The notes below the pieces were generated by a model. The model was given only the letters and a program-made list of their open reading frames with translations, made no database searches and was not told the DNA's origin. From assembly GCA_039028635.1 (NCBI GenBank), contig JBCCHV010000065.1, positions 1 through 37,722 of the forward strand: a DNA stretch of 37,722 nucleotides, given 5' to 3'. A program made the position numbers and the translations under genes. Shown in pieces: positions 1-37,722 of the stretch (its first letter is position 1; the number at the start of each line of letters is the position of its first letter). The stretch comes from Acidobacteriota bacterium. GTDB taxonomy: Bacteria > Acidobacteriota > Thermoanaerobaculia > Multivoradales > JBCCEF01.

Positions 1-933
1 GTTGACCACGCTGCGGATGGTGAGCTCCTCGTTGTCCTCGATGGGATAGTCCTTGAGGTTCTCGTCACCGCCGTCGCCATCCACCAGGAAACGCCAGTCG
101 GAATAACGCCGACGCAATCCGCGGGCGAGATTGATGCCCATCACGGCGCACTCGACGTCGAGGGGCTTGTAGTCTTCGATCAGGGTCACCGCCTCGAAGG
201 GATCGAGGTCCGCCGCCTCCACCTCGATGGCCTCGAGGAGGAACTCGAGATCGAGACGGCGCAGGAACTCGCGCGCCTGGGCGACATCCTCGCCACCGCC
301 ATCCACCGACAGCACGAAGGCCTTGAGGCGAGCCGGGCTCTGGCCGCTCTCGAGCAGAGCCCGGTAGAGGGCGAGCAGAACGCTGCCGCTGTCGATTCCA
401 CCGGAGAAGGAAACCCCCAACGGCTCCTCCGCCGGCACCCGTTCGAGCCAGTCTTGCACCTCTTGGTAGAGGGCTCCGATGTAGCGCTCGCCGATGACCT
501 CGAGGTCCGGCGCCATCACCGCCCGCGGCGGCGCGAAGAAGCGCCGGTGGACGGGATTGGGATCGGGACAGCCGATCAGCTTGAGGGAGAGAACGTGGTG
601 CGCCGGCACCATCCGGCAGTAGGTCGGGTGGAACTGCTTCTCATAGCCCTCACCGCGCAGGAACTCGAGGATCTCGCGCATCGACTCCGCCACCACCAGC
701 ATCGGGCCGGCTTCCTCTTTGGCCAGGAAGTAGCGCAACGGCCGGTCGAGGCTGCGGGCCAAGCGCACGTCCTCGCCGTCGCGCGCCACCAGAGCGAAGG
801 AGCCTCGGATGGCCAAAACCTGCTCGGGATCGGCGGCCAGCACTCGGCGACGGGCTTCCTCCACCTCGAGGTCGAAAAGCTGCTGACTCGCCGGGTCGAC
901 GAGATCGATCAAGCGCGCTACGGGTCGGTCCAT
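1..933 (-). CDS. Asparagine synthetase-like protein (partial, C-terminus outside window)
   Basis: The first 311 codons are present and the C-terminus runs off the left edge. The synthetase domain begins near residue 165. It has the ATP PP-loop SGGIDS at residues 177-182 and, near the window edge, a GDGGDE motif typical of asparagine synthetase B. Residues about 40-75 (GSFALVARDGEDVRLARSLD, then RPLRYF) resemble the core of a class II glutamine amidotransferase. However, the chain begins MDRPVA, so the catalytic Cys2 and roughly the first 50 residues of a normal AsnB are absent. It could therefore use ammonia or catalyse another ATP-dependent amide or lactam ligation. The start at 933 is supported by a GGAG motif about 8 nt upstream and no better ATG. 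Family assignment is firm; substrate is unknown. Confidence 0.85.
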   Translation of the reverse strand, partial: MDRPVARLIDLVDPASQQLFDLEVEEARRRVLAADPEQVLAIRGSFALVARDGEDVRLARSLDRPLRYFLAKEEAGPMLVVAESMREILEFLRGEGYEKQFHPTYCRMVPAHHVLSLKLIGCPDPNPVHRRFFAPPRAVMAPDLEVIGERYIGALYQEVQDWLERVPAEEPLGVSFSGGIDSGSVLLALYRALLESGQSPARLKAFVLSVDGGGEDVAQAREFLRRLDLEFLLEAIEVEAADLDPFEAVTLIEDYKPLDVECAVMGINLARGLRRRYSDWRFLVDGDGGDENLKDYPIEDNEELTIRSVVN

Positions 934-987
934 GGGGAGTCTCCTATTCGCAGGTCGTAGGCCAGCATTATAGGACCTGAAGACCTC

Positions 988-1019
988 GGAATTTTTCCAT
1001 GGGGTGGGAATTTTCCCAT
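988..1019. promoter_or_regulatory. Two GGAA/TTCC palindromes, candidate operator
   Basis: ggaatttttccat (988-1000) and ggaattttcccat (1007-1019) are near-identical and start 19 bp apart. Each is itself an inverted repeat: GGAA-TTT-TTCC and GGGAA-TT-TTCCC. They lie 55-86 bp upstream of the minus-strand asparagine-synthetase-like start, where a regulator could act. No known consensus is recognised. Confidence 0.3.
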
Positions 1020-1026
1020 CCTCGAA

Positions 1027-1052
1027 GGCCCCGATGAGATTCCATCGGGGCC
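1027..1052. other. 10-bp perfect hairpin
   Basis: ggccccgatg (1027-1036) pairs with catcggggcc (1043-1052) around a 6-nt loop. There is no U-tract on either side, so it is not a typical intrinsic terminator. It separates the asparagine-synthetase promoter area from the transhydrogenase leader. Confidence 0.5.
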
Positions 1053-1116
1053 CCGGAAAAGCTGCTCAATAAGAACCGCAAGTCGCTGAATTAATTAGAC
1101 TTAAACAAAAATCCAA

Positions 1117-1261
1117 CCTTCACGCCGGAGCCGGCATCGGCTGCTGGCACGGCTCCTGCTCTAGGAAGGGAGCGTCACGCAGCCCACGGACCACGCGACG
1201 TCCGTAGGACGCAACGGCGATTTAAAAGCGACCTTCCTGAAAAGAGGGTCGCTCTTTTTTT
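1117..1261 (+). ncRNA. Candidate structured leader RNA or sRNA
   Basis: Three paired units can be drawn by eye. First, ccttc (1117-1121) with gaagg (1165-1169) encloses ggagccg (1127-1133) with cggctcc (1150-1156). Second, gcgtc (1172-1176) with gacgc (1208-1212) encloses acggac (1186-1191) with gtccgt (1200-1205) and an 8-nt loop. Third is the terminator at 1227-1261. An AT-rich stretch at 1085-1113 with a TAGACT hexamer (1096-1101) could hold the promoter. The transcript would be a free sRNA of roughly 150 nt or an attenuated 5' leader of the transhydrogenase operon that starts at 1459. It matches no riboswitch consensus I can recall. Confidence 0.4.
1227..1261 (+). terminator. Rho-independent terminator
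   Basis: agcgacc (1227-1233) pairs with ggtcgct (1247-1253), followed by c and seven T residues. It is the only classical hairpin plus U-tract noticed in the window. It faces the transhydrogenase genes and sits about 200 bp before them, so it ends either a short independent RNA or an attenuated leader. Confidence 0.75.
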
Positions 1262-1458
1262 GTCCTCGCTTCCCCTCCCGCCCCGGCGCACCGACCGGGC
1301 CAGCGATTCGTCATTGCCAGCGCAGCACCGTGGCCATCGCCGCCGGGCCGGGCGAACACCGGTGAGCAGTTGCGTCTCTGCTTGCCGCCGAGTACGATCC
1401 GAAGGATTTTCAACCCTCTGAAAGCACTTCCACTCTCGAAACGAAAGCCCAGGGAACC

Positions 1459-2583
1459 ATGAAATTGTTCGTCCCCAGGGAGCGTCGGAGTGACGATGGC
1501 CGTGTCGCTCTGAGCCCCGAAACGGTCCGCAAGCTGGTCAAGAAGGGGCTCGAGGTCGAGGTCGAAGGCGGCGCCGGCGAGGGTGCCGCTTTCCCCGACC
1601 AGGAGTACACCGAGGCCGGCGCCGAGATCGCCGAAGGCTGGGACTCGGCCGATGTCGTCGCCACCATCGCGGCGCCCTCACCGGCCCAGATCGAGCGCAT
1701 GAAGGCCGGCGCTCTGCTGATCTCCTTCATGACACCGCACCAAAATCACGACGCGGTGCGCGCCCTGGTCGCCGGCAAGGTCGATTGCCTGGCGATGGAG
1801 CTGGTGCCTCGGATCACCCGCGCCCAGAGCATGGATGCGCTGTCCTCCCAGGCCTCCATCGCCGGCTATCGGGCGGTGCTGATCGCCGCCAGCCGTCTGG
1901 GCAAGTACTTTCCCTTGCTGATGACCGCCGCCGGCACCATCAAGCCCGCCAAGGTGGTGATCATGGGCGCCGGCGTCGCCGGCCTGCAGGCCATCGCCAC
2001 CGCCAAGCGACTCGGCGCGGTGGTCGAAGTCTCGGACATCCGGCCGGTAGTGCAAGAGCAGGTCGAGTCCCTCGGCGGCAAGTTCATCCCGCTGCCGATG
2101 GCGGAGAGTGGCGAAGGCGAGGGCGGTTACGCCAAGCAGATGACGGAGGACTTCCTGCGCCGCCAACGCGAGATCGTGCACCGCCACGTCGCCGCCGCCG
2201 ACGTCGTCATCACCACCGCCCTGATTCCCGGCAAGCCCGCCCCAATGCTGGTTCCGGCGGCGATGGTCGAAGCCATGAAGCCGGGCTCGGTGATCGTCGA
2301 CCTGGCGGTCTCCCAAGGCGGCAACTGCGAGCTTTCGAAGGCCGACGAGGAGGTCGTCCACCAAGGGGTGATCATCCTCGGACCGTCCAACCTTCCGGCC
2401 GGCATGACGCAGGATGCCAGCACCCTCTACGGCCGCAACGTCCTCGCCCTGCTCGAGGATGTCCTCGACGACGACGGTGGCCTCGACCTCGATCCCGAGA
2501 ACAACGACGTGGTGGCGGGAGCCCTGCTTACCCGTGGCGGCACCGTCCACCACGCTGCCACCGCCGCCGCCATGGAGGAGTGA
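1459..2583 (+). CDS. pntAa: NAD(P) transhydrogenase, alpha subunit part 1 (PntAa)
   Basis: Soluble NAD(H)-binding domain I of the proton-translocating nicotinamide nucleotide transhydrogenase, which makes NADPH from NADH using the proton gradient. At 374 aa it has the usual length for the split alpha subunit. The N-terminus (RRSDDGRVALSPETV) is the AlaDH/PNT N-domain. The segment RITRAQSMDALSSQASIAGY is the PNT signature, and VVIMGAGVAGLQAIATAKRL is the Rossmann Gly-rich loop. An AGGGA motif lies about 6 nt before the ATG. Its stop overlaps the start of the membrane subunit by one base, so the genes are translationally coupled. A candidate attenuator lies upstream. Confidence 0.95.
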   Translation: MKLFVPRERRSDDGRVALSPETVRKLVKKGLEVEVEGGAGEGAAFPDQEYTEAGAEIAEGWDSADVVATIAAPSPAQIERMKAGALLISFMTPHQNHDAVRALVAGKVDCLAMELVPRITRAQSMDALSSQASIAGYRAVLIAASRLGKYFPLLMTAAGTIKPAKVVIMGAGVAGLQAIATAKRLGAVVEVSDIRPVVQEQVESLGGKFIPLPMAESGEGEGGYAKQMTEDFLRRQREIVHRHVAAADVVITTALIPGKPAPMLVPAAMVEAMKPGSVIVDLAVSQGGNCELSKADEEVVHQGVIILGPSNLPAGMTQDASTLYGRNVLALLEDVLDDDGGLDLDPENNDVVAGALLTRGGTVHHAATAAAMEE

Positions 2584-2870
2584 TGGGACCACTACTGATC
2601 AGTATCTATGTCTTCGTGCTGGCCATCTTCGTCGGCTTCGAGATCATCACCAAGGTCCCGCCGACACTCCACACGCCGCTCATGTCGGGCGCCAACGCCA
2701 TTTCCGGAATCACCATCGTCGGCGCCTTCTACGCCGCCCAGAGCGGCCATGTCGCGATCAGTAGCGTGCTCGGCTGCGGCGCCATCGCCTTGGCCTCGGT
2801 GAACGTCGTCGGCGGCTTCATGGTCACCGATCGCATGCTCAAGATGTTCGGCCAGAAGAAGAAGCGATGA
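2583..2870 (+). CDS. pntAb: NAD(P) transhydrogenase, alpha subunit part 2 (PntAb)
   Basis: A 95-residue membrane subunit with three predicted hydrophobic helices and the conserved segment KVPPTLHTPLMSGANAISG. It supplies part of the proton channel (domain II) and ends in a basic KMFGQKKKR tail. The ATG overlaps the stop of PntAa, and its own stop overlaps the PntB start by 4 bases (ATGA). A start further upstream in the same frame would lie within pntAa, where the translation is low-complexity and Arg-rich, so 2583 is chosen. Confidence 0.95.
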   Translation: MGPLLISIYVFVLAIFVGFEIITKVPPTLHTPLMSGANAISGITIVGAFYAAQSGHVAISSVLGCGAIALASVNVVGGFMVTDRMLKMFGQKKKR

Positions 2871-4309
2871 GCGCCATCGACACCACTCTGGTCCCGATCC
2901 TCTACCTGCTCTCGGCCGTCGTTTTCATCTTCGGCATCAAGGGGCTGACCAAGGTCCGCACCGCCCGCCGCGGCAATCTGATGGCCGCCGGCGCCATGCT
3001 GCTGGCGATCGTCGCGACGCTGATCGAGCTCGGCACCATCGACTACCGCTGGATCCTCCTCGGCCTGCTGATCGGCGGCACCATCGGCGCCTTCGTGGCG
3101 ATCAAGGTCGAGATGACCGCCATGCCCGAGATGGTCGCCCTGTTCAACGGCTGCGGCGGCGCCGCCTCGGCCCTGGTCGCCATCGCGTATCTGTGGTTCC
3201 AGGTCGTCGAGCCGGGGGCCGACGGCACCGCCGCCGGCGTGCTGGGAGCCGACTCGGCGGTCTCGTCGGTGCTCTCCATCCTGATCGGCGCCGTCACCCT
3301 GACCGGCAGCATCGTGGCCTATCTCAAGCTGCGCGGCTGGATCTTCGGCCGCCGCATCTCCGGTCAGCCGATTCTGCTGCCCGGACGCCACCTGATCAAC
3401 GCCGTGGTCGCCCTGGCGGCCATCGGCTGCGGTATCGGAGCCCTGTTCTTCGTCGCACCGACCTCGATGGCCGGCCTGGTGATCGGTGCCACCGTCGCCA
3501 GCTTGATTCTCGGCATCCTGCTGGTGATCCCGATCGGCGGCGCCGACATGCCGGTGGTGATCTCGCTACTCAACTCCTACTCCGGCCTCGCCGCTTCGGC
3601 CACCGGCTTCGTGCTCAACAACAACCTGCTGATCATCAGCGGCGCGCTGGTCGGAGCCTCCGGCCTGATCCTCACCCAGATCATGTGCGTGGCGATGAAC
3701 CGCACCCTCGGCAACGTGCTCTTCGGCGGCTTCGGCGGTGAAGAGTCCGGTGGCGCCGCCGGCTCGAACGAGTACACCAACGTGCGCTCCTACGGTGCCG
3801 ACGACGCCGCCATGGTGCTCGAAAGCGCCGAGACCGTGGCCATCGTGCCGGGCTACGGGCTGGCCGTGGCGCAGGCCCAACACATCGTGCGCGAGCTCGC
3901 CGATCAGCTCGAGAAGCGCGGCGCCCAGATCACCTACGGCATCCACCCGGTGGCCGGTCGCATGCCCGGACACATGAACGTCCTCCTCGCCGAGGCCGAC
4001 GTGCCCTACGAGCAACTCCTCGAAATGGACCTCATCAATCCCCAGTTCAAGGAGACCGACGTGGTGATCGTGGTGGGCGCCAACGACGTCGTCAACCCGG
4101 CCGCCGAGAGCGCTCCCGGCAGCCCCCTCTACGGCATGCCGATCCTCAAGGTCTTCGATGCCCAGACGGTGATGGTGATCAAGCGCAGCCTGTCGCCGGG
4201 CTTCGCCGGCATCAAGAACGAGCTCTTCGAGTACGACAACACCATGATGCTCTTCGGCGACGGCAAGAAGATGCTCCAGGACATGCTGACGGCGCTCAAG
4301 GAGGCCTAG
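2867..4309 (+). CDS. pntB: NAD(P) transhydrogenase, beta subunit (PntB)
   Basis: A 480-residue subunit. The N-terminal two thirds hold about eight to nine transmembrane helices (domain II). The C-terminal third is the NADP(H)-binding domain III, with VAIVPGYGLAVAQAQ, GIHPVAGRMPGHMNVLLAEA and VVGANDVVNPAA motifs. With PntAa and PntAb it completes the enzyme. Length is normal for the family. The start overlaps the PntAb stop. A 55-bp gap separates it from the gamma-glutamyltransferase, which could be on the same transcript. Confidence 0.96.
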   Translation: MSAIDTTLVPILYLLSAVVFIFGIKGLTKVRTARRGNLMAAGAMLLAIVATLIELGTIDYRWILLGLLIGGTIGAFVAIKVEMTAMPEMVALFNGCGGAASALVAIAYLWFQVVEPGADGTAAGVLGADSAVSSVLSILIGAVTLTGSIVAYLKLRGWIFGRRISGQPILLPGRHLINAVVALAAIGCGIGALFFVAPTSMAGLVIGATVASLILGILLVIPIGGADMPVVISLLNSYSGLAASATGFVLNNNLLIISGALVGASGLILTQIMCVAMNRTLGNVLFGGFGGEESGGAAGSNEYTNVRSYGADDAAMVLESAETVAIVPGYGLAVAQAQHIVRELADQLEKRGAQITYGIHPVAGRMPGHMNVLLAEADVPYEQLLEMDLINPQFKETDVVIVVGANDVVNPAAESAPGSPLYGMPILKVFDAQTVMVIKRSLSPGFAGIKNELFEYDNTMMLFGDGKKMLQDMLTALKEA

Positions 4310-4364
4310 GCCGGTCGAGGACCACGACCCAGAACCGGCGGAGACCCGTCAAGGAGGCGACAGG

Positions 4365-6116
4365 ATGCGAAGTGGCGACTACGGGAACCCCAAGGGACTG
4401 CGACTGCGGTCGGGCTCAGCCCTTGTCTTCGCGTTGACTCTGATCGTCGCCACCTCCGGCTGTCTGCAGGAAACGGCGACCGAAACCACCACCCAAAAGA
4501 GCACCGGCGGAGCCATTGCCTCGGCCGAGCCGCGGGCCACCGAAGCCGGCCTCGCCATCCTGGCCAGTGGCGGCAACGCCGTCGATGCCGCCGTCGCCAC
4601 CGCCCTCGCCCTCGCCGTCACCTACCCGGAAGCGGGCAACCTCGGCGGCGGTGGCTTCGCCGTCCTCAAGATCGGCGACGAGCGCAACAGTCTCGATTTC
4701 CGCGAGGTCGCCCCGGCGGCGGCGCATCGCGACATGTACCTCGACGCCGACGGCACGGCCCGCCCCGAGGCTTCGCTGATCGGTCCGCTGGCGGCCGGCG
4801 TCCCGGGATCGCCGCAGGGCCTTTGGGCCCTCCACCAGCGCTACGGAAAACTTCCTTGGCCCGAGGTCGTCGACCCCGCCATCGAGCTGGCGAGGGATGG
4901 GATCATCGTCGATGAACATCTGCGCGCAGTCCTCGCCGAAGAACAGCCCATGCTGTCGCGGTTTCCGGAGACGGCGGCCTTCTGGCTGCCGGACGGAGAG
5001 CCGCCCGCGGTCGGAACGCGACTGCGTCAGCCCGCTCTCGAGAGCACCCTGCGAGCCTACGCCGAGCAGGGTCCGTCAGCGCTCACGGCAGGGGCCATCG
5101 CGGCCGCCGTCGAGCGCACCTCGCGCCAGTACGGCGGCGTCTTGACGGCGGCGGACCTGGCGGCCTACGAGCCGGTGTGGAGGGCTCCCGTCGAAACCGA
5201 AGCCTTCGGCTGGAAGATCGCCTCGATGGACCTGCCGAGCTCCGGCGGCCTGCTCCTCGCCCAGACCTTCGCCCTGCTCGAACGTCGCGGTTGGCAGGAG
5301 CAGCCGCGCTTCGGCACCGAGCGCGCCCACCTGCTGACCGAGGCCTGGCGACGGGCCTACGCCGACCGCCTGCTGATGGGCGATCCGGCGACCTCCGAAG
5401 CCGGCGGCGAGCAGCTCCTGGCGAGCGCCTGGCTCGATCGCAGAGCCCAGGAAATCGACCCCGAGAGCGCCACGTCTTCCAACGCCGTCGGCAACTGGTC
5501 CGACAGCGCGCCGCCCACCGAGCCGCAGGACACCACCCATCTTTCGGTGATCGATGGCGACGGCAACTTGGTGGCCTTGACCACCACCCTCAATGGCCTC
5601 TTCGGCTGCGGCGTCTGGGTACCCGAGGCGGGCTTCTTCCTCAACAACGAGATGGACGATTTCACCACCGCCGTCGGTCAACCCAATCTCTACAATCTGA
5701 TTCAGGGCGAGGCCAATGCGGTCGCCCCGGGCAAGCGCATGCTGTCGTCGATGACGCCCACCGTCGCCTGGCAGGAGACCGGCGGGGCGATCGTTCTCGG
5801 CGGCCGCGGCGGCTCCAAGATTCCCTCGAACACCATGCAGGTGCTGCTCAACTACATCGCCGACGGCGATGCCCTCCAAACCGCCGTCGACCGGCCCCGA
5901 ATTCATCATCAGTGGCTGCCGGACGAGCTGCAGGCGGAACCGCAACGGCTGGCGCCGGAGGTCCGCCAGGCCCTCGAAGAGCGCGGCCACCGGGTCGTCA
6001 TCGTGGAGCACGCCGCCAAGGTGCAGGCCGTGGCGATGCACTCCGACGGCACGCTGGAAGCCGCCGCCGATCCCCGCAGCACCGGCCAAGGGGGAGTCCT
6101 CCACCGCAGTCCCTGA
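4365..6116 (+). CDS. ggt: Gamma-glutamyltransferase, probable lipoprotein
   Basis: An N-terminal nucleophile hydrolase that cleaves or transfers the gamma-glutamyl group of glutathione; 583 aa, normal length. The precursor is cut in family members before a Thr that becomes the nucleophile. Here that is Thr390 in DTTHLSVIDGDGN, giving a large chain of about 389 residues and a small chain of about 194. The binding motif GGRGGSKIP and the SSMTP segment are present. The N-terminus has a basic region, a hydrophobic stretch and ATSGC, a plausible though imperfect lipobox (Thr at -3), so it may be tethered in the envelope. Upstream GGAGG about 7 nt before the ATG supports the start. Confidence 0.93.
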   Translation: MRSGDYGNPKGLRLRSGSALVFALTLIVATSGCLQETATETTTQKSTGGAIASAEPRATEAGLAILASGGNAVDAAVATALALAVTYPEAGNLGGGGFAVLKIGDERNSLDFREVAPAAAHRDMYLDADGTARPEASLIGPLAAGVPGSPQGLWALHQRYGKLPWPEVVDPAIELARDGIIVDEHLRAVLAEEQPMLSRFPETAAFWLPDGEPPAVGTRLRQPALESTLRAYAEQGPSALTAGAIAAAVERTSRQYGGVLTAADLAAYEPVWRAPVETEAFGWKIASMDLPSSGGLLLAQTFALLERRGWQEQPRFGTERAHLLTEAWRRAYADRLLMGDPATSEAGGEQLLASAWLDRRAQEIDPESATSSNAVGNWSDSAPPTEPQDTTHLSVIDGDGNLVALTTTLNGLFGCGVWVPEAGFFLNNEMDDFTTAVGQPNLYNLIQGEANAVAPGKRMLSSMTPTVAWQETGGAIVLGGRGGSKIPSNTMQVLLNYIADGDALQTAVDRPRIHHQWLPDELQAEPQRLAPEVRQALEERGHRVVIVEHAAKVQAVAMHSDGTLEAAADPRSTGQGGVLHRSP

Positions 6117-6280
6117 AGCCTCCTCAGAGGCCGTCGAGCCGCGCTCGTGAGCGGCCCGTCCTCCTCCGGACAAAAATTCTCGGCTCATGACCGAAGCCAC
6201 GGTGCGATGTCGCTGTGACGGGTTAGGTGTCTGTGCTCGGCCCCCGCCGACCGCCTGGCAATCGAATTCTTGGAGGTCTC

Positions 6281-9200
6281 ATGAGCTTGCGTACCGTTCT
6301 CCGTCTGGCCGCGGAGCCCCGTCTCCCGGCATTGTCCGTGCTTTGCCTTGTCTGTCTCGCTCTCACGATCACGGCGGCCCCGGTTTCCGCCCAGCCGGAC
6401 CTGATCGCCACCAAGACCAACGACACCAGCAGCGTCGGCGTCGTCGGCACCCCCTTCACCTGGACCATCAAGGTCGACAACATCGGCTCGAGCGACTACT
6501 TCATCGCCGGCAGCTTCGATCTGCTGCGCGATGAGCTGCCCAACACCAACATCACCTACGGCTCCCCCAACATCACGGCCCAGAGCGGCGTCACCGGCAC
6601 CATCGTCTGCCGGTTGAGCAACTTCCGCCTGAGCTGCGACGGCTTCACCAACGTCACCATCGCCGCCGGCGGGAGCTTCACCGTCGCGGTCACCGCCACC
6701 CCCTCCGCCGCCGGTACCTTCGACAATCCGCGCAGCGGCCAAATCTGTCGCGCCGATCCCGGTAACGAGGACAGCGAGTCGAACGAGAGCAACAACGACT
6801 GCTCCGACTCGGTGGTGGTCGGCACCGGCGTCACCGGTCCCGACCTGACGGTGGTCAAGAACAACGACGTCGGCGACGCCACCGAGCTCGCCAACGGCGC
6901 CTGGGACTGGTCCCTGCAGGTCGCCAACGGCGGCGACGCGGACGCCACCTTCAGCAATGGCCAGGTCATCCTGCGCGACGACCTGCCAGCCAGCGGCCTG
7001 ACCTATGGCACCCCGAGCCTCCCCGGCCAAACCGGCATCTCCGGCTCGGGCTCGATCGCCTGCGCCATCGCCACCAACACCCTGACCTGCAGCGCCAACG
7101 GCGGCAACGTCACCCTCGCCGCCCCCAACGGCGCCTTCACGGTGACCGTTCCCACCACCCCGACGGCGACCGGCAGCTACGCCAATCCGCGCGCCGCCGG
7201 CACCTGCGCCGCCGATCCCGATGGTTTGATCTCCGAGGGCGACGAGAGCAACAACGCCTGCAGCAACACGGTGGTCGTCGCCGGCTCCCCGGACCTCACC
7301 GCCGTCAAGACCAACGACGTCGCCGACAACGCCGTCATCAGCACCCCCTTCAACTGGTCGATCACGGTCACCAATGGCGGCAGCGCCGACTACTTCGGAC
7401 CGAGCAGCTTCTCGCTGCTGCGCGACGAGCTGCCTTCCACCAACGTCTCCTACGGCACCCCGACGATCAGCGCCCAGAGCGGGATCACCGGCAGTTTCTC
7501 GCCCAGCATCACCTCAAATTCGGGTCTCTTCCGCCTCAACGTCGAGGCCAACAGCAACGTCACCATCGCCCCCGGCGGCAGCTTCACGGTGACCTTCGCG
7601 GCCACGCCGACGGCCGCCGGAGTGCTCGACAATCCGCGCAGCGGGCAGCTCTGCCGCGCCGATCCCGGCAACGAGGACGCCGAGCTCGACGAGAGCAACA
7701 ACGACTGCTCGAACAGCGTCACCGTCGGCACCGGCATCACCGGACCGGACCTGACGGTGGTCAAGAATAATGACGTCGGCGACGCCACCGAGCTCGCCGA
7801 CGGCGCCTGGAACTGGTCCCTGCTGGTCGCCAACGGCGGCGACTCGGACGCCACCTTCAGCAGCGGCCAGGTCATCCTGCGCGACGACCTGCCGGCTTCT
7901 GATCTGAGCTACGGCACGCCCACCCTCTCGGGCCAAACCGGCCTCTCCGGCTCCGGTACCGTCGCCTGCGCCATCGCCACCAACACCCTGACCTGCAGCG
8001 CCAGCGGCGGCGACGTCACCTTGAGCTCGTCCGCCGGCGGCTTCACCGTCAACATAGCCACCACTCCCTCGGCCACCGGCACCTTCGACAATCCGCGCGC
8101 CGCCGGTAGCTGCGCCGTCGATCCGGCCGGCGTCGTCACCGAGGGCGACGAAAGCAACAACACCTGCTCCGACTCGGTGGTGGTCGCCGGCTCGCCGGAT
8201 CTGGTCGCCAGCAAGAGCAACGACACCGCCGGCATCGGCACCGTCGGCGTTGCCTTCGACTGGTCGATCACGGTCACCAACAACGGCAGCGCCGATTACT
8301 TCATCGCCAGCAGCTTCGACCTGCTGCGCGACGAGCTGCCGGACAGCGACATCACCTATGGCTCGCCCAGCGTGTCGGGCCAGAGCGGCGTCACCGGCAC
8401 CTTCGGCTGCCAGATCCAGAGCTTCCGCCTGTCGTGCGAGGCCAACACCAACGTCACCATCGCCCCCGGCGGCGGCTTCACGGTGACCTTCGCGGCGACG
8501 CCGACGGCGGAGGGCGTCTTCGCCAATCCGCGCAGCGGTGAGCTCTGTCGCGCCGACCCCGGCAACGAGGACGCCGAGCTCGACGAGAGCAACAACGACT
8601 GCTCCGACACCGTCACCCTGACGGCCCTCGCCGAGCTCGAGCTCACCAAGAGCGACAGCCCGGATCCGGTGATCGCCGGCAACGACCTGTCCTTCTCCCT
8701 GACGGCCCGCAACGCCGGACCGAGCACGGCCGACAGCGTCGTCCTCTACGACCTCCTGCCCGCCGGCATCGCGTTCGATGGCCCCGCCTCGGACAGCCGA
8801 TGCACCCAGCCGGCAGGCCTGGTCGGCTTGACGGCCAGCCTCGACGGCTCCCAGACGACGCCGATGAGCGGCAGCGCCGCCACCGGCCTCGCCAGCCTGG
8901 TGCTCGACACGACGAGCAACGAGCTGCGCTTCGCCCTCGCCGCTTCCGGCATCTCGGGCACCTTGACCGGCGCCAGCCTGCGCCTCGCCGACGGCACGCT
9001 GGTGCAGAGTCTCTACGGCGGCGCGCCACCGACCTTCGACGACTCCTCGCCGATCACCGGCCGCATCCAGCTCACCCAGGCACAGGCCGACGCCCTGCAG
9101 GTGGCCAACAGCTATCGCCTGCGGATCGACACCAGCGCCAACCCGGCCGGCGAGATCGCCGGCACGCCGGCGGTGGCGAGCGCCATGCCGGTGGTTTGCG

Positions 9201-12200
9201 CCCTCGGCAGCCTCGCCGCCAGCGCCGACACCAGCGTGTCGCTGGTCGCCGGGGTCGCCAGCAACGGTGCCGGCCAGAGCCTCGACAATCTCGCCTTCGT
9301 CACCTCGGCGACGGAGGAGCCCAACGAGGCCAGCCTGCCGGCCGGTGAGCTGCGCGGCGCCGCCGCCGTCACCGGCACGACGGTGACCGCCGCGACGGAC
9401 CTCGCCCTGACCAAGGCAGACTCGGCCGATCCGGCGATCGCCGGCCAGAACCTGACCTACACCCTGACGGTGACCAACAATGGCCCGTCCGACTCGAGCG
9501 GCGCCACCATCTCCGATCCGCTGCCGGCGGGCACGACCTTCGTGTCGTCGCCGGACGGCTGCGGCGAAGCCGGCGGCACCGTCACCTGTCCCGTCGGCGC
9601 CCTCGCCAGCGGCGCTTCGACCAGTGTCGCCTTCACCGTCACCATCGGCGCCAGCGTCACCGGCAGCCTGAGCAACACCGCCACCGTAACCGCCAACGAA
9701 AGCGATCCAACGAGCGGCAACGACAGCGCCACCGAGGCCACCGCGGTCACGGCCAGCGCCGACCTCGCCTTGAGCAAGGACGACGATCTCGGCACCGCCG
9801 TCGCCGGCGGCGAGATCGGCTATCTGTTGGCGGTGACCAACAACGGTCCCTCGGACGCCACCGGTGTCGTGGTGGGCGATCCCTTGCCAGCAGGTACCAG
9901 CTTCGCCTCGTCGACGGACGGCTGCACCGAGGCCGGCGGCATCGTTTCCTGTCCCGTCGGTGCCCTCGCCGCCGGCGCAAGCCGGACCGTCACTTTCCGA
10001 GTCGCTGTCGATCCGGGCATCGAATCGTCGATCACCAACCAAGCAGTGGTCAGCGGAAACGAAAACGACCCCGTCTCTAGCAATGACGAAAGTAGCGTCA
10101 TCACCCCGGTCGAGCAGCGGGCAGACCTGCGCCTCGACAAGGCGAGCTCCGTCGACCCGGTGGTTGCCGGCCAAGAGCTCACCTACACCCTGACCGTCAC
10201 CAACGATGGCCCCTCGACCTCCGACGGCGCCACTGTCAGTGATCCGTTGCCCGCCGGCACCTCCTTCGTTTCGTCGCCGGACGGCTGCGGCGATGCCGCT
10301 GGCACCGTCACCTGCGCCATCGGGTCGCTGGCACCAGGTGCCTCCCAAAGCGTCCCCTTCACGGTTCAGGTAGAGGCCTCCACCGTCGGCCCGCTGATCA
10401 ACCGGGCGACCGTGACCGGTGTCGAAACCGATCCCGACAACAGCAACGACACGGCGGAGATCACCACCACCGTGTCGCGCCAGGCGGATCTCGAGATCAC
10501 CCAGGTCGACAACCCCGATCCGGTGACGGCCGGCAACCCCTTGAGCTATACCCTGACGGTCGCCAACGTCGGCCCGTCCGATGACCTCGAAACGGTGACC
10601 GTCGGCGACACGCTGCCCGCCGGGACCACCTTCCAGAGCGCCAGCGGCACCGGCTGGAGCTGCGGCCAGGCGGCCGGCGTCGTCACCTGCAGCCGCGCCG
10701 GCCTGGCGGTCGGCAACGCGCCGCCGATCACGGTCGCCGTGACGGTCGACCCGGACACCACCGGGAGCCTCACCAACACCGTCTCGGTGACCTCGTCGAC
10801 GACCGATCCGGACCCCGGAGCGGACGACACCAACGTCGTCGAGTCCACCACCGTCGCCACCGAAGCCGATCTCTCGCTGAGCAAGAGCGACTCCGTCGAT
10901 CCGGTGCCCGGCAACACCTTCTCCTACACCCTGGAGGTGACCAACGCCGGCCCGTCGGAGGCCCGCAACGTGATCGCCACGGACACCCTGCCGACCGGCC
11001 TGGTGTTCGACTCGTCGGCCACCTGCACGGAGGCCGCCGGCGTCGTCACCTGCGACTTCGGCACCATCGCCGCCGGCGCCACCGAGGCCCTCGAGTTCGT
11101 GGTCACCTTGAGCTCGCCGCCGGATTCGACGGTGCTCAACACCGCCTCCGTGACCAGTGACGACCCGGACCCGAACAGCGCCGACAACAGCGATCAGGAG
11201 GAGACCAGTCTCGACCTCGAGGCGCCGACGGTCAGCGTCCTGAGCTCCGTCGGTGACACCGGCGACGGCAGCCTCGACGAGTGCGAGACGGCCACCGTCG
11301 CCATCGACCGGCTGCGTATCACCTTCAGCGAGGCGATGGCGGACCCGACCGGCGACAGTGACCCGCAGGACGTCACCAACCCGGACAACTACCGGCTCCT
11401 CGCCGCCGGCGCGGATCGCAGCTTCGACACCGTCGCCTGTGGCCCGGCAACCGGCGACGACCTCTGGCTGTCACCCGTGTCGGTGAGTTACGACGACAAC
11501 ACCCTCACCGCCGAGGTCTCCTATGGCACGGCGCTGGGTGACGATCTCTACCGCCTGCTGGCGTGCAGCACGCTGACCGATCCCGCCGGCAACGCCCTCG
11601 ACGGCGATGCCGACGGCAACGGCGGTGACGACTTCGCGCGCGGCTTCCGGATCGATACCGGCAACCGCTTCGCCAACGGTCACTTCGACTGCGATCTCGC
11701 CGGTTGGACCCTGACCAGCACCAATCCGGCGGAGATCGCCTGGAGCGCCGACGACTTCGAGGGCTCGGACCAATCGGGCTCGGCGGCGATCAGCAATCTC
11801 ACCGCCAGCAGCGAGTTCCAGATCGGCCAGTGTGTCGAGCTGGCGGCCGCCGGTGCGGTCCACCAGCTGCGGGCTCGCCTACGCCTGGCGGTCGCTCCGA
11901 CGACCGTCCTCGGGGTGGCACGAGGCTGCGCCTTCTTCGAAGGCAACGGCTGTAGCGGGACGCTGCTCGATTCGAGCGTCGCCGCGGCCATCGCCGAGGA
12001 CTCCGCCGGCAACTGGCTGGAGGTGTCGTCCGAAGTGACGCCACCGACGGCGGCCCGCTCGGCCCAGTGCACGGTGCTGCTGAGCACACCGGCCGGGGAC
12101 GCCTTCGACGCCAACCTCGACTTCCTGTCCCTGCGAGTGGATTCGACGGTGATCTTCGCCGACGGCTTCGAATCCGGGGACACCTCGCGCTGGTCGGCGA

Positions 12201-12220
12201 CCGTCGGAGGTGCTCCGTGA
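6281..12220 (+). CDS. Giant secreted CARDB/DUF11/CHRD repeat protein
   Basis: A 1979-residue exported protein. The ATG at 6281 is preceded by GGAGG at 7 nt and begins a signal peptide ending PVSAQ; an in-frame upstream ATG at 6227 lacks such a site. Five CARDB-like modules of about 148 residues (6395-8631) alternate in two types. Six DUF11 modules follow, each opening like ADLALTKADSADPAIAG. The first DUF11 is interrupted by a CHRD-like domain (about 8825-9180; LDGSQTTPM, AGEIAG). Next come a SbsA-type Ig domain (FSEAMADPTGD) at about 11230-11660, a jelly-roll-like C-terminal domain, and the ending FADGFESGDTSRWS. Likely an extracellular adhesin or matrix protein. No enzymatic motif seen. Confidence 0.88.
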   Translation: MSLRTVLRLAAEPRLPALSVLCLVCLALTITAAPVSAQPDLIATKTNDTSSVGVVGTPFTWTIKVDNIGSSDYFIAGSFDLLRDELPNTNITYGSPNITAQSGVTGTIVCRLSNFRLSCDGFTNVTIAAGGSFTVAVTATPSAAGTFDNPRSGQICRADPGNEDSESNESNNDCSDSVVVGTGVTGPDLTVVKNNDVGDATELANGAWDWSLQVANGGDADATFSNGQVILRDDLPASGLTYGTPSLPGQTGISGSGSIACAIATNTLTCSANGGNVTLAAPNGAFTVTVPTTPTATGSYANPRAAGTCAADPDGLISEGDESNNACSNTVVVAGSPDLTAVKTNDVADNAVISTPFNWSITVTNGGSADYFGPSSFSLLRDELPSTNVSYGTPTISAQSGITGSFSPSITSNSGLFRLNVEANSNVTIAPGGSFTVTFAATPTAAGVLDNPRSGQLCRADPGNEDAELDESNNDCSNSVTVGTGITGPDLTVVKNNDVGDATELADGAWNWSLLVANGGDSDATFSSGQVILRDDLPASDLSYGTPTLSGQTGLSGSGTVACAIATNTLTCSASGGDVTLSSSAGGFTVNIATTPSATGTFDNPRAAGSCAVDPAGVVTEGDESNNTCSDSVVVAGSPDLVASKSNDTAGIGTVGVAFDWSITVTNNGSADYFIASSFDLLRDELPDSDITYGSPSVSGQSGVTGTFGCQIQSFRLSCEANTNVTIAPGGGFTVTFAATPTAEGVFANPRSGELCRADPGNEDAELDESNNDCSDTVTLTALAELELTKSDSPDPVIAGNDLSFSLTARNAGPSTADSVVLYDLLPAGIAFDGPASDSRCTQPAGLVGLTASLDGSQTTPMSGSAATGLASLVLDTTSNELRFALAASGISGTLTGASLRLADGTLVQSLYGGAPPTFDDSSPITGRIQLTQAQADALQVANSYRLRIDTSANPAGEIAGTPAVASAMPVVCALGSLAASADTSVSLVAGVASNGAGQSLDNLAFVTSATEEPNEASLPAGELRGAAAVTGTTVTAATDLALTKADSADPAIAGQNLTYTLTVTNNGPSDSSGATISDPLPAGTTFVSSPDGCGEAGGTVTCPVGALASGASTSVAFTVTIGASVTGSLSNTATVTANESDPTSGNDSATEATAVTASADLALSKDDDLGTAVAGGEIGYLLAVTNNGPSDATGVVVGDPLPAGTSFASSTDGCTEAGGIVSCPVGALAAGASRTVTFRVAVDPGIESSITNQAVVSGNENDPVSSNDESSVITPVEQRADLRLDKASSVDPVVAGQELTYTLTVTNDGPSTSDGATVSDPLPAGTSFVSSPDGCGDAAGTVTCAIGSLAPGASQSVPFTVQVEASTVGPLINRATVTGVETDPDNSNDTAEITTTVSRQADLEITQVDNPDPVTAGNPLSYTLTVANVGPSDDLETVTVGDTLPAGTTFQSASGTGWSCGQAAGVVTCSRAGLAVGNAPPITVAVTVDPDTTGSLTNTVSVTSSTTDPDPGADDTNVVESTTVATEADLSLSKSDSVDPVPGNTFSYTLEVTNAGPSEARNVIATDTLPTGLVFDSSATCTEAAGVVTCDFGTIAAGATEALEFVVTLSSPPDSTVLNTASVTSDDPDPNSADNSDQEETSLDLEAPTVSVLSSVGDTGDGSLDECETATVAIDRLRITFSEAMADPTGDSDPQDVTNPDNYRLLAAGADRSFDTVACGPATGDDLWLSPVSVSYDDNTLTAEVSYGTALGDDLYRLLACSTLTDPAGNALDGDADGNGGDDFARGFRIDTGNRFANGHFDCDLAGWTLTSTNPAEIAWSADDFEGSDQSGSAAISNLTASSEFQIGQCVELAAAGAVHQLRARLRLAVAPTTVLGVARGCAFFEGNGCSGTLLDSSVAAAIAEDSAGNWLEVSSEVTPPTAARSAQCTVLLSTPAGDAFDANLDFLSLRVDSTVIFADGFESGDTSRWSATVGGAP
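6395..8631 (+). repeat. In-gene tandem modules A-B-A-B-A
   Basis: Module starts are 6395 (A1), 6839 (B1), 7289 (A2), 7745 (B2) and 8195 (A3), each 437-456 bp long. A modules carry DYF...LLRDELP and DNPRSGQLCRADPGNED. B modules carry VVKNNDVGDATELA and QVILRDDLPAS. B1 and B2 are nearly the same at nucleotide level over their first 150 bp, and all A modules share long identical stretches. This indicates duplication of an A-B pair rather than of single modules. Such repeats can misassemble or recombine. Confidence 0.9.
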
Positions 12221-12288
12221 GCCGCTATCGCCGAAGCGTGAAGAACAACCGATTGATCGCCATCTCGACCCCCCGGAGGGAGAGCGCC

Positions 12289-13065
12289 ATGTCTCGAGCC
12301 ACCGTCGTCCGTCGCCGGCTGCTGCCCGCCTTGCTGATCGCCGCCTTCCTACCGCTGGCGGCTTGGGCTGCCGATCCCTTGCGCTACACGCCGACCCTCG
12401 CCCCCTTCGGCCCCGGGGACGGCGCCGCGCCCGGAGTTCTGCAGGTCGACGATGGCACCGCCGAGGGCACCTTCGGCGTCGGTGTCGGCGCCGCCCGCCA
12501 GTTCCTCTGGTTCAATCGCTTCTCCCTACCACCGGGCCTCGCCCAGGTCGAGGAGATCCAGGTGCTCTTCCCGAGCGGCGACAACCTCGCCGTTGGAGCC
12601 GCCATCGAGCTCGCCGTCTACGTCGACGCGGACGGCGATCCGAGCAACGGCGCCACCCTGTTGAGCAACCTTCCGGAGATCGTCCAGAGCCTCGACGGGA
12701 CCTTCTCCGTCTACCCCATCGATCCCCCGATCATCGTCCCCGGCGACAGCGATCTGCTGGTCGGCGTGATCAACCGCTTCACCAACAGCGGCAACGACGG
12801 CCCGACCTCACCGGCCGCCCTCGACACCACCGTCAGCCAGGAACGCTCCTGGTTCGCCTTGTGGAGCGGCGACCCACCGGCACAGCCCACGCTGCCGCCG
12901 GACGGCTCGATCGACCGCATCGACGATGTCGTCGCCGGCAACTGGATGATTCGGGCGCGAGTCTCGCAGCCGTCCGCCGTCCAGGTGCCGGCCCTCGGCA
13001 ACCTCGGACTGCTGTTGCTCGGCGGCTTGCTCGCCTGGTTCGGCTGGGGCCTGCTGCGACGCTGA
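12289..13065 (+). CDS. Exported protein with IPTL-CTERM-like tail
   Basis: 258 residues, start chosen at 12289 because GGAGGG lies 8 nt upstream and a signal peptide follows directly (hydrophobic ALLIAAFLPLAAWAA). The mature part (QFLWFNRFSLPPG, VLFPSGDNLAVG) looks like an all-beta extracellular domain that I do not recognise. The C-terminus is VPALGNLGLLLLGGLLAWFG followed by Arg residues. This Pro, hydrophobic helix, Arg-cluster pattern resembles IPTL-CTERM sorting tails and suggests membrane retention before processing. It lies 68 bp after the giant repeat protein on the same strand and probably shares its transcript; it may act at the same surface. Confidence 0.8.
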   Translation: MSRATVVRRRLLPALLIAAFLPLAAWAADPLRYTPTLAPFGPGDGAAPGVLQVDDGTAEGTFGVGVGAARQFLWFNRFSLPPGLAQVEEIQVLFPSGDNLAVGAAIELAVYVDADGDPSNGATLLSNLPEIVQSLDGTFSVYPIDPPIIVPGDSDLLVGVINRFTNSGNDGPTSPAALDTTVSQERSWFALWSGDPPAQPTLPPDGSIDRIDDVVAGNWMIRARVSQPSAVQVPALGNLGLLLLGGLLAWFGWGLLRR

Positions 13066-13530
13066 AGAAATCGCCCGGCAACAGCCTCCTGGGGCCCCAA
13101 GGCTTCGCCAGCCTACTCGGCCTGGGGCGAACGCCCAATGGACTTTTCAGAGTTCTTCGGGTCAGCCGGCGGAGGCCATTGGTTGGCAAGCGACTCCGAG
13201 CCCGATCAGGGCGACCTCGGCGGCCCAAGCCGCCGAGGACGGGGGCCGCACGACACGTGCGTCGCCGGGCCGTGCAGGCTTGAGGGGAGCGCCTTTAGCC
13301 CTCGATCATTCGACAGAAGCAAGCAGGCCGTCTGCTAGAAAAGCAGACGGCTCCCGAGCGCAGAAGCGCGAGGCGGCGCCTTCGGCGCCGAGGACGGGGC
13401 CGCCCTGGATTGGGGTGAGAGCGAACGACATGTGCGTCGCCGGGCCGCGCAGGCTCGAGGGGGGCGCCTCTAGCCCCCCTGAAACACGACGGGCGGGGTA
13501 CAATCCCCGCCCGTACGAGAGGAGATCACC
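13066..13530. repeat. Hairpin-rich intergenic region with an imperfect direct repeat
   Basis: No gene is supported here. Two related copies lie at about 13232-13306 and 13387-13482. Both contain gccgaggacgggg, then acgaca-gtgcgtcgccgggcc, and end in a g-rich/c-rich hairpin around agcgcctttag or gcgcctctag. Copy 2 has about 20 extra bases. Hairpins: cctcggcggc/gccgccgagg (13215-13238, 10 bp, 4-nt loop), gccgtctgct/agcagacggc (13327-13351), cggcgcc/ggcgccg (13374-13390), aggggggc/gcccccct (13458-13480) and cgggcgggg/ccccgcccg (13490-13513). None has a U-tract. Confidence 0.7.
13490..13513 (+). promoter_or_regulatory. Hairpin with TACAAT in its loop upstream of lipoprotein
   Basis: A 9-bp stem of cgggcgggg and ccccgcccg encloses tacaat (13499-13504), which matches a -10 hexamer at five of six positions. 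It lies 27 bp before the next start codon. No good -35 element is seen at 16-18 bp, so the promoter reading is tentative. Confidence 0.35.
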
Positions 13531-14103
13531 ATGCCGAGACTGGTTCTGATTGCTGCCCTGTTGACCCTGCTCGCCGCCTGCGGCGGCCCCGCCGCCCTGC
13601 AGCCGCCGGCCGAGCCGATCGCCAACACCGCCCTCGATCTGGTGCTCGACGCTCCCTCGTCGGCCGGCTTCGAAGTCGAGACCAACGCCGCCGAAGACCT
13701 TCGCCTGCGCTGGCCCGGTGACGACGAATCGCCCGCCGCCAGCCTCGCCTTCGCGGTCGGAGAGGACGAGATCAGCCTCAATCTGGTCGAGTACGTCAAG
13801 GGCCAGGAGGCGGACCTCGACAGCCGCCCCGGGGGCGACTTCCTCGGCCAGCTCGAGCTCGGCAGCCACATCGGACCGGCCTTCATCACCCGCGGCCGAT
13901 TCACCGGCGACGACGGCAACGAGCTCGAAGAGACCAAGATCTTCGCCAGCCACCCGGACCCGGAGACCGACCGCGTTCTCACCATCACCTACGTCTACCC
14001 GCCCTCTCCCGGCAGCACCCAGGCGCGCCGGGAGCAGGCCCTGAGCGCCCTCGGTTTGGTGCAGATTCCAGGCGCCGAGCCCACCGAAGAATCCGGCGGC
14101 TGA
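13531..14103 (+). CDS. Putative lipoprotein of unknown function
   Basis: 190 residues. The N-terminus MPRLVLIAALLTLLAACGG is a clear lipoprotein signal with lipobox LAAC (Cys17), and AGGAG lies 8 nt before the ATG. The mature protein is acidic and probably mixed alpha/beta (VEYVKGQEADLDSRPGGDFL, FITRGRFTGDDGNELEETK). No family is recognised. It stands alone behind the hairpin-rich spacer and converges with the DUF2239 gene. An inverted repeat gctccc/gggagc (14125-14143) sits between them. Confidence 0.85.
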   Translation: MPRLVLIAALLTLLAACGGPAALQPPAEPIANTALDLVLDAPSSAGFEVETNAAEDLRLRWPGDDESPAASLAFAVGEDEISLNLVEYVKGQEADLDSRPGGDFLGQLELGSHIGPAFITRGRFTGDDGNELEETKIFASHPDPETDRVLTITYVYPPSPGSTQARREQALSALGLVQIPGAEPTEESGG

Positions 14104-14124
14104 GCCACCTCTTCGTTCGCGGAC

Positions 14125-14143
14125 GCTCCCAGGCCTCGGGAGC
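14125..14143. terminator. Weak hairpin between convergent genes
   Basis: gctccc (14125-14130) pairs with gggagc (14138-14143) around a 7-nt loop, 22 bp after the lipoprotein stop. There is no U-tract on either strand, so it may only stabilise 3' ends. Confidence 0.3.
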
Positions 14144-14217
14144 TGCGCTTACATCCGTTGGGGCCCAAGCTCACCCGATTTGCTCTCCAGATCCGTTCGC
14201 AAGCACCTCGGCTCGCA

Positions 14218-14808
14218 TCAGTCGGCTTTCTCGGCACCGTCGGCCAGGGCCGCCGAGGCCAGCTCGCGGGTGTGTTGCCGAACATCCGGCGGCCAGGTTT
14301 TGGTGTGGGCTTCGAAGTGCGGCACATCGCCCGCGAAGAGGGCGCGAGTCGCCTCTTCGAAGCCAACCTCGTCCCCGGCGATGACGGACATGAAGCGGTA
14401 GGCGGACTCCTGAGAGTGGCGTCGCGCCACCTCTCCGGTGGGGTCACGGCGCGCCGCCTCCACCAGCCGGCGCAGGGTAGCGGAGGCGCCACCGGGTTGC
14501 TCGGCGAGCCACGACCAGTGGCGCCCGAGCAGCCGGACCTCGCCAGCGACGGCCCGGACCTTCTTCGCTCCCGGGTCCGCCACCGCCGCTCGCGCAGGCG
14601 GACCATGGCGCCACGCGACGAGATCCTCGCTGCCCCGCAGATCGAGCTCGAAAGGCCTGCTGGTCTTCGCATCGAAAACCAGCAGGGCTCCAGGATCGCC
14701 CTCGTCCGTCAGACGCTTGAGGGTGAGCGCCACCTCGGCCGGTGTACCGCGGGCGACCAGCCGCCCTGCCGCAAAGGCGACGAGGGTCGGCTCTTCTCCG
14801 CTAGCCAT
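14218..14808 (-). CDS. DUF2239 family protein
   Basis: 196 residues from the ATG at 14808. The protein opens MASGEEPTLVAFAAGRLVA and has the DUF2239 pattern I recall: an N-terminal part with LLVFDAKTSRPFELDLRG, then EVRLLGRHWSWLAEQPGGAS, then YRFMSVIAGDEVGFEEATRA and a C-terminal WPPDVRQHT. Family function is unknown; it is a small cytoplasmic protein without signal peptide. The frame extends upstream to 14907 but that part overlaps the neighbouring gene and is low quality. A gggaga motif precedes the chosen ATG. The opposite-strand reading frame here is Arg/Pro-rich and rejected. Confidence 0.85.
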   Translation of the reverse strand: MASGEEPTLVAFAAGRLVARGTPAEVALTLKRLTDEGDPGALLVFDAKTSRPFELDLRGSEDLVAWRHGPPARAAVADPGAKKVRAVAGEVRLLGRHWSWLAEQPGGASATLRRLVEAARRDPTGEVARRHSQESAYRFMSVIAGDEVGFEEATRALFAGDVPHFEAHTKTWPPDVRQHTRELASAALADGAEKAD

Positions 14809-14864
14809 CGACTCTCCCGAAGCCGGGACACCCCGAGGCGAAAAACAACGCCGACCCTGCCGGC

Positions 14865-15314
14865 TCACTCCGGATGCCGGTGGTAGACCTTGGCCGAGAT
14901 GCGCCAACCGCTGTCGTAGTTGAGCACCGACAGATAGTCCGTGTAGATCAGCTTGCCGTCCTTCGACAGCTCGATCTTGACGGCGGCGGCGTTGCCGGTG
15001 ACGTCGACCGAGACGAAGCGGTGCTGCCAGACGTTCTTCGACGGATCGAACTCGGGGCTGGCCTTGCGCTCGGCGGTGCCGGCCACCCAGTCGGCGATCT
15101 CGAAGCGCCGCAGCTCGTCACCGCGGGCCGAGAAGATGGCGAAGTCCGGGTGGAAGCCGCGCTCCATGGCCTCCGGGTCGAGCTCGTTGAAGGCTCCGTG
15201 GATGTAGCTCTTCTCGATCAGCTCCTTGATCTCGGCAACGGCGGCATCGTCCGCCGACAGCGGTAGCGCTACGGCCAGCAATAGCAGGAAGGGGATGATT
15301 CGTTTCAGCGTCAT
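14865..15314 (-). CDS. Exported NTF2-like protein (SnoaL / lumazine-binding-like)
   Basis: 149 residues with a signal peptide (MTLKRIIPFLLLLAVALPLSA). The mature domain follows the NTF2-like cone fold pattern of small periplasmic proteins annotated as putative lumazine-binding or SnoaL-like: an N-terminal helix (IKELIEKSYIHGAFNELDPE), FHPDFAIFSARGDELRRFEI, and the final strands DYLSVLNYDSGWRISAKVYH. Ligand or catalytic role is unknown. GGAGGA upstream of the ATG supports the start. It is divergent from the beta-propeller gene, with a 168-bp spacer between. Confidence 0.85.
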   Translation of the reverse strand: MTLKRIIPFLLLLAVALPLSADDAAVAEIKELIEKSYIHGAFNELDPEAMERGFHPDFAIFSARGDELRRFEIADWVAGTAERKASPEFDPSKNVWQHRFVSVDVTGNAAAVKIELSKDGKLIYTDYLSVLNYDSGWRISAKVYHRHPE

Positions 15315-15377
15315 GGCAGGCTTCCTCCGCCCTCTCTGGTGTGGTTGTCGAAAATGACTGTCGCTACCACCACTCTA

Positions 15378-15389
15378 CGACAGCTGTCG
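15378..15389. promoter_or_regulatory. Perfect 12-bp palindrome in divergent spacer
   Basis: cgacagctgtcg is a perfect palindrome between the NTF2-like gene and the propeller gene; a tgtcgaa word also occurs at about 15349 and 15385. The spacer further holds the repeated word ggcccgccg near 15440-15468. It could be an operator for either gene, with no family assignment. Confidence 0.25.
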
Positions 15390-15471
15390 AAGGACGTTCG
15401 AGATTTTCCGCCGCCGGCGGGCCGTCGCGGGCCAAAACGGGCCCGCCGAAAACTTCATCGGCCCGCCGGCG

Positions 15472-15477
15472 TAGACT
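15472..15477 (+). promoter_or_regulatory. Candidate -10 box of a leaderless promoter
   Basis: TAGACT lies 5 nt before the ATG at 15483, and no Shine-Dalgarno sequence precedes that ATG. This layout fits leaderless initiation, where transcription starts at or next to the A of the ATG. A -35 box is not clear. Confidence 0.35.
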
Positions 15478-15482
15478 GCGCC

Positions 15483-16658
15483 ATGGCTTCTGCAAGCAAT
15501 CCCCGGCGATTCACCCGGTCGCCCTCTTCGATGGGACTCCTCCTCGGTCTCACCGTATGCCTCACGGGCTCCCCGGTGGTAGCCGACGATTCCGCCCCAG
15601 AGCGCCGGTTCGTTTCGCGCGCCAATCTGGTCCTCGGTCTCGACAGCGATCTCAGTGCCGGCGTCTCTCTCGGCGACGTCGATGGCGATGGCGACCTCGA
15701 CGCCCTGGTCGCCAACGGCCGGCACTGGGCCCAGGCCAACCTGCTGTTCTTCAACAACGGCCGCGGGCTGTTCACCTCGGCACGCCAGGTCGGAGTGGAT
15801 CGCGCCACCAGCTACGCGGCACCGCTGGTCGACCTGGATGGCGACGGCGACCTCGACGTGGCGGTCGCCAACGACCGCGCGCCCAAACCGCTGCTGCTCA
15901 ACGACGGCAGCGGGCGATTCCTCGAGGCCGGCACTTTTGGCCGGCCCGACGCCAATACCCGCGGCGTGACCGTGGCCGACCTCGACGGCGACGGCGATCC
16001 GGACCTCCTGGTCACCAACCGTCGTGAGGCGAACGCCGTTTTCCTCAACGATGGCACCGGCCAGTTCGAGGCGGGACCGTCCTTCGGGGACCTGCAGAGC
16101 GCCACCATTGCCGTGGCCACCGGGGACTTCGATGAGGACGGGCGCCTCGACCTCGCCCTCGCCAACCGCGATGGCCAGGCCAATGCGGTGCTGCTGCAGG
16201 GCGAAGGCGGAGCCTTTGGCGACCGCAGGCCCTACGGCGAGGGCGATGACGAGACCCGCGGAGTGGCGGTGGGCGACCTCGATGGCGATGGCCATCTCGA
16301 CCTGGTGACCGCCAACATCGGCCAGCCGAACGGCGTCTACTTCGGCAACGGGCGAGGCGCCTTCGATCGCCGGGTGAGCTACGGCCGCCAGGACGGCGCA
16401 AGCTACTGCGTGCGGCTGGCGGACTTCGATCGCGATGGCGATCTCGACATCGCTGTCGGCAACAGCGGACAGGTCAACACCGTCTACCTCAACCAAGGCG
16501 GCGCGCGGCGCTTCACCTCCCAATCGCTCGGCACCGAAGAGCTCGACACCTACGGCCTCGCCATCGGCGACCTCGACGGCGACGGCTTCCCGGACATCGT
16601 GGAAGCCAACTCCGGAGCTCCCAACCGTGTCTACCTCAACCGCCCCGCACCGCCGTGA
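15483..16658 (+). CDS. Secreted seven-repeat FG-GAP/VCBS beta-propeller
   Basis: 391 residues from 15483; a start at 15531 (MGLLLGLTV) is possible but would leave a very short n-region. The signal peptide ends near SPVVADD. The mature protein contains seven repeats of about 50 residues, each with a calcium-loop motif such as DVDGDGDLD, DLDGDGDLD, DLDGDGDPD, DFDEDGRLD, DLDGDGHLD, DFDRDGDLD or DLDGDGFPD, followed by FLNDGTGQF-like strands. Seven such repeats suggest a closed seven-bladed, calcium-binding, integrin-alpha-like propeller. Probably a surface or matrix protein; partner unknown. Confidence 0.9.
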   Translation: MASASNPRRFTRSPSSMGLLLGLTVCLTGSPVVADDSAPERRFVSRANLVLGLDSDLSAGVSLGDVDGDGDLDALVANGRHWAQANLLFFNNGRGLFTSARQVGVDRATSYAAPLVDLDGDGDLDVAVANDRAPKPLLLNDGSGRFLEAGTFGRPDANTRGVTVADLDGDGDPDLLVTNRREANAVFLNDGTGQFEAGPSFGDLQSATIAVATGDFDEDGRLDLALANRDGQANAVLLQGEGGAFGDRRPYGEGDDETRGVAVGDLDGDGHLDLVTANIGQPNGVYFGNGRGAFDRRVSYGRQDGASYCVRLADFDRDGDLDIAVGNSGQVNTVYLNQGGARRFTSQSLGTEELDTYGLAIGDLDGDGFPDIVEANSGAPNRVYLNRPAPP

Positions 16659-16971
16659 CCCGGGCAGCAGTCTCTCGCTTCAGGATCGTGGCTCGGCCGT
16701 TGGCCAGCCCTGCGAACACCACGGCCCGCGACCCAGCAAGGCCGCTCGGCAAGCGCCGAGCGAAGACCCTTCGGACCGTCCGCCTCCGACCCGGCACGCT
16801 GCTTGCTGAAGACTCTCTCGCCACGGCTCCCCCGGGAGCGAGAGAAGTCCGAAGTTGCTGGCCTTCTCGGCATATCAACCGCCGGGCCGCGAGTCCCGGA
16901 ACGACGCCAAGGCGGATGCCAGGGCGTCAATCTGGCGCGAAGTGGCGTTGGCGGTCGAAGAGAAGAAGACG
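16659..16971. other. Intergenic spacer with strong hairpins
   Basis: No supported gene over 313 bp. Two clear hairpins: cgctcggc (16743-16750) with gccgagcg (16755-16762) around aagc, and tctctcgc (16814-16821) with gcgagaga (16838-16845) enclosing a smaller one. They separate the propeller gene from the Bat operon and may form its leader. The reading frames here are Arg-rich and not convincing. Confidence 0.5.
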
Positions 16972-18417
16972 ATGTCCAGGAATCAACCCAACGACGTCCT
17001 TTCCCGGCGCGCCCGCCTTTTGGCCGTCGGTGTCTTGCTGGGCGCGGGATGTTTGGCCACGACGGTGTCCGGAGACACGCTACCGGCGCTGTTTCAGCAG
17101 CACGGTATCCGGCCCGTCGAACCCGCGTCTCCAGCGGCAGATTTCGAGCTCCCGGACTTGTCCGGGAGCCGCCGCGCTCTCTCCGATGCCCGCGGCACCT
17201 GGGTTGTCCTGACCTTCTTCGCCACCTGGTGCGGCCCCTGCCGCCACGAGATGCCGACCCTCGAGCGCCTGCATCAGGCCAAGGCCGCCGAGGGAATCAC
17301 CGTTCTGGGCGTCTCGATCGACGATTCCAAGGCCCCGCTGCCACACTTTCTCAACCAGATGGGAGTGACCTTCCCGGTGCTCTGGGACGAGAACGGTCAA
17401 GCCGGCAGCACCTACCGCGCCACCAGCATCCCGCTGACCTATCTAATCGATCCCGCCGGCCGCATCGTCGGCGTTTCGCGGGGCGCCCGTGACTGGGAGG
17501 CCCTCGGGCCGATGCTCTCCCAGGCGGCGACGATCATGCCCCCGGACGCCGCCACCGAGTCCGCCTGGCAGACCGCCTCGGGCCCCGTCGACTTGCCCTC
17601 CGAGGTGACGCCGCCGACCGCCGTCGTGCAGCTCTCGTCGGCCACTCCACGGCCCGGCAAGATCTTCGAGCTGACCATTGAGATCCGCTGGTCCGGGACC
17701 TTCGACGAGTACCTGCTCCATCCCCCCCGGGTCGCCCTGCCGGAAGGAGTGCGAGCCAGCGGCAACACCCGCGCCGAGACCACCAGCCGCGCCGGTCGCA
17801 ACGTCATCACCTACTCGATGCCGCTGGTGGCGGAAGCCACCGGCCGCTTCGCCCTCGATCCGGTCGAGCTGCTCTACACACCGCGCTTCGAATCGCAGCA
17901 GGTGTCGTCACGCCTCGCCGGTCCGGTGGTCGAGGTGGAGGACGCCACCTTCGCCGGCTTCAAGCCGCGCACCGTGATGGTGGCCGGCACCGGCGCCGCC
18001 GTCGCCGGCCTGCTCGCCGGCCTCGCCCTGGTCGGCCTCGGCCGCCGGCGCAAGAAGATCGCCCAGGTCGAAGCGCCGCCGCAGCTCGCCGGCTGGGAGG
18101 AGACCGTCGCCGAAGCCCGCCGCCATCGCCTCCAGGGAGAGCCGCGCAAGGCCTTCCTGGCGCTCGCCGAGCTGGCCCGCGAGCTCGACCCGCAAGACAC
18201 CACCGATCTCGTCGACACCCTCGACAAGGCGCGCTACGGTGGCTACCGACCGAGTCGCGAAGAGCTCGAGCGCCTCGAGCGGCGGGTCGAGCTGCTGCTG
18301 CGCGAGCACCGGCCCGATGAGCGCGCCGCCGAGCGACGGTCGATTCGGCTGCGCCCCGATTCGCGCCAATCCATGGAATCTCGCAACCCCATGACCCCGG
18401 AGAACGTCGGCTCCTAG
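16972..18417 (+). CDS. TlpA-like thioredoxin fused to BatD-like domain
   Basis: 481 residues. An N-terminal hydrophobic signal (LLAVGVLLGAGCLATT, perhaps a lipoprotein) leads to a TlpA/ResA-type thioredoxin domain, residues about 45-185. Its active site is WCGPC (Cys87, Cys90), and the cis-Pro loop is TSIPLTYLID. From about residue 205 there is a BatD-like beta-sandwich (VVQLSSATPRPGKIFELTIE), then a transmembrane helix near residue 345 followed by GRRRKK, and a charged cytosolic helical tail. The thioredoxin would face the periplasm. It heads the Bat operon, 64 bp before moxR. The ATG at 16972 follows a GAAGAGAAGAAG purine tract. Confidence 0.82.
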   Translation: MSRNQPNDVLSRRARLLAVGVLLGAGCLATTVSGDTLPALFQQHGIRPVEPASPAADFELPDLSGSRRALSDARGTWVVLTFFATWCGPCRHEMPTLERLHQAKAAEGITVLGVSIDDSKAPLPHFLNQMGVTFPVLWDENGQAGSTYRATSIPLTYLIDPAGRIVGVSRGARDWEALGPMLSQAATIMPPDAATESAWQTASGPVDLPSEVTPPTAVVQLSSATPRPGKIFELTIEIRWSGTFDEYLLHPPRVALPEGVRASGNTRAETTSRAGRNVITYSMPLVAEATGRFALDPVELLYTPRFESQQVSSRLAGPVVEVEDATFAGFKPRTVMVAGTGAAVAGLLAGLALVGLGRRRKKIAQVEAPPQLAGWEETVAEARRHRLQGEPRKAFLALAELARELDPQDTTDLVDTLDKARYGGYRPSREELERLERRVELLLREHRPDERAAERRSIRLRPDSRQSMESRNPMTPENVGS

Positions 18418-18481
18418 CCCGACCGGCTCAGGAACCGTACGTGTCCGGCTGCGTTTCTTGCTTTTGAAGGAGAGAGGGAAG

Positions 18482-19470
<989 letters not shown>

Positions 19471-19471
<1 letters not shown>

Positions 19472-20364
19472 TGAGCGCGACGCAGGAAACCCTCGACCCG
19501 GAGCTCTTCCAGAAAATCAAAGGCATCCAGATCCGCACCCAGCGCCTGGTGACGGAAGCGATGGCCGGCGAGTACGAGAGCGCCTTCAAGGGCCGCGGCA
19601 TGGAGTTCGAGGAGGTGCGCGAGTACCAGCCCGGCGACGACATCCGGCACATCGACTGGAACGTCACCGCCCGCACCGGCACGCCCTTCGTCAAAGAACA
19701 CCGCGAGGAGCGCGAGCTCACCGTCATGCTGATCGTCGACGTCAGCTCGTCGGGGGCCTTCGGCAGCGGCGACAAGCTCAAGAACGAGGTCGCCGCCGAG
19801 GTCGCGGCGATGCTCGCCTACACCGCCATCCAGAGCAACGACCGCGTCGGCCTGATCATCTTCTCGGACCGCATCGAGCGCTACATCCCGCCCAAGAAGG
19901 GGCGCGCCCACGTCTGGCGGGTGATCCGCGAGATCCTCACCTTCCGCCCCAGCCGACGCTCGACGGACCTCGACGGCGCCCTCGAGTTCCTCAGCAAGGT
20001 GACGCCACGGCGGGTGGTCGGCTTCGTCATCTCGGACTTCCTCGACGACGGTTTCGAGGACCGCCTGCGGATCGCGGCGCAGCGCCACGACCTCACCGCC
20101 GTGACGGTGGCCGATCGCCGCGAGGCGGAGCTGCCGTCGGTCGGTCTGATCGAGCTCGAGGACGCCGAAACCGGTGAGACCCTGCTGATCGACACCTACG
20201 ACCGCAACATCACCCGCGGCTTCGTCGTCCTCGGCGACGACGACCGCTCCCAGCGCTCGGATCTGTTTCGCTCCGCCGGCGTCGGCGAGCTGCCGCTGTG
20301 GACCGACGAGCCGGCCGCCGATGCCCTGATCCGCTACTTCCGGGCCCGCGAGCGGAGGCGCTGA
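19471..20364 (+). CDS. DUF58 domain protein
   Basis: 297 residues, cytosolic, without a transmembrane segment. The DUF58 signature EVREYQPGDDIRHIDW is followed by NVTARTGTPFVKEHREERE. The C-terminal part contains a VWA-like core beginning MLIVDVSSSGAFGSG. DUF58 proteins are standard partners of MoxR ATPases in Bat operons. The ATG overlaps the moxR stop, and the next gene starts 4 bp after its own stop. Confidence 0.95.
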
Positions 20365-20368
20365 GACG

Positions 20369-21370
20369 ATGGAGCTACGCCAGCCTCCCACCACCGCCCG
20401 GCGCCCGACGGCCGACCCCATGGCCCGCCACCTGCTGTGGCTGCAGACCGCCCTGCTGGTGCTGCTGATCGCCCTCTTCGGCTGGCACCTGGCAAGCGAC
20501 CAAGGCAACCGCCAGGATGACCGGCGCGACCGCGAGGTGGCCGCCAAGCTCAAGGCCGCCGGCGTCGTCGACGAAGCGGCGCGCCTCTACGAGAGTTATC
20601 TGACGGACGCCTCGGCCCCCGCCGCCGGCCGCGCCGAAATCGCCTACAGCCTGGGCACCACGTACCTCGAGCACGGGCGCTACGAGTCGGCCCTGCGCTG
20701 GTTCTACGAGGCCGAGGCGCTGGGCAGCGGCGAGCTCGGAGATCAAGTCGCCGAGAAGATCGTCCACGCCCTCGAGCGTCTGGGCCGGGTCCACGCCGCC
20801 CACAGCGCCCTCGCCGCCAGGACTCGCCTGGACGGCGACGACACCGTCCGCGCGGAGGACGATCCGGTGCTCGCCGAGCTCGGCGAGCGCACCCTGCGGC
20901 GCTCCGACCTCGATGCCACCCTCGCCACCCTGCCACCGCAGGCGGCGGCCCAGCTCGCCGCCCCGGAGCAGCGCGCCGAGCTGCTGCGCAAGCTGGTTTC
21001 CGACGAGCTCATCCTCGCCAAGGCCCGCAAGCTCGAGATCGACGACGATCCGCAGGTGCGCCGCCAGATCGAGGAGATCTCGAAGCAGGCCGTGATCGCG
21101 CGCTTCCTCGAGCTCGAGGTGATGGCCAAGATCACCGTCGACGACGCCGACCTGGAGAACTTCTACCGCGCCAACGTCGAGCGCTACCGGCCGCCGGCGA
21201 AGGACGGCGAGGAAGCGCCTGCGGCACTCCCCCTCGACCAGATCCGATCGCGGGTCGAGCAGGAGTATCGCCTGCAGAAGGCCCAGAGCACCTACGCCGA
21301 AATGGTCGAGGAGCAGCTTTCGGCGGCGGACGTCAAGCTCTACCCGGAAAGGCTGGACAACGGTGGGTAA
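20369..21370 (+). CDS. TPR plus SurA-like chaperone-domain membrane protein
   Basis: 333 residues: a short cytosolic lead, one transmembrane helix (WLQTALLVLLIALFGWHLA, about residues 25-43), a periplasmic TPR region (IAYSLGTTYLEHGRYESALR), then a SurA/PpiC-type N-domain (LLRKLVSDELILAKARKLEI, ITVDDADLENFYRANVERYR). Where PpiC proteins carry a parvulin isomerase domain of about 90 residues there is only a short linker, after which the usual final helix appears (RSRVEQEYRLQKAQSTYAEM). It therefore looks like a chaperone scaffold without isomerase activity. It sits between DUF58 and a BatD-like gene and ends inside the next start. An alternative start is at 20420. Confidence 0.75.
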   Translation: MELRQPPTTARRPTADPMARHLLWLQTALLVLLIALFGWHLASDQGNRQDDRRDREVAAKLKAAGVVDEAARLYESYLTDASAPAAGRAEIAYSLGTTYLEHGRYESALRWFYEAEALGSGELGDQVAEKIVHALERLGRVHAAHSALAARTRLDGDDTVRAEDDPVLAELGERTLRRSDLDATLATLPPQAAAQLAAPEQRAELLRKLVSDELILAKARKLEIDDDPQVRRQIEEISKQAVIARFLELEVMAKITVDDADLENFYRANVERYRPPAKDGEEAPAALPLDQIRSRVEQEYRLQKAQSTYAEMVEEQLSAADVKLYPERLDNGG

Positions 21371-22538
21371 GAGGGTCGCCGGCCGGCGATTGCTGCCCCT
21401 GCTGCTGGTGCTCACGGCGGCCTGTGCCGGTGCACCGCCGGAACCCGCCGCGGACGACGAGGACCGGCCGCCGGTCGAGGCCCGAGCCACCGTCGACCGG
21501 GCCGTCGCCACCACCGGCGACATCCTCACTTACACCATCCTGGTCGAGCACGAGCCCGACCTGCTGGTCGAGATTCCCGAGGCCGGCAGCGAGATCGCCG
21601 GCTTCCGCATCGTCGAGATCGGTCGCGAGGTGCCGCGGACGGCGAGCGACGGCCAACGCCAGGTCGTCGAGCTCTGGTATCAGCTCAGGGCCGACCTGGT
21701 GGGCTCCTACGTGCTGCCATCGATCACCATCCCCTATCGACCGACGGAGAGCAACGAGGACGGGGCCAGCAGCCAATCCGCCCAGCGAGGCGAGGCCGGC
21801 TCGGTCAGCACCTCCGAGATCTTCGTCGAGGTCGAGTCGGTACTGCCGGCGGACGGCGAAGCCGACGACATTCGCGGCCTCAAGCCTTTGCGGCCCCAGC
21901 CGCGCCAGACACCTTGGGGTTGGATCACGGCGATCGCCGGCGGGGCCCTCGCCATCGCCCTGCTGGTGGGAATCTGGCTGTGGCGTCGCTACCAGCTGAC
22001 CCCGGAAGAACCAGCGGCACCGCCGCACGAGATCGCCTTTGCCGCCCTCGACGCATTGCGCGCCACCGACTTCGAGGACCCGGAAGCCGTTCGACGGTTC
22101 TACTTCGAGGTCTCCGAAGTCGTCCGGACCTATGTCGAAGGGCGCTTCGGCCTCAACGCCACCGATCTGACCACCGAGGAGATCCTGCCCCGCCTGGCCG
22201 ACGTGCGTGAGCTCACCGGCCAGCGCGGTGTCCGCCTGGCGGAGTTCCTGGAAACCACCGACCGGGTGAAGTTCGCGGCCCACGAGCCCCAGCAGGAGGA
22301 GATCCGCGAGGTCTACGAAAGCGCCCTCGGCTTCGTCGAGAGCACTGTGCCGGTGGAGCCGGAAGCCACCGCCGCCGGGCAGGCGACCGCAGCGCAGGCC
22401 CCCGATCCGCCCCCGAGTGATCCGCCGCCGAGCGAGCCGCCGCCGGAGGATCCGGCGCCTCCCGGCTCGGAGCCTCCCAAACCTGAGCCGCCCAACCCCG
22501 AGCCACCCACGAAACCTTCCGAGGAGGCCGCGGCATGA
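21363..22538 (+). CDS. BatD-like lipoprotein with Pro-rich tail
   Basis: 391 residues, GTG start overlapping the previous gene by 8 bp. The signal LLPLLLVLTAACAG contains a lipobox. A periplasmic beta-sandwich similar in layout to BatD proteins follows (ARATVDRAVATTGDILTYTI, GSYVLPSITIPYRP). Next are a transmembrane helix (WITAIAGGALAIALLVGIWL, about residue 185), a cytosolic helical domain (RRFYFEVSEVVRTYVEGRFG), and a Pro/Glu-rich C-terminus of about 45 residues. The cytosolic part matches the helical domain found after the membrane segment in BatD/DUF4381-type proteins. It lies directly before the two VWA genes, whose products it probably contacts. Confidence 0.78.
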   Translation: MGKRVAGRRLLPLLLVLTAACAGAPPEPAADDEDRPPVEARATVDRAVATTGDILTYTILVEHEPDLLVEIPEAGSEIAGFRIVEIGREVPRTASDGQRQVVELWYQLRADLVGSYVLPSITIPYRPTESNEDGASSQSAQRGEAGSVSTSEIFVEVESVLPADGEADDIRGLKPLRPQPRQTPWGWITAIAGGALAIALLVGIWLWRRYQLTPEEPAAPPHEIAFAALDALRATDFEDPEAVRRFYFEVSEVVRTYVEGRFGLNATDLTTEEILPRLADVRELTGQRGVRLAEFLETTDRVKFAAHEPQQEEIREVYESALGFVESTVPVEPEATAAGQATAAQAPDPPPSDPPPSEPPPEDPAPPGSEPPKPEPPNPEPPTKPSEEAAA

Positions 22539-23569
22539 TCCGCGACCTGGTCTTCTCGGACCTCCATCTCGGCTGGGTCCTGGCGCCGCTGTTCGTCCTC
22601 TGGGTGCTCGCCTGGCAGCTCTGGCCGCACTGGCGGCGGCGCTCCGCGGCCGCGGCGGTACGCTTCTCGAGCCTCAAGCACCTGGTGCCGCTACGGCCGT
22701 CCCGCAGCCTGCGGCTGCGTCAGCTCATTCAGGGCCTGCGCCTGGTCACCGTCGCCCTGCTCCTGCTCGCCGCCCTCCGCCCCCAGACCGGCCGCACCCT
22801 CACCCAGGTGTCGACGGAAGGGGTCGACATCATGCTGGCCCTCGACACCTCCGGCAGCATGCAGGCCCTCGACCTCGATGCCGACCGCCAAGTCTCCAAG
22901 CGACGCAACCGTCTCGAGGTCGCCAAGGAGGTGGTCGAAGACTTCGTCGAGAAGCGGGTCAACGACCAGGTCGGCCTGGTGGTGTTCGGCGCCGAAGCCT
23001 TCACCCAGTGCCCGCTGACCCTCGACCACGGCATCCTGGCGACCTTTCTCGAGCGCGTCGACATCGGCATCGCCGGCGAAGCCACCGCCATCGGCTCGGC
23101 CCTCGGCACGGCGGTCAAGCGTCTCGAGGACTCGCAGGCGAAGTCGAAGGTCGTCATCCTGCTCACCGACGGCCGCAGCAATGCCGGCGCCATCTCGCCG
23201 CGGCAGGCGGCGGACATCGCCGCCACCTTCGACATCCGGGTCTACACCATCGGCGCCGGCACCCGCGGCAAGGCGCCTTTCCTGGTCGACACGGTGTTCG
23301 GCAAGCAGGTGGCCTATGAGGACGTCGAGATCGACGAGGAGACCTTGAAGGCGATCGCCGAGCGCACCGGCGGCGAGTACTTCCGCGCCGAGGACCTGTC
23401 CTCCCTGACCCAGGTCTACGACCGCATCGACGAGCTCGAGAAGACCGAGATCACCATGGAGTCCTACATGGAGTACAACGAGCAGTTCCGCTGGTTCGTG
23501 TTGCCGGCGGTCGCCCTTCTGCTGCTCGAAGTGCTGCTCCTCGGGACCCGTTTCCGGAAGCTGCCGTGA
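22535..23569 (+). CDS. batA: BatA-like von Willebrand A membrane protein
   Basis: 344 residues. Two N-terminal transmembrane helices (LAPLFVLWVLAWQLWPHW and LVTVALLLLAALRPQTG) precede a periplasmic VWA domain. Its metal-ion (MIDAS) motif is DTSGS (Asp104, Ser106, Ser108), with conserved downstream Thr and Asp residues (GEATAIGSAL, ILLTDGRSNAG). A final helix (FVLPAVALLLLEVLLLG) anchors the C-terminus. This layout is that of BatA/BatB of aerotolerance operons. The ATG overlaps the preceding stop by 4 bp. Confidence 0.93.
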   Translation: MIRDLVFSDLHLGWVLAPLFVLWVLAWQLWPHWRRRSAAAAVRFSSLKHLVPLRPSRSLRLRQLIQGLRLVTVALLLLAALRPQTGRTLTQVSTEGVDIMLALDTSGSMQALDLDADRQVSKRRNRLEVAKEVVEDFVEKRVNDQVGLVVFGAEAFTQCPLTLDHGILATFLERVDIGIAGEATAIGSALGTAVKRLEDSQAKSKVVILLTDGRSNAGAISPRQAADIAATFDIRVYTIGAGTRGKAPFLVDTVFGKQVAYEDVEIDEETLKAIAERTGGEYFRAEDLSSLTQVYDRIDELEKTEITMESYMEYNEQFRWFVLPAVALLLLEVLLLGTRFRKLP

Positions 23570-24651
23570 AGCGCTTGCTGCTGCCCTCGGTCGTGATCGG
23601 CGCCGCCCTCGCCGGCGGCTGCAGCGAGGTGCGCGTCGGCAGCCCCGACTCCCTCTGGCTGCTCTGGCTGGTGCCGCTCCTACTGGCTTTCTTCGTCTAC
23701 TCCTTCCGCACCCGGGCGCGGCTGCTGCGGCGCTTCGCCTCGGCCACCATGCTGGAACGCCTGACCGCCGGCATCAGCCGGCCGCGGCAGCTCCTTAAGG
23801 CCGCCCTGCTGCTCGCCGGCCTGGCCGCCGCCGTGCTCGCCCTGGCGGAGCTCAAGTGGGGCTTCACCTGGGAGGAGGTGCAGCGACGCGGCGTCGACAT
23901 CGTGGTCGCCCTCGACGTCTCCGACAGCATGCTGGTCGAAGACGCCGAAGCCAGCGGCTCGCTGAGCCGCCTGGAGCGCGCCAAGCGCGAGATCGTCGAC
24001 CTGCTGAAGATTCTCGAAGGCGACCGTATCGGCCTGGTGGCCTTCGCCGGCACCGCCTTCCTGGAGTGCCCCCTGACCCTCGACTACAGCGCCGCCGAGG
24101 TCTTTCTGGGCTCCATCGACACCGATCTCATTCCGGTCAAAGGCACCGCCCTGGGAGACGCCCTGCGCACCTCCCTCGAAGCCTTCGAAGGCTCCGCTCA
24201 GCCCTCGCGGGCGATCATCCTGATCACCGACGGTGAGGACCACGGCGGCGCCGCCCTCGAAGCCGCCGAGGAGGCGAAGACCGCCGGCGTGCGCATCTTC
24301 ACCATCGGCATCGGGCGCGACGAAGGCTCTCCAATTCCCGACGCCCGCGGCGGTTTCCGGCGCGATCGCCGCGGCGAGATCATCCTCAGTCGCCTCGACG
24401 AGCCGACCCTGCAGAAGATCGCTCTCGCCACCGGCGGCCGCTACGTGCGCTCGGTCACCGGCGATGTCGACCTCGAGCAGATCTACTCCCAGGGCATCAA
24501 GGCGACCCTCGAAGACCAGGAGCTCGGCTCGCGCCGTCGCCAGCGCTGGGAGGAGCGTTTCCAGTGGGCGGTCGGCCTCGCCGCTCTGCTTCTCATGCTC
24601 GAAGTGCTGATCTCCGAGCGCACCCGGCGGAGGGCCCGTAGCCATGGTTGA
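23566..24651 (+). CDS. batB: BatB-like von Willebrand A membrane protein
   Basis: 361 residues, GTG start overlapping the batA stop by 4 bp. Two helices (WLLWLVPLLLAFFVYSF and LLKAALLLAGLAAAVLALAE) precede a VWA domain with MIDAS DVSDS (Asp117, Ser119, Ser121), VKGTALGDAL and ILITDGEDHGG. A last helix and an Arg-rich end follow. The N-terminus AALAGGCSEVRVGSP resembles a lipobox but may instead be a short pre-helix. A paralogue of the upstream gene; in Bacteroides BatA and BatB form membrane complexes. Confidence 0.93.
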   Translation: MKRLLLPSVVIGAALAGGCSEVRVGSPDSLWLLWLVPLLLAFFVYSFRTRARLLRRFASATMLERLTAGISRPRQLLKAALLLAGLAAAVLALAELKWGFTWEEVQRRGVDIVVALDVSDSMLVEDAEASGSLSRLERAKREIVDLLKILEGDRIGLVAFAGTAFLECPLTLDYSAAEVFLGSIDTDLIPVKGTALGDALRTSLEAFEGSAQPSRAIILITDGEDHGGAALEAAEEAKTAGVRIFTIGIGRDEGSPIPDARGGFRRDRRGEIILSRLDEPTLQKIALATGGRYVRSVTGDVDLEQIYSQGIKATLEDQELGSRRRQRWEERFQWAVGLAALLLMLEVLISERTRRRARSHG

Positions 24652-25759
24652 TTCCAAGATCCGCTTCCTGCTGGTGGCGCCCCTCGCCGCCGCCCTGGTC
24701 GGCGCCGCACCGGCGACGCCGCCGCCGGACGCCGCCGCGGAGGCGACCGCGCCACCGGCCGCTCCGACCAAGATCGACGGTCCTCACCAGGCCTACGCCG
24801 CCGGCCTCTACGACCAGGCCCTGCAGGGCTTCATCGACCAGCAGGTCGAACGGCCCGAGGACCCCGAACTGCTGCTCAACCTGGGCAGCTCCTACTTCCA
24901 GATGGGTGACTTCGAAAAGGCCCGCGACGCCTTCGCCGGCGCCGTCTTCGCCGGCGATCCGGAAGTCCGCTTCCAGGGCCTCTACAGCCTCGGCAATACC
25001 GCCTTTCGACAGGGCCGCCTCGAAGACGCCGTCGAGCTCTACAAGCAAGCCCTCGAGATCAACCCGGACGACGAAGACGCCAAGTTCAACCTCGAGTACA
25101 CCCGCGACGAGATCCGCCGGCGCCACGAGGAAGCCCAGAAGCGCCAGCAGGAACAGCAACAGCAGGGTGATCAAGGCCAGCAAGGGGACCAGCAGCAGCA
25201 AGGAGACCAGGGCCAGGAGGGGGAGCAAGAGCAGTCCGGCGACCAGCAGCAGGAAGGCGGAGAGCAAGAGGCCGGCGACCAGGGCGAAGACTCATCGCAA
25301 GGCGAGGAGCAGCCGCCGGCGGACGAACCCCAGGAGGCCGGCGGCGACGACAACTCCCAGTCACCGGGAGCCCAGGGCCCCGACCAGGACGGCGATGGAC
25401 TGCCCGACGAGACCGAGCGCAGCGGCGCCAACCCCACCGATCCGGAGAATCCCGACACCGACGGCGACGGTCTGCCCGATGGCGCCGAAGACCTCGACCG
25501 CGACGGCGAGCGCGACGAGGGCGAGACCGACCCCAATCAGCGCGACACGGACGGCGACGGAATTCCCGACGGCGAGGATCCGGACGCCACCCAGCCGGAA
25601 GGCTCCACCAGCGCCAGTGGTGGCAACCCCCAAGGCGGCGAAGAGCGGCCGATGACGCCGGAAGAGGCCGCCCGCTTCCTCGAAGCCCTCGAAGAGGGCC
25701 GCCCGCAGCAACAGCGCCCCGGGCCGCGTCGCCCGGCCCGTCCGGAGAAGGACTGGTGA
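24644..25759 (+). CDS. BatC-like TPR protein with thrombospondin type-3 repeats
   Basis: 371 residues, ATG overlapping batB by 8 bp. A signal peptide is followed by two to three TPR motifs (ELLLNLGSSYFQMGDFEKAR, RFQGLYSLGNTAFRQGRLED). Then comes a strongly Gln/Gly/Glu-rich linker (residues about 165-245) and three calcium-binding TSP3 motifs at about 247-317 (DQDGDGLPDETE, DTDGDGLPDGAEDLDRDGE, DTDGDGIPDGEDPD). The C-terminus (MTPEEAARFLEALEEGRPQQ) resembles the end of BatC-type TPR proteins. The TSP3 block is not part of the BatC proteins I know. Periplasmic by inference. Confidence 0.85.
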   Translation: MVDSKIRFLLVAPLAAALVGAAPATPPPDAAAEATAPPAAPTKIDGPHQAYAAGLYDQALQGFIDQQVERPEDPELLLNLGSSYFQMGDFEKARDAFAGAVFAGDPEVRFQGLYSLGNTAFRQGRLEDAVELYKQALEINPDDEDAKFNLEYTRDEIRRRHEEAQKRQQEQQQQGDQGQQGDQQQQGDQGQEGEQEQSGDQQQEGGEQEAGDQGEDSSQGEEQPPADEPQEAGGDDNSQSPGAQGPDQDGDGLPDETERSGANPTDPENPDTDGDGLPDGAEDLDRDGERDEGETDPNQRDTDGDGIPDGEDPDATQPEGSTSASGGNPQGGEERPMTPEEAARFLEALEEGRPQQQRPGPRRPARPEKDW

Positions 25760-27477
25760 GACGCTTTCTATCGGCCCTCGCCCTGGCGCTACTGGGGGCG
25801 GCTCCGGCCGCGGCGCAGTCGATCACCGCCGAGATCGATCGCGTCGAAACCACGCCCCGTGAACCGCTACGACTGTTGGTGACCGTCAAAGGCTCCCAGA
25901 CTGCGCTGCCGGTGCTTCCGGAGCTGCCCGACTTCCAGGTCCGTGCCGGCGGCAAGAGCACCCAGGTCGACATCGTCAACGGCCGCGCCAGCAGCGGCGC
26001 GGCCTACAACTACTTCTTGATCCCGCAGCGCACCGGAACCTTCACCATCGGTCCGGTGATGGTCGAGATCGACGGCAAGGCCTATCGCTCCCGGCCCTTC
26101 CAGGTGCGCGTCCTGAAGGCCGATCGTGACCGCCCGGGCAACGATCGCGATCTCTTCATCCAGGTGGCGGTGTCCGATCGCCAGCCCTTCGTCGGCGAGC
26201 AGGTGATCTACACCTGGAAGTTCCTCTACCGGGTACAGATCGGTGAGCCACGGCTCGATCCCCAGGACTTCGACGGCTTCCTCTCCGAACCTCTCGGCGA
26301 GACCCGCCAGTACGAAACCGTCGTCGGCGGTCGGCGCTACGGCGTCATCGAGCGCCGCGTGGCGCTCTTCCCACAGCGGGCCGGCACGCTGACGGTACCG
26401 GGCTCGAAGCTCACCTGCCAGGTGGCGGTGCGCGATCAGCGGCGCCGCCGGCGCAGCCTGATGGACGACTTCTTCGGCCGCGTGCGGGCCGAGCAACGGG
26501 TGGTGCCCGGACCGCCGGTGGCGCTCGAGGTCCGCCCCCTGCCGTCACCACCGGCGGACTTCAGCGGCCTGGTGGGCAAGTTCCAGATCCAGGCCGAGGC
26601 CTCGAAGCGCCAGCTCCAGGTGGGCGAGTCGACCACCGTCCAGATCACCGTCAGCGGCCAGGGCAATGTGCAGAGCATCGCCGAGCCACCGCTGCCGGAT
26701 CTCTCCGCCTTCAAGATCTACGACGACAAGACCAGCAGCCGCATCGACCGCGATGGCCTCGAGCTCAAAGGGTCGAAGGTCTTCCCCAAGGCGCTGGTGC
26801 CGCTTTCCCCGGGCGAAACCATGATCCCGGCGATCCCCCTGGTCTACTTCGATCCGGCGGCGGGCAGCTATCGCACCACCCGCACGACCCCCATTGTCCT
26901 GGCCGTCGACCCTGCCGAAGGGCAGGAAGATCTGCGCCTCACGGAGTCGCTGGCGCCGACCACCGGCAAGGTGGCGGTGCGCATCCTGGCAGACGACATC
27001 CTGCCCCTCTACCGCGGTCTCGATGGCGCCACCGAGAGTCCCCCGGGGCCGCCCCTCCAGGCCGCCCTCACCGGCGCCCTGGCGGCGCCACCGCTGCTCT
27101 TCGTCGGCCTGTGGTGGCGCCGGCGACGGCAGCTCCGCTACCAAGAGGACGGCGCCCTGCGCCGCCGCCAGGAAGCCCTGCGGCGAGCGCGCAAGAGCCT
27201 CGCCAACGACGACCCCTCGGAGGTCGTGCGCACCTACATCGGCGACAAGCTCGGTCGCGAAGGCGGTGCCCTGACCGCCGCCGAGGCCGCCGCCGGGCTG
27301 CGCCAGGCGGGCCTTGGCGGTGACCTCGTGGACGAGGTCCGGAGCTTCCTCGAAGGCCTCGAAGCGAGTCGCTACGGCGCCGCCGGCGGCGCTGCCGGAG
27401 GAGAGCTCCGAGACCCCGCCAAGGCTCTCATCGAGCGCCTCGAAGGGGCGCTGCGAAAGACCCGGAGCAAGCCGTGA
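25756..27477 (+). CDS. batD: BatD aerotolerance protein
   Basis: 573 residues, GTG start overlapping the upstream stop by 4 bp. A signal peptide ends near AAPAAAQ. The BatD fold follows: ITAEIDRVETTPREPLRLLV, YNYFLIPQRTGTFTIGPVMV, PFVGEQVIYTWKFLYRVQIG and a conserved KFQIQAEASKRQLQVGEST repeat of the beta-sandwich. A transmembrane helix near residue 440 (ALAAPPLLFVGLWW) ends in an Arg cluster, and a cytosolic helical domain closes the protein. Full length and unmistakable. It is the third BatD-type product in this operon. Confidence 0.92.
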   Translation: MRRFLSALALALLGAAPAAAQSITAEIDRVETTPREPLRLLVTVKGSQTALPVLPELPDFQVRAGGKSTQVDIVNGRASSGAAYNYFLIPQRTGTFTIGPVMVEIDGKAYRSRPFQVRVLKADRDRPGNDRDLFIQVAVSDRQPFVGEQVIYTWKFLYRVQIGEPRLDPQDFDGFLSEPLGETRQYETVVGGRRYGVIERRVALFPQRAGTLTVPGSKLTCQVAVRDQRRRRRSLMDDFFGRVRAEQRVVPGPPVALEVRPLPSPPADFSGLVGKFQIQAEASKRQLQVGESTTVQITVSGQGNVQSIAEPPLPDLSAFKIYDDKTSSRIDRDGLELKGSKVFPKALVPLSPGETMIPAIPLVYFDPAAGSYRTTRTTPIVLAVDPAEGQEDLRLTESLAPTTGKVAVRILADDILPLYRGLDGATESPPGPPLQAALTGALAAPPLLFVGLWWRRRRQLRYQEDGALRRRQEALRRARKSLANDDPSEVVRTYIGDKLGREGGALTAAEAAAGLRQAGLGGDLVDEVRSFLEGLEASRYGAAGGAAGGELRDPAKALIERLEGALRKTRSKP

Positions 27478-28286
27478 TCGTCGCCTTGCTGTTCCTCGCC
27501 CTGGTGACTCCAGCAGCGCCAGCGGCCGTCGCGACAACACCGGATCCGGGCCTCGACGCAGCCCTGGCGCCGGCCACTGGACTCACCGAGAGCGGCGAGC
27601 CCGGCGAGCTCTTCGTGCGCGCCAACACCGCCTACGAGGACGGCGACTACGGCCGCGCAGTGCGCCTCTACGAGGGGCTCATCGAGCGCGGCGTCGACAA
27701 CGGACGCCTGCACTACAACCTCGGCAACGCCTACCTTCGCGCTGGCGAGCTCGGCCGCGCCATTGCCTCCTATCGGCGAGCCCAGAGCGCCCTGCCGCGC
27801 GATCAGGACACCGCCGCCAACCTCGCCTTCGCCCGCCGCAGCGCTCGCGATGCGCTGTCACCGCCAGGCCCCTCGGCAGTGCAGAGGACCCTGTTTTTCT
27901 GGCATTACCGGCTGTCTCGCCAAGAGCTCTTCGCCGCCACCCTCGGCCTCAACCTGTTGTTCTGGGGACTCCTCGGCTGGCGCCTCTACCGTCCCAACTC
28001 CGAGATTCTGCGCTGGCTCACCGGCCTGGTGCTGATTCCACTGCTGGCGGTGGCCGCCTCCTGGGCCACTCGCACCATCAGCCCGCAACGGGTGGCGGTG
28101 ATCGTGCCCCAGGAGATCAACGTCCAGTCCGGCACCTCACGCGACTCGGTGGTGCTCTTCAAACTCCACGCCGGTGCCGAGCTCGCGGTCCTCGACGAGC
28201 GCCCGGACTGGCTCCGCATCGCCCTGCCGGATGGTGAGCAGGGCTGGCTCGAGAGCCAGCACACCGAGCTCCTGATAGACCGCTAG
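27474..28286 (+). CDS. batE: BatE-like TPR and SH3 domain protein
   Basis: 270 residues, GTG start overlapping the batD stop by 4 bp. A signal sequence is followed by TPR motifs (FVRANTAYEDGDYGRAVRLY, LHYNLGNAYLRAGELGRAIA), two transmembrane helices (LFAATLGLNLLFWGLLGW and LTGLVLIPLLAVAASWA) and a C-terminal bacterial SH3 domain (VQSGTSRDSVVLFKLHAGAE, DWLRIALPDGEQGWL). This is the last gene of the operon. The convergent Cys-rich gene begins 22 bp beyond its stop, with no terminator hairpin recognised. Confidence 0.9.
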   Translation: MIVALLFLALVTPAAPAAVATTPDPGLDAALAPATGLTESGEPGELFVRANTAYEDGDYGRAVRLYEGLIERGVDNGRLHYNLGNAYLRAGELGRAIASYRRAQSALPRDQDTAANLAFARRSARDALSPPGPSAVQRTLFFWHYRLSRQELFAATLGLNLLFWGLLGWRLYRPNSEILRWLTGLVLIPLLAVAASWATRTISPQRVAVIVPQEINVQSGTSRDSVVLFKLHAGAELAVLDERPDWLRIALPDGEQGWLESQHTELLIDR

Positions 28287-28308
28287 GAAGGTTTCAGCAG
28301 CCTGCTAG

Positions 28309-28674
28309 TCAGGGCACACCGTAGATGGCGGCGCACTGGTCGATGCACTGATTCTGCGCCGCCGTGCAGACGGCGACCGGTACCCCAGCGCCCACACAGT
28401 CGAAGAAATCGATCCGGCAGTCGAGGACGCAGAGATCGTAGGGCGTCCGGCCCCGCGGGTCGCTGCCGCCTCCTCCTCCACCGCCGGAGCCACCGCAGCG
28501 CAGCGTGCACAGGCTGAGCTGCAGGTCGCAACCGCTCTGCCCGGAGCCGACGCACTTGAAATAGGCCAGCTCGCAGTTGGCGTAGCAGCCTCCGGCCTGG
28601 GCCGGTGCCGCCACCAGGAAAAGACCCGCCACCGCCAGCGTACCGACGAACAAAGACAGTAGTTTCCACTTCAT
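28309..28674 (-). CDS. Small secreted 12-cysteine twin helical-hairpin protein
   Basis: 121 residues with a signal peptide (LFVGTLAVAGLFLVAAPAQA). The mature part has two units joined by a Gly/Ser linker. Unit 1 has spacing C-X3-C-X6-C-X7-C-X6-C-X3-C. Unit 2 has C-X3-C-X6-C-X9-C-X6-C-X3-C. The mirror symmetry fits two antiparallel helices stapled by three disulfides (C1-C6, C2-C5, C3-C4), an extended alpha-hairpinin. No family is recognised and no enzymatic motif seen. GAGGAGG lies 6 nt before the chosen ATG. It converges on the Bat operon, which encodes a thioredoxin fusion; a functional link is conjecture. Confidence 0.8.
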   Translation of the reverse strand: MKWKLLSLFVGTLAVAGLFLVAAPAQAGGCYANCELAYFKCVGSGQSGCDLQLSLCTLRCGGSGGGGGGGSDPRGRTPYDLCVLDCRIDFFDCVGAGVPVAVCTAAQNQCIDQCAAIYGVP

Positions 28675-29031
28675 CGCATGCCTCCTCGGTTGGATGAGAG
28701 CCGAGCGAGGTGCCGTACTCCCAGCGCCCCTCCTCGAGCTCGGATTCGCCTCGAAACGCGTCGGCGCTGGAGAGATCGGATCACTGCACTCCTGACCCAA
28801 GGCCCTGACCCCGAGCCCTGCGATCACCGTCGACCGGCACCCCCGACCTTGGAGCTGCACAGGGCTGTTCGTCAAATATTGCTGCAAATTTAAATTGACA
28901 TAACTGAAAATTCGAGTTAAAATTTATTTGGTTTTACAGAAATATGTACACACACACCAGGTCTCGCCCCGATCATTCCTATCGGGAGAGCTCGAACCCC
29001 TTTTCTGGGGATCAGAAAGGAGAGTGAGGAC
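28675..29031. other. Divergent spacer with AT-rich promoter segment
   Basis: 357 bp between two divergent genes. The first 190 bp are GC-rich with no gene or clear signal. From 28873 to 28950 the composition turns sharply AT-rich and holds the promoter listed separately. The transcribed leader contains cccgat (28968-28973) with atcggg (28981-28986), a 6-bp hairpin just before the ribosome-binding region. Confidence 0.6.
28895..28923 (+). promoter_or_regulatory. Near-consensus sigma-70 promoter
   Basis: TTGACA (28895-28900), 17-nt spacer, TAAAAT (28918-28923). It drives the exported protein at 29032 with a leader of about 100 nt. This is the best promoter match seen in the window. Confidence 0.75.
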
Positions 29032-29676
29032 ATGGCGAAGTTCGTTTCCCAGCATCGCAGCCTGCTCGGCCTCAGCCTCATCGCCGCAGCGCTCATCGCT
29101 CTGGTCATCGCTGGCACGGCCTCAGCCGGCAAAGAAGCTCCGACGCCGGAGCTTCCGGGGCCGGACAACAATCAGGAGTGCGCCCACCTCGATCCGGTGA
29201 CCCTGGAGGTCGTGGGCATCGGCATCTTCGAGGCCGACCTGCACGGCTCCGTGGCGGCGCGCACCGAGGAGTCCTTCTTCGGCGACGGCGGCCGCAAGAC
29301 CGTGCCGCTCGAGATTCTCGGCACCGTCAGCCGCGACTACGTCGAGGGCCTCGGCGAGATCATCGTCTCCCTCGATCACAGCCGCCCGGTCAAGGGCAGC
29401 CTGCTGGTCGAGCAGACCGTCGGCAGCGAGTTTCCGGCCTCCCAGCACATGCGCTTCCACATCCAGATCGAGATCGAGGCGCATCCCGGCGTGCTCTATC
29501 GCTCGATCGAGCCGCTGCATGTCGTCAGCGATCGCGTGAAGTCCTTCCCGCCGCCGAACGGCACGGAGTACCGCCTGCAGGCACCGATCGAGCTGGAAGA
29601 CGTCGCCAACCCCGGCACGGTGGCCCTCCGGGTGCTCACCGGTGCCCCCACGATCATCGGTTCCAAGCCCGCCTGA
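29032..29676 (+). CDS. Exported protein of unknown function
   Basis: 214 residues; GGAG lies about 10 nt before the ATG. A signal segment (LGLSLIAAALIALVIAGTASA) precedes a mature domain that looks all-beta: LEVVGIGIFEADLHGSVAA, GEIIVSLDHSRPVKGSLLVE, MRFHIQIEIEAHPGVLYRSI, ELEDVANPGTVALRVLTGAP. One Cys remains in the mature part. No family is recognised. Strong promoter upstream and perfect hairpin downstream indicate a single, well-expressed gene. Confidence 0.82.
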   Translation: MAKFVSQHRSLLGLSLIAAALIALVIAGTASAGKEAPTPELPGPDNNQECAHLDPVTLEVVGIGIFEADLHGSVAARTEESFFGDGGRKTVPLEILGTVSRDYVEGLGEIIVSLDHSRPVKGSLLVEQTVGSEFPASQHMRFHIQIEIEAHPGVLYRSIEPLHVVSDRVKSFPPPNGTEYRLQAPIELEDVANPGTVALRVLTGAPTIIGSKPA

Positions 29677-29708
29677 CCTGCCCTCCCCCAAATCCCACCA
29701 AGCACACC

Positions 29709-29735
29709 GCGGGTGGTGAGACTCTCACCACCCGC
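29709..29735 (+). terminator. 12-bp perfect hairpin after exported protein
   Basis: gcgggtggtgag (29709-29720) pairs with ctcaccacccgc (29724-29735) around act, 32 bp after the stop codon. No U-tract follows. It is a likely transcription end or mRNA-stabilising element. Confidence 0.55.
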
Positions 29736-29839
29736 CCCTCCGGGGGCACCCGGAAACCCCGGCGAGTAAGCCGACTCGCTTGCGGCAAGCCTCTTCGACT
29801 CACAGGTTCTTCATCCTCGAGAGGGTCGCCAGAGAAAAA

Positions 29840-29868
29840 TTGACATCGTTAACAAAACGCTGTTAATC
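29840..29868 (+). promoter_or_regulatory. TetR-controlled, probably leaderless promoter with operator
   Basis: TTGACA (29840-29845) and TTAATC (29863-29868) have a 17-nt spacer. Between and over them lies the perfect inverted repeat TTAACA (29849-29854) and TGTTAA (29861-29866) with 6 bp between. Bound repressor would block the promoter. The -10 box ends 7 nt before the ATG at 29876, so transcription probably starts at the initiation codon. Confidence 0.6.
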
Positions 29869-29875
29869 TTTCTCC

Positions 29876-30493
29876 ATGGCACGGCCGACGCTGCTTCCGG
29901 AAGAGATCGCGAGCTTTCGTGGACGCCTCTGCGAGGTCGCCCTCGAAATGTTCGCGGAGCGCGGCTACGGCGCCGTCAGCCTGCGCGCCCTGGCCCGCCA
30001 GCTAGGCTGCAGCGCCGCCACCCCCTACCGCTACTTCGAGAGCAAGGAAGAGATCTACGCTGCGGTGCGCTCCCTGGGCTTCGACCGCTTCCACGAGCAC
30101 CTGGCGCGCTTCCTCGCCGACAATCACGACCCGGAAGAGGAGATTCGAGTCCTCGGACGGGCCTACTTCGCCTTCGCCGAGCAGCAGAGCCACGCCTTCC
30201 GGATCATGTTTCAGCTCGAGCAGCCGGCGCCGGAGGACTTTCCCGGCCACCACGAAACCGAGCGCAACGCCTGGGGCGTTCTGCTCGGCAGCTTCCAACG
30301 CGCCGTGGCCGCCGGCGTCTTGACCGGCTCCCCGACCACGCTAGCCCACCTCTTCTGGGTATCGATCCACGGCATCGCCTCGCTCCACCTGGCTGGCAAG
30401 CTGGTCGCCGGACGCGCGGGAGAAGAGCTCCTGATGCCGATGGTCGATTCCCTGATCGAGGCCCACCGGCCGAACGAGAGGAAAAGTCGATGA
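29876..30493 (+). CDS. TetR family transcriptional regulator (WHG-type C-domain)
   Basis: 205 residues. The N-terminal TetR helix-turn-helix is MFAERGYGAVSLRALARQLG followed by CSAATPYRYFESKEEIYAAV, about residues 22-62. The C-terminal ligand domain (FAFAEQQSHAFRIMFQLEQP, HLFWVSIHGIASLHLAGKL) resembles the WHG class, with the HG of its name in SIHGIASL. A palindrome in its own promoter suggests autorepression. The stop overlaps the hydrolase ATG by 4 bp, so it likely controls that hydrolase in response to an unknown ligand. Confidence 0.92.
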   Translation: MARPTLLPEEIASFRGRLCEVALEMFAERGYGAVSLRALARQLGCSAATPYRYFESKEEIYAAVRSLGFDRFHEHLARFLADNHDPEEEIRVLGRAYFAFAEQQSHAFRIMFQLEQPAPEDFPGHHETERNAWGVLLGSFQRAVAAGVLTGSPTTLAHLFWVSIHGIASLHLAGKLVAGRAGEELLMPMVDSLIEAHRPNERKSR

Positions 30494-31170
30494 CCGAGCA
30501 CGCAATCCATCCCCCCACCGGCACCTTCTGGAAGGAAAGCCGCGTCGTCGGCGACGCCCTCGCCCTCGCCCTCGCGTCGCCTCTCGCCTGGACCCTGCCG
30601 CGAGGCGCGGGAGAACCGGTGATGGTGCTCCCCGGATATCTCACCAGCGACCGCTCGACGACTCCCCTGCGCAGCTTTCTGCGAGTCCTCGGCTACCGCG
30701 TCGAAGGTTGGGGTCTGGGAACCAACCGCGGCGATGTCGAGGGCTTGCTCGAGCCGGTCAACCAGCGCGTCCTCGACTTCGCCGAGCGCAGCGGCAGCCC
30801 GGTCAGCCTGATCGGCTGGAGCCTCGGCGGCGTCCTGGCCCGCGAAGCCGCCCGCGACATGCCGACCAAAGTCGAGCGGGTCATCACCCTCGGCACGCCG
30901 GTCATCGGGGGGCCGCGCTACACCATCGCCGCCCGCGCCTTCGCCAAGCAGCAGCAAAAAATCGAACAGAGGATCGCCGAGCGCGAGCAGGTGCCGATCG
31001 AAGTGCCGATCACGTCGATCTACTCGCAGGGCGACGGCGTGGTCGCCTGGCAAGCCTGCCTCGACCGCTCGAATCCGGACGTCGAGCACCTCGAGGTCAA
31101 AGGCTCACACCTCGGCTTGGGGATCAACCCGAAGGTCTGGGGCATCGTCGCCCGCAGGTTGGCGCAATAG
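30490..31170 (+). CDS. Alpha/beta hydrolase (lipase/esterase-like)
   Basis: 226 residues, cytosolic. VMVLPGYLTSDRST is the oxyanion-side strand, and GWSLGG holds the nucleophile Ser. YSQGDGVV gives a candidate acid Asp and GSHLGLG the candidate His, so the catalytic triad appears complete. The length and the PGYLTSD...GWGLGTNRG pattern match small esterase/lipase-like hydrolases with a short lid. Substrate is unknown, possibly a lipid ester or toxic ester sensed by the cotranscribed TetR regulator. Confidence 0.88.
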   Translation: MTEHAIHPPTGTFWKESRVVGDALALALASPLAWTLPRGAGEPVMVLPGYLTSDRSTTPLRSFLRVLGYRVEGWGLGTNRGDVEGLLEPVNQRVLDFAERSGSPVSLIGWSLGGVLAREAARDMPTKVERVITLGTPVIGGPRYTIAARAFAKQQQKIEQRIAEREQVPIEVPITSIYSQGDGVVAWQACLDRSNPDVEHLEVKGSHLGLGINPKVWGIVARRLAQ

Positions 31171-31261
31171 GCCGCTGCCGCGGGCGACTAGCCCGCCCTT
31201 CTCACAAGGTTTCCTCGCGAGCGGCTAGTTCCGCCAACCCAAGGTCTATCTGAGGGGTACG

Positions 31262-31296
31262 CGGCGCCTGCTGAATGTCGCTCTCAGCAGGCGCCG
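31262..31296. terminator. 13-bp perfect hairpin between convergent operons
   Basis: cggcgcctgctga (31262-31274) pairs with tcagcaggcgccg (31284-31296) around a 9-nt loop. It lies between the hydrolase stop and the receptor stop, so it can serve both strands. No U-tract is present. Confidence 0.6.
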
Positions 31297-31311
31297 GTGA
31301 GCCCGTGGATC

Positions 31312-33477
31312 CTAGAACCGACCCCGGATCGACAGGCTGGCGTTGAGGGGAGCTCCCACCGTCGCCTGATGGGTACTGTGGGAGTTCGGGAAGTAGAGCT
31401 CGTCGGTCAGGTTTTCGACGTTGAGCTGAATCCGCAGGGTCTCGGAGAAGTCGTAGTAGGCCGCCGCATCAACGCGCGTGTAGCTCGGCAGGACCGCGCT
31501 ATTGCTGTTGTTGATGAAGCTCTCGTCCTGGTACGTCAGACCGAAGCCGAGGGCGAAGACGTCCGTCACCTGAAGGTTGTTCCACACCGAGAACATGTTC
31601 TCGGGCAGCTCGCGGGGACGACGGATACCGTCCGCCTGCTCACCATCGAGGTAGCTGTAGCCGGCCGAGATGAACCAGCGGTCCGTCAACTGGCCCTGGA
31701 GCTGCGCCTCGAAACCGTCGACAGAGGTCTCGATGATGTCGAAGGTGCCGGCGTCCGAATCGGACACCACCGGCGACTCCTGCTCGATCTCGAAGAGCGC
31801 CGCCGTCAGGCTCAGACGCTTGCTGAAGTCCCACTTCACGCCCGCCTCGAGGTTGGCGAAGGTGTTCGGGTCCAGCCGGTTGTTGTCGCCGTTGATATTG
31901 GCGAACTGCTCGCCGCTACGCGGCAGGAAGGCCTCGCTGTAGCTGCCGTAGAGGGAGATGTTCTCCTGCGGCTTGAACACGAAGCCGAGGCGCGGCGAGA
32001 CCTCTTCGTCCTTGCGGGTGCGCGTGTCGTTCGCCGGCACGTTGAACACCTCGATGTCGAAGCTGTCGAAACGGGCGCCGAGGATGATGTCGAACTTTTC
32101 CGACAGCTCGATCTCGTCCTGAACGTAGAACGAGATCACCTCGATGCCGACCCGGGTGTCGTCGTTGAGATCGGTGGTGAAGCTGTTGGTCGCGACGCGA
32201 CCATCGGCCAGCACGCCGACACCGTTGCGCAGGATGTTGCGGGTGGCGAAGAACTCCGCCCGGTCGGTGCGCGTGCCGTCAGCGGCGGAGGTATCGAAGA
32301 ACGAATTGAAGCGATCCTGATCCGACGAGGTGTCGATGTACTCGGTGCCGACGATCACGGTGTGACCCGCACTGCCGGTTTCGAACTCGCTGATCAGGTC
32401 GCCCGACAGAATGAAGTTCTGACGCTCGGTGGTGTCGACGTAGCCATCGAGCTCGACGATGTTGGTCGCCGGATCGTAGTCGTTGGCGTAGAAGTTCTGG
32501 TAGAGCTTGTCGTAGTCACCGTAGAAGGCGCTGAAGTTGCCCTTCACCCGGTCGGTGAAGAGGTGCTCGATGGTGGCGCGCAGCAGGTGCGCCTCGAGCT
32601 CCGTCGTGTTGAGCTCCGGATCACCGAAGACCACGTCCTCGAGAGCTTCCACCGGACGGCCGTCATCCCCGGTCGGAATACCGCGGTCGACGAAGCGCTG
32701 GTGGTCGGCGTACTCGTAGGACAGGTCGAGGGTGGTCGACGGCGACAGCTCGAACTTGGCCGTCGGGTTGATGCCGATGCGCTCGCCATCGTAGAAGTCG
32801 CGATGGTTGTCGAGACTCTCGAAGAAAGCGTTGACCCGGAAGGCGCGCTTGTCGGTGACCCCGAAGTTGCCATCGACCTGCACGTTGAACTCGCCGAACG
32901 AGTCGGTCCCGGCCTGATAGCTGGTGAAGCTCTCGCCGAGAAGACCCTTCTTGGTGACGCGGTTCAAGATCCCACCGGTGCCACCACGGCCGAAGAGCAG
33001 CGCGTTCGGACCGCGCAGGATCTCCACCTGATCCAGGTTGTAGAGCGGACGGTAGTACTGCACGTCATCGCGCACGCCGTCGATGAAGAAATCAGCCGTC
33101 GAGCGGACCCCCCGGAAGACGATCGCATCGCGGTGGCCTTCGCCCTGGGAAGTATTGACGCCCGGGGTGTAGCTGACGATCTCGCCGATGCTCAAGAAGC
33201 CCTGCTGGGCAAGCTGGTCGGCGGTGGAAATCGACAGACTCTGGGGCACGTCGAGGATCGGCGTCGGGGTCCTGAGGGCTTTGACCTGATCGCTGTAGAG
33301 GTACTTCCCGACGACGACGATTTCGTCCTCGGTGACCTCATCGGGAGTCGCCTCCTCGGCTTCCTCCGAGACGGCCTCTTGATCGGCATCGTCAGGGGTC
33401 TGAGCAACGACCGTCGACGCCGTGAGCGTCATGGCGAGCAGGGCACAAATGAGCAGGAAAAAGGCAAATCGTGACAT
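31312..33477 (-). CDS. TonB-dependent siderophore receptor
   Basis: 721 residues, outer membrane. The signal peptide ends near TVVAQ. A TonB box-like DEIVVVG follows, then the plug domain (PQSLSISTADQLAQQG, GEIVSYTPGVNTSQGEGHRD, IVFRGVRSTADFFIDGVRDD, VEILRGPNALLFGRGGTGG). The 22-strand barrel ends in NASLSIRGRF with a terminal Phe. The plug pattern is that of ferric-siderophore receptors, catecholate or hydroxamate not resolved. AAGGA lies 10 nt before the ATG and is part of a duplicated motif. Iron control is suggested by a Fur-like palindrome far upstream. Confidence 0.93.
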   Translation of the reverse strand: MSRFAFFLLICALLAMTLTASTVVAQTPDDADQEAVSEEAEEATPDEVTEDEIVVVGKYLYSDQVKALRTPTPILDVPQSLSISTADQLAQQGFLSIGEIVSYTPGVNTSQGEGHRDAIVFRGVRSTADFFIDGVRDDVQYYRPLYNLDQVEILRGPNALLFGRGGTGGILNRVTKKGLLGESFTSYQAGTDSFGEFNVQVDGNFGVTDKRAFRVNAFFESLDNHRDFYDGERIGINPTAKFELSPSTTLDLSYEYADHQRFVDRGIPTGDDGRPVEALEDVVFGDPELNTTELEAHLLRATIEHLFTDRVKGNFSAFYGDYDKLYQNFYANDYDPATNIVELDGYVDTTERQNFILSGDLISEFETGSAGHTVIVGTEYIDTSSDQDRFNSFFDTSAADGTRTDRAEFFATRNILRNGVGVLADGRVATNSFTTDLNDDTRVGIEVISFYVQDEIELSEKFDIILGARFDSFDIEVFNVPANDTRTRKDEEVSPRLGFVFKPQENISLYGSYSEAFLPRSGEQFANINGDNNRLDPNTFANLEAGVKWDFSKRLSLTAALFEIEQESPVVSDSDAGTFDIIETSVDGFEAQLQGQLTDRWFISAGYSYLDGEQADGIRRPRELPENMFSVWNNLQVTDVFALGFGLTYQDESFINNSNSAVLPSYTRVDAAAYYDFSETLRIQLNVENLTDELYFPNSHSTHQATVGAPLNASLSIRGRF

Positions 33478-33484
33478 TGCGTTT

Positions 33485-33521
33485 ACGTCCTTCTAGGGTA
33501 AGGGTTACGTCCTTCTAGGAA
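33485..33521 (-). repeat. Duplicated 15-bp motif containing the ribosome-binding site
   Basis: TTACGTCCTTCTAGG occurs at 33485-33499 and 33507-33521, 22 bp apart. On the receptor's strand each copy reads CCTAGAAGGACGTAA and carries an AAGGA Shine-Dalgarno sequence. The proximal copy is correctly spaced for the receptor ATG. The distal one could be a standby site or a protein-binding repeat two helical turns away. Confidence 0.7.
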
Positions 33522-34012
33522 AACAGAGTGGAGGATCGTCGAGGGAAATTGTCAGAAACGGCAATCGGAGCCGCCGTCAGGCGGCGCATTCTCCGCCGAC
33601 GAAGGGCGCTGCGACAGCCATCAGCCGGCGTCTGCACAGCCGGTCGGGCTGCGCCACGCGAATGGTCCTGGGAGACCCTCCGCCCGAGCCTCGGAAAAGA
33701 TCAACTTGCAGGGTGACAGCCACTCCAGTCCGCCGCAGGGCGCAACGGTCGGAGTCCAGGCCTCGCCCCGTCTTCGGGCGAGGGTCGACCAGCCGCGAAG
33801 AAGCGGCTGGCCACCGCTGGGAACGGTGGATTGCAGCACGTGGCCGACGACCTCGATCGTCGGCTCGACACGCAGATTGCCCCAATAGACCGAACGTGGG
33901 TTCCCAACGCCTGCGGCGTTCAGCGATACCCCATCGGCCCATTCTCAAGACATCGGACACTCGTCCCCCCGGCGATGGCCCCTGCTGCCTGGATGTGGCT
34001 CTTGTTGAACGC
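33522..34012. other. Hairpin cluster between receptor and its likely promoter
   Basis: No convincing gene over about 490 bp; both strands give Arg-rich frames. Hairpins: gccgcc/ggcggc (33570-33585), cctcgccc/gggcgagg (33761-33783), ccagccgc/gcggctgg (33789-33810), ccaccg/cggtgg (33811-33829) and ccgacga/tcgtcgg (33844-33863). It would be transcribed as the leader of the receptor mRNA. Confidence 0.5.
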
Positions 34013-34033
34013 AATTGAGACTTCGTCTCAATT
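34013..34033 (-). promoter_or_regulatory. Fur-like 21-bp palindrome
   Basis: aattgagac (34013-34021) and gtctcaatt (34025-34033) form a perfect inverted repeat around ttc. The core TGAGA-N5-TCTCA has the same half-site and spacing as the classical Fur box core. It lies just downstream of a minus-strand promoter, and the only gene it can control is the siderophore receptor. Confidence 0.5.
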
Positions 34034-34042
34034 AGAAAATAA

Positions 34043-34072
34043 ATTCTGTACCGTTATGGTCCTATTTGTCAA
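34043..34072 (-). promoter_or_regulatory. Candidate promoter of the siderophore receptor
   Basis: Reading the minus strand, TTGACA (34072-34067) is followed after 16 nt by TACAGA (34050-34045) or after 18 nt by CAGAAT (34048-34043), in an AT-rich island. The start site would fall near 34036, next to the Fur-like palindrome, giving a leader of about 560 nt. Confidence 0.45.
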
Positions 34073-34133
34073 GAACAATCGCTCCCCAGAGCCACCACCG
34101 CAGGCCGATCAACCCCACTCCACCCCGCGGGGG

Positions 34134-35237
34134 CTACCGCGATTCCGCGGACGCAGAGTCCTTCGCCGCCATCACCCGGCCGAAGAGCTGCCAGAACTCG
34201 CGGGCTTCGACACCGCCCTGGCCGAAGGCATTCTCGCGGGCGAGGTGAACCATCACCAAGTCCCGATCCGGCAAGACCAAGACGAGCTGGCCGCCGCTGC
34301 CGGAAGCGGCGTACTGCGACCCGTAGCGCGGATAGGTCCACCAGAGGTAGCCGTAGCCACGGTTCTCGGTGGCTCCCGGACTGTGGGTCCGAGTGCTGAG
34401 ATCGACCCAGTCCGCCGTCAGGAGCCGCTGCTCGCGCCAGCTCCCTCGGCGCAGATAGAGGAGACCGAAACGGGCCAGATCGCGAGCCGACATCTCGAGC
34501 AGATAGGCCGGATGTCGGGACGCCTTCTCGCGGCGATACTCGGTGCGTTCGAGGGAAAAGTCCTGCATCCCGAGGGGCTCTGCCAGGCGCCGCTGCATCA
34601 GCTCGAACAGATCCCCGCCGAGGGCCCGACTGACGATCGTCCCCAGCGCATTGAAGTCCCAATTGTTGTAGTAGAAGAAGTCACCGGGCCGGTGCGCGCC
34701 CCGCTGCGGTCGATTGCGCGCATGACGGGCCGCCTCGTAGGCGGCGCGATGGTAGACCCCCGACCGCGAGCTCAGCAGATCGGCCAGGCGAGCTTGCTTC
34801 TCACCCTGGTCGAGGGGCGGATCATCGTCGATGGCAAGATCTTCGAGAGTGTTGTCCAACCGCAGGTCGGTCTCCTCGAGGGCCATGCCGACCAGCGCGC
34901 TGACCAGGCTCTTGCGAATCGAATAGACCTGGTAAGGCTTGGTGACGTCGCCCCACTGCTGAACGACCACCCCGCGATCGATCAACAGGAAAGACTGGGT
35001 GCCGATGTCCTCGGCGTAGGCGCGCGCCGCATCGAGTCGGCTCGACGACCAACCGAGCAGCTCGGGGGTCGCCGCTCGCTGCCACTCCTGCTGCGGCCAG
35101 GCCGGCAGGTCGACCTGTTGCACGGCCCGACTGCCGGCCTCGGTCACTTTCAAAGGGCGGGCGGCCCCGGCAACCGGTGGTTGACAAGCGAGAAGGGTGA
35201 ACAGGCCGAGGGCGAGGGGAAGGATCTTCTGAATCAC
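34134..35237 (-). CDS. Class C beta-lactamase-like serine hydrolase, lipoprotein
   Basis: 367 residues from a GTG at 35237, chosen because AAGGAG lies 8 nt upstream and a lipoprotein signal (ILPLALGLFTLLACQPP, lipobox LLAC) follows at once. The penicillin-binding fold has the nucleophile motif SIRK (SxxK), YNN (YxN) and a C-terminal SGSGGQ in place of KTG/HTG, as in EstB-type esterases and D-aminopeptidases. Other family segments are PGDFFYYNNWDFNALGTIV and FELMQRRLAEPLGM. It could be an esterase, peptidase or amide hydrolase at the inner or outer membrane. An AraC-type regulator lies upstream on the same strand. Confidence 0.88.
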   Translation of the reverse strand: MIQKILPLALGLFTLLACQPPVAGAARPLKVTEAGSRAVQQVDLPAWPQQEWQRAATPELLGWSSSRLDAARAYAEDIGTQSFLLIDRGVVVQQWGDVTKPYQVYSIRKSLVSALVGMALEETDLRLDNTLEDLAIDDDPPLDQGEKQARLADLLSSRSGVYHRAAYEAARHARNRPQRGAHRPGDFFYYNNWDFNALGTIVSRALGGDLFELMQRRLAEPLGMQDFSLERTEYRREKASRHPAYLLEMSARDLARFGLLYLRRGSWREQRLLTADWVDLSTRTHSPGATENRGYGYLWWTYPRYGSQYAASGSGGQLVLVLPDRDLVMVHLARENAFGQGGVEAREFWQLFGRVMAAKDSASAESR

Positions 35238-35348
35238 GGAGCTTTCTCCTTGCCCACCCTTCTCGCCGACTCTCTGCTGCAACGCCTCAGAGAGCCGATC
35301 AGAAGGGCGGGCTCGATGGGTCATCAACGAAATGTCACGACCCGAAAG

Positions 35349-36419
35349 CTAGCGATTCGAAGGCTGTCCGCTGTCCTCGATCATCTTTTGCGACATCCGC
35401 TTCCTGGCCTGGGCCGGCGTTTGGTCGCGCTCCCGCTTGAAGGCCCCATGAAAGGCCGAGCGTGATTTGAATCCCACCTCGTAGCCGATCGCCTCGATGG
35501 TCAGGTGACCGTAGCCGGGGTCGCCGAGCAGCTTCTCCGCTGCGCGTACCCGATAGCGGCTGAGCAGCTCCGAGAAGGTACAGCCGAGGCCCTCGTTGAC
35601 GACCTGCGACAGATGCGAGCGAGAGACCTTCAACCGCGCCGCCATGTCCGCCAGGTTGAGATTCTCGTTCAAGAACGGCCGGTCGCGCTCGAGAACCAGG
35701 AGGAGACGCTGCCTGACCTCTTCTCCGCGCTCGGCCGTCAGCGTCGGGGAGCGATATTTGGCCGCGGCCAGCATCGGTTCGCGACCGGCGAACAATTGCG
35801 AGCTGCGCAGAGCCAGCAGGGAGAAAACCGCCAAGGCGACGGTGGCGGTCAAGGGCACGATGTCGGCGAGCCAGGGAATGGTGCGGAAAGACCAGCGCAC
35901 GAGCTGCGCCAGGTGGATGCCGAACATGCTGAGCAGCAGCACCTTGAGCACCGCGTGGTGCGACACCAGGGTGGTCGCCCGGGCATCGCGCCCCCAGGTG
36001 CGCAGGCTCACCGCCACGGTGTAACTCGCCAGGTAGGCCACTAGGGCGAGGATCGGAGGCAACCAGCGCCACGTGACCAGCCCGACCCAGTAGGCCCCGA
36101 GATAGGACAGCCAGGCGACGGCCGGTAGCGCATGGATCCAAACCGGCGAAAACCGCCGCTGCCCGAGGACGGTGCGGGCGTAGTGCCAGAGCACCGGCGG
36201 AAAGAGGAAGGCCAGGGTGTACTCGAACAGCACCGGGTAGATCGAGTCGCCGAACAGGCCGCCGTGCTCGCCGGTCACCGTGAACACGGTGCAGGACAGG
36301 ATCAGCAGTGCACCGCCGAGGGCCCGGTTCGGCCGCCGGTCGGCTCCACCGAGGGACAGCACCGCCGCCGCCAAGATCAGCCCTTGCAGGGCCCCGAGCA
36401 TGCCGAGGTAGGTCGTCAT
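35349..36419 (-). CDS. Membrane-bound AraC family regulator
   Basis: 356 residues from the ATG at 36419; a GTG directly before it is the only other choice, and no clear ribosome-binding site is seen. The N-terminal 220 residues form about seven transmembrane helices (LGMLGALQGLILAAAVLSL, LVAYLASYTVAVSL, VPLTATVALAVFSLLALRSS). The C-terminal 100 hold the AraC double helix-turn-helix (LADMAARLKVSRSHLSQVVN, IEAIGYEVGFKSRSAFHGAF). It likely senses a membrane or external signal. The serine hydrolase begins 111 bp downstream on the same strand and is the natural target. Confidence 0.9.
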   Translation of the reverse strand: MTTYLGMLGALQGLILAAAVLSLGGADRRPNRALGGALLILSCTVFTVTGEHGGLFGDSIYPVLFEYTLAFLFPPVLWHYARTVLGQRRFSPVWIHALPAVAWLSYLGAYWVGLVTWRWLPPILALVAYLASYTVAVSLRTWGRDARATTLVSHHAVLKVLLLSMFGIHLAQLVRWSFRTIPWLADIVPLTATVALAVFSLLALRSSQLFAGREPMLAAAKYRSPTLTAERGEEVRQRLLLVLERDRPFLNENLNLADMAARLKVSRSHLSQVVNEGLGCTFSELLSRYRVRAAEKLLGDPGYGHLTIEAIGYEVGFKSRSAFHGAFKRERDQTPAQARKRMSQKMIEDSGQPSNR

Positions 36420-36534
36420 CACGCCGCCATTGGGCCGCGCCGAGGCAGCGGCGACATGCCGCCCCCCGGAACGCGACCGGTGGCGGGATCCTACTCCTTC
36501 GCCAGCCGACCGGGAGAGCCCGGAAGGCCGCAGA

Positions 36535-36550
36535 AGCCGCCTTCGCGGCT
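36535..36550 (-). terminator. Small hairpin after tail-collar genes
   Basis: agccgc (36535-36540) pairs with gcggct (36545-36550) around cttc, 15 bp beyond the stop of the second collar gene on the minus strand. There is no U-tract; the rest of the gap to the AraC start holds nothing recognised. Confidence 0.3.
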
Positions 36551-36564
36551 CCTCCGGCGGACCA

Positions 36565-36903
36565 TCAACTGCGCACTGGGTAGGATCCGTTGAGGCAGAT
36601 GATGTGATTCACCCCGAGGGTGCCGAACTGCGGCTCGCTACCCTGATGTTGGTTCACGGTCTCACGAGACCCGAGATCGGTCCTCGGAAGGGGCGGGAAG
36701 CCACCGACCCCGAGACCGGCTCGGCTGCGGAAATCCGGCAAGGCGAAGGTCGACCGGCCATCGCCGCCATAGGTCGCGCCGAGAAGCGAGAACAACTCCT
36801 GGTACTGAGCGATCGCCAAGAGCTGCCCCTCGCACAAAGCCCAGCCCTGGGGAGCGAAGTTGCCGGCGAAGAGACTGACCTGCCCGGTAAAGAATTGCGG
36901 CAT
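36565..36903 (-). CDS. Microcystin-dependent-protein-like (tail collar domain), copy 2
   Basis: 112 residues, close to half the length of larger family members. The whole protein is a Phage Tail Collar domain of the microcystin-dependent protein (MdpB) type: GQVSLFAGNFAPQGWALCEG, LFSLLGATYGGDGRSTFALP, DFRSRAGLGVG, and a conserved end PQFGTLGVNHIICLNGSYP. Such genes occur in free-living bacteria as tandem sets unrelated to prophages; their products may be extracellular or fibre-forming. Upstream GGAGAAAGGAA serves as ribosome-binding region. About 37 bp separates it from copy 1. Confidence 0.9.
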   Translation of the reverse strand: MPQFFTGQVSLFAGNFAPQGWALCEGQLLAIAQYQELFSLLGATYGGDGRSTFALPDFRSRAGLGVGGFPPLPRTDLGSRETVNQHQGSEPQFGTLGVNHIICLNGSYPVRS

Positions 36904-36939
36904 TTCCTTTCTCCGTGAATTTGGTTCGTCTCTAGCGGA

Positions 36940-37275
36940 TCAGTTGCGGGTCGGAAACACGCCTTCGAGGCAGATGATGTAGTTCATGCCCAGAGTGCCG
37001 AACTGCGCCTCCTGGCCGGTGCCCTGCATCACCGTCTGCTGCAGGCCGGGCTTGGTCGCCGGCAACCCAGGACCGTTACCCGCCCCCAACACCGCCCGGC
37101 TGCGCAGATCCGGAAGCGCGAAATTGTTGACACCGTCGCCGCCATAGATCGTCCCGATGATCGCGAAGAGCGAAGGATTGCTATTGACGGAGATCAGGGC
37201 ACCGTCGCAAAAGGCCCACCCTCGGGGCGCGAAATTGCCGGCGAACGGGGTGATCTGACCGATAAAAGCTTCCAT
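36940..37275 (-). CDS. Microcystin-dependent-protein-like (tail collar domain), copy 1
   Basis: 111 residues, paralogue of the downstream gene: GQITPFAGNFAPRGWAFCDG, FAIIGTIYGGDGVNNFALPD, LRSRAVLGAGNG, AQFGTLGMNYIICLEGVFPT. GGGAGG lies 6 nt before the ATG. The pair shares the start MxxFxGQ and the same end, so it arose by duplication. The two differ mainly in the variable loop after the LRSR/FRSR motif. Probably cotranscribed from the left-pointing promoter region beyond 37275. Confidence 0.9.
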   Translation of the reverse strand: MEAFIGQITPFAGNFAPRGWAFCDGALISVNSNPSLFAIIGTIYGGDGVNNFALPDLRSRAVLGAGNGPGLPATKPGLQQTVMQGTGQEAQFGTLGMNYIICLEGVFPTRN

Positions 37276-37416
37276 GAGATTCCTCCCAAAGAGTTCCAGC
37301 GTTCGAGTCTTCGGACGGGGGTGTCCGAGCCCCGGACAACGTTTCGCCAGCAGAGGCTAAAGCGCCCGCGAGGTCGGTGCGCAGCCCCTGGTCCGGCTGA
37401 CTCCGTCGAATTCGTC

Positions 37417-37722
37417 CTAGGGATGGCGAGACGTGATCGAGCCGTCCATATCGACTGCCGGAGACAGCTCCGCAAGGCGAGAGTCGCCGTTCGCCGGAGC
37501 GACGAACAGCGGATTGATGTTTGGAAGGTTGTCGACCGCACCGTCCATCGCGACTGGACCAAAGTGCGGGATGGCTGACGACGGAACTGGGATTAGGGTC
37601 GGGTTTAAATGTTGAGGAAAATATCGGTTTTGGTGTGACAGTGCGCGATCACAAAAAAGCAACCATCGATCATTTACTTGAATCGATGCAACTTGAAGCT
37701 TTTCGCAAAGATTATCCCCATA
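37417..37722 (-). pseudogene. Remnant of a parallel beta-helix (choice-of-anchor-Q-like) protein
   Basis: On the minus strand, the frame ending at 37417 contains DNLPNINPLFVAPANGDSRL then AELSPAVDMDGS (about 37440-37545). This matches the recurring NIDADPLFV...NGDFRL...SPAIDAG ending of right-handed beta-helix proteins. It stops abruptly after DMDGSITSRHP. The frame stays open to the right edge, but the upstream residues do not look like beta-helix coils and the DNA becomes AT-rich. The likely explanation is a truncated gene end or decayed fragment next to the tail-collar pair. Confidence 0.45.

Follow-up and report, generated by a model that had tools for sequence, protein, structure and literature searches.

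A TlpA/ResA-type thioredoxin fused to a BatD-like subunit ahead of moxR in a Bat operon of Acidobacteriota

The window (the whole stretch of 37,722 nt that was analysed) contains a Bat/MoxR operon, in which moxR, a DUF58 gene, genes for two VWA proteins with a MIDAS, a TPR protein gene and batD lie in one direction. Ahead of moxR is a gene whose product joins a thioredoxin to a BatD-like half. Bat operons are widespread, and the classical Bat subunits are not known to hold a redox site. The features of the fusion gene and of the operon are as follows.

16972-18417, + strand: thioredoxin-BatD-like fusion gene, ORF of 481 aa
16972-17079, + strand: signal sequence region, residues 1-36 (hydropathy; low model confidence)
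17128-17511, + strand: TlpA/ResA-type thioredoxin domain, residues about 53-180 (Pfam, structure matches)
17227-17241, + strand: WCGPC active site, Trp86-Cys90 (sequence, alignment)
17608-17940, + strand: BatD-like Ig-type beta sandwich, residues about 213-323 (profiles, model)
17971-18045, + strand: membrane helix, residues about 334-358, then GRRRKK (hydropathy, model)
18079-18348, + strand: helical tail domain, weakly DUF4129-like, with a conserved RYGG/RFGG motif (AlphaFold model)
18482-19471, + strand: MoxR AAA+ ATPase (ATG start; TTG at 18458 also possible)
19471-20364, + strand: DUF58/VWA protein (family match)
20369-21370, + strand: TPR and SurA/PrsA-type chaperone-lobe protein, with an N-terminal hydrophobic segment (family and profile matches)
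21363-22538, + strand: short BatD/DUF4381-like subunit (family match, hhalign)
22535-23569, + strand: BatA, VWA with MIDAS (family matches, structure alignment)
23009-23011, + strand: codon of BatA Cys159, in CPLT beside the MIDAS Thr (alignment)
23566-24651, + strand: BatB, VWA with MIDAS (family matches)
24067-24069, + strand: codon of BatB Cys168, in CPLT (alignment)
24644-25759, + strand: BatC, TPR (family matches)
25756-27477, + strand: BatD proper (PF13584 at 2.2e-35, in three stretches)
27474-28286, + strand: TPR-SH3 protein (family matches)

By the listed starts, neighbouring genes of the operon overlap or lie no more than 40 bp apart, and past moxR they overlap or are separated by at most 4 bp. 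The ATG of moxR is 64 bp downstream of the fusion gene and has GGAGAG ahead of it. No sigma-70-type promoter was recognised in a scan of positions 16500-18600. The fusion protein is an extra subunit of the Bat operon, because a separate gene for BatD proper lies in the operon at 25756-27477. The first-pass annotation had described it as a thioredoxin joined to a BatD-like subunit, heading a MoxR/VWA operon; the place and the likeness hold, but the subunit is additional to BatD and does not stand in for it.

An AlphaFold model of the fusion protein, built with a 13-row alignment (mean pLDDT 76.9, pTM 0.50), showed a thioredoxin fold followed by a beta sandwich at about residues 216-322, then a hydrophobic helix and lastly a helical tail; we infer that the tail domain is cytosolic. 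Mean pairwise identity was highest in the thioredoxin core (0.60), followed by the sandwich (0.54), the tail domain (0.43) and the membrane region (0.25). The protein contains three cysteines, at residues 27, 87 and 90. The first of these (17050-17052) falls inside the N-terminal hydrophobic stretch given by hydropathy (residues 14-35), in the lipobox-like context LLGAGC, and is absent from all other aligned members (12 rows with a letter there).

The thioredoxin half matched Pfam AhpC-TSA at residues 53-166 (2.6e-26), with related thioredoxin models matching too, and its nearest solved structures by sequence were the thioredoxin-family protein 3kcm and ResA. Comparison of this part of the model with TlpA (4txv) gave a Z of 20.0 and an rmsd of 1.8 over 152 aligned residues, and with ResA (2f9s) a Z of 19.8 and an rmsd of 1.8 over 138. 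Proteins of the TlpA/ResA type have a conserved Glu three residues after the second Cys of the active site and a conserved Pro opposite it. WCGPC, Glu93 and Pro154 were invariant in the 13-row alignment, and Glu93 is at the position of ResA Glu80; by its title, a structure of a ResA E80Q mutant was among the fold matches. The fusion protein thus shares with TlpA/ResA/CcmG-type reductases the fold, the CxxC, this Glu, the equivalent of Pro154 and a signal region. It differs from them in its CGPC site, in carrying a BatD-like sandwich, membrane helix and tail domain behind the thioredoxin, in its place in a Bat operon and in falling under the curated NCBIfam cut-offs. It is not filed as ResA itself, since the score with the NCBIfam ResA model NF002854 (100.5 bits) was below the cut-off of 170. 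The TlpA/ResA-type domain with an intact WCGPC (Cys87/Cys90), as first annotated, is therefore borne out by Pfam, fold matches and conservation.

The assignment of the C-terminal half is a matter of profiles. PF13584 (BatD) reached only E 0.25 in the fusion protein alone (12.4 bits against a gathering threshold of 24.1), but it matched at E<=1 (best 6e-7) in 12 of the 13 aligned fusion proteins, that of the window included. When a profile of the C-half was compared by hhalign, it matched the operon's BatD (E 3.2e-7, probability 93) and the short BatD/DUF4381-like subunit (E 4.8e-10, probability 97), two subunits that are themselves related (1.1e-12); plain hmmsearch of BatD-type profiles against the C-half gave weak matches. 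Foldseek and VIA returned generic Ig-like sandwiches (best Z 10.4, rmsd 2.6, 108 aligned), and a search by sequence for a BatD structure in the PDB copy used found none. As structure searches gave generic Ig-like sandwiches only, the BatD label rests on sequence profiles, and the C-half is best described as BatD-like rather than BatD. The earlier description of this half as a BatD-type sandwich agrees with the beta sandwich of the model and with the profile links. Like BatD and the short BatD-DUF4381 subunit, the fusion protein combines a DUF11/Ig-like sandwich, a membrane helix and a helical tail in the context of the operon; unlike them, it has a single sandwich behind a thioredoxin.

Searches of 72 genomes of the order with the C-half profile (E<=0.001) gave matches in 23, of which 16 were strong (E<=1.6e-57). 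The other seven, all from one genus, matched weakly (9e-7 to 2.4e-4) and over the membrane/tail region only. All 16 strong matches had a thioredoxin with WCGPC on the same ORF (in G050 the contig starts at the WCGPC), and in 15 of the 16 (the window, 12 others, G432 and G433) moxR followed the fusion gene, the contig ending there in the 16th (G435). An assembly error, a local fusion or chance is ruled out by this sharing of the fusion among all 16 genomes, and no split thioredoxin/BatD pair was found before moxR in relatives. The first-pass annotation had placed a single fused gene directly before moxR, and both the fusion and its place are upheld by the survey. In the phylum sample the C-half was found in 10 of 396 genomes, three of them strong and all 10 within the same order, with six candidates scored per genome and absences that are soft. 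A scan for related loci with the single fusion protein gave no match; in a scan with the alignment, which gave at least 80 loci, three of the 80 listed covered the fusion protein nearly in full and the others matched the thioredoxin part. Independent fusions in other phyla are possible.

Bat operons of the same order also occur in a form without the fusion. A tblastn search with the fusion protein (E<=1e-5) found no match in eight moxR loci (L147-L153 and L158, of which L148 ends after DUF58), and a search at 1e-4 found none in four more distant Bat loci (L167-L170, of which L167 contains only 0.8 kb before moxR). Seven of the former (L147, L149-L153 and L158) are moxR-to-BatD operons with neither the fusion nor a TPR/SurA gene, the contig of L147 ending within BatD, and the ORFs upstream of moxR in these seven appear by eye to be unrelated. 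Elsewhere in the phylum 17 of 19 loci hold moxR; in two (L219 and L220) a thioredoxin-profile match lies about 3.7-3.8 kb upstream of it, with other ORFs between. BatA was detected at E<=1e-60 in 60 of the 72 genomes of the order, compared with 16 of 72 for the fusion; most Bat carriers lack the fusion and Bat therefore does not need it. A tree of BatA and BatB grouped the fusion operons together apart from that of G435, which joined operons without the fusion. Gain, loss and transfer are indistinguishable because the inner supports of this tree are mixed. As the strong matches among the genomes searched come from one order of Acidobacteriota, the fusion says little directly on Bat operons in general.

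Two known architectures resemble the fusion protein in part. DsbD, like the fusion protein, brings together domains of the thioredoxin and Ig types at the inner membrane; the fusion protein differs from DsbD in having one membrane helix, a sandwich without cysteine and no DsbD_TM match. Cysteine was absent from the sandwich columns in 13 of 13 aligned members, which rules out an internal relay of the DsbD type; with no cysteine in the sandwich, the thioredoxin must act on other proteins. BB0170 of Borrelia is a BatD-TPR-SH3 fusion according to the available text of PMC5700661, and is likewise a fused BatD subunit within a Bat operon, although joined to TPR/SH3 parts and with no enzymatic domain named. 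Among titles and abstract openings of the open-licence PMC literature, searched for a thioredoxin tied to BatD, MoxR or Bat, no description of this fusion was found. The parts are known; the fusion of a thioredoxin to a BatD-like subunit appears to be new.

These findings are best accounted for if the fusion protein serves the Bat complex as its dedicated thiol reductase, tethered to the membrane on the periplasmic side and charged by DsbD, to which we give a probability of about 0.6. The TlpA/ResA-type domain would lie in the periplasm as part of an accessory subunit tethered to the inner membrane, where the BatD-like sandwich and membrane helix would anchor it to the Bat complex; the helical tail would be in the cytosol on the MoxR side. 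The RRRKK that follows the membrane helix favours a periplasmic thioredoxin by the positive-inside rule. Electrons would come from the host's DsbD; a separate DsbD_TM gene is present in the same genome, and DsbD_TM was found in 65 of 72 genomes of the order. The most likely substrates would be the cysteines of BatA and BatB beside the MIDAS, or else envelope clients, damaged or unfolded, that the co-occurring TPR/SurA-lobe protein would hold. The domain architecture, its conservation, the gene context and the DsbD_TM gene are observed; we infer the topology, the source of the electrons, the direction of the redox reaction, membership of the complex and the substrates. CGPC alone does not settle between a reductase and an oxidase or isomerase. 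The PF13584 score under the cut-off, with weak plain hmmsearch matches, weighs against a dedicated reductase of the Bat complex, and so does the majority of Bat carriers of the order in which the fusion is missing.

The idea of Bat redox chemistry is an old one. In Bacteroides fragilis, reducing agents brought a partial rescue of bat mutants (work of Tang et al., summarised in PMC3557215), and the same text reports a proposal that Bat reduces proteins of the periplasm or exports reducing power. A role of Bat in oxygen tolerance, on which the first-pass annotation drew, is contested, as Leptospira biflexa with all bat genes deleted had no oxidative phenotype (PMC3557215), a result that also counts against the reductase reading. 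A conserved lineage with a thioredoxin built into a Bat subunit would supply both a redox site and specific candidate partner cysteines, and would thereby give the old idea a concrete, testable part.

With regard to substrates, the thioredoxin and the TPR/SurA protein may act as a pair in envelope quality control. Their clients would be periplasmic proteins that are damaged or misfolded, and MoxR would give force or regulation from the cytosol. At E<=1e-20 the TPR/SurA protein was found in 14 of the 72 genomes of the order, and all 14 carried the fusion. Its profile matched PEB4 (positions 169-283, E 5.3e-9) and HP_0175 (positions 147-284, 1.8e-6). Pfam SurA_N_3 was detected in 10 of 11 members, the protein of the window falling below the cut-off, and Rotamase_2 (parvulin PPIase) matched three of 11 weakly (best 0.0039); no PPIase domain was found above a curated cut-off in the protein at 20369-21370; these SurA matches under the curated cut-off count against the pairing. 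So does the lack of a match at E<=1e-20 in two fusion genomes (G050 and G435), though in both the contigs are interrupted in this stretch of the operon. One genome in which no fusion was found (G038) has the tail of a TPR/SurA gene at the start of a contig, the upstream part being missing. The co-occurrence may also only mark one inherited operon type.

Across the phylum, 66 of 396 genomes matched the TPR/SurA protein at E<=1e-8, nearly all in the chaperone-lobe region only (five candidates were scored per genome and absences are soft), and the four near whole-profile matches were three fusion carriers and one distant member of the Acidobacteriota (G121). At locus L211 of the latter a BatD-family gene without a thioredoxin lies before moxR (10538-11467, - strand), together with a full-length TPR/SurA homologue. 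The combination lends support to a quality-control role and at the same time counts against it, in that a SurA-type protein is present without the thioredoxin fusion; an exclusive pairing of the TPR/SurA protein with the fusion is weakened. The BatD-family gene of L211 resembles an unfused ancestor in its position, but was rejected as a proven ortholog, as it matched the short BatD at 2.7e-18 and the fusion C-half at E 4.8, and is read from these scores as a positional parallel only. Taken with the evidence on both sides, action of the two proteins as a pair in quality control is a serious but tentative proposal, with the odds somewhat against it.

Alternatively, BatA Cys159 and BatB Cys168 may be endogenous substrates, with the thioredoxin keeping thiols at the side of the MIDAS reduced for metal loading or client binding. 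No cysteine is present in MoxR, the DUF58 protein, BatC, the TPR/SurA protein or the TPR-SH3 protein of the window; cysteines were found in BatA (Cys159), BatB (Cys19 and Cys168), the short BatD (Cys21) and BatD (Cys221). The last was rejected as a partner, being present in only three of 11 orthologues. The MIDAS has the form DxSxS-T-D in the available text of PMC13036017. Cys159 of BatA and Cys168 of BatB are each the first residue of a CPLT whose Thr, three residues further on, is that of the MIDAS and aligns with the PLT/PIT of solved Bat VWA domains (4rck, 4jdu and 3ibs); the thiols are putatively near the metal. TlpA is a periplasmic reductase of metal-site cysteines and keeps those of copper sites reduced, which offers a parallel; mixed-disulfide structures of TlpA with ScoI and with a cytochrome oxidase subunit were, by their titles, among the fold matches.

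Among closely related operons of the order, all 20 had the BatA cysteine and 15 had the BatB cysteine; the five without the latter have Leu there and all lack the fusion. Of the 16 fusion genomes, BatB was seen in 11, all of them with its cysteine, compared with two of seven closely related operons without the fusion; the BatB cysteine was also found in both operons where the contig ends before the fusion region (G038 and G434). Neither cysteine was present in four distant Bat operons of the order. Shared descent confounds this association within the order, as judged from the BatA and BatB tree. Elsewhere in the phylum, 24 loci outside the order (L181-L204) were compared, taken from the 30 best-scoring loci of a search that matched 73 of 149 genomes: the BatA cysteine was present in 22 of 24 and the BatB cysteine in 21 of the 23 with BatB. 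Among the 23 of these best loci with both genes, 21 had both cysteines, two had neither (L193 and L204) and none had only one. The BatA/BatB cysteine pair thus predates the fusion and has a broader distribution.

Operons without the fusion commonly carry both cysteines, and the solved Bat VWA domains carry Thr or Leu in their place; neither Bat nor the cysteines, therefore, need this thioredoxin. Nor is the pair the sole candidate, as BatB Cys19 (23620-23622; 21 of 21 rows that reach it) and Cys21 of the short BatD (21423-21425; nine of nine rows) are conserved too. Both lie in N-terminal hydrophobic, lipobox-like stretches and are read as putative signal-region cysteines. Exposure of the pair to the periplasm would follow from hydropathy reasoning and from the Borrelia homologue BB0173, whose VWA domain faces the periplasm according to the available text of PMC5700661. 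The BatA Cys159/BatB Cys168 pair is the best candidate partner, not proof of one, and its service as the endogenous substrate is rather doubtful. More doubtful still is the wider proposal that the Bat complexes of Acidobacteriota work as metal-site machines under thiol regulation, in which BatA and BatB each have a conserved MIDAS-side cysteine and this order has a built-in TlpA-type reductase that controls the pair. If it is true, the extra BatD-like subunit carries a dedicated reductase for the redox state of the BatA/BatB cysteines.

That the thioredoxin fold serves mainly as a binding or scaffold module with incidental redox activity, as might be argued from partner thiols that are candidates and from catalysis that is predicted, is very unlikely, since WCGPC is unchanged in 16 of 16 genomes and the core is the best-conserved region, which is unexpected if catalysis is dispensable.

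Several other genes were observed around the fusion. A second thioredoxin-like match, on the strand opposite to the fusion and about 2 kb upstream of it, was seen in three genomes of one genus, at these positions:

L144, 4660-5052, strand opposite to the fusion: second thioredoxin-like match
L145, 5987-6340, strand opposite to the fusion: second thioredoxin-like match
L156, 8241-8567, strand opposite to the fusion: second thioredoxin-like match

In the window itself, a gene for an FG-GAP repeat protein (15339-16658) lies on the same strand as the fusion gene and ends 313 bp before it. Further upstream are genes for NAD(P) transhydrogenase subunits and a gamma-glutamyltranspeptidase (1459-6116), which are related to redox and glutathione and whose presence there is probably a coincidence, and a gene for a protein of 1997 residues with DUF11, CARDB and CHRD domains (6227-12220).
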